In this document: one piece after another, positions 1-64,000 of the stretch
How positions within the stretch are numbered: the stretch's first letter is position 1
Layout of the letters: each line of letters begins with the position of its first letter
NCBI RefSeq assembly: GCF_027595985.1
Contig: NC_073302.1
Coordinates: forward strand, 10,728,966-10,792,965
Source: Sorex araneus
Lineage: Eukaryota; Chordata; Mammalia; Eulipotyphla; Soricidae
Direction of reading: 5' to 3'
Length of the DNA stretch: 64,000 nt
The notes under the pieces: generated by a model
The model's database searches: none
The model's input: the letters and a program-made list of their open reading frames with translations, nothing else
What the model was told of the DNA's origin: nothing
Translations under genes and position numbers: made by a program

Positions 1-303
1 AGTCAGAATATCTAAGTGTGCAAAGTTCCATTATTGCTACAGATAACGGTGAAAGGTATGACAACATGTATCTAAACCGAATCTGTCTCTTAATTACAAC
101 ACACTAGCTCTCCTACTCTTCATTTTTTAGCATGTCCTGACATGCTAAGAGACATCACTCCAACATAGTTGAAGGAGGGAATCTTTGCTCTCCTTTGTAT
201 TAAAGGTAAATAGCAGGATGGCAAGTTTTTCTTAGAGACTGAAATGCTCAGAGGCACTGGTGCTACCTCTCTAAATTCTCAAAGGTGAATAATGACAAGT
301 TTT
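1..303. repeat. Segmental-duplication remnant B0, first part
   Basis: This stretch aligns by eye, in the same orientation, with 19524-19820, with a few substitutions per line. At about 303 the alignment stops and jumps to sequence matching 22826 onward, so some 3 kb present in B1 is missing here. No reading frame in it is supported. In B1 the olfactory receptor OR1 lies just to the left, so another receptor copy may lie left of position 1. Confidence 0.75.
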
Positions 304-544
304 TGGATGCCAGATTCCTAATTGTGGCTGGTTTGGTCCAGAGAGAAGAACCACTGAATTCTCACACCGATGCCTCTTTCTTAATGCCATTTACTTTATT
401 TCTTTTAGTTGTTTTCATGAAAAAGGGAGATAATAGAATGAATTTCACTTATTTCAAATCTAATTTGTATTTTATTTATATAGCACAGACTTATAGTGGG
501 GAAAATTTAGTGAACTGACTAATTATACCACATTACGTTTTTAA
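304..544. repeat. Segmental-duplication remnant B0, second part
   Basis: It aligns in direct orientation with about 22826-23060 and inversely with about 60905-61130. Short open frames here are also readable in those copies but are not conserved in length, so I do not call a gene. Confidence 0.7.
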
Positions 545-2350
545 AAATTGAATCTCAGTGAGATACACAGTTACAAAGTTGTCTATGATTCATTGTTACA
601 ATGTTCCATCCCCAGACCTTCACAAGATTACAGGTTCCACCCCGATGTCCCCATCCCTCTCCCCCTCTCCCCTCCCTGCATGCCTCTATGGCAGGCACTT
701 TTCTTCTCTCGTCTGTCTTTTCTTCTCTATTTCCTTTTGGGAATTTTGTTTTGCAATGCAGATATTGAAAGACCATCATTTATGTCCATTTACCTACTTT
801 CGAAGTTTTGATTCTTGTTCAGAGTGATCATTTTCAACAATTATTGTCGTACTGGTCCCTTTTCTATTCTAACTGCCCTTTGTTCCGCCACCCCCTCTTG
901 TGGCAAGCTTCCTACCATTAACCAGTCCTCCTGGCCCCGGTTTGCACCTGCCTTAGATATTAGTCTCATACTACTTTATTTTTTATATTCCACAAATGAA
1001 TGCGGTCCTTCTATATTAGTTCCTCTCTTTCTGACTCAATTTGCAGTATGATATGCTCCATGTCCATCAAGTTATAATCAAATTTCATGACTTCATTTTT
1101 CCTAACCAATTCACAGTATCCCATTATGCAGATGTACCACCATTGTTTCTTTATCCAGTAGTCTTTTTGGGGAATTCTGGTTATTTCCATATTCTGACTG
1201 TTTTCAATAGTGTTGCAATGACCATAGGCGGGCACATGGTGTTTCTATTGTGTGTTTTTGGACCACCGGGATATATTTCCAGACATGGTATTGTTTGGTC
1301 AATTGGAAACTCAATTTCTAGTTTATATGAGTAATGTCCATATTATTTTCCAAAAAGACCAGATCACGTGGCATTCCCGCCAACAATGAAAGAGTCTCTC
1401 TTTCCCCACATCTGCTCCAGCACTAATTGTTCTTGTATCTTATGATGTGTGCCGGTCTCTATGGTGTGAGATGATATCTCACTGTTGTTTTGATTTGCAT
1501 CTTCCTGATAATTATTGATGGAAAGCATTTTTTCATGTTTCTTTAGTCCATTTGATTTTCTTCTTTGAGAAAATTTATGTTCATTTTTACATCCCATGTT
1601 TTGATGTGGTTTGATATCATTTTCTTGTAAAGTATTACTATTGTCTTATATATCTTTCATATTAACCCCTTCTGAGAGGATTTCGTGTATGTAATTTTTC
1701 CCATTCCATGGGCTGTCTTTGTAGTTGGTCACCATTTATTTGAGGGGTAAAGACTTCTTAGCTTAATGTAGTCCCATTTGTTTAGGTTTGCTTCCACTGT
1801 TTGGTAAGTGGTGTTTTATCTTTGAAGATACTTTTATCGTCAATGTTATGGAGGGTTTTGCTATGTTTTCTTTCATGGACCTTATGGGTTCAGGTCTGAT
1901 GTTAAGGTATTTCATTCATTTTCAACTGATTTTTGTGAATGGCGTTATGTAGAGGTCTGAGTTCATTTTTTTCTACATGAAGCTGCCCAGTTTTCCTAGC
2001 ACTACTTATTGAAGAGGATATCCTTGCTCCTTTACCAAAGGTTAAAAGACCATATATTTGAAGGTCTGTATCAAGATATCCAATCTCTCATACATTGGTC
2101 TATGGGTTAGTCTTTATTCCAATACCATGCTATTTGAATTCCTACTGCTTTGCAATACAGTTTGAAGTTGGGGAAGGTGATGCTTCTCATCTTCTTGGTC
2201 CCAAGGATTGTTTCAGCTATTTTTAGGGATTTATTGTTATATATGAATTTTAGAAGTAGTTGGTCTATGTCTTTGAAAAATATTCTGAGTGTTCTTATAG
2301 GGACTGCATTAAATATGTATAATGCTTAAGATAGTACTGCAATTTTGAAA
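545..2350 (-). mobile_element. Old L1 LINE fragment, 3' UTR to ORF2
   Basis: Read on the minus strand this is the 3' UTR and the distal part of ORF2 of a shrew L1. The plus-strand phrases seen at 14050-14400 and 39000-39300 recur here in diverged form (the TCTTTCTGACTC box near 1030, the GGGATATATTTCC box near 1268). No ORF2 frame is open for long. Its 3' part corresponds to 23060-24374 and to the inverse of 59591-60900. The copy at 23544-24083 contains a later L1 that is absent here near 1011-1027, so this copy keeps the empty site. Confidence 0.75.
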
Positions 2351-3089
2351 ATGCTTACGTTTCAGTCTTACAATGATTCAGTACCCATTCCTCCACCAGT
2401 ACCCATTCTCCACCAACAATGTTCCCAGTATCTCTCTCACAACACCCACAACATCCTTCCCCCCACGCCCTGCATCTGTGAAGGCACATTCCTTTTTGCT
2501 ATTTCTCTCCTTTTGGGTGTTGTAGTTTTCAATACAGGTATTAAGTGGTCATTATGTTTGGTCTATAGTCTACTTTCAGCACACATCTCCCATCTAGAGT
2601 GGACCTTCCAAGCATTCTTTACTTGGTGGTCCCACTCTATCTCAGCTGCCTTTCCCCAAAGCATGTGAGCCGACTTCAAAGCCATGAAACAATTCTGCTG
2701 GTACTCGTCTCTACTAACCATTAGTGTTGGTCTCCCGTTATGTTATCTTTAATTCCACAAGCGAGTGCAGTCCTTCTATATATGTCCCTCTCTTTCTGAC
2801 TCATTACACTTAGCATGATACTCTCCATGTTATCCACTTGTATACAAATTTCAAAACTTCATCTTTCTAACTGCTGCATAATATTCCATTGTGTAGATGT
2901 ACCATACTGTCTTTAACCAGTCATCTCTGCTTGGGCACACGGGTTTTTTCCAAGTTCTGATTATTGTAAAAAGGTATGCAATAAACATACAAGTGCAGAT
3001 GTCATTTCTACTAAACTATTTTTTTGCATCTCTGGGATATATTCCCAGAAGTGGTACTGCTGGGTCAAAACGGTGATCAATTTATAATT

Positions 3090-3258
3090 ATTTTTTGCTT
3101 TTTGGGTCACACCCAGCATTGCAGAGAGGTTACTCCTGGCTCATGCACTCAGGAATTACTCCAGGCAGTGCTCAGGGGACCATACGGGATGGTGGGAATC
3201 GAACCCAGGTCGACCTCCTGCAAGGCAACGCCATACCCGCTGTGCTATTGCTCCAGCC
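3090..3258 (-). mobile_element. Shrew tRNA-derived SINE with 12-bp TSD
   Basis: On the minus strand the element has a tRNA-like head with an A-box-like segment (AGCACAGCGGGTATGG, about 3233-3248) and a B-box-like GGTTCGATTCC, then a body ending in an A-rich tail seen as T-rich at 3091-3102. It is flanked by the 12-bp direct repeat CAATTTATAATT at 3078-3089 and 3259-3270. The same insertion with the same TSD sits at 51945-52114, so it predates the M1/M3 duplication. Confidence 0.85.
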
Positions 3259-3903
3259 CAATTTATAATTTTTTGAGAAATGTCCATACTGTTTTCCAAA
3301 AGGACTGAACCAGTCAGCATTCCCAGTAGCAGGGAAGGAGAGTCCCTTTCACCCTGCATCCACACCAACAGCCGTTGCTTTTATCCTTTTGGATTTTTCC
3401 ATTCTCTGTGGTATGATATGATATCTCATTGTTGTTTGGATCTGCCTCTCCCTGATGATTAGTGATGAAGAACACTTTTTTCATGTGTCTTTGGCCTTTG
3501 GGATTTCTTCTTTGAGAAAGTTTCTGTTCATTTTCTGATGGGATTGGATGTTTTCTTCTTGTAGAATTCAACCAGTGCCTTGTATATCCTTGATATCCCT
3601 TATCAGATGGTTATCGATTGAAGAACAATTCCCAGCCTGTAAACTGTCTTTGTATTCTGGTCACTGTTTCTTTTGAGATACAGAAGCTTCTCAGTTTAAG
3701 ATAGTCCCATTTGTTTATCTCTGCTTCCTCTTGCTTGGTCAGTGGCATATCATCTTTGAAGATACGTTTAACTTCAATGTCACGGAGGGTTTTGCTGACC
3801 CTTTCTTCAATGTACCTAATGGATTCTGGTCTGATGTTGAGGTCTTTAATCCATTTTGATCTGACTTTTGTACATGGTGTTAGTTAGAGTCTGAGCCCAT
3901 TTT

Positions 3904-5079
3904 TTTAAATTTTATTTCATAAAATATCTTATTTTAAAAAATAGATTAAAATAAACTATGGAAGGTTACATAGTTTTCAGAGTAATATCAGTTATACAAT
4001 ACTCAAACACCCTTCCCTTCACCAGTGCCCATATTCTATCACCAACCACCCAAGTATACCTCCCGCCCCCTCCTGCCCCCCCAGTCCCCGCCCTTGTAAG
4101 TGATGTTTCACTTCGTTTACTCTTTATCTTGATTACATTCCATGTTTCAACACATAACTCACCATTGTTGCTGGAGTTTCCCCCCCCCCAAAAAAAGACA
4201 GTCCTACTGCCAAGGAAGCATTTGACAATTAGTTTTCCATTGCTGAGAATGTAGAGATATTAAGTCCCGCTGTTTGTTACATAACTTTTCTTTTTTATCC
4301 TCCCCTCCATCCCGTGCCATCGAGTTCATGCCTCCTTAGTAATCCTCATAGTATGATTGACGCCATGCTACCTGACAAAGGGAAAAAAACGGAGAAAGAT
4401 GGTTATTTTCCAACGTCAGCCGGCGTGGGGCTATGGCTTAGTTGATAGTCTAGCACATGTCTGCAAGCAGTTTCTGGAACCAAAAGTAGTGCGCTGGTAT
4501 CAGTCCTGGCTCGAGACTCCACCAGCGTCCCTCTCTTCCATGTACATATTAATTTTTTTCCTTATATCCAGTTCCCACGCCATCATGTTCATGTCTGCTT
4601 AATGGACATCATAATATGGCTGACGCCACGCCGCATTTCTTCCCGAGAAAGGAAGGATATTTCTGCTCCTCGGCCAGAATGGGGTTATGGCTTAGTTCAG
4701 TCTAGAGAGATCGCTACTACTTTGATTGCCTTCAATATTTCAACAAAAAAACTTACTATTCTTCTTAGGATTTCCCCCCCAAAGTCCAACCCATTAAAAG
4801 GAACCATTTCATATTGCTGATGATTAGATGACATTTGGTTTTGGGTTTCTGTATAGAGTCCAGGGAAAATTCTGCCAGAAATTACATCACTGCAAACTTT
4901 TACCATTTTATGGTGCTCACAAGATGGAAAAACCTAGAGAGAGATACCCTTTCCCGCTGTCGCAGTCTGGTGTAAACTCTCAGTTCACATTCTGGAAGTA
5001 TTTCAGTGGGCTGCTGGTGTCCAAAGTAGCTCTTTTGGGCTCCTCCATCATGCTCAAGTGGCAGCAGCAGCAGAAGGGC
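3904..5079 (-). mobile_element. Unclassified ~1.18-kb LINE-mobilised retroposon (copy 1)
   Basis: The block interrupts ORF2 of the surrounding L1 and is bracketed by the direct repeat CTGAGCCCATTTT (3891-3903 and 5080-5092). A T-rich left end implies a minus-strand element with a poly(A)-type tail. Read on the minus strand it starts with a CTG-rich segment and ends in a pyrimidine/purine-rich part. It contains two diverged copies of a unit with the plus-strand phrase GGGGCTATGGCTTAGTT (about 4427 and, diverged, about 4681). No long frame is open; a minus-strand frame at 4900-5097 (65 codons) has a counterpart in copy 2. I do not recognise the family. The matching site in M2 (30031-30043) is empty. 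Confidence 0.7.
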
Positions 5080-5356
5080 CTGAGCCCATTTTTGCATGTA
5101 GCTATTCAGTTTTTCAGCACCACTTATTAAAGTGGCTTTTCTTGTTCCACTTCACATCACTTCCTCCTTATCATAGATTAGATCGTCATATATTGGAGAG
5201 TGTGTGTAAGATTATTCAACCCTGTCCCATTGGTCTGTGGATCTGTCTTTGTTCGAGTACCATGCTGTTTTATTATTACTGCTTTGTAGCAGAGTTTCAA
5301 GTTAGGGAAGGTGATGCCTCCCATCTTCTTTTTTCCCAAGAACTGCTTTAGCTATT

Positions 5357-5944
5357 AGGAAAACCCTCAGCAAAACGGGCATTGAAGGAACTTTCCTCAA
5401 TATAGTCAAATCTATCTACCACAGACCCACGGCAAGTATCATTCTCAATGGGTAAAACATAAAAGCCTTTTCTCTAAGATCGGGCACAAGGCAAGGTTTC
5501 CCACTTTTGTCACTTCCATTCAATATAGTACTGGAAGTCCTGGCCATAGCAGTTAGACAGGAAAAATATATCAAGAGCATACAGATAGGAAAGGAAGAGG
5601 TCAAGTTATCACCATATTCAATGATATGATACTATACTTGGAAAACCCTAAGGACTCTCCAGAAAAGCTCCTAGAAACAATCAGTCAATATAGTAAAGTG
5701 GCAGGCTACAAAATCAACACCGAAAAGTCCATGGCTTCCTTATATACAAATAATGAAAAAGAAGAAAGAGACATTTCAAAAAAATTCCGTTCACAAAAGT
5801 ACCTCAGAAAATCAAGTACCTTGGAATAGGCTTAGCCAAAGAGGTGAAGGATCTATACAAGAAAATAACAAAATACCACTTCAAGAAATAAAAGAGGACA
5901 CTAGGAAATAGAGACACATCCCCTAACCATGGATAGGGAGAATT
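5357..5944 (+). mobile_element. L1 LINE ORF2 fragment, plus strand
   Basis: This is reverse-transcriptase-domain sequence in plus orientation, including residues such as MILYLENPK followed by NTEKSMASLYTNNE (frame at 5626-5829). It matches 56268-56851 in direct orientation. Several stops and frameshifts make it non-functional. Its last 11 bases (5934-5944, TAGGGAGAATT) are the left target-site copy for the RTE insertion that follows. Confidence 0.8.
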
Positions 5945-6228
5945 CACTTCTATCACTTTTCATCCTGTTGATCTTTGATTTGCTCAAGCAGGCACCAGCA
6001 TCGGCAACTATCGCCCAATCCACCTCTTGTCCAACATCTACAAGTTGTTCACTCGAGTCATCCTGAATAGAATAGGCAGAACACTAGACAAAAGACAGCC
6101 ATGCAAGAAAGCCGGATTCCAAAAAGGATTCAGCACGATTGGCCGTATTCACAAAGTGACCAAGCTCATTGAAGTTTCACAAGAGTTCAAGATGCCACTC
6201 AATCGTCCATCAATTATAAGAAAGCCTT
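5945..6228 (+). mobile_element. RTE-clade retrotransposon fragment, 5'-inverted, truncated by an L1 (copy M1)
   Basis: The first ~50 bases are the reverse complement of the shrew-SINE-like 3' tail (TTTGCTCAAGC followed by a GCACC box). The rest (about 5993-6228) reads in plus orientation as RTE reverse transcriptase with GNYRPIHLLSNIYKLFTRV, then LNRIGRTLDKRQPC and KAGFQKGFSTIGRIH. These residues match the RTE-1 family of nematodes as I know it and differ clearly from the L1 motifs nearby. At 6228 the reading is cut by GC-rich L1 5' UTR, whereas M3 continues for about 630 bases more. Confidence 0.8.
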
Positions 6229-6470
6229 CGGGTCCCGCCTCCCGATCCGCTCTCCAACTGCGGCCTGCCCACCCCGGTACCGTCATTGCCACTTGGCCAA
6301 GCCCTCCCGTCCCCTGATTCCCGCCGATCGGGGTCCCAGACCTCCTCCTGCAGCTGCCCCGCCCCGTGTCTTGTGCGTCCCGCCTGGCTGTCTAACAGGA
6401 AGACACTGGGGGCGTGGCCTGTATCTTAGGGGGCGTGGTCTCAAAGTGGGCGTGCCTCCTGTCGGCCTTT
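6229..6470 (+). promoter_or_regulatory. L1 5' UTR / internal promoter, GC-rich
   Basis: This is the only conspicuous GC- and CpG-rich stretch in an AT-rich window. It begins sharply after RTE sequence and precedes L1 ORF1 by about 200 bases, as an L1 5' UTR does. It contains three similar boxes around GGGGGCGTGGCC (near 6408, 6430 and 6447). L1 5' UTRs carry an internal RNA polymerase II promoter; the boxes as factor sites are inference. No other L1 in the window reaches this region. Confidence 0.65.
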
Positions 6471-6681
6471 ATTACCTCAGCATAATAGTTACTGTTTATT
6501 TCATTGAAAATCACTTTAGCCATCTCAAACACTCATGCAAAATATCCATTAGCTTTGTTTGACACTATAAGGCTGTCAGTGAATAAGGGAAGTTTAGCAC
6601 AAACAGAACCCCTCCTTTCCTCAGGAAGAGGGAACAATAATAGATAACTACAAGGTTCCAACTCTATACTTCTGTAACAAT

Positions 6682-7587
6682 ATGAAGAAGCAGCCAAAAT
6701 CCCCTCCACGAAGAGAGGGAGAAGAAAAGATTCCAGAAACATCAACGGGGGCTACTCACATCTACGACCTCTCAGATAAACAATTCAGAGAGGAGATCTG
6801 GAAAAGAGTCGACCTACTCCAAGCAACCATGGAACAGACATCCAATAAATTAAGGGAGGAGATGAATGAAGCACTGCAACGGTCTACCAAGAAAATCCAG
6901 GAAGAAATGAGAGCAGAAATCTCAAACCTACAAACGGAAGTCAAACAAATAAAGGAATGGGTAGATGAATTAAAAATCTCACTAGAGGCACTCAACAGTA
7001 GAATGACTACAGCTGAAGACAGAATCAGCGACCTGGAAGATGAGCTGCAGAAAGCTTATAGACAACAACAAATCATGGCGAAAGACCTCTAAATGGCTAG
7101 AGAGCGAATCAGAGCCCTGGGGGAATGACTTCAAGAGGAACAACATAAGAATCATTGGAGTACCCGAACCACAGGGAAGTAACCCCAATGAAAAAAACAC
7201 AGTCAAAGACATCATTGCTAAGAAATTCCCAGAACTGGAGAGGCAGGCATCCAGATACAAGGAGTCTGAAGAGTACCAGCAAAAAGACACCCGAATAAAA
7301 AGACTCCAAGGCATATCATAGTCAGAATGACAGATGCTATGGATAGAGACACAATTCTGCAAGCAGCAAGGTCAAAAAAGGGAATCACATACAAAGGAGC
7401 ACCCCTCAGAATTACAGCAGACCTGTCAGAGGAAAGCCTCCGAGCCCTAAGACAATGGTGGGACATAGTGAAAAAACTCAACGAAATGAATGCCTCACCA
7501 AGAATACTTTATCCGGCTAAACTCTCACTCAAACTCGAAGGAAACATACACTATTCTCGGATAAACAACAGCTCAGGAACTTCATAG
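6682..7587 (+). pseudogene. L1 ORF1p remnant (RNA-binding chaperone), frameshifted
   Basis: ORF1p is the trimeric nucleic-acid chaperone of L1. The first 136 codons (6682-7092) encode a basic N-terminus and a long heptad-rich coiled coil with many Glu, Lys and Leu residues. A frameshift near 7085 moves the reading to another frame, where NNIRIIGVPEPQG marks the RRM domain. A further stop precedes the C-terminal domain (7327-7587), recognised by LQAARSKKGITYKGAPLRIT and PRILYPAKLSL. At least two breaks make the product truncated. A single uninterrupted version would be about 300 aa, near the normal length. Confidence 0.85.
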
Positions 7588-7673
7588 ACTCAAAACCAAA
7601 CTTGAAAGAAGGTCTAAAGGGGCTTCTGTAAGACAAGGAGGAGCCCCATAAAAACAATAAATACCTCAGAAAT

Positions 7674-10600
7674 ATGACAGAAAATCCGAGCACAATAATC
7701 TCTCTCAATGTCAACGGCCTAAATGCACCAATCAAGAGACACAGAGTGGCAAAATGGATCCGGAAATTAAACCCAATATTCTGCTGCCTGCAAGAAACAC
7801 ACCTGAACAAATAGAGTAAACATAGACTCAAAGTCAAAGGATGGAAAACAATCCTGCAAGCAAACAATTCCCTTAAAAAAGCTGGAGTGGCCATCCTGGT
7901 ATCCAACAACATAGACTTCAGGTTGAAAAAGATTAAAAGGGACAGCGAAGGTCATTTTCTATTTATCAAGGGATATGTACAACAGGAAGAAATCACACTC
8001 TTAAACGTATACACTCCTATCGAACTACCAGTTAAATATTTAAAACAACTCCTAACAGACTTCAAAGAGGACATCACTAACAGCACAATTGTACTCAGAG
8101 ACTTCAATACGGCCTTATCGTCTCTAGATAGATCGACAAGAACAAAACTAAACAAGGAAACACTGACTCTGAAAGAAGAAATTGAAGAGAGAGGCCTAAT
8201 AGACCTCTACAGGGCCTTACACTCCAAAAAGAAAGAATACACATTCTGTTCCAGTGCACATGGAACATTTTCTAAAATAGACCATGTACTGGGCCCCAGA
8301 ACATACCTCAATAGAATCAGAAAAATAGAAATTGTATCAACCAACTTTTCAGAACACGATGGACTGAAGATAGAAGCTAACCACTCACCGACACGGAGAA
8401 CCAAATCAAACAACTGGAAATTAAACAATTCAATGTTGAACATTGGTCAGGAAACAAATCAAGGAAGAAATCAAAAGATACTTAGAAACAAATGAGAATG
8501 AAGACACGAGCTACCAAATCCAATGGGACGCAGCTAAAGCCGTGGTAAGGGGAAAATTTATAGCTCTCCAAGCATTCCTCAGGAAGGAAGAAAGGGCCCA
8601 TATAGATAGCTTGACTTCACAACTCAAGGCCTTAGAAAAGGACCAGAAAAAGAAACCCAAAGGAGAACGAAGGAAAGAAATAATAAAAATTAGAGCAGAA
8701 ATTAACGACATCGAAACCAAAAAAACAATCCGAAAGATCAATGAAACAAAGAGCTGGTTCGTCGAGAAAATAAATAAGATTGATAAACCGCTAACAAGAC
8801 TCACAAAGAAAGAGAGAGAACCCTAATAAATCGAATCAGAAATGAAAAGGGGGACATCATGACAGAAACCAGTGATATACAAAAGATCATGAGAGACTCT
8901 TTGAAGGCGTATATGCCACAAAACAGGAGAACCTAAGAGAAATGGATGAATTCCTTGACTCCTACAATCTCCCAAGACTGAACAAAGAAGACTTGGAATA
9001 CCTGATAGACCCATCAATGTTGAGGAAATTGAAACTGTAATCAAAAATCTCCCCCCCAAAAAAAGCCCAGGACCAGATGGTTTCACTGGTGAATTCTTCC
9101 AAACATTTCAAGAAGACATGTTGCCAGTTCTCCTCAAACTTTTCCAGGAAATTGAAAAAACAGGAACTCTCCCAAACAGTTTTTATGACGCACACATCTC
9201 CCTAATACCAAAAGCAAACAAAGACACCACTAAGAAAGAAAATTACAGACCAATATCCCTGATGAAAACCAATGCGAAGATCCTCAACAAAATATTAACA
9301 AATAGGATCCAACAACTCATCAAAAAGATCATACATTATGACCAAGTGGGATTCGTCCTGGGGATGCAAGGATGGTTTAACATTCAGAAATCAATCAAAA
9401 TAATCCATCATATCAACAAAAGTAAAGATAAAAACCGTATGATCATATCAATAGATGCAAGAAAGCATTTGACAAGATCCAACATACTTTCATGATGAAA
9501 ACCCTCACCAAAATGGGTTTTGGAGGAACTTTCCTCAAGATAGTTGAAGCAATCTACCACAAGCCTATGGCAAGCATTATCATCAACAGGGAAAAACTAA
9601 TGGCCTTTCCTCTAAGATCAGGTACAAGACAAGGATGCCCGCTCTCACCACTTCTCTTCAATATAGTACTGGAAGTACTTGCAATAGCCATTAGACAAGA
9701 AAAATAGATTAAGGGCTTCCAGATAGGAAAGGAAGAAATAAAACTCTCACTATTTGCAGACGATATGATACTATATCTAGAGAAGCCTAAAGCCTCTACT
9801 AAGAAACCGTTAGAAACAATAGTCTTATACAGTAAAGATGCAGGCTACAAAATCAATACCCAAAAATCCATGGCCGTCCTATACACAAACAATGAGGCAG
9901 AGGAAAGGGACATGAATAAAGCAATCCCATTCACAATCGTGCCCCAGAAAATCAAGTACCTCGGAATAAGCTTAACCAAGGAAGTAAAAGACCTCTACAA
10001 AGAAAACTATAAAACGCTACTCCATGAAATAAAAGAGGACATGAGGAAATGAAAACATATACCCTGCTCGTGCATAGGGAGAATCAATGTTGTCAAAATG
10101 GCAATACTCCCCAAGTCATTATACAGATTTAACGCAATCCCTATAAGTATACCCATGACATTCTTCAAAGAAATGGGTCACACAATCCTAAAATTCATAT
10201 GAAACAACAAACGCCCACGGATAGCTAAAACAATTCTTGGGAAAAAGACGATGGGAGGCATCACCCTCCCCAACCTCAAACTTTACTACAAAGCAGTAAC
10301 AATTAAAAAAGCATGGTACTGGAACAAAGGCAGAGCCGTAGACCAATGGAACAGGGTGGAATATCCTTACACACAACCCCAAATGTATGATCATCTAATC
10401 TTTGATAAGGCAGCAAGAGATGTGAAGTGGAGTAAGGAAAGCCTCTTTAACAAATGGTGTTGGCACAACTGGACAACCACATGCAAAAGAATGGGCTTAC
10501 CCTCGACCTGACACCATGCACAAAAGTCAGATCAAAATGCATTAAAGACCTCAACATCAGATCACAAACCATAAGGTACATGGAAGACAAGTTCGGCAAG

Positions 10601-11490
10601 ACTCTCCACGGTATTGAAGATAAAGGTATCTTCAAAGATGACACGGAACTAAGCAATCTAGTAGAAACAGAGATCAACAAATGGGATTACATTAAACTGA
10701 AAAGCTTCTGCACCGCAAAAGATACAGTGACCAGAATACAAAGACTATCTACAGAATGGGAAAGAATATGTACACAATACCCATCAGATAAGGGGTTGAT
10801 ATCAATGGTATGTAAAGCACTGGTTGAACTCTAAAGAAAACATCCAACCCCATCAGAAAATGTGGTGAAGAAATGAAAAGGCAGTTTCCCAAGGAAGAGA
10901 AATGAATGGCCAAAAGGCACATGAAAAGCTGCTCTACATCACTAATTATCAGGGAGATGCAGATCAAAACAACCATGAGATACGACCTCACAGCGAAGAG
11001 AATAGCACACATCCAAAAGAACAAAAGCAACTGCTGTTGGAGAGAATGTGGGGAGAAAGGGACCTTTCTACACTGCTGGTGGGAAAGTCGATTGGTTCAG
11101 GCCTTTTGGAAAACAACATGGACAATTCTCAAAAAATTAGATATTGAGCTCCCATTTGAGCCAGCAATATGACTGATGGGAATATATCCCAGAGAAGAAA
11201 AAAAGTATAGTCGAAATGACATCTGTACTCATATGCTCATTGCAGCACTGTTTACAATAGCCAGAATCTGGTAAAAACCCCAGTGCCCTAGAACAGATGA
11301 CTGGTTGAAGAAACTTTGGTACATCTATGCAATGGAATACTATGCAGCTGTTAGAAAAAAGGAGATCGTGAGTTTTGCATATAAGTGTTTTGGCATGGAA
11401 AGTATCATGCTGAGTGTAATGAGTCAGAAAGAGAGAGAGACAGACATGGAAAGATTGCACTCATCTGTGGAATATAGAATAACAGAGTAG
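7674..11490 (+). pseudogene. L1 ORF2p remnant (endonuclease-reverse transcriptase), broken
   Basis: ORF2p supplies target-site nicking and reverse transcription for LINE movement. The start at 7674 opens with ISLNVNGLNAPIKRHR, the L1 endonuclease signature. A TAG near 7812 stops it, and the frame reopens for KAGVAILVSNNIDFRLKK and the rest of the endonuclease. The reverse-transcriptase part is spread over several frames. Visible pieces are YRPISLM (about 9247), [14 protein letters not shown] (about 9621-9660) and the catalytic [10 protein letters not shown] (about 9750). The C-terminal zinc-knuckle region with KKLWYIYAMEYYAAVRKKE ends at 11490. Many stops and frameshifts rule out function. 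Confidence 0.85.
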
Positions 11491-12344
11491 GAGACACCCA
11501 AGAATAGTAGAAAAAAGTACCCAGAGGTTGACTCCATGAATTGGAAACTGGCCTCAAATTCTGGGGAGAGGGCAATTCAGAGAAGGGTTCACCAAGTATA
11601 ATGCGGTTGAAGGCCTTGTGGGGGGGAAGGGTGATGCGGGCTGAATGTGGACTAGAGACTGAACACAGTGGCCACTCAACACCTTTATTGCATACAACAA
11701 TGGCTAGTTAGAGAGAGAGAACAGAAGGGAATACCCTGCAACAGTGGCAGGGTGGGGTGGGTGGAGGTGGGATTGGGGAGGGTAGGAGGGATGCTGGGTT
11801 TACTGGTGGTGGAGAATGGGCACTGGTGAAGGGATGGGTTCTCGAACTTTGTGTGAGGGAAACATGAGCACAAAAATGTATAAATCTGTGACTGTACTCT
11901 CACAGTGATTCACTAATTAAAAATTAAAAAAAGATAATTGTCTGCATGGTAGAGAGGGATTCATATTCTTTTTAATTTTTTTAAATGCAGCCATCCTGTT
12001 GTCCCATTTGTTGAAGAGGCTCTCCCAAGTCCTTATCGTGTACCTTGTAAATTTTCCCAAGATATTAAGGACACAATCCATTCACTTTCCTTTGCTTTTG
12101 GATATTTTTAATTTCTCATTGTATTTTAATCAAGTTAATACATGTTCAGGACCATGTTATATCATCTCCACTATTTTGATCTTTTAACCAACCTCTTATG
12201 ATTGATTTGTGGTTTCATCAGTACAGAAAATTTATCTGATTGAATTCCACTTTTCTTAATTGTATTGAGAATTGTTTTGTGTCCCATCATAGGCTTTATC
12301 TTGGTGACTATTCCATAAACCCATGAAAAGACAGTGTATTATGT

Positions 12345-12525
12345 TGCTTACTTTTGTGCTCATGGAATTGGCTACACTAGGTGATGCTCCAGGCCTACTC
12401 TTGAATCTGTGCTCTGGAGTGTCCCCTGGTGGTACTTCAGAGATCATATGTGGGCCAGGGATCAAACCTGGGTCAGGTATCTGCAAAGGAAGTGCCTACC
12501 CCTCTCTCTATTCTCTTATGCCAAC
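12345..12525 (-). mobile_element. Old tRNA-derived SINE (O1, first)
   Basis: The minus strand shows a degenerate tRNA-like head with the B-box-like GACCCAGGTTTGATCCC (about 12459-12475) and a body resembling the younger SINEs of the window. Orthologous copies stand at about 37900-38085 and 49385-49515, so the insertion predates all module O duplications. Confidence 0.6.
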
Positions 12526-12559
12526 CAGGTGTTTATATTTGTTTTCATTTGGGGAATGT

Positions 12560-12715
12560 ACCAGTAATGTTCAGGGGTTAATCCTAGGCTGAGAACTCAG
12601 GAATCAATCTTGTTGGTAAGCAGTGGAACATTAGGAGTGCTGGGCATTGAACCCAGCTCACCTGCATGAAGGCAAGCACGTAAACAGCTGTATGACAAGT
12701 CTGGTCCCTAGTCTG
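12560..12715 (-). mobile_element. Old tRNA-derived SINE (O1, second)
   Basis: The plus-strand phrase GGCATTGAACCCAGCTCACC (about 12643-12662) is a decayed inverse B-box region, followed by a degenerate A-box-like GTACAGCTG equivalent. It is shared with about 37725-37870 and 49565-49725. Confidence 0.55.
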
Positions 12716-13309
12716 TTGCTTTTTACATACAAACTTATTGACATAACCTTGGTAGCAAGATAGTAAACTCTTATATGCTTACGTGACATTATTTCAGAGA
12801 AAAGTTTATCAGGCCTTGCCCACTACCAAAGTACCATTTTTTTGATGAAATGTTCTGTCATAATAGTCTATCTGTATATTAGTAAGATCTCTTTAATGCA
12901 CTAGTAAGATCATTATTTTCTTTTTTAAGTTTCTTATAGATCATTCATCCGTTGTTGTAAATTCATTTAAAACTTTTATTTTTGTAATAGAATAAATATT
13001 CCTCTCAATGTAGGTCAATAATGGTTTATTTAATTTTGTGTTCCTATAACGGTTACATATATTTTAATAAAGTATATGTTGATGAATTTCCATATTTATA
13101 ATTACCTGGTTTTCATAACTTTCTCTTGCTACCATATTGTACTCAAAGTTTATCTTATGATGTAGCTTCTTTGGCTTTTCTGTCATTATCATTCACTTTG
13201 TGGATCTTTCACTTTTCATCTTTCACCTTTCACCTAGTCTATAATTGTTTATAGAACTGTTGTTTGTTTGTTAAAAATAGCATATGGCTTGCCTCTCTCT
13301 CACTCTCTC

Positions 13310-13495
13310 ACTCGCTCTGTTTGGTTTTGGCACACCCAGCTATGGTAAAGACTTACTCTCGACTCTGTGCATTGTGATAATTCCAGGTAGTGTTTGGGAT
13401 ATTGTAGTGTGGCTGGGAATCAAACCCAGGTCAGATACATGCAAACCAAGCTATCCACTCACTGTAACATTTCTCTGAACAGAGAGAAACACATT
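13310..13495 (-). mobile_element. Old tRNA-derived SINE (O1, third)
   Basis: The plus-strand phrase GGGAATCAAACCCAGGTCAG (about 13415-13434) is the inverse of a tRNA-type B box. Counterparts lie at about 36945-37130 and 50385-50540. A short CT-rich tract (about 13290-13320) precedes it in all copies. Confidence 0.6.
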
Positions 13496-13585
13496 TAAAA
13501 TCACATTGTTTTGTGATTGTTGTGCTCCTAGGAGCTCTTTTAGAGATCTAAGTGTTGTTAAAATGTCATAAATAAGGAATTTTTC

Positions 13586-15942
13586 TTTTTTTTTAATTTT
13601 TAAATTTATTTATTTTTAATTAGAAAATCACCGTGAGGGTACAGTTACAGATTTATACACTTTTGTGCTTATACTTCCCTCATACAAAGTTCGGGAACCC
13701 ATCCCTTCATCAGTGCCCATTCTCCACCACCCGTAAACCCAGTGTCCCTCCCACCCTCCCCAATCCCATATCCCCCCCCCACCCCACCCTGCCACTGTGG
13801 CAAGGCATTCCCTTCTGTTCTCTCTCTCTAATTAGCTGTTGTGGTTTGCAATAAAGGTGTTGAGTGGCCGCTGTGCTCAGTCTCTAGACCTCATTCAGCC
13901 CGCAACTCCCTTCCCCTACATGGCCTTCGACTACAATGTAGTTGGTGATCGCTTCTCTGAGTTGACCTTTCCCCAGAACGTGAGGCCAGCCTCGAAGCCA
14001 TGGAGTCAACCTCCTGGTACTTATTTCTACAGTTCTTGGGTGTTAGTCTCCCACTCTGTTATTCTATATACCATAGATGAGTGCAATCTTTCTATGTCTG
14101 TCTCTCTCTTTCTGACTCATTTCACTCAGCATGAAACTTTTCATGCCCATCCACTTGACTACAAAATTCTTGGCCTCCTTTTTTCTAACAGCTGCATAGT
14201 ATTCCATTGTATAGATGTACCAAAGTTTCCTCAACCAGTCATCCGTTCTGGGGCATTCGGGTTTTTTCCAGATTCTGGCTATTGTAAACAGTGCTGCGAT
14301 GAACATACATGTGCAGATGTTGTTTCGATTGTACTTTTTTGCCTCTCTGGGATATATTCCCAGCAGTGGTATTGCTGGGTCAAATGGGAATTCAATATCT
14401 AATTTTTTGAGAGTCGTCCAAATTGTTTTCCTGAAGGGCTGAACCAGTCGGCATTCCCACCAGCAGTGAAGAAGGGTCCCTTTCTCCCCACATCCTCTCC
14501 AACAGCGGTTGCTTTTGTTCTTTTGGATGTGTGCTAGTCTCTGTGGTGTGAGGTGGTATCTCATGGTTGTTTTGATCTGCATCTCTCTGATGATTAGTGA
14601 TGCAGAGCACTTTTTCATGTGCCTTTTGGCCATTCGTATTTCTTCCTTGGTAAAGTTTCTGTTCATTTCTTCGCCCCATTTTTTGATGGGGTTGGATGTT
14701 TTCTTCTTGTAGAGTTCAACCAGTGCTTTATATACCATTGACATCAACCCCTTATCTGATGGGTATTGTGTAAATATCCTTTCCCATTCTGTGGATAGTC
14801 TTTGGATTCTGGTCAATGTATCTCTTGCGGTGCAGAAGATTTTTAGTTTAATGTAGTCCCATTTGTTGATCTCTGTTTTTACTAGATTGCTTAGTTCCGT
14901 GTCACCTTTGAAGATACCTTTATCTTCAATATCGTGGAGGGTTTCGCCGACCTTGTCTTCAATGTACCTTATGGATTGTGGTCTAATGTTGAGGTCTTTA
15001 ATCCATTTTGATCTGACTTTTGTGCATGGTGTCAGGTCAAGGTCTAAACCCATTTTTTTGCATGTGGTTGTCCAGTTCTGCCAGCACCATTTGTTAAAGA
15101 GGCTTTCCTTGCTCCACTTCACATCCCTTGCTCCCTTATCAAAGATTAGATGGTCATACATTTGGGGTTGTGTGTAGGGATATTCCACCCTGTTCCATTG
15201 GTCTACGGCTCTGCCTTTGTTCCAGTACCATGCTGTTTTAATTGTTACTGCTTTGTAGTAAAGTTTGAGGTTGGGGATGGTGATGCCTCCCATCATATTT
15301 TCCCAAGAATTGTTTTAGCTATCCTTGGACGTTTGTTATTCCATATGAATTTTAGGATTGCTTGATCCATTTCTTTGAAGAGTGTCATGGGTATATTTAT
15401 AGGGATCGCATTGAATCTGTATAATGCTTTAGGGAGTATTGCCATTTTGACAACATTGATTCTCCCTATCCACGAGCAGGGTATATGTTTCCATTTCCTC
15501 ATGTCCTCTTTGATTTCATGGAGTAGCGTTATGTAGTTTTCTTTGTAAAGGTCTTTTACTTCCTTGGTTAAGCTGATTCCGAGGTACTTGATTTTCTGGG
15601 GCACGATTGTGAATGGGATTGCTTTTTTCATGTCCCTTTCCTCTGCCTCATTGTTTGCATATATGAAGGCCATGGATTTTTGGGTATTGATTTTGTAGCC
15701 TGCAACTTTACTGTATAAGTCTATTGTTTCTAAGAGTTTCTTAGTAGAGGTTTTAGGCTTCTCTAGATATAGTATCATGTCGTCTGCAAATAGTGAGAGT
15801 TTGATTTCTTCCCTTCCTATCTGGATGCCCTTAATCTCTTTTTCTTGTCTAATAGCTATCGCAAGTACTTCCAGTACTATATTGAAGAGGAGTGGTGAGA
15901 GTGGGCATCCTTGTCTTGTACCTGATCTCAGAGGAAAGGCCC
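13586..15942 (-). mobile_element. Young 5'-truncated L1 LINE with 16-bp TSD
   Basis: A minus-strand L1 of 2357 bases with its 3' end on the left (T-rich after 13586) and truncated within ORF2 on the right. It is flanked by a perfect 16-bp direct repeat AAATAAGGAATTTTTC (13570-13585 and 15943-15958). The inverse copy O2 has one uninterrupted site at 36845-36859, and O3 is also empty near 50627-50645. The insertion therefore happened in O1 after the duplications, which agrees with its nearly open ORF2. Confidence 0.95.
14064..15778 (-). pseudogene. L1 ORF2p C-terminal part, one frameshift
   Basis: Two minus-strand frames, 15293-15778 (161 codons) and 14064-15296 (410 codons), meet at about 15295 with one frame change. 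Together they give the end of the reverse-transcriptase domain ([20 protein letters not shown], then [17 protein letters not shown]) and the full C-terminal region with its Cys/His knuckle ([18 protein letters not shown]). Only one lesion in about 1.7 kb makes this the least decayed LINE coding sequence in the window. The endonuclease and most of the polymerase domain are missing by 5' truncation, so it cannot act alone. Confidence 0.9.
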
Positions 15943-15958
15943 AAATAAGGAATTTTTC

Positions 15959-16849
15959 ATTAATCAGTTTTCACTCTAGACTATATTGTATCTTTATATT
16001 AGTTACTAGTGCATATAGCATCATTACACTGTTTTGTCCCATACATGTCCATCAAAAATTTGTCCTTAATCATTCTTGCAGAATTGATTCTGAAAAGCTC
16101 AGAGCGGCCTTGGTAACTCAGGCCATAGTCTTAATTATTACTCACATTTGTGTAAACTAGCATAGTTTGGAGTGGTGGATTTGGAAGGGTATCCCTATTA
16201 ACATTTGATAGTGATGCAAGAAGAGAGAGAACTTTGGTTTAAATGACTCAGAATGAAAGGGAAATTCGGCAGTTATCAGTAAGGAAAGAAAAGCAATCAA
16301 GCAGGATAAATGAAAATATTTGGTCACCTTACCATGGGATTCATTTTTTATTTATGTATAAATGATATATAGACCTGTTATTTATTTCTTTACATTTTTA
16401 TGCATAAATATACTCATATATGTGTCTACAATTTATTTGTGTGCATTATTTTATCTCATAAAAGATAAAATAAAGGTCAGTATTGAAATCATTTGCTCTT
16501 GGATGAGATACTATTAGTAGTATTCGTGGAGAAATATGGAGATGTAACTTGAGTGTTTAGATATGTCTTCAGAGAATACTTTTAGATATAACTATTTTAG
16601 TTCAATAGTACACTAAGTATATAATAGCAAAATATTTTTAACGCATGCAATTAAGTATGAGTTTTGGTACAGTGCTCCTCCATCATACTTAATTGCATGT
16701 TTTTCCTAACTGAAAATCTCCTAACCATCTTTGATTCCATTTTATAAATGCTAAATTCCACTAGTTAGGCAGTCACACCCAGAAACTTCCCCCGAAACCA
16801 TGTAATCCCATCAATGGCCAACATCCAGAGACTATAAAACCAAGCTTCC
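15959..16849. repeat. Module O1 between L1 and SINE; no gene
   Basis: It aligns inversely with about 35960-36845 and, up to about 16260, directly with 50640-50960. It contains AT-rich DNA and a hairpin (16644-16699) that exists only in this copy. No reading frame is conserved across copies. Confidence 0.6.
16644..16699. repeat. Perfect 17-bp inverted repeat (template-switch-like)
   Basis: The arms CATGCAATTAAGTATGA (16644-16660) and its exact reverse complement (16683-16699) enclose a 22-base loop. The paralogous site in O2 (about 36128-36165) has only one arm, so the second arm was added in O1. Confidence 0.85.
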
Positions 16850-17152
16850 AAAAGCATGTGGCATCTTCTAGCCTAGTTCTCCCACTCGAAAATGTGGCAA
16901 GCTACCGAGAATTTCCTGCCCGCATGCGAGAGCCTGGCAAGCTCCCCATGACTTATTCATATGCCCAAACCAGTAAAAATGATGGGTCTCATTCCCCTGA
17001 CTCTGAAAGAGCCTTTGATGCGGCACTGTTGAGAAGGACGAGTAAAGAGAGGCTTCTAAAACCTCAGGGCTAGGACAAATGGAGACGTTACTTAGACCAC
17101 TAGAGAAAATCGACAATCAGCGGGATGATGATAATGATGATGATGATGATGC
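16850..17152 (+). mobile_element. Long-form shrew SINE with (GAT)n tail (O1)
   Basis: The element contains GTGGCAAGCTACCGAGA, then GAGCCTGGCAAGCT, a central part with AGAAGGACGAGTAAAGAGAGG and ATGGAGACGTTACT. It ends in AATCAGCGGGATGATGA followed by GAT repeats (to 17152). The same last box (caa.gggatgaca) terminates SINE pieces at 46946-47050. The ending is a short tandem repeat, not poly(A), which is typical of RTE-mobilised elements. The inverse copy is at 35664-35960. Confidence 0.75.
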
Positions 17153-17957
17153 TTTTTATATTTTACATGTCACATATGTCTATCATAACATACAAAAGTT
17201 CCATTATTTATGTAATTTGCATATATGTATGTATATATTTCATAATAACCTTTCAATCAGAAAGGTTATTATAATCAAAAGTTATGGATTGCTCTAATTC
17301 CTTCCTAATCATCTTTATACTGTTGTATCAGATTATAAAGAAAGTGCATAAACCTAAAAAGCATATCAAGTTTAATTTCTAATCATGTAATGCATACATT
17401 AAGCAGCCACCTGGGTCAAGACAGAAAACATTTCTGACACTGCTGTGAGAATTAATTTGAAGAAGTAACTGAAATATTATAGAAACAGAAAGTTTTCAAA
17501 ATTGCGTCCTGAAACTTATATAATAAAAAGTGAATTTATACCAAACTGTACAATTATTGTAGGGGCTACCTCCAGTTCTGAGGAGATGGGGAATCGCAGT
17601 TATTCTTGGGTGGGGATGAACTGATAAAAAGGTATCTGATGACAATTCCGAGATTCTGAGGAAGGGTATAAATACATACTTAAGAGCAAATGCAAAGTAA
17701 ACGTTACAATTTTATAATGGAAATTCAGAATAATGTAAAATTGAAAACATAATTTCGGTAAGTCTTCCGTCAACAATCTCTTTAGCTGTCAGTCTGGGTA
17801 ATGAACAGGTAAACCTGTTTTATGTCAGCAGAGTGGGACATGAGAATACCAACCTCTCTGAGATGTGTGTGCATGTAAACAGGTTTATCGGAGCTCTCAG
17901 AACATATATTCTTGTATAATAGCTTCCTTATTCTTTTGTATATATATGCATTTTATA
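17153..17957. other. 3' flank of OR1, no feature seen
   Basis: AT-rich sequence between the SINE and the receptor stop codon; it matches 34876-35663 inversely. I see no open frame, repeat family or RNA gene. It could include the receptor's 3' UTR. Confidence 0.5.
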
Positions 17958-18902
17958 TCATTTAGACATAATGAACATCATTTTATTAACAAACAACTTG
18001 AATGCTTGTTTTATATCTCTGTTTCTCAGGCAGTAGATGAAAGGGTTCAGCATGGGGGTGATTATCATATACATCACAGAAGCAGCTATTTCTTTACTAC
18101 CAGACATGGCTGGCGAAGAAAAAAAGTACACTTCTGCAATGGTTCCATAGAATAAAGCCACAACGAGGAGATGGGAACCACAGGTAGAAAGGACTTTGAA
18201 GAATTTCTTAGCAGAAGGATTTTTCAGGACAGTGGCCCATATGCAGATATATGATCCCATGATAAAAGTGAATGGAATACTCACATACATTCCTCCCTCA
18301 ACGAATATGACCAGGTTATTGAGTGAAGTGTCTGAGCAGCTTACCTCCAGCAATGCAGTGAGTTCACAGAAGAAGTGCGGGATGATAATATCACCACAGA
18401 AGGACACTCGGATCAAGAGGAGGGTGTGCAGCAGTGAATGTAAAAAATTGATGGTCCAGGACCAAGCTACTAATGAGATACACCGTGCCTGCCTCATGAT
18501 CATGGTATAGTGGAGTGGCTTACAGATGGCTACATACCTGTCATAGGCCATCACTGCAAGAATAAAATTGTCAGTACAAACAAAAAATCCTAAAAAATAT
18601 ACCTGAGTAATGCACCCTGAATAGGAGATGGACTTGTGATTACTCTGCATGTCCACCAACATCTTGGGAACTGTGACAGATGATAAACACACGTCGTTGA
18701 AAGCCAAGGCACTGAAGAAGAAGTACATGGGGGTGTGGAGGCGAGAGTCTATCCTGATGAGTAGGATGATAATTAGGTTCCCCAGCACGGTGGTCAGGTA
18801 TATGACCAGGAAGAGTGTCAAGAACCAGCCCTGTTGTTCTGGTGGTATAGGGAGACCCTGGAGGAGGAATTCAGAAACTCTGGTCTCATTTTGTCTCTTC
18901 AT
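17958..18902 (-). CDS. Olfactory receptor, family 1 (OR1J-like), intact
   Basis: A single-exon odorant receptor of 314 aa, a seven-transmembrane GPCR of the olfactory neuron cilium that signals through the olfactory G protein. Visible features are an N-glycosylation sequon NET at residues 5-7, GN at 41-42 in TM1, PMYFF at 58-62, C97 and C179 for the conserved disulfide, and MAYDRYVAIC at 118-127 ending TM3. KVLSTCGSH lies at 236-244 before TM6 and PMLNPFIY at 283-290 in TM7. The N-terminus (SEFLLQGLPIPPEQQG) and overall motifs resemble family 1, near OR1J, from memory; the subfamily is uncertain. The ATG at 18902 is the usual receptor start. Cys291 replaces the common Ser after PFIY. The frame is intact. 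It is divergently oriented to OR2 15 kb away, inside inverted module O1. Confidence 0.95.
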   Translation of the reverse strand: MKRQNETRVSEFLLQGLPIPPEQQGWFLTLFLVIYLTTVLGNLIIILLIRIDSRLHTPMYFFFSALAFNDVCLSSVTVPKMLVDMQSNHKSISYSGCITQVYFLGFFVCTDNFILAVMAYDRYVAICKPLHYTMIMRQARCISLVAWSWTINFLHSLLHTLLLIRVSFCGDIIIPHFFCELTALLEVSCSDTSLNNLVIFVEGGMYVSIPFTFIMGSYICIWATVLKNPSAKKFFKVLSTCGSHLLVVALFYGTIAEVYFFSSPAMSGSKEIAASVMYMIITPMLNPFIYCLRNRDIKQAFKLFVNKMMFIMSK

Positions 18903-19099
18903 GATGCTCCTCTTTCATCTGGAAGTTAAATAGAGGTAAATGTTAAGAGCATGAAGAACCATAATATAGTAACCCAACTTTTATATGAAAGTGTTGTTTT
19001 TTTTTTAACTAGACTTTATTCACAACTCACATGTATGTAGGCATGAGTCACCACGTACCATTCAGGTACTAATAAATGATCACATCGTCACAATTTCTT

Positions 19100-19392
19100 C
19101 TCTTTTTTAACAAACTTTTTTATTAGAGAATCACTGTGATGTACATTTACAAACTTATTAACCTTTGTATTTGCATTTCAGTTATACATTTATCGTTCAC
19201 CCATCCCTCCACCAGTGTCCATTCACCTCCACCAATGATCTCAGTATCCCTTTCACCACCCACACCCCATCCCCCAACGCCCCACCCTGCCTCTGCTGCA
19301 GGGCATTCCCTTTTATTCTCTCTCCTTTTGGGTGTTGTAGTTTGCAATAGAGGTATTGAGTGGCCTTCATGTTCGGTGTATAGTCTACTTTT
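19100..19392 (-). mobile_element. Short L1 3'-end insertion (O1/B1 boundary)
   Basis: About 290 bases of L1 3' UTR, truncated, with the T-rich 3' end on the left. The inverse copy (33433-33723) shows the target-site duplication better (AAGAAAATAT at 33420-33429 and 33724-33733). Here the left target copy has lost several bases. The insertion is shared by both copies. Confidence 0.8.
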
Positions 19393-20929
19393 AGATATTT
19401 TCTTAACTTAGAAAAATACTTTGAACAACAGCTTAATTCATGCTCTGTCCAAAGCTCTATGGAAAGTGCTATACACAAGAGTAAAGAAGCAGTGCAAAGT
19501 CTCAGTGTTGATGGAGTGTACAAAGTCATAATATCTAAGTGTGCAAAGTTCCATCCTTGCTATAGATAACGGAGAAAGGAATGACATGTATCTAACCAGA
19601 ATCTGTCTCTTAATTACAACACACTAGCTCTCCTACTCCTCATTTTTTAGCATGTTCTGATACGCTAAGTAACATACTCCAACATAGTTGAAGGAGAGAA
19701 TCTTTACTTTTCTTTGTATTTAAGGTAAATAGAAGGATGGCAAGTTTTACTTAGAGACTGAACTGCTCAGGGGCACTGTTGCTATCTCTCTCAATTATCG
19801 AAGGTGAATAATGGCAAGTTTATCTTAGAGATTGAACTTCTCAGGGACACTGGTTCTATCTCTGCATGTTCTCTAAGGTGGATTGTGAATGATTATGTGA
19901 GGATATACCACAATAAACTTAGAAACTATAACAAACAGAAGGCCTTGCTTTTCATAGGATTTAACTTTTGATTATTGTAGCCCTGCACCCAGGAAAATAG
20001 GATCAGACCATGTTCACAAGAGGTTGAAATACCTGTTAGGACAGGCTTATTTGATAAGCCTTCTGTAAGTATTGTTCTAGAAATTTGAGATTTATGAACG
20101 TTGGAGATTTATAACTAAAACATTTAGTTTGAGGAAAGATTATAATCTGTCCTGAGACTGAACACTAATTATTTGTAAACACAGTGCTTAATGATTAGTG
20201 AATACTCTTCTATTTAAAAATCTCAATATAACATTGTGATCAAGACGAAGTCATCTTTATCTACCAGTGGAAACTGAATATAAGAGAAAAACATAGCAGG
20301 TCCAGACTGTGCATTAGACCATTTCTGACCATTGAGATACCGGAATAAAAGGAACAAGTTTGCATACTTACCTAGAGGAAAAATGCACCCAATCCTGCCT
20401 GCAGGATGTGGCCATTATTAACGGACTCCAAAGTGTCTGTGAGCATAAAGATGGGTCCCATTTATTCACAGATACCATCAGATATATGCTGCCCAGATTG
20501 GACATCATTAATAACTAATAAATACAGAGATCTTGGACGACATTCAGATATAACATAGGAGACATTAAGGAAGGCAAAGATAACACATCTCCACAGCACC
20601 GAGTTAGGATTTCAAAACTCCTTCATGCTGACCATGGGTAAACTCAGGAAATTTCTCCACCTGGCTGGTGAGCATATGTATGTCTCTCAGACTCAGTAAT
20701 TTCATGGCTGAACTTTGACACCTGTTTACAAGTTGAGAATGTGGAAGAGATTGTTCAAGGGCAGGCTAGATATTTGTCAATGAGGGTCCAAATCACACTC
20801 AGACTGCTCTGCACTTGCTTCCTAGGACATGTCTGATGCTTTGTGCACTGACCTTAGGGAAAAGAATCTTTATATCACCTGTAGTTTTATATATAGCTTT
20901 TGTTTAGATCTTGATTTTTCTTCCAGTCT
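19393..20929. repeat. Module B1, low-repeat DNA upstream of OR1
   Basis: It matches 31870-33419 inversely, and its left part (19524-19820) matches 1-303 directly. Its inner part matches 63026-64000 inversely. It contains no recognised repeat family and no frame conserved across copies. As the 5' side of OR1 it would be expected to hold the receptor's promoter and untranslated exons, but I cannot place them. Confidence 0.6.
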
Positions 20930-21375
20930 CTCTGTTTCCTTAAAATTTTTGAATATTAGTCTCATACTCTGTTTAATATATTGCAAAATGACCGCAATCA
21001 CTTTGTGTCTGTACCTTCCTTCTGACGCATTTTCAGTAGAAATAAGGATCAAAAAGACTGGTCTATGGTTGGAAAATTGCGAGAAGCTGGAGGGAGAGGG
21101 TAGTTAGGATAGGGAGGTGACCACTAGGACAATGACAGTTGGAAATGATCACTGTGGAAAGAACATATTGCTGAAAGAAGGAAAAGGGATCTACATGCTA
21201 ATTATTCAGTACGTGTATTGCAAACTATAATACACAAAAGGAAAGAGGAAGAAAGAGAGAAAGATAGAGAGAGAGAAAGAGAGAAGAAAGGTGTCTTCTG
21301 TATATGCATACTGGAGTGTGATTGGAAGAATGAAATGGGGATATTAGTGATGTATCTGATGATTGTTCAGTGAAA
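20930..21375 (+). mobile_element. Short L1 with 5' inversion (B1)
   Basis: From 21030 to 21375 this is plus-strand L1 3' UTR, and the ~90 bases before it (about 20938-21028) are the adjoining upstream L1 part in inverse orientation, the classic twin-priming product. A purine-rich GA tract (21237-21292) lies within. The same structure is at about 31440-31870 and 62590-63025. Confidence 0.65.
21237..21292. repeat. Purine-rich (GA/GAAA)n microsatellite
   Basis: A run of GAAAGA/GAGAGA units; the inverse copies near 31530-31570 and 62680-62730 are pyrimidine runs of different length, as expected of a microsatellite. Confidence 0.85.
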
Positions 21376-21805
21376 AAACGAAGATCTTGTTTTTGAGCCA
21401 CAATTATGGAATTAAGAGTTTATTATGTGCTCTGTGATTAGGGGTCCCTCATGGTGGTGCCTGAGAACCATTAGACCATGCTGGGAAATGATCCAGGTGT
21501 CTGCAGGACAAATATCTTATCTCTTATCCTATATTAAAGCCCCTCTATGTCTGTTTTCTCTGACTGCATCATCAGAGATATCGCATAGAGAGAAACACCT
21601 GTTGAGGAACCACACATTTTATCATTATACACAAGCAAGAAATCATCACACAGCATATGCACATGGGATGCATGTACATCCTTCTATGCACACAGAGACA
21701 GAACTTTCTGCACTACTATTATTTGCTCACACTGATATCTTCATTCTTGGTCAGTAAAGAGCCTTCTTTCTCATCCAGTTTGTATGTTGTCAGCGTCTGC
21801 AGTAC

Positions 21806-22171
21806 TTAGGAGGAACAAAACAGTGGGAAGGAAACTGCTGTGAGCCCATAATCTCCTGAGCTTTCTGTGTCTGTCCTTGACCTACAAGTCAATAAAGAAA
21901 CCATTTTATAAACCTCATAGAAGAATAAGTCAAAGTCCCTGAGCTCCTGGTTAAAGAAAGTTAATTGCCACAGCCCATTTAGTCCTTGGGGAGGTGGTTG
22001 AGCAGAGCTGCTCAGGCCACCTCGGAGAGTTTTGCAAGTATCAAGGGTCCCTGGAATGGAACTGCCTGCTCTTGCCTGCTGAACACAGGAATGGCTGAGA
22101 TGTTTCCAAACATCAATGACTCCAATACACAGGTCTGATAGGGCTGGTTGTGGGACTCTACCTGACACCAC
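21806..22171 (-). other. Conserved open frame of unknown nature (B1)
   Basis: A 121-codon frame is open on the minus strand in B1 and, with the same length, at 61798-62163 in B3; B2 (30642-30866) has a 4-base insertion that shifts it. It opens with GTG; I see no in-frame ATG near the start. Residues include SDLCIGVIDVWKHLSHSC near the start and QPPPQGLNGLWQLTFFNQE in the middle, with about five Cys and no membrane segment. A TTTATAAAATGG and a TCAATAAAG-like signal lie nearby on opposite strands. It could be an exon, part of an unlisted repeat or chance. I do not recognise a family. Confidence 0.35.
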
Positions 22172-22197
22172 TAGTTGACCTTAAATAAGTAAATTAA

Positions 22198-22230
22198 CTT
22201 CTCTCAGCCTTGAAACAAGGCTGAGGGAAG
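22198..22230. repeat. Conserved 15-bp-arm hairpin (B1)
   Basis: CTTCTCTCAGCCTTG and CAAGGCTGAGGGAAG form a stem with one mismatch and a 3-base loop. Copies at 30583-30615 and 61739-61771 keep the same pairing. It sits just 5' of the unidentified open frame. Confidence 0.8.
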
Positions 22231-23059
22231 TATGCTTAAGATAATGATTTCTTTCATTATAAGTATTTTATTACTGTTTTATTAGATCATGCAAGCTCAG
22301 AAACACAGGTGCACAATACATGTCTAATGCTCTAATAAACTTCGCATATTTTAGTACAAGATCACTAAATAGCTTAGTCACTGCTATTGTCAGAATTGAT
22401 AGTGATTAATGGAGCTGCCAACTGATTAACATATTCTTCATTTGTTAACTTTTGTGTTACCTACACTGTCCTCACACAGCAGCACAGCTATGTGACACAA
22501 CATTCAGGAAATCTTCAGCACGATAATATCCTCACCCTAGTTAACAATACAAACACACGTTATTTCTCAGAGGCAGATAGGAACATCATCCATACCGCTC
22601 AGAAAGGTTCTATGTATACGATCCTTCTCAAGGTTCCCTTAAACATACTTTCTTCAACTTACCCCTTCCCTAGTTGTTATGATACATGAATATGATCATC
22701 AGTGTAAAAGAAACTTCTTTATTATATCTGCTAAAATAATGCAATTTGGCAGAAGTTATAAAATTAACTTCCCCCTCACTCCCCCTATCAGGTCGCACTA
22801 TCTTGAGACATCAGGAGCAGTACTGGGATGCCAGATTCTCAATTGTGGCTGGTTTGGTCCACAAAAAAGTTCTGCTGAGTTCTCAACACTGATGCCTCTT
22901 ACTTGATGCTATTTATTTTATTTCTTCTAGTTGTTTTCATGAAAAGAGGACGATAATAGAGAGAAAAGATTTCACTTAGCTCAAATCTTTGTTTTATTTT
23001 ATTTGTATAGCAAAGACTGTAGAGAAAATTTCGTGGAATGACTAATTATATCAAATTAC
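22231..23059. repeat. Module B1 inner part, no gene seen
   Basis: Matches 60905-61735 inversely and, from about 22826, 304-544 directly. Module B2 breaks off just inside this part: 30524-30560 joins sequence matching about 22260 to L1. Short frames are not conserved beyond what the duplication itself explains. Confidence 0.6.
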
Positions 23060-24374
23060 ATTTTTAAAAACTGAATCTCAGTGAGATACACAGTTACAAA
23101 TTTGTTTATGATTCAATGTTACAATGTTCCATCCCCACACCTTCACAGGATTTCACTATCCAGCCAGATGTCCCCATCCCTCTCCCCCTCCCTGCATGCC
23201 TCTATGGCAGGCACTTTTCTTCTCTCTTCTGTCTTTTCTACTCTATTTCCTTTTGGGCATTATGTTTTGCAATGCAGATATTGAAAGACCATCATTTATG
23301 TCCCTTTACCTACTTTTGAAGTTTTGATTCTTGTTCAGAGAGATCATTTCTAACCATTTTTGTCATACTGATCCTTTCTCTATCCCAACTGCCTTTTGTC
23401 CCACCACCCCTCTTGTGGCAAGCTTCCAACCATTAACCAGTCCTTCTGGCCCTGGTTTGCACCTGCCTTAGATATTAGACTCATACTACTTTATTTTTTG
23501 TATTCCACAAATGAATGCGGTCATTCTATGTCTGTCCCACTCTTTTTTTATTTTATTGAATCATCGTGAGATAGTTACAAGCTTTCATGTTTGGGTTACA
23601 TTCTCACAATGATCAAACACCCATCCATCCATCTGTGCACATTTCCCACCACTGATATCCTGGGAATAACCCTACATTCGCATCTTCCCCCTGCCTCCAT
23701 GGCAGACAATATTCCCCATACTCTCTCTCTACCTTTTGCGCATTGTGGCTTTCAACATAGACACTGAGAAGTCATCATGTTTGTTCTATTATCTACATTC
23801 AGCATGCAATCCCATCCCAACTGGTTCCTCCAGCCATCATTTTCTTAGTGATCCCTTCTCTATTCCATCTGCCTTCTTCCCTCCGCTCATGAAACAATCT
23901 TCCAGCTATGGGGCAATCCTCCTGGCCCTTGTATCTACTGTCCTTGGGTGACAGCCTCATGTGTTGTTATTCTATACTCCATAAGTGAGTGCAGTCCTTC
24001 TATGTCTGTCCCTCTCTTTCTGATTCACTTCACTGAGCATGATCAACTCCATGTCTATCCATTTATAAACAAATTTCATGACTTCTGTCCCTCTCTTTCT
24101 GACTCATGTTGCAGCACGATTATTTGCATGTCCATCAATTTATATTCAAGTTTCATGAGTTCATTTTTTCTAACCAAATCACAGTATCCCATTGTGTACA
24201 TGTACCACCATTGTTTTTTATCCAGTAGTATGTTTTGAGGAATTCAGGTTATTTCTATATTCTGGATATTTTGAATTGAGTTGTAACGACCATAGAAGTG
24301 CACATGGTGTTTCTGTTGTATGTTTTTGGAGCCCCAGGGTGCATTCCTAGACATGTTATTTCTTGGTCCATTGG
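23060..24374 (-). mobile_element. Old L1 fragment with nested L1 (B1)
   Basis: Minus-strand L1 3' UTR and distal ORF2, homologous to 545-1364 and to the inverse of 59591-60900. It is interrupted by a younger 540-base L1 3' end at 23544-24083, and ends where a further L1 begins at about 24375. Confidence 0.75.
23544..24083 (-). mobile_element. Truncated L1 3' end inserted into older L1
   Basis: Direct repeats TCTGTCCCACTCT (23531-23543) and TCTGTCCCTCTCT (24084-24096) flank it, one mismatch apart. The inverse copy lies at 59886-60425 with AGAGAGGGACAGA on both sides. The site at about 1011-1027 is empty. Confidence 0.85.
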
Positions 24375-27300
24375 GAACTCATTTTTTAAAAATTTTATTG
24401 AATGACCATGAGATACTTACAAGATTTCATGTTTGGGTTACAATCTCACAATTAACAAACACCCATCCTCCACCAGTGCACGTTCCCCACAACCAATATC
24501 CCGGGTATACCCCCCTTTTTCATCCTCCCCCTGACTCCATGGTAGGCAATATACCCCATACTCTCTCTCTACTTTCGGGTATTATGGATTGCAACACAGA
24601 CACTGAGAGGTCATTATCTTTGGTCCATTATCTACTTTCGACATACATCTCCATCCCAAGTGTTTCCTCCAGCCATCATGTTTTAGTGATTCCTTCTCTA
24701 TTCCATCTCCCTTCTCCCCTCTGCTCATGAAGCAGTCTTCCAAGTATGGGACAATCCTTCTGTCCCTTGTTTCTACTGTCCTTGGTTGTCAGCCTCATGT
24801 GATGTTAATCTATACTGGACAAATGAGTGCAGACCTTCTATCTCTGTCCCTCTCTTCTGACTCATTTCACTGAGCATGATACTCTCCATGTCTATGCACT
24901 TCTAAGAAAATTTCATGACTTCATCTCTCCTAACAGCTGCATAGTATTTCATTGTGTAGATGGACCAAAATTTCTTTAACCAGTCATCTGTTCTAGGGCA
25001 CTTGGGTGGTTTCCAGATTTTGACTATTGTGAACAGTGCTGCAATGAATATATAGGTACAAATGTCATTTATACTGTTCTTTTTGTACCCTTGGGATATA
25101 TTCCCAGAAGTGGTATTGCGGGGTCATATGGCAGCAAAATTTCTGGTTTTTGAAGGACTGTCAATATTGTTTTCCAGAAAGGTTCGACCAGTCTGCATTC
25201 CCACCAGTAGTGAAAGAGTGTCCCTTTTCCCCCACATCCACGCCAGCACTGGATGGTTTTATTCTTTTGAATATGTGCCAGTCTCTGTGGTGTGACATGT
25301 TTTTCTCATTGTTCTCATGCATCTCCATGATGATTATCTATGTGCAGCATTTTTTCATGCGTCTTTTGGCCATTTGTATTTCTTTTTGAGGAAATTTTTG
25401 TTCATTTCTTCTCCCTATTTTTTGATAAGGTTGGAGGTTTTATCTTATACAATTCTACTAGTGTCTTGTATATCCTGGATATTAATCCCTTATCAGATGG
25501 GCATTGGGTAAATGTTCTTTCCCATTCTGTGGGCTCTTTCTGTATTTTGGTCACTGTTTCTTTTGAAGTGCAGAAGCTTCTTAGTTTGATGTAGTCCCAT
25601 TTGTTTATGTTTGCTTCCACTTGCATGGTCAGTATTGTTTCATCCTTAAAGATGCTTTTAGCTTCAATGTCATGGAGAGTTCTGTCTACATTTTCTTCTA
25701 TGAACCTTATACATTCATGTCTGATACTGAGGTCTTTAATCCACTTTGATCTGACTTCTGTGCCTGGCATTAGACAGATGTCAGAGTTCATTTTTTTGCA
25801 GTAGCTATCCAGGTTTCCCGGCACCACTTGTTGAAGAGGCTTTTCTTGCTCCACTTCACATTTCTTGCCCGTTTTTCAAAGATTACGTGACAATACACTT
25901 GGGGGTCTGTGACAGGATATTCACCTCTGTTTCATTGGTTTGCAGGTCTGTTTTTATCCCAATACCATGCTGTTTTAATTACTACTGCTTTGTAGTGGAG
26001 TTTGAAGTTTCGGAAGGTGATGCCACCCATCTTTTTTCCCCAAGGATTGCTTAAGCTATTCGTAGGGGTTTATTGTTTCATATGAATTTCAGGAAAATTC
26101 ATTTCTTTGAAAAATGTCATGGGTCTCGTGATAGGAAGCACATTAAATTTGTATAGTGCTTTGGGCAGTATTGGTATTTTGATAATGTTAATTCTCCCTA
26201 AGGAAGAACGGTGGAGTCGAAAAGATATGCCTGGAAAGGAGGTTTTTCGTCCTCTTAACCTCTCTTTGATGCTGTTGAAGGCGTTCCATGCAGCTATCTT
26301 CCTCCTGCACAGTTCTGGTGCCAGGACGTTCCTCATGTTCAGTTCTTGACCCTGGTACACATAGCTGTTGTATTCGGAGATGTTCATTCCATTGAGAGCA
26401 AATGGAATGTCAGGGACTAGTTCGTTCTTCATGGACATTGTTTTGCTGAGATAGCTGCAGTCTGATCTTTCCACACTCATGGTCTAAGTAGGCCAGCATT
26501 TGTGCCACTTGGCTAATGTTTGGTATTATTGGAACAATGTCATCAGCAAAGCATCGATGGTGTAGTTTTCAACCGTCTATCTTCACTTCCATTCCTTCCC
26601 ATTCCAGTAGTGGCATGATGTACTCGAGGGTGTCACCGAAGAGTTTCGGTGAAATGGTATCACCATATCAAACCCCTCTTTTTATATCAATGATCACTTT
26701 GGTGATCAGAATGGTGAGATCCTGGTGGTGAATCCATAGTACAGCTAGTGGAGGATCTTGATATACTGAGTTTGAATGCCCTTTTTGGCTAGGGCTTCAG
26801 TGACTTCTTCAGTATCAACAGAATTGAAGGATTTCTTTTAATCGATGGACGTTTGAGTGGCATCTTGAACTCTCGCAAAACGTCAATGAGCTGGGTCACT
26901 TTGTGGATACGGCCAATCGTGCTGAATCCTTTTCAGATTCCGGCTTTCTTGCATGGTTCTTTTTCGTCTAGTGTTTTGCCTATACTATCCAGGATGACTC
27001 GAGTGAACAACCAGTAGATGTTGGACAAGAGGTGGATTGGGCGATAGTTGCCAATGCTGGTACCCGCTTGAGCAAATCAAAGATCAACAGGATGAAAAGT
27101 GATAGAAGTGAATTCTCCCTATCCATGAGCAGGGGATGTGTCTCTATTTCCTAGTGTCCTCTTTTATTTCTTGAAGTGGTGTTTTGTTATTTTCCTTGTA
27201 TAGGTCCTTCACGTCCTTGGCTAAGCCTATTCCAAGGTACTTGATTTTCTGAGGTACTTTTGTGAACGGAATTTTTTAAATGTCTCTTTCTTCTTTTTCA

Positions 27301-28835
27301 TTATTTGTATATAAGGAAGCCATGGACTTTTCGGTGTTGATTTTGTAGCCTGTCACTTTACTATATTGACTGATTGTTTCTAGGAGCTTTTCTGGAGAGT
27401 CCTTAGGGTTTTCCAAGTATAGTATCATATCGTTGAAAATGGTGATAACTTGACCTCTTCCTTTCCTATCTGTATGCTCTTGATATATTTTTCTTGTCTA
27501 ACTGCTATGGCCAGGACTTCCAGTACTATATTGAATGGAAGTGACAAAAGTGGGAAACCTTGCCTTGTGCCTGATCTTAGAGAAAAGGCTTTTAGTTTTT
27601 ACCCATTGAGAATGATACTTGCTGTGGGTCTGTGGTAGATGGCTTTGACTATATTGAGGAAAGTTCCTTCAATGCCCATTTTGCTGAGGGTTTTCCTAAT
27701 AAGCGGGTTTTGAATCTTGTCAAATATTTTCTCTGCTTCTATTGATAAGATCATGCAGTTTTAATTATTTCTTGTATTGATATGATGAATTATGCTGATT
27801 GACTTGCGAATGTTAAACCATTCTTGCATCCCTGGGATGAATCCTACTTGGTCATGGTGTATGATCTTTTTGATGAGTCGTTGGATTCTATTTGCTAAAA
27901 TTTTGTTGAGGATCTTTGCATCTGTGTTCATCAGGGATATCAGTCTGTAATTCTCTTTCTTTGTGGTATCTTTGTCTGGTTTTGGTATCAGGGTGATATT
28001 TGCTTCATTGAAACTGTTTGGATGTGTTTCTGATACTTCAATTTCCTGGAAAAGCTTAAAGAGGATTGGGAATAAGTCCTCTTTAAAGGTTTGGAAGAAT
28101 TCACTAGTGAATCCATCTGGGACAGGACTTTTGTGCTTGGGGAGACTTTTTATTACCGTTTCAATTACCTTGACAGCAATAGGTCTGTTCAGGTATTCCA
28201 GGTCTTCTTGGTTCAATCTTGGGAGGCTATAGGAGTCTCGGAATTTATTCATTTCCTCGAGGTTTTCGTGTTTCGTGGTATAAAGTTTCTCAAAGTATTC
28301 TCTGAGGATACTTTCTGGAATTTCTGTTGTAATGTCCCCCTTTTCATTTTTGAACACTGTTTACTAGGGTTTTCTCTCACCCTTTTTGTGAGTCTTGTTA
28401 GAGGTTTATCGACCCTGTCTATTTTCTCAAAGAACCAGCTCTTCGTTGATCTCTTCGATTATTTTTTTGGTTTCCTTCTCGTTAATTTCTCCCACTAGTA
28501 TTGTGTTGCTCTCGATGTCTTTCTCCAATCTATAGTAGTTGTTTTAAGTACTTTGCTGGTCTCTCATTAGGTGCATATGGATTTAGTATTGTTAGTTCTT
28601 CTTATTGCACAGATCCCTTTATCAATAATAAATGACATTTACTGTCTCTTGTGACATTCTTCAGTCTGAAATCAATGAGGTCTGATACTAGAATGGCAAC
28701 CCCAACATTTTTATGGGAGTTATTCGCCTATAGAATTTTTTTCCAGCCTTTGACTTTGAGCGTGTGTTTGCTTTGACTGTTGAGATGTGTTTCTTCAAGG
28801 GAGCAGAATGTTGGGTACAATTTTCTAATCCATCC
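24375..28835 (-). mobile_element. L1 LINE of module M2, minus strand, with RTE insertion
   Basis: The 3' UTR begins at about 24384 (T-rich) and the element runs through ORF2 into the endonuclease domain, ending at about 28835 against a plus-strand L1. ORF2 fragments include the minus-strand frames 25402-25854 and 27761-28357, the latter with [20 protein letters not shown] of the reverse transcriptase. It is interrupted at 26201-27110 by the RTE insertion. The inverse copy is M3, 55127-59590. Multiple stops rule out activity. Confidence 0.8.
26201..27110 (-). mobile_element. RTE-clade insertion, 5'-inverted, 11-bp TSD (copy M2)
   Basis: AATTCTCCCTA at 26190-26200 and 27111-27121 brackets 910 bases. 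The minus strand of 26201 to about 27065 encodes decayed RTE reverse transcriptase. The frame 26070-26480 carries [20 protein letters not shown] and [16 protein letters not shown], typical of the region after the RTE catalytic site; the stretch near 26520-26560 gives a decayed ADDIVPIIPN. The last ~45 bases (27066-27110) run the other way and match the SINE tail (CCCGCTTGAGCAAATCAA). It is the inverse of 56852-57764. Confidence 0.85.
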
Positions 28836-30523
28836 TGACTACAGGCCGATATTTCTGATGAATATTAATGCAAATATCCTCAACAAAATATTAGCAAATA
28901 GAATAAAAAAACTCACCAAAAAGACCATCCACCACGACCAAGTGGGATACATCCCAGGGATGCAACCATGGTTTAACAATTCGGAAGTCAATCAACATAG
29001 TGCATCATAACAACAAAAGAAAATATGAAAACCATATGATAATACCTTTTGACAAAATACAGCAACCCTTTATGATGAAAACTCTCACCAAAATGGGTAT
29101 TGACGGAACTTTACTCCGTGTTTTCAAAGCCATCTACCACAAGCTCATGACAATAATTATCCTCAATGGTGAAAAAAGATCAGGGAGAAGACAAGGATGC
29201 CCACTCTCAACACTTCTGTACAATATAGTACTGAAGGCACTTACAATAACATTTAGGAAAGGAAAAGATATTAAAGGCATCCAAATAGGAAAGGAAGAAT
29301 CAAGCTCTCACTGTTCTTACATGATATGATACTACATTTAATATATACCTCTACTAAGAAGCTCCTAGAAACAATAGTAAAGTATAGTAAAGTTCCAGGC
29401 TATTAAAACAATATTCAAAGTTCATTGCTTTCCTATACACAAATAATGAGAGAGATAAAAATGACATGAGAAAACCAAACCCGTTCACAATTATGCCTCA
29501 GAAAATCACGAACCTCGGAAGCTTAATTAAGAAGGCAAAGGAACTCTCCAAAGAAAACTACAAAATGCTACTTCATAAATAAAAGACATGAAGAAATGGA
29601 AACATATCCCCTGCTCATGGATTGGGAGACTTAACATTGTCAAAATGGTAATACTTCCCAAAGCGTTTTACAGTTTCAATGTGATTCCTATAAGGATACC
29701 CATGATATTATTCAAAGAAATGTATCAAATGCTCCTGAAATATATATGGAACAACAAACCCCCATGAATAGCTAAAGCAATTCTTGGGAAAAAAGAAGAT
29801 GGGAGGCATCACCTTCCCTAACTTGGAACTCTGCTACAAAGCAGTAATATTAAAACAGCATAGTATTGGAACAAAGACAGATCCACAGACCAATGGGACA
29901 GGGTTGAATAATCTTACACACACCCTCCAATATATGACCATCTAATCTATGATAAGGAGCAAGAGATGTGAAGTGGAGCAAGAAAAGCCACTTTAATAAG
30001 TGGTGCTGAAAAACTGGACAGCTACATGCAAAAATGGGCTCAGACCTATTCCAACACTATGCACAAAAGTCAGATCAAAATGGATTAAAGACCTCAACAT
30101 CAGATTAGAATCCATCAGGTACATTGAAGAAAGGGTCGGCAAAACCTTCCGTGACATTGAAGTTAACGGTATCTTCAAAGATGATAGGCCACTGACCAAG
30201 CAAGCAGAAGCAGAGATAAATAAATGGGACTGTCTTAAACTGAGAAGCTTCTGTATCTCAAAAGAAACAGTGACCAGAATACAAAGACAGTTTACAGGCT
30301 GGGAAATGTTCTTCACTCAATACCCATCTGATAAGGGACATCAAGGATATACAAGGCACTGGTTGAATTCTACAAGAAGAAAACATCCAATCCCATCAGA
30401 AAATAAACAGAAACTTTCTCAAAAAATAAATCCTAATGGCCAAAAGACACAGGAAAAAAAATGCTCTTCATCACTAATCATCAGGAAGATGCAGATCAAA
30501 ACAACAATGAGATATCATATCGT
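28836..30523 (+). mobile_element. L1 LINE of module M2, plus strand
   Basis: Starts within the reverse-transcriptase region ([18 protein letters not shown] in the frame at 28780-29010, then [14 protein letters not shown]). It continues to the ORF2 C-terminal region and stops inside it at about 30523, where module B2 begins. It is the inverse of about 52265-55126 but lacks the 1.15-kb retroposon: the target CTGAGCCCATTTT occurs once (30031-30043, inverse). Confidence 0.8.
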
Positions 30524-30641
30524 ATAAATATTTATATTATAATAAAATATTTATAATGAAAAAAATCATTATCTTAAGCATACTTCCCTCAGCCTTGTTT
30601 CAAGGCTGAGAGAAGTTAATTTACTTAATTAAGGTCAACTA

Positions 30642-30990
30642 GTGGTGTCAGGTAGTGTCACACAACCAGCCGTATCAGACCTGTGCATTGGAGTCATTGA
30701 TGTTTGGAAACATCTCAGCCATTCCTGTGTTCAGCAGGCAAGAGCAGGCAGTTCCATTCCAGGGACCCTTGATACTTGCAAAACTCTCCGAGGTGGCCTA
30801 AGAAGCTCTGCTCAACCACCTCCCCAAGGACTAAATGGACTGTGGCAATTATCTTCCATTCTTTAACCAGGAGCTCAGGGACTTTGACTTAGTCCTCTAT
30901 GAGGCTTATAAAATGGTTTCTTTATTGACTGTTAGGTGAAGGACAGACACAGAAAGCTCAGGAGATTATGGGCTCACAGAAGTCTCCATC
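30642..30990 (+). other. Unidentified frame, B2 copy, interrupted
   Basis: The first 70 codons parallel 21806-22171, but four extra bases near 30853-30860 shift the frame and a stop follows at 30864-30866. If the frame were a gene this copy would be dead. Confidence 0.35.
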
Positions 30991-31439
30991 CCACTGTTTT
31001 GTTCCTCCTACATACTGCAGACGCTGACGACATACAAACTGGATAAGAAGGCTCCTGAACTACCAAGAGTGAAGATATCAGAGTAAGCTTATAATAGTAG
31101 GGCAGAAAGTACATCTCTGTGTGCATAGAAGGATGTACATGCATCCCATGTGCATATGCTGTGTGATGATTTCTTGCTTGTGTAAAATGATAAGATGTGT
31201 GTTTCCTCAACAGGTGTCTGTATCTATGCGATATCTCTGATGATGCAGTAAGAGAAAACAGACATAGAGGGGCTTTAAGATAGGATAAGAGATAAGAAAT
31301 TTGTCCTGCAGATACATGGTTCAATTCCCAGCATGGTCTAATGGTTCTCAGGCACCACCATGAGGAACCCCTAATCACAGAGCACATAATAAACTCTTAA
31401 TTCCATAAGTGTGGTTCAAAAACAAGATCTTCGTTTTTT

Positions 31440-31870
31440 CACTGAACAATCATCAGATACATCACCAATGTCCCCATTTCCATTCTTCCAATCACACTCC
31501 AGTATGCATCAACAGAAGACACCTTTCTTCTCTCTTTCTCTCTCTATCTTTCTCTCTTTCTCCCTCTTTCCTTTTGTGTATTATAGTTTGCAATACAGGT
31601 ACTGAATTAGCATGTAGATCCCTTTTCCTTCTTTAAGCAATATGTTTTTTCCACAGTGATCATTTACAACTGTTATTGTCCTAGTGGTCACCACTCTATT
31701 CTAACTGCCCTCTTCCTCCAACTTCTGGCAATTTTCCAACCATGGACCAATCTTTCTGACCCATATTTCTACTGTAAATGAATCAGAAGGAAGGTACAGA
31801 CACAAAGTGATTGCAGTCATTTTGCGATATATTAAACAGAGTATGAGACTAATATTCAAAAAATTTTAAA
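31440..31870 (-). mobile_element. Short L1 with 5' inversion (B2)
   Basis: Minus-strand L1 3' UTR from about 31440 to 31780, followed by ~85 bases of the adjoining L1 segment in plus orientation (GAATCAGAAGGAAGGTACAG near 31779). The pyrimidine tract near 31530-31570 is the microsatellite counterpart. Confidence 0.65.
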
Positions 31871-33432
31871 GAAACAGAGAGACTGGAAGAAAAGTCAAGA
31901 TCTAAACAAAAGCTATAAATAAAACTACATGTGATATAAAAATTCTTTTCCTTAAAGTCAGTGCACAAAGCATCATAAATGTCCTAGGAAGCAAGTGCAG
32001 AGAACTCTGAGTGTGATTTGGACCATCATTACCAAATATCTATCCTGCCCTTGAACAATCTCTTCCACATTCTCAACTTGTAAACAGGTGTCAAAGTTCC
32101 GCCATGAAAATACTGAGTCTGAGAGACATACATATGCTCACCAACCAGGTGGAGAAATTTCCTGAGTTTACCCATGGTCAGCATGAAGGAGTTTTGAAAT
32201 CCTAACTCGGTGCTGTGGAGATGTGTTATCTTTGCCTTCATTTATGTCTCCTATGTTATATCTGAATGTCGTCCAAGATCTCTGTATTTATTAGTTATTA
32301 ATGATGTCCAATCTGGGCAGCATATATCTGATGGTATCTGTGAGTAAATGGGACCCATCTTTCTGCCCACAGACACTTAGGACTACATTAATAATGGCCA
32401 CATTACTGCATTGAGCAGGCAGGATCGGATGCATTTCTTCCTCTAGGTAAGTATGCAAACTTGTTCCTTTCATTCCAGTATCTCAAAGGTCAGAAATGGT
32501 CTAATGCACAGTCTGGACCTGCTATGTTTGTCTCTTATATTCAGTTTCCACTAGTAGAGAGAGAGTGACTTGGTCTTGATCACAATGTTATATTGAGATT
32601 TTTAAATAGAAAAGCATTCACTAATCATTAAGCACAGTGTTTAGCAAATAATCAGTGTTCAGTTTCAGGACAGATTATAATAATCTTTCCTCAAAATAAA
32701 TGTTTTGTTATAAACCCAAGGTTCATAAATCTCCAAATTCTGGAAGAATACTTACAGAAGGCTTATCAAATAAGCCTGTCTAAACAGGTATCTCACACTC
32801 TTTGTGAACATGGTCTGATCCTCTTTTCCTGGGTGCAGGGCTACAATAATCAAAAGTTAAATCCTATGAAAAGCGTGGCCTTCTGTTTGTTATAGTTTCT
32901 AAGTTTATTGTGGTGTATCCTCACATAATCATCCACAATCCACCTTAGAGAACACGGACAGATAGAACCAGTGTCCCTGAGAAGTTCAATCTCTAAGAAA
33001 AACTTGTCATTATTCACCTTCGATAATTGAGAGAGATAGCACCAGTGCCCCTGAGCAGTTCAGTCTCTAAGTAAAACTGGCCATCCTGCTATCTACCTTG
33101 AATACAAAGAAAAGTAAAGATTCTCTCCTTCAACTATGTTGGAGTATGTAACTTAGCATGTCAGAACATGCTAAAAAATGAGGAGTAGGAGAGCTAGTGT
33201 GTTGTAATTAAGAGACAGATTCTGGTTAGATACATGTTGTCATTCTTTTCTCCGTTATCTATAGCAAGGATGGAACTTTGCACACTTAGATATTATGACT
33301 TTGTACACTCCATCAATACTGAGACTTTGCACTGCTTCTTTACTCTTGTGTATAGCACTTTCCGTAGAGCTTTGTACAGAGCATGAATTAAGCTCTTGTT
33401 CAAAGTATTTTTTCAGGTTAAGAAAATATTTA

Positions 33433-33723
33433 AAAGTAGACTATACACCTAAGAGGAAGGTAACACAATACCTCTATTAAAACTACACCATCCAAAAGGA
33501 GAGAGAATAAATGGGAATGCCCAGCAGCAGAGGAAGCGTGGTGTGGTGGGGGATTGGGTATGGGTGGTGAAAGGGATACTGAGATCATTGGTGGAGGTGA
33601 ATGGGCAATGGTAGAGGGATGGGTTTACAATAAATGTATGACTGAAATGCAAACACAAAAGTTCATAAGTTTGTAAATGTACATTACAGTGATTCTCTAA
33701 TTAAAAAGTTTTTTCAAAAAGAG
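33433..33723 (+). mobile_element. Short L1 3'-end insertion (O2/B2 boundary)
   Basis: Inverse of 19100-19392. The flanking direct repeats AAGAAAATAT (33420-33429 and 33724-33733) mark the insertion; the A/T-rich 3' end is on the right. Confidence 0.8.
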
Positions 33724-33930
33724 AAGAAAATATCTTAAAATTGTGATGATGTGATGGATTATTAGAAATTGAATTGTACGTGGCGATTCAAGCCTACATA
33801 CATGTGAGTTGTGAACAAAGTCTAGGTTTAAAAAAACAACACTTTCATGTAAAAATTGGGTTACTATATTATGGTTCTTCAGACTCTGAACATTTCCCTC
33901 TCTTTGACTCCCAAAGGAAAGAGGAGCATC

Positions 33931-34875
33931 ATGAAGAGACAGAATGAGACCAGAGTTTCTGAATTCCTCCTCCAGGGTCTCCCTATACCACCAGAACAAC
34001 AGGGCTGGTTCTTGACACTCTTCCTGGTCATATACCTGACCACCGTGCTGGGGAACCTGCTCATCGTCCTGCTCATCAGGATAGACTCTCGCCTCCACAC
34101 ACCCATGTACTTCTTCCTCAGTGTCTTGGCCTTCAACGACGTGTGTTTATCATCTGTCACAGTTCCCAAGATGTTGGTGGACATGCAGAGTAATCACAAG
34201 TCCATCCCCTATTCAGGGTGCATTTGTCAGGTATATTTTTTAGTATTTTTTGTTTGTACCGACAATTTCCTTCTTGCAGTGATGGCCTATGACAGGTATG
34301 TAGCCATCTGTCAGCCACTCCACTACACCATGATCATGAGGCAGGCACGGTGTATCTCCTTAGTAGCTTGGACCTGGACCATCAATTTTTTACATGCACT
34401 GCTGCACACCCTCCTCTTGACCCGAGTCTCCTTCTGTGGTGATATTATCATCCCTCACTTCTTCTGTGAACTCACTGTATTGCTAGAGGTAAGCTGCTCA
34501 GACACTTCACTCAATAACCTGGTCATATTCATTGAGGGAGGAATGTATGTGAGTATTCCATTCACTTTTATCATGGGATCATATATCTGCATATGGGCCA
34601 CTGTCCTGAAAAATCCTTCTGCTAAGAAATTCTTCAAAGTCCTTTCTACCTGTGGTTCCCATCTCCTCGTTGTGGCTTTATTCTATGGAACCATTGCAGA
34701 AGTGTACTTCTTTTCTTCGCCAGCCATGTCTGGTAGTAAACAAATAGCTGCTTCTGTGATGTATATGATAATCACCCCCATGCTTAACCCTTTCATCTAC
34801 TCTCTGAGAAACAGAGATATAAAACAAGCACTAAAGTTGTTTGTTAATAAAATGATGTTCATTAAGTCTAAATGA
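33931..34875 (+). CDS. Olfactory receptor, family 1 (OR1J-like), intact
   Basis: A single-exon odorant receptor of 314 aa, the inverted paralogue of OR1. The ATG at 33931 aligns with the start of OR1; the upstream in-frame extension has no support. Conserved features have the same numbering: NET 5-7, PMYFF 58-62, MAYDRYVAIC 118-127, C97 and C179, KVLSTCGSH 236-244, PMLNPFIYS 283-291. By eye it differs from OR1 at 18 residues: 44, 46, 63, 65, 93, 99, 105, 114, 128, 148, 156, 164, 183, 201, 271, 291, 301 and 312. Positions 99, 105 and 114 fall in or next to TM3, which lines the odorant pocket in this family, so ligand choice might differ (inference). OR2 keeps Ser291, the family norm, where OR1 has Cys. 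Confidence 0.95.
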   Translation: MKRQNETRVSEFLLQGLPIPPEQQGWFLTLFLVIYLTTVLGNLLIVLLIRIDSRLHTPMYFFLSVLAFNDVCLSSVTVPKMLVDMQSNHKSIPYSGCICQVYFLVFFVCTDNFLLAVMAYDRYVAICQPLHYTMIMRQARCISLVAWTWTINFLHALLHTLLLTRVSFCGDIIIPHFFCELTVLLEVSCSDTSLNNLVIFIEGGMYVSIPFTFIMGSYICIWATVLKNPSAKKFFKVLSTCGSHLLVVALFYGTIAEVYFFSSPAMSGSKQIAASVMYMIITPMLNPFIYSLRNRDIKQALKLFVNKMMFIKSK

Positions 34876-35663
34876 TATAAAATGCATATATATACAAAAG
34901 AATAAGGAATCTTTTATACAAGAATATATGTTCTGAGAGCTCCGATAAACCTGTTTACATGCACACACATCTCAGAGAGGTTGGTATTCTCATGTCCCAC
35001 TCTGCTGACATAACACAGGTTTACCTGTTTATTACCCAGACTGACAGCTAAAGAAATTGTTGATGATAGAAAGACTTACAGAAATTATGTTTTCAATTTT
35101 ACATTATTCTGAATTTCCATATAAAACTGTAATGTTTACTTTGCATTTGCTCTTAAGTATGTATTTATACCCTTCCTCAGAATCTCGGAATTGTCATCAG
35201 ATACCTTTTTATCAGTTCATCCCCACCCAAGAATAACTGCGATTCCCCATCTCCTCAGAACTGGAGGTAGCCCCTACAGTAATTGTACAGTTTGGTATAA
35301 ATTCACTTTTTATTATATAAGTTTCAGGACGCAATTTTGAAAACTTTCTGTTTCTATAATATTTCAGTTACTTCTTCAAATTAATTCTCACAGCAGTGTC
35401 AGAAATGTTTTCTGTCTTGACCCAGGTGGCTGCTTAATGTATGCTTTACATGTCTAGAAATTAAACTTGATATGCTTTTTAGGTTTATGCACTTTCTTTA
35501 TAATCTGATACAACAGTATAAAGATGAATTAGGAAGGAATTAGAGCAATCCATAACTTTCTGATTGAAAGGTTATTATGAAATATATACATACATATATG
35601 CAAATTACATAAATAATGGAACTTTTGTATGTTATGATAGACATATGTGACATGTAAAATATA
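34876..35663. other. 3' flank of OR2, no feature seen
   Basis: Inverse of 17153-17957. AT-rich, without open frame or recognised repeat. Confidence 0.5.
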
Positions 35664-35960
35664 AAAATCATCGTCATCATCATCATTATCATCCCGTTGA
35701 TTGTCGATTTTCTCTAGTGGTCTAAGTAACGTCTCCATTTGTCCTAGCCCTGAGATTTTAGAAGCCTCTCTTTACTCGTCCTTCTCAACAGTGCCGCATC
35801 AAAGGCTCTTTCAGAGTCAGGGGAATGAGACCCATCATTTTTACTGGTTTGGGCATATGAATAAGTCATGGGGAGCTTGCCAGGCTCTCGCATGCGGGCA
35901 GGAAATTCTCGGTAGCTTGCCACATTTTCGAGTGGGAGAACTAGGGTAGAAGATGCCACA
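35664..35960 (-). mobile_element. Long-form shrew SINE with (ATC)n end (O2)
   Basis: Inverse copy of 16850-17152: trinucleotide run at 35668-35693, CATCCCGTTGATTGTCGATT, AGTAACGTCTCCAT, and the GGTAGCTTGCCACATTTTCG box near 35911-35930. Confidence 0.75.
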
Positions 35961-36944
35961 TGCTTCTGGAAGCTTGGTTTTATAGTCTCTGGATGTTGGC
36001 CATTGATAGGGTTACATGGTGCCAGGGGAAGCTTCTGGGTGTGACTGCCTAACTAGTGGAATTTCGCTTTTATAAAATGGAATCAAAGATGATTAGAAGA
36101 TTTTCAGTTAGGAAAGACAGTGGAGGAGCACTGTACCAAAACTCATACTTAATTGCATTCCTTAAAAAAATTTTGCTATTATATACTTAGTGTACTATTG
36201 ATCTAAAATAGTTATGTCTAAAAGTATTCTCTGAAGACATTTCTTAACACTGAAGTTACATCTCCACATTTCTCCACGAATACTACTAATAGTATCTCAT
36301 CCAAGAGCACATGATTTCAATACTGACCTTTGTTTTATGTTTTATGAGATAAAATAATGCACACAAATAAATTGTAGACACATATTGAGTATATTTATGC
36401 ATTAAAATGTAAAGACATAAATAACAGGTCTCTATATCATTTATACATAGATAAAAAATGAATCCCATGGTAAGGTGACCAAATGTTTTTATTTATCCTA
36501 CTTGATTGCTTTTCTTTCCTTACTGATAACTGCCGAATTTCCCTTTCATTCTATGTCATTTAAACCAAAGTTCTCTCTCTTTTTGCATCACTATCAAATG
36601 TTAATAGGGATACCCTTCCAAATCCATCACTCCAAACTATGCTAGTTTACACAAATGTTAGTAAAAATTAAGACTATGGCCTGAGTTACCAAGGCCAATC
36701 TGAGCTTTTAAGAATCAATTCTGCAAGAATAAATAAGGGCAAATTTTTAATGGACATGTATGGGACAAAACAGTGTAATGATGCTATATGCACTAGTAAT
36801 GAATATAAAGATAAAATATAGTCTAGAGTGAAAACATTTTAATTAAAAATTCCTTATTTATGACATTTTAACAACACTTAGATCTCAAAAAGAGCTCCTA
36901 GGAGCACAACAATCACAAAACAATGTGATTTTAAATGTGTTTCT
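35961..36944. repeat. Module O2, no gene
   Basis: Inverse of 15959-16849 plus the empty target of the O1-specific L1 (36845-36859). Only one arm of the O1 hairpin is present (about 36140-36165). Confidence 0.65.
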
Positions 36945-37130
36945 CTCTGTTCAGAGCAATGTTACGGTGAGTGGAGAGCTTGGTTTGCATGTATCTGACC
37001 TGGGTTTGATTCCCAGACAGACTACAATATCCCAAACACTACCTGGAATTATCACAATGCACAGAGTCGAGAGTAAGTCTTTACCATAGCTGGGTGTACC
37101 AAAAGCAAACAGAGTGAGGGAGAGAGTGAG
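36945..37130 (+). mobile_element. Old tRNA-derived SINE (O2, third)
   Basis: Inverse counterpart of 13310-13495, with GACCTGGGTTTGATTCCC (36997-37014) as the B-box-like segment in sense orientation. Confidence 0.6.
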
Positions 37131-37724
37131 AGAGAGGCAAGCCATATTCTATTTTCAACAAACAACAACAGTTCTATTAAAAATTATAGACTAGGTGAAA
37201 GGTGAAAGGTGAAAACTAAAAAATCTACAAAGTGAATGATAATGACAGAAAAGCCAAAGAAGCTACATCATAAGATAAACTTTCAGTACAATATGGTAGC
37301 AAGAGAAAGTTATGAAAACCAGGTAATTATATATATGGAAATTCATCAACATATATTTTATTAAATATATGTAACCGTTATAGGAACACAAAATTAAATA
37401 AACCATTATTGACCTACATTGAGAGGAATATTTATTCTATTACAAAAACAGAAAGTTTTAAATGAATTTACAACAACGGATGAATGATCATAAGAAACTT
37501 AAAAAGGAAATAATGGTCTTACTAGTGCATTAAAGAGATCTTAATCATATATGGATAGACTATTAAGGCAGAACATTTCATCAATAAATGGTACTTTGGT
37601 GGTGGGCAAGGCATGATAAACTTTTCTCTGAAATAATGTCATGTAAGCATATAAGAGTTTATTCTCTTGCTACCAAGGTTATGTCAATAAGTTTGTGTTT
37701 TAAAAGCAACAGACTAGGGACCAG

Positions 37725-37870
37725 ACTGGTAGTACAGCTGATTAGGTGCTTGCCTTCATGCAGCTGAGCTGGGTTCAATGCCCAGCACTCCTAATGATCC
37801 ACTGAGCACCAACAAGATTGATTCCTGAGTTCTCAGCCTAGGATTAACCCCTGAACATTACTTGTGCGTC
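37725..37870 (+). mobile_element. Old tRNA-derived SINE (O2, second)
   Basis: Inverse counterpart of 12560-12715; GAGCTGGGTTCAATGCCC (about 37767-37784) is the B-box-like segment. Confidence 0.55.
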
Positions 37871-37899
37871 CCCCAAATGAAAACAAATATAAACAACTG

Positions 37900-38085
37900 G
37901 TTGGCATAAGAGAATAGAGAGAGGGGTAGGCACTTCCTTTGCAGATAGCTGACCCAGGTTTGATCCCTGGCCCATATATGATCTCTGAAGTACCACCAGG
38001 AGACACTCCAGAGCACAGATTCAAGAGTAGGCCTGGAGCATCACCTAGTGTAGCCAACTCCATGAGCACAAAAATAAGCACCAGA
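37900..38085 (+). mobile_element. Old tRNA-derived SINE (O2, first)
   Basis: Inverse counterpart of 12345-12525; GACCCAGGTTTGATCCCTGG (about 37950-37969) is the B-box-like segment. Confidence 0.6.
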
Positions 38086-38492
38086 ATAAACTGTCTTTTC
38101 ATGGGTTTATGGAATAGTCACCAAGATAAAGCCTATGATGGGACACAAAAAAATTCTCAACAATTAAGAAAAGTGGAATTCAATCAGATAAATTTTCTGT
38201 ACTGATGAAACCACGAATCAATCATAAAAGTTTGGTTAATATATCAAAATTGTGGAGATGATATAACATGGTCCTGGACATGTATTAACTTGATTAAAAT
38301 ACATTGAGAAATTAAAAATATGCAAAAGCAAAGGAAAGTGAATGGATTGTGTCCTTAATATCTTGGGAAAATTTGCTAGGTACATGACAGGGACCTGGGA
38401 GAGCCTCTTCAACAAACGGGACAACAGGATGGATGCATTTATAAAAATTAAAAAGAATATGAATCACTCTCTACCATGCAGACAACTATCTT

Positions 38493-41400
38493 TTTAAATT
38501 TTTAATTAGTGAATCACTGTGAGCGTACAGTTACAGATTTATACATTTTTGTGCTCATGTTTCCCTCACACAAAGTTCGAGAACCCATCCCTTTACCAGA
38601 GCCCATTCTCCACCACCAGTAAACCCAGAATCCCTCCTACCCTTTCCAATCCCATCTCCACACAGCCCACCCTGCCACTGTGGCAGGGTATTCCCTTCTG
38701 ATCTCTCTCTCTAACTAGCCGTTGTGGTATGCAATAAAGGTGTTGAGTGGCCACTGTGTTCAGTCTCTAGTCCACATTCAGCCCGCATCACACTTCCCCC
38801 ACATGGCCTACGACCACATTATAGTTGGTGATCCCTTCTCTGAATTGCCCTCTCCCCAGAATGTGAGGTCAGCTTATAAGCCATGGACTAAACCTCCTGG
38901 TACTTATTTCTACAATTCTTGGGTGTTAGTCTCCTACTTTGTTATTCTATATTCCACAGATGAGTGCAATCTTTCTATGTCTGTCTCTCTCTTTCTGACT
39001 CATTTCTCTCAGCATGATACTTTCCATGCCAATCCACTTATATGCAAAACTCATGATCTCCTTTTTTCTAACAGCTGCATAGTATTCCATTGTATAGATG
39101 TAACAAAGTTTCTTCAACCAGTCATCTGTTCTAGGGCACTCGGGTTTTTACCAGATTCTGGCTATTGTAAACAGTGCTGCAATGAATTTATAAGTGCAGA
39201 TGTCATTTCGACTATACTTTTTTACTTTTCTGGGATATGTTCCGAGCAGTTGTATTGCTGGGTCAAGTGGGAGCTCAATATCTAATTTTTTGAGAATCAA
39301 CCATGTTGTTTTCCAAAAGGGCTGAACCAGTCGACATTCCCACCAGCAGTGTAGAAGGGTCCCTTTCTCCCTACATCCTCTCCAACAGCAGTTGCTTTTG
39401 TTCTTTCGGATGTGTGCTAATCTCTGTGGTGTGAGGTGGTATCTCATGGTTGTTTTGATCTGCATCTCCCTGATGATTAGTGATGTAGAGCAGTTTTTCA
39501 TGTGCCTTTTGGCCATTCGTGTCTCTTCCTTGGGAAACTTTCTGTTCATTTGTTCACAACATTTTCTGATGGGGTTGGATCTTTTCTTTTTAAGAGTTCA
39601 ACCAGTGCTTTATATAACATTGATATCAACACCTTATCTGATGGGTATTGTGTAAATAACCTTTCCCATTCTGTAGATAGTCTTTGTATTCTGATCACTG
39701 TATCTTTTGCGGTGCAGAACCTTTTTAGTTTAATGTAGTCCCATTTGTTGATCTCTGTTTCCTCTTGGTTGGTCAGTTGCGTGTCATCTTTGAAGAAACC
39801 ATTAGCTTCAATATCGTGGAGGGTTTGGCCAACCTTGTCTTCAATGTACTTTATGGTTTGTGGTCTGATGTTGAGGTCTTTAATCCATTTTGATCTGACA
39901 TATGTGCATGATGTCAGATTGAGGTCTAAGCCCATTCTTTTGCATGTGGTTGTCCAGTTATGCCAGCACCATTTGTTTAAGAGCCTTTCCTTTTCCACTT
40001 CACATCTCTTGCTGCCTTATCAAAGATTAGATGATCATATATTTGGGGTTGTGTATAGGGATATTCCACCCTGTTCCATTGGTCTACGGCTCTGCCTTTT
40101 TTCCAGTACCAAGCTGTTTTAATTGTTACTGCTTTGTAATAAAGTTTGAGGTTGGGGAGGGTGATGCCGCCCATCGTCTTTTTTCCCAAGAATTGTTTTA
40201 GCTATCCATGGGTGTTTGTTGTTCCATATGAATTTTAGTGTTCCTTGATCTGTTTCTTTGAAGAATGTCATGGGTATCCTTATAGGGATTGCGTTGAATA
40301 TGTATAATGCTCTGGGGAGTATTGCCATTTTGACAACATTGATTCTCCCTATCCATGAGCAGAGTACATGTTTCCGTTTCCTCATGTCCTCTTTTATTTC
40401 ATGGAGCAGCATTTTATAGTTTTCTTTGTAGAGGTCTTTTACTTCTTTGGTTAAGCTGAATCCGAGGTACTTGATTTTCTGGGGCACGATTGTGAATGGG
40501 ATTGCTTTATTCATGTCCCTTTCCTCTGCCTCATTGTTTGTGTATAGGAAGGCTATGGATTTTTGCGTATTGATTTTGTAGCCTGAAACATTACTGTATA
40601 AGTCTATTGTTTCTAACAGTTTCTTAGTAGAGGCTTTAGGATTCTCTAGATATAGTATCATGTAGTCTGCAAATAGTGAGAGTTTGATTTCTTCCTTTCC
40701 TATCTGGATGCCCTTAATCTCTTTTTCTTGTCTAATAGCTATCGCAAGTACTTCCAGTACTACATTGAAGAGGAGTGGTGATAGTGGGCATCCTTGTCTT
40801 GTGCCTGATCTTAGAGGAAAGGCCTTAGTTTTTCCCAGTTGAGGATAATCTTGCCATAGGCTTGTTCTAGAAGGCTTTGACTATCTTGAGGAAAGTTCCT
40901 CCAAACCCCATTTTGGTAAGGTTTTATATCATGAAAGGATGTTGGATTTTGTCAAATGTTTTCTCTGTATCTATTGATATGATCATATGGTTTTTATCTT
41001 TACTTTTGTTGATATGATGGATTATGTTGATTGATTTCCGAATGTTAAACCATCCTTGCATCCCCGGGATGAATCCCACTTGGTCATGATGTATGATCTT
41101 TTTGATGAGTTGTTGGATCCTATTTGCTTATATTTCCTTGAAAATCTTCGCATCGGTGTTCATCATGGATATTGGTCTGTAATTTTCTTTCTAATTGGTG
41201 TCTTTGTTTGCATTTGGTATTAGGGAGATGTGTGCTTCATAGAAACTGTTAGGCAGAGTTCCTATTTTTTCAATTTCCTAGAAAAGTTTGAGGAGAACTG
41301 GCAACAGGTCTTCTTGAAATGTTTGGAAGAATTCACCAGTGAAGAAACCATCTGGGCCTGGGCTTTTGTTTTGGGGGAGATTTTTGATTACAGTTTCAAT

Positions 41401-42699
41401 TTCCTAACATTGATGGGTCTATTCATGTATTTCAAGTCTTCTTTGTTCAGTCTTTGGAGATTGTAGGAATCATGGAATTCATCCATGTCTTTTAGGTTCT
41501 CCTATTTTGTGGTGTATAGACCTTCAAAGTACTCTCCAATAATCTTTTGAAACTCACTGGTTTCTGTTATTATGTCCCCTTTTTCATTTCGGATTCAATT
41601 TATTAGGGTTCTCTCTCTTTCTTTCTTTCTTTGTGAGTCTTGCTAGCGGTTTATCAATCTTATTTATTTTCTCGAAGAACCAGCTCTTTGTTTCGTTGAT
41701 CTTTTGGATTGTTTTTTTGGTTTCGATGTCATTAATTTCTGCTCTAATTTTTGTTATTTCTTTCCTTCGGTCTGCTTTGGGTTCCTTTTTCTGGTCCTTT
41801 TCTAAGGTCTTGAGTCATGAAGTCAAGCTATCTATGTGGGCCCTTTCTTCCTTCCTGAGGAATTCTTGGAGAGCTATAAATTTTCCCCTTACCACGGCTT
41901 TAGCTGCGTCCCATAGGTTTTGGTAACTTGTGTCTTCATTCTCATTTGTTTCTAAGTATCTTTTGATTTCTTTCTTGATTTCCTTCCTGACCCACTCATT
42001 GTTCAACATTGAATCGTTTAATTTCCAGGTTTTTGATTTGATTCTCCGTGTCGGTGTGTGGTTAGCTTCTATCTTCAGTGCATTGTGGTCTGAAAAGATG
42101 GTTGATACAATTTCTATTTTTCTGATTCTATTGAGGTATGTTCTCGGGCCCAGTACATGGTCTATTTTAGAAAATGTTCCGTGTTCACTGGAAAAGAATG
42201 TGTATTCTTCCTTTCTTGGAGTGTAAAGCCCTGTATAGGTCTATTAGGCCTCTCTCTTCAATTTCTTCTTTCAGAGTCAGTGTTTCCTTGTTGAGTCTTG
42301 TTATTGTCAATCTATCTAGGGGCGATAAGGCCGTATTGAAGTCCCTGACTACTATTGTGCTGTTAGTGATGTCCTCTTTGAAGTCTGTTAGGAGTTGTTT
42401 TAAATATTTACCCGGTTGTTCATTAGGAATGTATACGTTTAAGAGTGTGTTTTCTTCCTGTTGTATATATCCCTTGATAAATATAAAATTACCTTGGCTG
42501 TTCCTTGTAATCTTTTTCAACCTTAAATCTATGTTGTCGGATATCAGGATGGCCACTCCAGCTTTTTTAAGGGAGTTGTTTGCTTGCAGGATTGATTTCC
42601 ATCCTTTGACTTTGAGTCTATGTTTACTCTGTTTGTTCAGGTGTGTTTCTTGCAGGCAGCAGAATGTTGGGTTTAATTTACGGATCCATTTTGCCACTC
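38493..42699 (-). mobile_element. 5'-truncated L1 LINE with 16-bp TSD (O2)
   Basis: Minus-strand L1 of about 4.2 kb, cut just after the start of ORF2. It is flanked by TGCAGACAACTATCTT (38477-38492) and TGCAGACAATTATCTT (42700-42715), one mismatch apart. ORF2 pieces are visible at 42185-42697 (endonuclease, IRKLNPTFCCLQETHLNKQS), 40119-40661 (reverse transcriptase) and 39148-39998 (C-terminal). Frameshifts and stops separate them. The 3' junction is shared with the L1 ending at 11930. O3 has no L1 at the equivalent place (about 48565). Confidence 0.9.
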
Positions 42700-42715
42700 T
42701 GCAGACAATTATCTT

Positions 42716-43165
42716 ACATGAACTAAAAACCTTATATTTGATTCAAATCTAGAGAGCAAATCAAGGAAAACATGTTATAACTCTCCCTGATGTTATCTCC
42801 AGAAACAACTTTCTCAAACTATTGGTCAAAAAAATAGAACTAATAACCACAATGGAGAACACATCAGATTATGAATTTTTCCACTCTAAGGGAAATGACT
42901 AGAGGGATGTGGTGAAAAGAGAACCCCTATTCTCTGTTGTGGGGATGTTTGTCAGTCTCTATGGAAATTAATTTTGTTAAATAAGAATAGAACTCCCATG
43001 CAACTGAGCTTCTTGATTTCTATCCCTAAACTATAAAAACACGACTTTAAAAGGATATATGTACATTATAATCATTGCAGTATTTCGTACAATAGCCAAG
43101 ATATGGATTCAGCCCAAATGTCCAACTATTGATGAATGAATCAAGAAGCTATAGTCTACCTTTGG
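42716..43165 (+). mobile_element. Ancient L1 remnant (O2 outer edge)
   Basis: Plus-strand, highly diverged L1 ORF2 C-terminal sequence, recognisable by the CAATAGCCAAGATATGGA phrase near 43092. Inverse of about 47870-48560. Homology between O2 and O3 ends at about 43165. Confidence 0.6.
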
Positions 43166-43690
43166 CTCACATCTCCCAACCCGAGCAGGTCCTCCAAACA
43201 CCCTTTACTTGGTGTTCCCTTCTCTATCTGAGCTGTCTTTTCCCCCAGTAAGTGGGGCTGGCTTCCAAGCCATGGCACAAACCTTCTGGTACTTATCTCT
43301 ACTATTCTTGGGTGTTAGTCTCTGTTCTCTTACTTTATATTCCACAAATAAGTGCAATCTTTCTATGTCTATCCCTCTCTTTCTGACTCATTTAACTTAA
43401 CATGATACTTTCTATGTTGATCCACTTATATGCAAATTTCATGACTTCATCTTTTCTAACAGTTGCATAGTATTCCATTATGTGGATGTAGCAGTTTTAT
43501 TTTTTTAACCAGTCATCTGTTCTTAGGCACTCGGGGTTTTTCCAAATTTTAGCTGTTATAGACAGTGCAGCAATGAACATACAAGTGAAGATGTCATTTC
43601 TTCTATGCTGTTTTGCCTCTCCTGGATATATTCACAGAAGTAGTATTGCTGGGTCAAATGGGAGCTCAATTTCTAAATTTTTGAGAATGA
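43166..43690 (-). mobile_element. L1 3' fragment
   Basis: Minus-strand L1 3' UTR and ORF2 end, with TCTTTCTGACTCATTTAACT near 43379 and GTAGTATTGCTGGGTCAAAT near 43640. Truncated on both sides. Confidence 0.7.
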
Positions 43691-44145
43691 GGCAAAGGAT
43701 TTTACTTAGTTCAAACCTTTGATCCAATATATTTTTATAGACACAGACCAATAAGGAAGGTAATTTAATTCAAATAATTTAATCAAATGACTAATTCTAC
43801 AATTTTAATGCATAAAGGGAACTAAAAAAGAAATTATCTAGAAAACAATAATAAATAATTTTTCTACCAGCTTTAGCTATAATATATTTGGGGTTTTTTT
43901 AATCATGGACAAAATTTGTCAGTGAAGCCATTTATTCTGAAATTTTCCTGCAAGAATATTTTAAATTTCTTCAATGGTTACAGAATTATCGAGTTAATTA
44001 TATCACATTCTATTATTCTAATTTTCCTTTATGATCTTATTTGTAAATAGTTCACACCAGAAGCTGCAGGTTTTTTGAATAGTTGAAAACTTTTAGCTAT
44101 TTTTATATCGCTTAAAGTTTATTGGATTATGATTTTCAAATTAAC
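43691..44145 (-). mobile_element. Very old L1 remnant and AT-rich DNA
   Basis: From about 43900 the phrase AAATTTGTCAGTGAAGCCAT resembles the minus strand of an L1 reverse-transcriptase region. The first 200 bases (43691-43890) show nothing I recognise. Confidence 0.4.
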
Positions 44146-44903
44146 TCAGAGTTGAATTTTAGACACACAATATTTCAGGATCAATCCCACTGATATTGCC
44201 AACATCCCTCCACCAGTTTTCCTAGCGTCTGCCCATGGCCCCGCATCCCAGCCTGTGATCTTGATAGACACCTTTTTAAGATCACTTGTTAAATTGTGGG
44301 CCTTAACACCACTAATGTACCTGAATCCCCTTGAACTCTGCCTTCCCATCCTTCGCACTTATTCCCCCATCCTTCCACTCTATTTCTTTTCTTCCCTCTC
44401 TATTCTGTGTCCAAAGTGATCTAGGCAGTCCCCCTTGAAACTATTGCATTTTTATCTCGTTATTCTAGATACCACTAATCTAGATACAACTTAAAAGTGA
44501 TATCATCCCGTGTTCATATTTCTTCTTCTGGCTTACTTCATCTCACAGGGTATCTTCCAGTTCCATCCATTTTGCAGCAAATTGCATGATTTCATCATTC
44601 CTTGCAGCGGTGTATTCCATTGTTGGAATATACCACATTCCAATATACCATGTGGAATGTGGTATATTCCATATACCACATCTTCACGATCCGATCCACT
44701 TATTTGTTATTGGAATCTATGTTGATCCCAAATCCTAGCTATTGTACAGAGTGTTGCAATGAATAAAAATGAGCATGCATTCTTTTGAATGAATGTTTTT
44801 CTATCCTGGGGAATTAAAACACAAAGTGGAACTGCTGGATGATGACCATTCACTTCTGACTTTACTGAGAAACCTACATACTGTTTTCCATAACATTCCC
44901 ACC
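44146..44903 (-). mobile_element. Ancient L1 3' part, target of the PRAME retrocopy
   Basis: Diverged minus-strand L1 3' UTR and ORF2 end (GATATCATCCCGTG, then CTTCATCTCACAGGGTATCT, near 44499-44555), running to ACATTCCCACC at 44893-44903. It resumes at 46285 on the other side of the retrocopy. Confidence 0.6.
44625..44670. repeat. Perfect 18-bp inverted repeat, 10-base loop
   Basis: GGAATATACCACATTCCA (44625-44642) and its exact reverse complement (44653-44670) surround a 10-base loop, inside old L1 whose usual sequence has one copy of this motif. Confidence 0.9.
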
Positions 44904-44917
44904 AAGAGTGGATGAGG

Positions 44918-46270
44918 AACCACTCCAGATCTCTACTGAAGAACTGAAGCCTGAGCACCACGCCCGAGGCCACATGTCTCTGCTGTCATCCTTTCTGGAA
45001 AAGATTCATTCTAGACCCTGTGACCCGCCTAGTCTCCTGCAACTGGTAATGCGGAGTCTGTTGGCCGAGGAAGCCCAGATCATCAGCGCTCTGCAGGACC
45101 TGCCCGTGGCGCTCCTCCCACAGCTGTTCCTGGAGGCCTATGCCCGGAGATACAAGGCAGCCCTGAAGGTCATGGTGCAGGACTGGCCCTTCCGCTGTCT
45201 TCCTCTGGGCTGCTTCATTGAAGACTTGCTGACTGAGTATTTCAGGATCAATGCTGTGTTGGATGGACTTGATGCTTTGCTCACCCAGAAGGTTCGCTCC
45301 AGGTGCCTGAGGACCTCTTTGGAGACCTTGTCCCTCACGGAGTGTCCACTTCTAGAACAAGACATGACACATCTGTGCCAGTGCGCCAACCTCACCCAGC
45401 TGAAGGAGCTGAGTCTGAGAGGCACCAGCCTGAGCCTGGTGAGGGAGCCCCTGCGCATGCTGCCGGAGAACTGTGCGCCCACCCTGCAGGACCTGGATTT
45501 AGGAATATGTGGGCTCCAGGACTCCCACCTGGAGGCCATCCTGCCTGCGCTGAAACTCTGCTCCCAGCTCAGCGTCCTGAGCTTTTATGGGAATAGCGTG
45601 TCCATGGCCACCCTGGTCCAGATGCTGCACCACCTGGCCGGGCTGCCCCACTTAACGCTGGAGGTCTATCCGGCCCCGCAGGAGAGCTACATTGCTCCGA
45701 ACACGCTCCACCAAAGGACCTTTGATCTGCTTTGCGCAGAGCTGAGGGGGGTTCTCAGGGACTTAGGAAAGCCCAGGTCCATCCTTCTCAGCACCATGTC
45801 CTGTTCTTGCTGTGGCAAGATTATGTTCCACAACTGTGAGCCCATGTTGTTCCCTGTCTCCTGCTACAATGGTCTGATTCAAAAAATTTCATTTCCAAAT
45901 TGAGAAAGAGGAAAGAGTGACCCGGTGTCTATCCAGGGACGCAAATTGTGGTCTGAAGGGAGGTTCAGGAGATGGTCAAAGCTGGGATGCGTAGCTGGTA
46001 TCTTTGTATTTTTACTGGGGAACAATGAGGTATCCGGGAACTTGTCTCTAGAATCAGACGTAATATCAGAATTATTGAGACATTTTATCCTTTGGGGTAG
46101 ATGTGAGTGTTCTTAATGTAGACGTTTTGTAGACGGTCAGAAATGAAGAGATCTGGGTCTGGGGCTGGGACCCAGCGGAGCACACAGCTGACATCTGAAG
46201 ACCAGTGTTCCAACCCCGATAGTACAGAAATAAATGGAACTTCAAAGGACCCCCCTGCCAAAAAAAAAAA
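44918..46270 (+). mobile_element. PRAME-family processed retrocopy
   Basis: The insert is bounded by the 14-bp direct repeat AAGAGTGGATGAGG (44904-44917 and 46271-46284). It has a coding part without introns, a 3' UTR, an AATAAA at 46229-46234 and an A-run from 46260. All marks of LINE-mediated retroposition are present. The host site is an old minus-strand L1, which reads on across the duplication. Confidence 0.95.
44974..45903 (+). CDS. PRAME-like protein lacking the central exon (retrogene candidate)
   Basis: PRAME proteins are leucine-rich-repeat factors, several acting as substrate receptors of cullin-2 ubiquitin ligases and expressed in germ line and tumours. The open frame of 309 codons starts at the first ATG. 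Residues about 25-105 match the first PRAME exon (SLLAEEAQIISALQDLPVAL, VMVQDWPFRCLPLGC, AVLDGLDALLTQKVRSR). It then passes directly to the last exon (RTSLETLSLTECPL at about 109, LYPAPQESY-type motif VYPAPQESY near 230). About 190 residues encoded by the middle exon in relatives, with several repeats, are absent. The join falls where the introns normally lie, so an exon-skipped mRNA was probably copied. The C-terminus (CSCCGKIMFHNCEPMLFP) is PRAME-like, with a 10-residue extension. No stop or shift is present. Expression is unknown. Confidence 0.85.
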   Translation: MSLLSSFLEKIHSRPCDPPSLLQLVMRSLLAEEAQIISALQDLPVALLPQLFLEAYARRYKAALKVMVQDWPFRCLPLGCFIEDLLTEYFRINAVLDGLDALLTQKVRSRCLRTSLETLSLTECPLLEQDMTHLCQCANLTQLKELSLRGTSLSLVREPLRMLPENCAPTLQDLDLGICGLQDSHLEAILPALKLCSQLSVLSFYGNSVSMATLVQMLHHLAGLPHLTLEVYPAPQESYIAPNTLHQRTFDLLCAELRGVLRDLGKPRSILLSTMSCSCCGKIMFHNCEPMLFPVSCYNGLIQKISFPN

Positions 46271-46284
46271 AAGAGTGGATGAGG

Positions 46285-46500
46285 GTTCTTTTTTCACTAC
46301 ATTCCTGCCAACACAGATTGTTCCCAGTATTTTTGAAACAAGCCATTTTTACTGGTTTAAGACGATATCTCATTGTCATGCTGACTTGAATTTCCCTAAT
46401 AATAAGTGATGATACATAGATTATTATGTGCCTGTCGGACATTTGTTGGCCCCTTTCTAAGAAGTTTATTCCCATTTTATTCCATTTTTAAATGAGGTTC
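46285..46500 (-). mobile_element. Ancient L1, continuation beyond the retrocopy
   Basis: Minus-strand L1 with GACGATATCTCATTGTCATG near 46362 and the TGATACATAGATTA-type segment after it; homologous in position to the L1 strings near 25290-25400. Confidence 0.6.
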
Positions 46501-46945
46501 TTAGATTCCCTATTACTTGAGCACTAACCTACTGAGTTGTTTCTAAAAGACTGCTGCTAATAAAATATCTGCTGTTCATGTTATTTTCCTTATCATGCTG
46601 TTGTTATTCAAGTGTGCCCAGAACATTGTCAGCTATTTATTAGGTTGGGTTAACTGAAAGTTAAGGCTGTCAACTGTTTGAGAAATTGGCTGTCACATCC
46701 CACCTGCCTCTAATAGAAGAGGTGTATGGTAGTAATGGTTTCACAAGGATGCTGGTGTGTCCCTAAGGTTTTGGATTAGGGGGATATATTGATGGCTGAC
46801 AGGGCCAATCCCTGTCCTAAGGGTGGATGCAGTGGCATAGGAAAGAAGGTGGGGTCACCAGGCTTGCACGCAAGTGGCTGTTGGGATTTCAGGGCAGGGA
46901 AGAGCAGGTCTGGCTCCAAAGGAACCCACTTAGGTTTAGGAGATA
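46501..46945. other. No feature recognised
   Basis: Mixed-composition DNA without recognised repeat or credible frame. The minus-strand frame at 46776-47024 (82 codons) has no family resemblance and overlaps the SINE tail. Confidence 0.4.
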
Positions 46946-47050
46946 AACTGATATGCCAAAAACAGTAACAAGAAATCTCACTTGGAGAAGTTACTGGTGC
47001 CCGCTTGAGCAAATTGAATAGCAACGGGATGACAGTGACAGTGATACAGT
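46946..47050 (+). mobile_element. Shrew SINE 3' part with GACAGTGACAGTGA tail
   Basis: Contains ATATGCCAAAAACAGTAACA, then GTGCCCGCTTGAGCAAATTG and ends GCAACGGGATGACAGTGACA. This is the clearest copy of the SINE tail in the window and the reference for comparison with the RTE tail. Confidence 0.8.
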
Positions 47051-48222
47051 GAAATTTAACTATGTACTGTAATCTATAATACTCTTAATAGTAGTGTTCC
47101 AGGGATACATGTTTCCACACCACATCCCAAACCAGAGTGTCATGAAACCACCGACTCCAGATCGTTTCTCACCCATTCTCACCAGAGCCACCTCTTAGTC
47201 AATTCACTTCTACAGCTAGATTATCAGGATGTGTCATCTCTTCTTACTTTAAATACTGTCATTATGTATAACCTCACTTCAAGTAAGGGAGGAATCTTTT
47301 GCTATTTGTCTTGTCTTTGACTTACTCTTTATTATGATACACTCCATTTCCATTCAAGTACTAATAATATTCAGGATTTCATTGTTTCTCATATCTGACT
47401 AGTATTCTTTTGGGAATCCATAGCTAGATTCATTTTCAGGTTGCTTCTATATCTTGGCAACTGTGAACAGCACTGCCAAGAACTTTGAAGAACTTTGAAT
47501 CTTTTCAAATGAAAGATTTTAGATTCTTGAGGTAGATGCCAAGAAGTGAAATCTATGAGTGAGATGGAAGTTCAAATCTCAATGTTTTGAAGTCTCCATA
47601 CTATTTTCCACAGAGACTGAAGCAAAGAACATGTTCACCAATAGTAGATGAATGTTCCTTTTCCTTCACTATCACCAGAGCTGTTACTTCTAGTCTTTGG
47701 ATGTATGTCAGTTTCACTGGTGTGAGATGATATCTTCTTGACATTTTGTTTTGGATTTTACTCCCGATGAGTGACAAAAGACATTTTTAGTGCATGTGCA
47801 TCCATGTAGTAAGCTCTATCCATTTAGTAAGTAATTGCATGATTTCATCTTTTCTTTCACATGCACAAGTTTGCATAATGTAAATATCCCACAGCTTCTT
47901 GGTTCACTCATCGATAGTTGGACATTTGGGCTGACACCATATCTTGGCTATTGTACATAAGGCTGCAATGATTATGATGTGCATATATCATTTAAAATTC
48001 GTGTTTTTATAGTTTGGGGATAGATGCCAAAAAGGGGTATTGCTCAATTGCATGGAAGTTCTATTCTTATTGAACAAAAAAAATCACTGTTTTCATAGAG
48101 ATTGAACAAGATATCACCACAAAAGAGAATGGGGTTCTCTTTTCACCACATCTCCCTAGTCATTTCTCTTGGAATGGAAAATAATCAAAATATGATGTGG
48201 TTTCCTTTGTCTTTATCAGTTC

Positions 48223-48256
<34 letters not shown>

Positions 48257-48605
48257 GCTTTTTGGGTCACACCTGACAATGCACAGGGTTTACTCCTGGC
48301 CCATGCACTCAGGAATTACTCCTGGCAGTGCTCAGGGGACCATATGGGATTCAGGGAATCGAATCTGGTCGGCTACGTGCAAGGCAAACACCCTACCCGC
48401 TGTGCTATCACCCCAGCCCCTATCAGCTCTATTTTTTGACCAATGCTTTGAATCAATTTGTTTCTTGAGATAGTATCAGGGAGAGATGGGATGTGTTTTT
48501 CTTGATTTTCTCTCTCGATTTCAGTCAAATATCAAGGTCTTTAATCCATTTAAAATTAATTCTCTACATGGTAGAGAGGAATTCAGATTCTTCTTAGTTT
48601 TCTTT
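47051..48605 (-). mobile_element. Ancient L1, minus strand (O3 outer part)
   Basis: A strongly diverged L1 3' UTR and ORF2 end (TTATGATACACTCCATTTCC near 47333, GATAGTTGGACATTTGGGCT near 47912). The part from about 47870 matches the inverse of 42716-43165. It is broken by a SINE at 48257-48420. The region near 48565 is the empty site of the O1/O2 L1. Confidence 0.6.
48225..48420 (-). mobile_element. tRNA-derived SINE with (AAT)n tail, O3 only
   Basis: Minus-strand SINE body (48257-48420) whose 3' tail is an (AAT) run, seen as ATT repeats at 48225-48256. Direct repeats TATCAGTTCT (48215-48224) and TATCAGCTCT (48421-48430) flank it. The A-box-like AGCACAGCGGGTAGGG is well kept. Absent from O2. 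Confidence 0.85.
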
Positions 48606-48629
48606 TTAAATGCAGCTATCCTGTTGTCC

Positions 48630-48842
48630 AGACCAGATCAATAGCACAGCAGGTAGGGTGTTTGCCTTGCACGTGGCTGACTCAGTTTTGGTTCCTCTGT
48701 CACTCTTGGCGAGCCCAGCAAGGTACCAAGAGTATCCTGCCCACAAGGCAGAGTCTGGAAGCTACCCATGGAGTATTCAATATGCCAAAAACAGTAACAA
48801 CAAGTCTACCAATGGAGACGGTACTGGTGCCCACTCAAGCAA
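48630..48842 (+). mobile_element. Composite SINE (tRNA head, RTE-like tail), O3 only
   Basis: Flanked by ATCCTGTTGTCC at 48618-48629 and 48843-48854. The head has AGCACAGCAGGTAGGGTGTT; the body has AAGCTACCCATGGAGTATTC and ATATGCCAAAAACAGTAACA; it ends GTGCCCACTCAAGCAA without the terminal tandem repeat. O1 (about 11992-12003) and O2 have the empty site. Confidence 0.9.
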
Positions 48843-49102
48843 ATCCTGTTGTCCCATTTGTTGAAGAGGCTCTCCAAGTTCTTTATCATGTACCTAGCAA
48901 ATTTTGCCAAGATATTAAGGTGGTAATCCATTTACATTCCTATGCTTTTGCATATTTTTAATTTATCATTGTATTTTAATCATCAATTAATCTTCAGTAT
49001 CATGTTATGTCATCTCCACTATTTTGATCTCTTAACCAACCTTTCATGATTGATTTGCGGTTTCATCAGTACAGAACATTTGCCTAGTGTGAGTTCACTT
49101 TT

Positions 49103-49281
49103 ATTTATTTGTTGTTTTTTTTTTTTTTTGCTTTTTAGGTCACACCCGGAAATGCTCCTAGATTTGAATTCAGGAATTACTCCTGGCGGTGCTTAGGGGA
49201 CAATATGGGATGCTTGGAATCGAACCTGGGTTGGCTGCATGCAAGCCAAACGTCGTACCGCTGTGTTATCACTCCAGCCCC
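49103..49281 (-). mobile_element. Young tRNA-derived SINE, O3 only
   Basis: Flanked by GAGTTCACTTTT (49091-49102 and 49282-49293). A long T run (49113-49130) on the plus strand is its A tail; the body matches the other SINEs. The O1 site near 12241-12253 is uninterrupted. Confidence 0.9.
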
Positions 49282-49384
49282 GAGTTCACTTTTCTTATAT
49301 TTATTGGGAATTGTTTTGTGTCCCAACATAGGTTTTATCTTGTGACTATTCCATACCCCCATGAAAAGGTGTATTCTGTTGCGT

Positions 49385-49515
49385 AATTTTGTGCGCATGG
49401 AATTCACCACACTAGGTGATGCTCCGGGCCTATTCCTGACTCTGTGCTCTGGAATCTCCCCTGGTACTCAGGGATCAAATGTGGCCAGCTGTATGCAAAG
49501 CAAGTGCTTAACCCC
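49385..49515 (-). mobile_element. Old tRNA-derived SINE (O3, first)
   Basis: Counterpart of 12345-12525, shorter by an internal deletion around the B-box region. Confidence 0.55.
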
Positions 49516-49564
49516 CTCTATTAACTCTTATACCAATCTGTTGTTTTAATTTGTTTTTGTTTTG

Positions 49565-49725
49565 AGGACAGACGATTGAACAGTAATGTTCAAGGGTTAA
49601 TCCAAAACTGAGAGCTCAGGAATCAGTCTTGGTGGTACTCAGTGGACCATTTGGAGTGCTCCGAATTGAACTCAGCTCAACTGCATCAAGACAAGCACCT
49701 AACCAGCTGTACTATCTTTCTGTCC
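49565..49725 (-). mobile_element. Old tRNA-derived SINE (O3, second)
   Basis: Counterpart of 12560-12715, more diverged from O1 and O2 than those are from each other. Confidence 0.55.
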
Positions 49726-50964
49726 ACTAGTCTGTTGCTTTTTAAATAAAAACTTGACATGACTTTGGTAGCAAGAGAATAAATTCTTATATGCTTATAT
49801 CCTATTGTTTCAGAGAAAATGTTTTCATGCCTCGCTCACCACCAAAGCACCAATTTGGGGATGAAATGTTCTGCATCAGTTTATCCAATAGTCTATCCAT
49901 TTAATATGTTAGTAAGTTCTCTTTAATGCATCACTAAGATCATTATTTTCTTAACTTCACAGAATAAGTTTATTCTGGATTATTCATCCATTGTTTTAAA
50001 TGCACTTAAAATTCCTGCTTTTGTGTTGCTATAAATATTCCTCTCAATGTAGGTCAATAATTGTTTACTTTGTTTTGCTTTCCTATAGTGGTTACATGTA
50101 TTTTAATAAACTATATGTTGATGGATTTCGATATTTATAATTAGCTACTTTCCATAACTTTCTCTTGCTACTATGTTGTGTTGAAAATTTATCTTATGTG
50201 ATAGCTTTTTTAGCTTTTCTTTCATTCTCATTCACTTTGTAGACCTTTCACTTTTCACCTTTCACCTTTCACTGAGTCTATTATTGTTTATAAAACTGAA
50301 CTGTGTTTTTTTTCTTGTAAATAGCATATAGCTTGCCTCTCTCTCTCACTCTCTCTTTCTTTCTCACTCTACGCTCTATTTGGTTATGGAAAACCTAGCT
50401 CTATTAAGGACTTACAGCCGACTCTGTGCAATGTGATCATTCCAGGTAGTGCTTGGGATATTGCAGTCTGGCTGGGAAGTAAACCCAGGTCAGATGCATG
50501 CAAAGCAAGCTGCCCACTCACTGTAACATTGCTCTGGACAACGAGAAACACTTTTAAAATTGCAGTGTTTGGTGATTGTTGTGTTCTTAGGAGCTCCTTT
50601 AGCTATATAGGTGTTGTTCAAATGGCATTAATATGGAATTTTTCAATGATCTGTTTTCACTCTAGACTATATTGTAACTTTATATTAGTTGCTAGTGCAT
50701 ATGGTGTCATTACACAGTTTTGTCCCTCAAAAATTTGTCTTCATTCATTCTTGCAGGTAGTTAGTTTCTGAACAGCTCAGAGTGTCCTTGCTAGCTCAGA
50801 CCATAGTTTTAATTATCATTCAGACCTGCACCAACTTGCATAATTTAGAGTGATGGACTTGGAGAGGGTATCCCTGTTAATGTTTGATAGTGATGTAAGA
50901 AGATAGAGAACTTTAGTTCAAATGACTTAGAATGAAATTGAAAATGGAAAATTATTATTTTTTT
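49726..50964. repeat. Module O3 inner part, no receptor
   Basis: Direct copy of 12716-13569 and 15959-16280, without the L1 of O1. The homology stops at about 50965, roughly 1.7 kb before the place where the receptor would start, so O3 has no OR copy. Confidence 0.7.
50385..50540 (-). mobile_element. Old tRNA-derived SINE (O3, third)
   Basis: Counterpart of 13310-13495, preceded by the same CT-rich tract (about 50335-50375). Confidence 0.55.
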
Positions 50965-50984
50965 CAGGAACTGGTCATTTCTTT

Positions 50985-51204
50985 ATTGTTTGGTCAATTG
51001 GAAACTCAATTTCTAGTTTTTTTGTATAAGGTGATGCTTCTCATCTTCTTGGTCCCATGGATTTTTTCAGCTATTTGTAGGGATTTATTGTTATATATGA
51101 ATTTTTGAAGTAGTTGGTCTATTTCTTTGAAAAATATTCGGAGTGTTCTTACAGGGACTACATTAAATATGTATAATGCTTTAGATAGTACTGCCATTTT
51201 GACA
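50985..51204 (-). mobile_element. Old L1 fragment (M3 start)
   Basis: Corresponds to 1300-1325 joined to about 2180-2350; some 850 bases present in M1 are deleted here. Confidence 0.65.
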
Positions 51205-51944
51205 ATGCTTACGTTTCAGTCTTACAATGATTCAGTACCCATCCTTCCATCAGTACCTATTCTCCACCACTAATGTTCCCAGTATCTCCCTCACAACCCC
51301 CACAACATCCTTCCCCCCACGCCCTGCCTCTGTGAAGGCACATTCCTTTTTGCTATTTCTCTCCTTTTGGGTGTTGTAGTTTGCAATACAGGTATTAAGT
51401 GGTCATTATGTTTGGTCTATTATCTACTTTCAGCACACATTTCCCATCCAGAGTGGACCCTCCAAGCATTCTTTACTTGGTGGTCCCTACTCTATCTCAT
51501 TTGCCTTTCCCCAAAGCATGTGAGCCGTTCAAAGCCATGAAACAATCCTTCTGGTACTTATTTCTACTCTCCCTTGGTGTTAGTCTCCCGTTATGTTATT
51601 TTTATATTCCACAAGTGAGTGCAGTCCTTCTATATATGTCCCTCTCTTTCTGACTCATTACATTTAGCATGATACTCTCCATGTTATCCACTTATATGCA
51701 AATTTCATAAATTCATCTTTTCTAACAGCTGCATAGTATTCCATTGTGCAGATGTACCATAGTGTCTTTAACCAGTCATCTCTGTTTGGGCACTCGGGTT
51801 TTTTCCAAGTTCTGGCTATTGTAAACAGGTATGCAATAAACATACAAGCACAGATGTCATTTCTACTATACTTTTTTTTTGCATCTCTGGGATATATTCC
51901 TAGAAGTGGTACTGCTGGGTCAAAGGGGTGATCAATTTATAATT

Positions 51945-52114
51945 TTTTTTTGCTTTTTGGGTCACACCCGGCATTGCAGAGAGGTTACTCCTGGCTCATG
52001 CACTCAGGACTTACTCCTGACAGTGCTCAGGGGACCATAAGGGATGGTGGGAATCGAACCCAGATCGACCGCGTGCAAGGCAAACGCCCTACCCGCTGTG
52101 CTAATGCTCCAGCC
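51945..52114 (-). mobile_element. Shrew tRNA-derived SINE (M3 copy)
   Basis: Same insertion as 3090-3258 with CAATTTATAATT at 51933-51944 and 52115-52126. Confidence 0.85.
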
Positions 52115-52765
52115 CAATTTATAATTTTTTGAGAAATGTCCATACTGTTTTCCAAAAGGACTGAACCAGTCGGCATTCCCACTAGCAGGGAAGGAGAGTC
52201 CCTTTTGCCCTGCATCCACGCCAACAGCGGTTGCTTTTGTCCTTTTGGATGTTGTACAGTCTCTGTGGTATGATATGATATCTCATTGAGTTTTTATCTG
52301 CCACTCCCTGATCATTAGTGATGAAGAATACTTTTTTCATGTGTCTTTTGGCCATTAGGATTTCTTCTTTGAGGAAGTTTCTGTTCATTTTCTGATGGGA
52401 TTGGATGTTTTCTTCTTGTAGAATACAACCAGTGCCTTGTTTATCCTTGATATCAACCCCTTATCGGACGGGTATTGAGTGAATAACATTTCCCACCCTG
52501 TAAAATGTCTTTGTATTACTGGTCACTGTTTCTTTTGAGATACAGAAGCTTCTCAGTTTAAGATAGTCCCATTTGTTTATCTCTGCTTCCTTTGCTTGGT
52601 CAGTAGCGTATCATCTTTGAAGATACCTTTAACTTCAATGTCATGGAGGGTTTTGCTGACCCTTTCTTCAATGTACCTAATGGATTCTGGTCTGATGTTG
52701 AGGTCTTTAATCCATTTTGATCTGACTTTTGTACATGGTGTTAGGTAGAGGTCTGAGCCCATTTT

Positions 52766-53919
52766 TTAAAAATTTTATTTTATTGAATCACCATGTGGAA
52801 GGTTACATAGTTCTCAGGGTTGTGTCAGTTATACAATACTCAAACACGCTTCCCTTCACCAGTGCCCATATTCCATCACCAACCACCCCAGTATACCTTC
52901 CGCTCCCTCCCGCCCCCCCCCAGTACCAGCCCTTGTAAGTGATAAGTTTCACTTCGTTTACTCTTTATCTTGATTACATTCCATGTTTCAACACATAACT
53001 CACTATTGTTGCTGGAGTTTCCCCCCCCCCCAAAAAAAAGACAGTCCTACTGCCAAGGAAGCATTTGACAATTAGTTTTCCATTGCTGAGAATGTAGAGA
53101 TATTAAGTCCCGCTGTTTGTTACATTTCTTTTCTTTTTTTCCCCCCTCCCTCCCGCGCAACCGAGTTCATGCCTCCGTAGTAATCCTCATAGTATGATTG
53201 ACGCCACGCTGCCTGACAAAGGGAAAAAAAACGAAAAAGATGGTTATTTTCCATCGTCAGCCAGCGAGGGGCTATGGCTTAGTTGATAGTCTAGCACATG
53301 TCTGCAAGCAGTTTCTGGAACCAAAAGTAGTGCGCTGGTATCGGCCCTGGCTCAAGACTCCACCAGCGTCCCTCTGTTCCATGTACATAATAATTCTTTT
53401 CCTTATATCCCATTCCCACGCCTACAAGTTTGTGTCTGCTTAATGGACATCATAATATGGCTGACACCACGCTGCATTTCTTCCCGAGAAAGAAGGATAT
53501 TTCTTTTCCTCGGCCGGCATGGGGCTATGGCTTAGTTCAGTCTAGAGAGATGGCTACTACTTTGATTGCCTTCAATATTTCAACAAAAGACTTACTATTC
53601 TTGTTAGGATTTTCCCCCCAAAGTCTGACCCGTTAAAAAGGAACCATTTCATATTGCTGATGATTAGATGACATTAGGTTTTGGGTTTCTGTATAGAGTC
53701 CAGGGAAAATTCTGCCAGAAATTACATCACTGCAAACTTTTACCATTTTATGGTGCTCATAAGATGGAAAAACCTAGAGAGAGATACCCTTCCCCTTTGT
53801 CGCAGCCTGGCGTAAACTCTCAGTTCACATTCTGGAAGTATTTCAGTGGACTGCTGGTGTCCAAAGTAGCTATTTTGGGCTCCTCCATCATGCTCAAGTG
53901 GCAGCAGCAGCAGAAAGAC
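52766..53919 (-). mobile_element. Unclassified ~1.15-kb retroposon (copy 2)
   Basis: Flanked by CTGAGCCCATTTT (52753-52765 and 53920-53932). It keeps the two internal GGGGCTATGGCTTAGTT boxes (about 53269 and 53523), which are better preserved than in copy 1, and the CAG-rich right end. No family recognised; no long frame. A pyrimidine run (C10 near 53020) recalls a tail-like or low-complexity segment in the middle. Confidence 0.7.
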
Positions 53920-55126
53920 CTGAGCCCATTTTAGCATGTAGCTGTCCAGTTTTTCAGCACCACTTATTAAAGTGGCTTTTCTTGTTCCACTTCACATCAC
54001 TTCCTCCATATCATAGATTAGATGGTCATATATTGGAGAGTGTGTGTAAGATTGTTCAACCCTGTCCCATTGGTCTGTGGATCTGTCTTTGTTCCAATAC
54101 TATGCTGTTTTAATATTACTGCTTTGTAGCAGAGTTTCAAGTTAGGGAAGGTGATGCCTCCCATCTTCTTTTTTCCCAAGAATTTCTTTAGCTATTCATG
54201 GGGATTTGTTGTTCCATATGCATTTCAGAAACATTTGATACATTTCTTTGAAGAATATCATGGGTATCCTTATAGGAATCACATTGAAACTGTATAATGC
54301 TTTGGGAAGTATTACCATTTTGACGATGTTAAGTCTCCCTATCCATGAGCAGGGGATATGTTTCCATTTCCTCATGTCTTTTATTTATGAAGTAGCATTT
54401 TGTAGTTTTCATTGGAGAGTTCCTTTGCCTTCTTAATTAAGCTTCCGAGGTACGAGATTTTCTGAGGTATAATTGTGAACAGGATTGGTTTTCTCATGTC
54501 ATTTTTATCTCTCTCATTATTTGCGTATAGGAAAGCAATGAACTTTGAATATTGATTTAATAGCCTGGAACTTTACTATACTTTACTATTGTTTCTAGAA
54601 GCTTCTTAGTAGAGGTATATATTAAATGTATTATCATATCATGTAAAAATAGTGAGAGCTTGATGCTTCCTTTCCTATTTGGATGCCTTTAATATCTTTT
54701 TCTTTCCTAACAGTTATTGTAAGTGCTTTCAGTACTATATTGAACAGAAGTGTTGAGAGTGGGCATCCTTGTCTTCTCCATGATCTTTTTTCACAATTGA
54801 GGACAATTATTGTCATGAGCTTGTGGTAGATAGCTTTGAAAACACTGAGTAAAGTTCCTTCAATACCCATTTTGTTGAGAGTTTTCATCATAAACGGTTG
54901 CTGTATCTTGTCAAATGGTATTATCATATGGTTTTCATATTTTCTTTTGTTGTTATGATGCATTGTGTTGATTGACTTCTGAATTGTTAAACCATCGTTG
55001 CATCCCTGGGATGTATCCCACTTGGTCGTGGTGGATGGTCTTTTTGGTGAGTTTTTTTATTCTATTTGCTAATATTTTGTTGAGGATCTTTGCATTCATA
55101 TTCATCAGAAATATCGGCTTGTAGTC

Positions 55127-58100
55127 AGGACGGATTAGAAAATTGTACCCAAAATTCAGCTCCCTGCAAGAAACACATGTCAACAGTCAAAGCAAACACA
55201 CGCTCAAAGTCAAAGACTGGAAAACAATCCTATAGGCTAATAACTCCGATAAAAAAAGCTGGGGTTGCCATTCTAGTATCAGACCTCATTGATTTCAGAC
55301 TGAAGAATGTCACAAGAGACAGTGAATGTCATTTATAATTGATAAAGGGATCTGTACAATACGAAGAACTAACAATGCTAAATACATATGCACCTAATGA
55401 GAGACCAGCAAAGTACTTAAAACAACTACTCATAGATTGGAGAAAGACATCGAGAGCAACACAATACTAGTGGGAGAAATTAACGAGAAGGAAACCAAAA
55501 AAATAATCGAAGAGATCAATGAAGAGCTGGCTCTTTGAGAAAATAACAAGGTATAAAAACCTCTAACAAGACTCACAAAAAGGGTGAGAGAAAACCCTAG
55601 AAGACAGTGTCAAAAATGAAAAGGGGGACATTACAACAGAAATTCCAAAAAGTATAATCAGAGAATACTTTGAGAAACTTTATGCCACGAAACACAAAAA
55701 CCTGAGGAAATGCATAAATTCCGAGACTCCTATAGCCTCCCAAGGTTGAACCAAGAAGACCTGGAATACCTGAACAGACCTATTGCCGTCAAGGTAATTG
55801 AAACGGTAATAAAAAGTCTCCCCAAGCACAAAAGTCCTGGCCCAGATGGATTCACTAGTGAATTCTTCCAAACCTTTAAAGAGGACTTATTCCCAATCCT
55901 CTTTAAGCTTTTCCAGGAAATTGAAGTATCAGAAACACATCCAAACAGTTTCTATGAAGCAAATATCACCCTGATATCAAAACCAGACAAAGATACCACA
56001 AGGAAAGAGAATTACAGACTGATATCCCTGATGAACACAGAAGCAAAGATCCTGAACAAAATATTAGCAAATAGAATCCAACGTCTCATCAAAAAGATCA
56101 TACACCATGACGAAGTAGGATTCATCCCAGGGATGCAAGAATGGTTTAACATTCACAAGTCAATCAGCATAATTCATCATATCAATACAAGAAATAATTA
56201 AAACTGCATGATCATATGAATAGATGCAGAGAAAGTATTTGACAAGATTCAAAACCCGCTTATTAGGAAAACCCTCAGCAAAATGGGCATTGAAAGAACT
56301 TTCCTCAATATAGTCAAAGCCATCTACCACAGACCCACGGCAAGTATCATTCTCAATGGGTAAAAACTAAAAGCCTTTTCTCTAAGATCGGGCACAAGGC
56401 AAGGTTTCCCACTAGTGTCACTTCCATTCAATATAGTACTGGAAGTCCTGGCCATAGCAGTTAGACAAGAAAAATATATCAAGAGCATACAGATAGGAAA
56501 GGAAGAGGTCAAGTTATCACCATTTACAACGATATCATACTATACTTGGAAAACCCTACGAACTCTCCATAAAAGCTCCTAGAAACAATCGGTCAATATA
56601 GAAAAGTGGCAAGTTACAAAATCAACACGGAAAAGTCCATGGCTTCCTTATATACAAATAATGAAAAAGAAGAAAGAGACATTTAAAAAATTCCGTTCAC
56701 AAAAGTACCTCAGAAAATCAAGTACCTTGGAATAGGCTTAGCCAAAGAGGTGAAGGACCTATACAAGGAAAATAACAAAATACTACTTCAAGAAATAAAA
56801 GAGGACACTAGGAAATAGAGACACATCCCCTGCTCATGGATAGGGAGAATTCACTTCTATCACTTTTCATCCTGTCTTTGATTTGCTCAAGCGAGCACCA
56901 TCATCAGCAACTATCGCCCCAATCCACCTCTTGTCCAACATCTACAAGTTGTTCACTCGAGTCATCCTGAATAAAATAGGCAGAACATTAGATGAAAGAA
57001 AACCATGCAAGAAAGCCGGATTCCGAAAAGGATTCAGCACGATTGGCCGTATCCACAAAGTGACCAAGCTCATTGACGTTTTGCGAGAGTTCAAGATGCC
57101 ACTCAATCGTCCATCGATTAAAAGAAAGTCTTCAATTCTGTTGAGACTAAAGAAGTTATTGAAGCCCTAGCCAAACAGGACATTCAAACTCAGTATATCA
57201 AGATCCTCCACTAGCTGTACTATGGATTCACCACCAGGATCTCACCATTCTGATCAACAAAGTGATCATTGATGTAAAAAGAGGGGTTAGATAGGGTGAT
57301 ACCATTTCACCAAAACTCTTCGGTGACACCCACGAGTACATAATGCCAAAACCGGAATGGGAAGGAATGGAAGTGAAGATAGACGGTTGAAAACTGCACC
57401 ATCGATGCTTTGCTGATGACATTGTTCCAATAATACCAAACATTAGCCAAGTGGCACAAATGCTGGCCTACTTAGACCATGAGTGTGGAAAGATCAGACT
57501 GCAGCTATCTCAGCAAACCAATGTCCATGAAGAACGAACTAGTCCCTGACATTACATTTGCTATCAATGGAATGAACATCTCTGAATGCAACAGCTATGT
57601 GTACCTGGGTCAAGAACTGAACATGAAAAACGACATGGCACCAGAACTGCGCAGGAGGAAGACAGCTGCATGGAACGCCTTCAACAGCATCAAAGAGAGG
57701 TTAAGAGGACGAAAAACCAAACCTCCAGTTCCAGGCATATCTTTTCGACTCCACCATTCTTCCTTAGGGAGAATTAACATTATCAAAATGGCCATACTGC
57801 CCAAAGCACGATACAAATTTAATGGGTTCCCTATCAGGAGACTCATGACATTTTTCAAAGAAATGAATTTTCCTGAAATTCATATGAAACAATAAACCCC
57901 TACGAATAGCTAAAGCAATCCTTGGGGAAAAAAAGATGGGTGGCATCACCTTCCGAAACTTCAAACTCTACTACAAAGCAGTAGTAATTAAAACAGCATG
58001 GTATTGGGATAAAAACAGACGTTGAAACCAATGAAACAGAGGTGAATATCCTGTCACAGACCCCCAAGTGTATTGTCCTGTAATCTTTGAAAAACGGGCG

Positions 58101-59590
58101 AGAAATATGAAGTGAAACAAGAAAAGCCTCTTCACAAGTGGTGCCGGGAAACCTGGATAGCTACTGCAAAAAAATGAACTCTGACATCTGTCTAATGCCA
58201 GGCATAGAAGTCAGATCAAAGTGGATTAAAGACCTCAGTATCAGACATGAATGTATAAGGTTCATAGAAGAAAATGTAGGCAGAACTCTCCATGACATTG
58301 AAGCTAAAAGCATCTTTAAGGATGAAACAGCACTGACCATGCAAGTGGAAGCAAACATAAACAAATGGGACTACATCAAACTAAGAAGCTTCTGCACTTC
58401 AAAAGAAACAGTGACCAAAATACAAAAAGAGCCCACAGAATGGGAAAGAATATTTACCAATACCCATCAGATAAGACATTAATATCCAGGATATACAAGA
58501 CACTAGTAGAATTGTATAAGATAAAACCTCCAACCTTATCAAAAAATAGGGAGAAGAAATGAACAAAAATTTCCTCAAAAAGAAATACAAATGGCCAAAA
58601 GATGCATGAAAAAATGCTGCACATAGATAGTCATCATGGAGATGCAAATCAAAACAACAATGAGAAAAACATGTCACACCACAGAGACTGGCACATATTC
58701 AAAAGAATAAAAACATCCTGTGCTGGCGTGGATGTGGGGGAAAAGGGACACTCTTTCACTACTGGTGGGAATGCAGACTGGTCCAAACTTTCTGAAAAAC
58801 AATATTGACAATCCTTCAAAAACCAGAAATTGAGCTGCCATATGACCCTGAAATACCAATTCTGGGAATATATCCTGATGATGCAAAAAAGCATAGTAGA
58901 AATGACATTTGTACCTATATATTCATTGCAACACTGTTCACAGTAGTCAAAATCTGGAAACCACCCAAGTGCCGTAGAGCAGATGACTGATTAAAGAAAC
59001 TTTGGTCCATCTGCACATGGAATACTATGCAGCTGTTAGGAGAGATTAAGTCATGAAATTTTCTTATAAGTGGATAGACATGGAGAGGATCATGCTAAGT
59101 GAAATGAGTCAGAAGAGAGGGACAGAGATAGAAGGTCTACACTCATTTGTCGAGTATAGATTAACATCACATGAGGCTGACACCCAAGGACAGTAGAAAC
59201 AAGGGACAGCAGGATTGTCCCATACTTGGAAGACTGCTTCATGAGCGGAGGGGAGAAGGGAGATGGAATAGAGAAGGAATCGCTAAAACATGATGGCTGG
59301 AGGAAACAGTTGGGATGGAGATGCATACTGAAAGTAGATAATGGACCAAACATAATGACCTCTCAGTGTCTGTGTTGCAAGCCATAATGCCCAAAAGTAG
59401 AGAGAGAGTATGGGGAAAATTGTCTACCATGGAGTCAGGGGGAGGATGAGAAAGGGGGGTATACCCGGGATATTGGTGATGGGGAACGTGCACTAGCGGA
59501 GGATGTGTGTTTGATCATTGTGAGATTGTAACCCAAACATGAAAGCTTGTAAGTATCTCATGGTGATTCAATAAAATTTTTAAAAAGGAG
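55127..59590 (+). mobile_element. L1 LINE of module M3, plus strand, with RTE insertion
   Basis: Begins in the ORF2 endonuclease domain ([17 protein letters not shown] in a decayed frame), passes the reverse transcriptase (frame 55710-56201 with [20 protein letters not shown]), is broken by the RTE insertion (56852-57764), and ends in a 3' UTR and A-rich tail at about 59590. Inverse of 24375-28835. Confidence 0.8.
56852..57764 (+). mobile_element. RTE-clade insertion, 5'-inverted, 11-bp TSD (copy M3)
   Basis: TAGGGAGAATT at 56841-56851 and 57765-57775 brackets 913 bases. The first ~45 (to about 56897) are the reverse complement of a SINE-like tail. From there the plus strand is RTE reverse transcriptase in broken frames: LLSNIYKLFTRVILNKIGRT, then CKKAGFRKGFSTIGRIHKVT (frame 56883-57170), decayed FADDIVPIIPNISQVAQML (about 57412-57465), and [20 protein letters not shown] then [20 protein letters not shown] (frame 57479-57895). 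The rest of the RTE (C-terminus) is missing between this piece and the tail. Motif order and wording are those of nematode RTE-1 elements as I recall them. Confidence 0.88.
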
Positions 59591-60903
59591 TTTCCAATTT
59601 ACCAAGCAATAACATGTCTAGGAATGCACACTGAGGGTCCAAAAACATACAACAGAAACACCATGTGCACTTCTATGGTAGTTACAATACAATTCAAAAT
59701 AGCCAGAATACAGAAATAACCTGAATTCCCAAAAACATACTACTGGATACAGAAACAGTGGTGGTACATGTACACAATGGGATACTGTGAATTGGTTAGA
59801 AAAAATGAAGTCATGAAACTTGAATATAAATTGATGGACATGCAAAGAATCGTGTTGCAACATGAGTCAGAAAGAGAGGGACAGAAGTCATGAAATTTCT
59901 TTATAAATGGATAGACATGGAGAGGATCATGCTCAGTGAAATGAGTCAGAAAGAGAGGGACAGACATAGAAGGACTGCACCCACTTATGGAGTATAGAAT
60001 AACAACACATGCGGCTGACACCCAAGGACAGTAGATACAAGGGCCAGGAGGATTGCCCCATAGCTGGAAGATTGTTTCATGAGCGGAGGGGAGAAGGCAG
60101 ATGGAATAGAGAAGGGATCACTAAGAAAATGATGGCTGGAGGAACCAGTTGGGATGGGATTGCATGCTGAAAGTAGATAATAGAACAAACATTATGACTT
60201 CTCAGTGCCTATGTTGAAAGCCGTAATGTGCAAAAGGTAGAGAGAGAGTATGTGGAATATTGTCTGCCATGGAGGCAGGGGGAAGGTGCGAATGCAGGGT
60301 TATTCCCAGGATATCAGTGGTGGGAAATGTGCACTGATAGAGGGATGGGTGTTTGATCATTGTGAGAATGTAACCCAAACATGAAAGCTTGTAACTATCT
60401 CATGGTGATTCAATAAAATTAAAAAAGAGAGGGACAGACATAGAATGACCGCATTCATTTGTGGAATACAGAAAATAAAGTAGTATGAGTCTAATATCTA
60501 AGGAAGGTGCAAACCGGGGCCAGGAGGACTGGTTAATGGTTGGAAGCTTGCCACAAGAGGGAGTGGTGGGACAAAAGGCAGTTAGGATAGAGAAAGGATC
60601 AGTATGACAATAATTGTTGAAAATGATCACTCTGAACAAGAATCAAAACTTCAAAAGTAGGTAAATGGACATAAATGATTGTCTTTCAATATCTGCATTG
60701 CAAAATATAACGCCCAAAAGGAAATAGAGTAGAAAAGACATAATAGAGAAGAAAAGTGCCTGACATAGAGGCATGCAGGGAGGGGGGTGGTATGGGGACA
60801 TCTGGCTGGAAAGTGAAATCTTGTGAAGGTGTGGGGATAGAACATTATAACATTGAATCATAAACAAATTTGCAACTGTGTATCTCACTGAGATTCAATT
60901 TTT
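59591..60903 (+). mobile_element. Old L1 fragment with nested L1 (B3)
   Basis: Inverse of 23060-24374; L1 ORF2 end and 3' UTR, ending near 60903 in TCTCACTGAGATTCAATTTT. Confidence 0.75.
59886..60425 (+). mobile_element. Truncated L1 3' end inserted in older L1 (B3)
   Basis: AGAGAGGGACAGA at 59873-59885 and 60426-60438 flanks it exactly; ends CAATAAAATT plus a short A run. Inverse of 23544-24083. Confidence 0.9.
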
Positions 60904-61797
60904 AAAAATGTAATTTGATATAATTAGTCATTCCACGAAATTTTCTCGACAGTCTTTGCTATACAAATAAAATAAAACAAAGATTTGAGCTAAGTGAAAT
61001 TCTTTCTCTCTATTATCGTCCTCTTTTCATGAAAACAACTGAAAGAAATAAAATAAATAGCATCAAATAAGAGGCATCAGTGCTGAGAACTCAGTGGACC
61101 TTCTCTCTGGACCAAACCAGCCACAATTGAGAACCTGGCATCCCAGTACTGCTCCTGATGTCTCCAGATAGTGCGACCTGATAGGGGGAGGGAGGGGGAA
61201 GTTAATTTTATAACTTCTGCCAAACTGCATTATTTTAGCAGGTATAATAAAGAAGTTTCTTTTACACTGAAGATCATTTTCACGTATCATAACAACTAGG
61301 GAAGGGGTAAGTTGAAGAAAGTACGTTGAAGGGAAACTTGAGAAGGATCATATACTTAGAACCTTTCTGAGCTGTATGGATGATGCTCCTATCTGCCTCT
61401 GATAAATAACGTGTGTTTGTATTGTTAACTAGGGTGAGGATATTATCTTGCTGATGATTTCCTGAATGTTGTGTCACATAGCTGTGCTGCTGTGTGAGGA
61501 CAGTGTAAGTAACTCAAAAGTTAACAAATGAAGAAAATGTTTATCAGTTGGCAGCTCCATTAATCACTATCAATTCTGACAATAGCAGTGACTAAGCTAT
61601 TGAGTGATCTTTTACTAATATATGCGAAGTTTATTAGCGCATTAGACATGTATTGTGCACCTGTGTTTGTGAGCTTGTATGATCTAATAAAACAGTAATA
61701 AAATATTTATAATGAAAGAAATCATTATCTTAAGCATACTTCCCTCAGCCTTGTTTCAAGGCTGAGAGAAGTTAATTTACTTATTTAAGGTCAACTA
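60904..61797. repeat. Module B3 with conserved hairpin
   Basis: Inverse of 22172-23059. The hairpin is at 61739-61771. No gene seen. Confidence 0.65.
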
Positions 61798-62163
61798 GTG
61801 GTGTCAGGTAGAGTCCCACAATCAGCCCTATCAGACCTGTGCATTGGAGTCATTGATGTTTGGAAACATCTCAGCCATTCCTGTGTTCAGAAGGCAAGAG
61901 CAGGCAGTTCCATTCCAGGGACCCTTGATACTTGCAAAACTCTCCGAGGTGGCCTGAGCAGCTCTGCTCAACCACCTCCCCAAGGACTAAATGGGCTGTG
62001 GCAATTAACTTTCTTTAACCAGGAGCTCAGGGACTTTGACTTATTCTTCTATGAGGTTTATAAAATGGTTTCTTTATTGACTTGTAGGTCAAGGACAGAC
62101 ACAGAAAGCTCAAGAGATTATGGGCTCACGGAAGTCTCCATCCCACTGTTTTGTTCCTCCTAA
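61798..62163 (+). other. Conserved open frame of unknown nature (B3)
   Basis: 121 codons, same length as 21806-22171 on the opposite strand, with about seven residue differences by eye. It starts with GTG. No function can be assigned. Confidence 0.35.
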
Positions 62164-62589
62164 GTACTGCAGATGCTGACAACATACAAACTGGATGAGA
62201 AGGCTCTTTACCGACCAAGAATGAAGATATCAGAGTGAGCAAATAATACTAGAGCAGAAAGTTCTGTCTCTGTGTGCATAGAAGGATGTACATGCATCCC
62301 ACGTGCATATGCTGTGTGATGATTTCTTGCTTGTGTAAAATGATAAGATGTGTGTTTCCTCAACAGGTGTCTGTATCTATGCGATATCTCTGATGATGCA
62401 GTAAGAGAAAACAGACATAGAGGGGCTTTAAGTTAGGATAAGAGATAAGATATTTGTCCTGCAGACACCTGGTTCAATTCCCAGCATGGTCTAATGGTTC
62501 TCAGACACCACCTTGAGGGACTCCTAGTCACAGAGCACATGATAAACTCTTAATTCCATAATTGTGGCTCAAAAACAAGATCTTCGTTT

Positions 62590-63025
62590 TTTCACTGAAC
62601 AATCATCAGATACATCACTAATATCCTCATTTCCATTCTTCCAATCACACTCCAGTATGCATATACAGAAGACACCTTTCTTCTCTCTTTCTCTCTCTCT
62701 ATCTTTCTCTCTTTCTCCCTCTTTCCTTTTGTGTATTATAGTTTACATACAAGTACTGAATAATTAGCATGTAGATCCCTTTTCCTTCTTTCAGCAATAT
62801 GTTCTTTCCACAGTGATCATTTCCAATTGTCATTGTCCTAGTGGTCACCTCTCTATCCTAAATGCCCTCTTCCTCCAACTTCTGGCAATTTTCCAACCAT
62901 GGACCAGTCTTTCTGACCCATATTTCTACTGTAAATGAGTCAGAAGGAAGGTACAGACACAAAGTGATTGCGGTCATTTTGCGATATATTAAACAGAGTG
63001 TGAGACTAATATTCAAAAAAAATTT
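62590..63025 (-). mobile_element. Short L1 with 5' inversion (B3)
   Basis: Minus-strand L1 3' UTR up to about 62932, then ~90 bases of the directly adjoining L1 segment in plus orientation (GAGTCAGAAGGAAGG at about 62937, to GAGACTAATATTC at about 63002-63014). The pyrimidine tract (62680-62730) is the expanded microsatellite. Confidence 0.7.
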
Positions 63026-64000
63026 AAAGAAATAGAGAGACTGGAAGAAAAGTCAAGATCTAAACAAAAGCTATAAATGAAACTACATGTTATATAAAGA
63101 TTCTTTTCCCTAAGGTCAGTGCACAAAGCATCAGAAATGTCCTAGGAAGCAAGTGCAGAGAACTCTGTGTGTGATTTGGACTATCATTACCAAATATATA
63201 CCTGCCCTTGAACAATCTCTTCCACATTCTCAACTTGTAAACAGGTATAAAAGTACAGCCATGAAAATACTGAGTCTGAGAGACACATAGGCTCACCAGC
63301 CAGGTGGAGAAATTTCCTGAGTTTACCCATGGTCAGCAGGGGGAGTTTTGAAATCCTAACTCGGTGCTGTGGAGATGTGTTATCTCTGCCTTCCTTTATG
63401 TCTCCTATGTTATCTCTGAATGTCATCGAAGATCTCTGTATTTATTAGTTATTAATGATGTCCAATCTGGGCAGCATATATCTGATGGTATCTGTGAGTA
63501 AATGGGACCCATCTTTATACCCACAGACACTTAGGAGTCCGTTAATAATGGCCACATTACTGCATTGAGCAGGCAGGATCGGATGCATTTCTTACTCTAG
63601 GTAAGTATGCAAACTTGTTCCTTTGATTCCAGTATCTCAAAGGTCAGAAATGGTCTAATGCACAGTTTGGACCTGCTATGTTTGTCTCTTATATTCAGTT
63701 TCCACTAGTAGAGAAAGAGTGACTTGGTCTTGATCACAATGTTATATTGAGATTTTTAAATTGAAAAGCATTCACTAATCATTAAGCACAGTGTTTAAAA
63801 TAATCAGTGTTCAGTCTCAGGACAGATTATAATAATCTTTCCTCAAAATAAATGTTTTTGTTATAAATCTCCAAATTCTGGAACAATACTTACAGAAGGC
63901 TTATCGAATAAACCTATCTAAACAGGTAATTCAACCTATTTGTGAACATGGTCTGATCCTCTTTTCCTGGGTGCAGGGCTACAATAATCAAAAGTTAAAT
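63026..64000. repeat. Module B3 outer part, runs off the window
   Basis: Direct copy of 31870-32870 and inverse of 19980-20930. Nothing coding. The next part of the module in B2 leads to OR2 about 1.06 kb further on. Confidence 0.75.

What the first reader, a model, noticed from the sequence alone, without database searches (positions are those of the whole stretch)
56841..57775. 5'-inverted nematode-type RTE insertion whose 3' tail equals the shrew SINE tail
One 11-bp TSD (TAGGGAGAATT) brackets a SINE-like tail in one orientation and RTE reverse transcriptase in the other. The RTE end next to the junction is the upstream one (GNYRPI-type box) and the distal end is the downstream one ([11 protein letters not shown]). 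That is exactly the geometry of twin priming for a minus-strand element whose own 3' end is the tail. If so, the tail (CCCGCTTGAGCAAATC, then ACAGGATGA) belongs to the RTE. The shrew SINE with the same ending (46946-47050, 48630-48842) would then be an RTE-tailed SINE, as Bov-tA is to BovB. The wording of the RT matches nematode RTE-1, so horizontal transfer would also explain the SINE burst.
Basis: partly seen in the sequence, partly recalled or inferred. Interest (0 to 1): 0.85.

Follow-up and report, generated by a model that had tools for sequence, protein, structure and literature searches.

The report
Shrew SINE built from worm-type retrotransposon
A jumping gene, very probably one already known to be shared with parasitic worms, landed here half-inverted, and its two ends turn out to make up most of a very abundant short repeat in this shrew-like genome, so one element appears to have supplied both the engine and most of the body of that repeat.

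Summary
Window 56852-57764 is one insertion in an L1 ORF2, flanked by the 11-bp duplication TAGGGAGAATT. Position 56852-~56900 (minus strand) is the RTE's own 3' end; ~56897-57764 (plus strand) is RTE reverse transcriptase. The insertion recurs at 27121-26190 (whole) and 5934-6229 (partial) through inverted segmental duplications. In the host genome, the 30 best RT loci all have this tail, 29 at about the same distance. The RTE ORF (...WRRYWRPLEQIEDQRDYK*) runs to within about 10 nt of the element's end, so the tail is mostly coding. An abundant SINE shares this last ~70 nt, and its body is a 111-nt piece of the RTE 5'UTR: head + RTE 5'UTR + RTE 3' end, the layout of AviRTE-mobilised SINEs and like Bov-tA. 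A headless relative is also abundant. 5' inversions are frequent for this RTE (5 of 30 tail-selected loci, 5 more unassessable). Nematode kinship was not tested here; it is published for RTE1_Sar, whose identity with this element is inferred. New member of a known kind; nine literature searches found no paper on this SINE/RTE pair.

The parts
56841..56851 (+). target-site duplication, copy 1 (TAGGGAGAATT)
   Evidence: uninterrupted L1 stretches
56852..56900 (-). RTE 3' terminus (last ~50 nt: end of ORF plus terminal repeat), first cDNA
56897..57764 (+). inverted RTE segment, reverse-transcriptase domain from GNYRPI to [11 protein letters not shown]027 coordinates ~1494/1500 to 2361
57765..57775 (+). 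target-site duplication, copy 2
55475..59203 (+). host L1 ORF2 interrupted by the insertion (extent aligned to other L1 in the window)
26190..27121 (-). second copy of the same insertion with both duplications (93.3% identical), in an inverted duplicate; keeps the tail AAAGATCAACAGGATGA
5934..6229 (+). third copy, broken off after 296 bp (duplication, tail and part of the RT); keeps the intact tail and one duplication
46946..47050 (+). 5'-truncated SINE copy: end of the RTE 5'UTR block (ATATGCCAAAAACAG) plus RTE 3' end reading LTWRSYWCPLEQIE*QRDDSD
48630..48845 (+). SINE copy with head, RTE 5'UTR body and RTE 3' end

Best explanation
The finding is a single twin-primed (5'-inverted), 5'-truncated insertion of an RTE-clade LINE into an older L1. 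The LINE is very probably RTE1_Sar, the element published as shared by shrew and strongylid nematodes. Its 3' end was reverse transcribed from the first nick for ~50 nt; the second nick primed on the same RNA ~420 nt further upstream and copied ~865 nt of RT sequence in the other direction; the two cDNAs were joined, losing the stretch between them. The tail therefore belongs to the RTE. The same genome holds a very abundant SINE that is a head with a pol III-like B box, joined to RTE nt ~101-211 (5'UTR), a 7-nt spacer, and the RTE's last ~70 nt (end of the ORF and terminal repeat). The RTE protein presumably recognises that 3' end in both RNAs and mobilises the SINE in trans. Shown: one site, both RTE pieces, shared 3' end, shared 5'UTR, direction (the shared 3' end is RTE coding sequence). 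Inferred: twin priming as the process, trans-mobilisation, identity with RTE1_Sar, nematode origin.
For: Single TSD and uninterrupted L1 stretches. RVT_1. RTE loci end in this tail: 29 of the 30 best at the same distance, the 30th after an inversion; 30 of 30 by tail. In a 30-copy alignment agreement is mostly 20-30 of 30 through the terminal repeat and then about 8-20: the element ends there. Intact window tails carry RTE-type letters AAAGATCAACAGGATGA..AAGTGATA and score 44 to RTE against 30 to SINE tails. The SINE: 19 of 20 copies chosen by body sequence carry the tail; body = RTE 101-211 at 90%, tail = RTE 3083-3153 at 87%. An inverted RTE block abuts the 3' block in 13 of 60 loci (5 of 30 tail-selected, 8 of 30 RT-selected); in all 9 where its outer end lies inside the locus, that end falls +36 to -792 nt from the 3' block's start. 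L066 and L068 keep 11- and 9-nt shared strings at their ends. A TSD of 11 bp fits the 10-12 bp peak stated for RTE elements (PMC4245944, passages).
Against: No nematode or Repbase sequence was available, so neither the name RTE1_Sar nor nematode kinship was tested on sequence. RTE and SINE tails are alike, so a SINE-RNA/RTE-RNA chimera is not logically excluded for this one insertion. No microhomology is seen by eye between the overhang and the RTE at the second priming site. The whole 5'UTR block was found in line in only 1 of 20 upstream stretches fetched (L105), in part in another (L096), and joined to the ORF start in L012, L023, L029 and L031. SINE TSDs were weak: 5 of 20 share a string of 9 or more against 8% of cross-locus pairs, and two of the five are a simple repeat (L071) and SINE sequence (L079). 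The inverted locus L055 showed no TSD. Neither ARAGORN (L004) nor Rfam (5 loci) calls the SINE head a tRNA. The tail hairpin is ordinary for the RTE (z +0.3).
Confidence: 0.92

Rival explanations
1. Chimera: the first cDNA was made on SINE RNA and the second overhang primed on a separate RTE RNA, so the tail in the window is SINE, not RTE.
For: SINE and RTE tails share ~87% over 70 nt; snRNA chimeras with RTE-like LINEs are reported in anole (PMC4476161, passages).
Against: The intact window tails have RTE-type letters (AAGATCAA, AAGTGATA) rather than SINE type (ATGAGCAA, GACAGTGACAG), and all three window copies score higher to RTE than to SINE tails. Same-element inversions are common here.
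Confidence: 0.04
2. Two independent insertions: a 5'-truncated SINE or RTE tail landed in L1 and an RTE fragment landed next to it later.
For: Both element types are common in this genome.
Against: One TSD brackets both pieces, no inner duplication was seen, and other L1 stretches show a single uninterrupted site.
Confidence: 0.02
3. Reverse direction: the shrew SINE is older and the RTE took its 5'UTR and 3' end from it.
For: Sampled SINE copies are more diverged (mean 17%) than sampled RTE copies (7%).
Against: The shared 3' piece is the in-frame C-terminus of the RTE ORF with its stop, which a SINE is unlikely to donate. The window RTE copies are about 15% diverged, so older RTE copies exist. 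The RTE 5'UTR continues on both sides beyond the SINE piece.
Confidence: 0.03

Closest known systems
RTE1_Sar (Dunemann and Wasmuth 2019, PMC6542046; abstract, Results and Discussion read)
   Same: RTE LINE highly abundant in the common shrew and found in nine strongylid nematodes; the window RTE is abundant in a shrew-type genome.
   Different: Sequence not compared (none reachable). The word SINE does not occur in the paper's main text; inversions were not searched for there.
AviRTE and its SINEs, e.g. ManaSINE1 (Suh et al. 2016, PMC4844689; passages read)
   Same: RTE shared by nematodes and a vertebrate; SINEs with a promoter head plus a bipartite tail made of a 5'UTR fragment and the 3' end of the RTE. 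The same design as here.
   Different: Different host (birds); 3'UTR ~40 bp and 5'UTR ~800 bp. Here there is almost no 3'UTR and the shared 3' piece is coding sequence. Sequences not compared.
Bov-tA and Bov-A2 with BovB (PMC3747384 Table 1, passages)
   Same: A tRNA-headed SINE and a SINE whose 5' part is the 5' end of the LINE, comparable to the headed and headless families here.
   Different: Different RTE family and host; the mammal part of that table lists no shrew pair.
Sor / Sorex SINE (name in PMC8466645, primers in PMC8608897 Table 1; passages)
   Same: Shares the ~65-nt head at 92-94%; the published forward primer GATTCCCAGCATCCCATATG occurs in L100.
   Different: That SINE has another body and an A-rich end (e.g. 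L095); the SINE here has the head joined to RTE sequence. That the two published names are one family is recalled.
Twin priming of human L1 (Ostertag and Kazazian 2001, known through PMC4245944 passages)
   Same: Inverted 5' block abutting the 3' block within one TSD.
   Different: [quoted passage not shown] here an RTE element shows them often.

Membership tests
RTE-clade LINE | RT domain of non-LTR type | tested here: met
   RVT_1 E=8.5e-28 in genome copy L017 and 2.4e-14 in the window composite; 10 PDB sequences match, best are R2 proteins, LINE-1 ORF2 among them
RTE-clade LINE | APE-type endonuclease in the same ORF | tested here: inconclusive
   1 of 4 endonuclease-side stretches (L026:367-966) hits Exo_endo_phos at E=1.9e-4, below the curated cut-off; 3 of 4 no hit
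RTE-clade LINE | very short 3'UTR ending in short repeats, not poly(A) | tested here: met
   stop codon lies in the ACAAGTGAT repeat, element ends ~10 nt later; the expectation itself is recalled
RTE-clade LINE | phylogenetic placement among RTE reverse transcriptases | not tested
   no RTE reference set reachable
RTE1_Sar | sequence identity to the Repbase entry | not testable with these tools
   Repbase not held
RTE1_Sar | abundant in a shrew genome | tested here: met
   136 of 136 scored loci E<1e-116, 43,451 first-look candidates; 397 and 514 exact tails of two subfamilies. The host is called a shrew from its SINEs, the record is unnamed
RTE1_Sar | close relatives in strongylid nematodes | not testable with these tools
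   no nematode sequence held; scans of viral and bacterial/archaeal contigs found no relative
RTE-mobilised bipartite SINE | 3' end shared with the partner LINE | tested here: met
   87% over 70 nt; 19 of 20 body-selected copies have it
RTE-mobilised bipartite SINE | 5'UTR fragment of the LINE in the body | tested here: met
   90% over 111 nt; whole block in line with the ORF in L026/L105 (1 of 20 upstream stretches, part in L096), 5' end joined to ORF start also in L012, L023, L029, L031
RTE-mobilised bipartite SINE | pol III promoter head (tRNA) | tested here: inconclusive
   B-box-like GGTTCGATTCC by eye (recalled motif); no ARAGORN or Rfam tRNA hit
RTE-mobilised bipartite SINE | TSDs | tested here: inconclusive
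   12-nt duplications in L069 and L076, 9 in L073; 5 of 20 at 9 nt or more, two of them doubtful
Twin-primed insertion | single TSD around inverted 5' block plus 3' block | tested here: met
Twin-primed insertion | second priming site at or upstream of the first cDNA's end | tested here: met
   window: 2361 against ~2779-2785 in L027 coordinates; 9 of 9 assessable genome loci within +36 nt or upstream
Twin-primed insertion | microhomology at the second priming site | tested here: not met
   TSD end and RTE sequence beyond 2361 do not pair by eye; microhomology is usual, not obligatory (recalled)

The most novel reading that the evidence does not exclude
A nematode-derived RTE has founded in shrews, independently of AviRTE in birds, a whole set of non-autonomous repeats made of its two ends (headed and headless), with more than ten thousand exact word matches each; and this RTE makes 5' inversions at roughly one in five insertions, a property reported almost only for L1. 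The repeated birth of head + 5'UTR + 3'-end SINEs after RTE transfer would be a rule of how invading RTEs are parasitised.
Probability: 0.6. Interest if true: 0.6.

Novelty: new member of a known kind. Interest (0 to 1): 0.5.

Why it matters
It ties an abundant repeat of a mammal to a LINE that is very probably the one published as shared with parasitic nematodes: most of the SINE's length, including the last codons of a transposon gene, comes from that element. With AviRTE it would be a second case in which an RTE shared by vertebrates and nematodes spawned SINEs of the same bipartite design, so one can ask why that design recurs. It also offers many natural 5' inversions of a non-L1 LINE in a mammal, useful for testing whether twin priming depends on the element or the host.

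Tried and rejected
Scans for relatives outside the host genome led nowhere: viral contigs with the RT and with the C-terminal 158 aa, genome contigs with the latter: no confirmed relative; these scans need exact peptide words, so they are weak tests. ARAGORN on L004 and Rfam on 5 SINE loci gave no tRNA. A conserved tail hairpin was considered; MFE z is -1.8 for the SINE and +0.3 for two RTE tails, so it is not claimed. The chimera, double-insertion and reverse-capture readings were set aside for the reasons given. A regex scan timed out without output and was replaced by BLAST. Three tail-selected loci (L054, L056, L061) seemed to start at one element position, but with other references gives different starts, so I drop that as an alignment effect.

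Full report
What is in the window. The interval 56852-57764 lies between two copies of TAGGGAGAATT (56841-56851 and 57765-57775). The flanks are L1 ORF2. Joining the flanks with one duplication gives a sequence that aligns without a gap at the join to five other L1 stretches in the window (15872-15052, 9671-10492, 40755-39934, 29233-30034, 54728-53929). These are partly duplicates of one another. A sixth hit across the join (26215-25790) is the flank of the second insertion copy and is not counted. Much of the window consists of inverted duplications of 90-94% identity (19959-30043 against 64000-53920, 15943-22273 against 36859-30540, 36845-42701 against 13584-7742, 13605-15941 against 11932-9602). 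The insertion is therefore present three times: 56841-57775, 27121-26190 (93.3% identical, both duplications) and 5934-6229 (broken). It most simply predates the duplications. The second and third copies keep 4 nt of tail that the first has lost.

The two pieces. The plus-strand piece is RTE reverse transcriptase, from GNYRPI to [10 protein letters not shown]. The minus-strand piece in the second copy is GGTACCCGCTTGAGCAAATCAAAGATCAACAGGATGAAAAGTGATAGAAGTG.

Test in the host genome. The window lies in a 2.406-Gb assembly of 65 contigs. I take it for a Sorex-type shrew because it carries the published Sorex SINE primer sequence; the record is unnamed. The RT query gave 43,451 first-look candidates, of which 136 were scored, all with E<1e-116. 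Of the 30 best, 29 have the tail 353-459 bp (mostly ~410) downstream of the RT match, and the thirtieth (L034) has it after an inverted block. A 30-copy alignment of the region reads ...ALARDRDKWRRYWRPLEQIEDQRDYK*, with the stop inside an ACAAGTGAT repeat; column agreement is mostly 20-30 of 30 through that repeat and then falls to about 8-20, which marks the element's end. From the other side, 30 loci chosen only by an exact 33-nt RTE tail (first 30 of 397, all on contig C1) all have RTE sequence running into the tail. So the tail is the RTE's 3' terminus, and nearly all of it is coding.

Tail of this insertion: RTE or SINE? Against 29 RTE tails (L034 left out), 20 short-SINE tails and 16 long-family tails, the best scores of the two intact window copies are 44, 30 and 28-29 of 52; for the damaged copy 32, 21 and 21 of 45. 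Shuffled queries reach at most 18. RTE scores exceed SINE scores (Mann-Whitney p 7e-5, 1e-5 and 2e-4; the sequences are related, so only indicative). By its letters the insertion is nearer the subfamily with GATGACAAGTGA (514 exact tails) than that with GACTACAAGTGA (397).

Twin priming. In L027 coordinates the inverted piece covers ~1494/1500 to 2361 and the tail starts at 2779-2785, so ~420 nt between them are missing. I then mapped 60 RTE loci on one contiguous genomic copy (L105+L026). An inverted RTE block abuts the 3' block (within 12 bp) in 5 of 30 tail-selected loci (L040, L055, L062, L066, L068; L046, L047, L060, L065 and L067 run to the locus edge and cannot be judged) and in 8 of 30 RT-selected loci (L009, L010, L011, L016, L020, L023, L031, L034; six others, L017, L019, L026, L033, L035, L037, run to the edge). 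L012 has an inverted block after a 331-bp gap and is not counted. Where the outer end of the inverted block lies inside the locus (9 loci), it is +36 to -792 nt from the start of the 3' block, as twin priming predicts; in L011, L023, L031 and L040 the block reaches the edge. Of 24 tail-selected RTE loci tested for duplications (6 of 30 left out because the element or its inverted block reaches the edge), 17 have a shared string of 8 or more against 6.7% of cross-locus pairs, among them L066 (11 nt) and L068 (9 nt); one of the 17 (L049) is a SINE-head word and doubtful, L055 has none, and L062 was tested at its inner boundary only. RTE TSDs are said to peak at 10-12 bp, and 5' inversions were seen almost only with human L1 in one assay study (PMC4245944, passages).

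The SINE. Twenty loci (the first 20 listed) chosen by a 32-nt body sequence without the tail (10,864 exact copies genome-wide) were fetched; 19 of 20 carry the tail directly after the body, L085 does not. Their consensus has three parts: a ~65-nt head shared with the other Sorex-type SINE; nt 64-174, 90% identical to RTE nt 101-211; and nt 182-249, 87% identical to RTE nt 3083-3153. The middle part is RTE 5'UTR. It stands whole and in line upstream of the ORF in L026/L105, which is 1 of 20 upstream stretches fetched; L096 has part of it, and most copies are 5'-truncated or inverted. The same 5' end joined to the ORF start is also seen in L012, L023, L029 and L031. A second family joins RTE ~107-298 to RTE ~3078-3153; a 25-nt piece of it has 12,828 exact copies. 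Of 16 fetched loci (the first 16 listed), BLAST shows the 5' piece upstream in 14 (not L114, L124), the 3' piece in 15 (not L122, whose letters nevertheless show it), and no adjoining head in any. Some members end in (GAT)n. The exact SINE tail word occurs 3,584 times. Reversed-pattern controls are 0 in all six pattern counts.

Age. Mean divergence from own consensus is 6.6% for 23 tail-selected RTE copies (7 of 30 left out for lack of upstream sequence), 17.4% for 19 SINEs (L085 left out) and 13.9% for 16 long-family copies; the two longer window copies are at 14.8% in the RT region against 7.2% for the 30 RT-selected loci, whose consensus they are measured against. All samples were chosen by exact or best matches, so these are rough. 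They suggest that the window insertion belongs to the SINE-active period and that the RTE stayed active later.

Known context. RTE1_Sar is published as shared by Sorex araneus and nine strongylid nematodes, with nematode origin favoured (PMC6542046); the word SINE does not occur in its main text. AviRTE, shared by birds and filarial nematodes, mobilises SINEs with a head and a bipartite tail of 5'UTR and 3'UTR pieces (PMC4844689, passages). Bov-tA and Bov-A2 with BovB are similar (PMC3747384 table, passages). The shrew pair is not in the mammal part of that table, and nine answered literature searches did not find it. I therefore call it a new member of a known kind, with the caveat that Repbase, Dfam and SINEBase were out of reach.

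Noticed in passing
window 7742-64000: Much of the window is a stack of inverted duplications at 90-94% identity (19959-30043 with 64000-53920; 15943-22273 with 36859-30540; 36845-42701 with 13584-7742; 13605-15941 with 11932-9602), rich in L1.
   Followed up: partly
window 6229: The third insertion copy breaks off at 6229 into a GC-rich sequence (GGGTCCCGCCTCCCGATCC...) where the other two copies go on with RTE, probably a duplication breakpoint.
   Followed up: no
L109-L124: The headless RTE-derived family comes in several subtypes, some with a second 5'UTR-like unit upstream (L109, L111, L123) and some ending in (GAT)n (e.g. L121, L122), which may point to an older RTE subfamily with another terminal repeat.
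   Followed up: partly
L029:1141-2837: An RTE copy with its 5' end (1-352) joined directly to position 1822 on, an internal deletion of the kind that could have led to the SINE-like derivatives.
   Followed up: no
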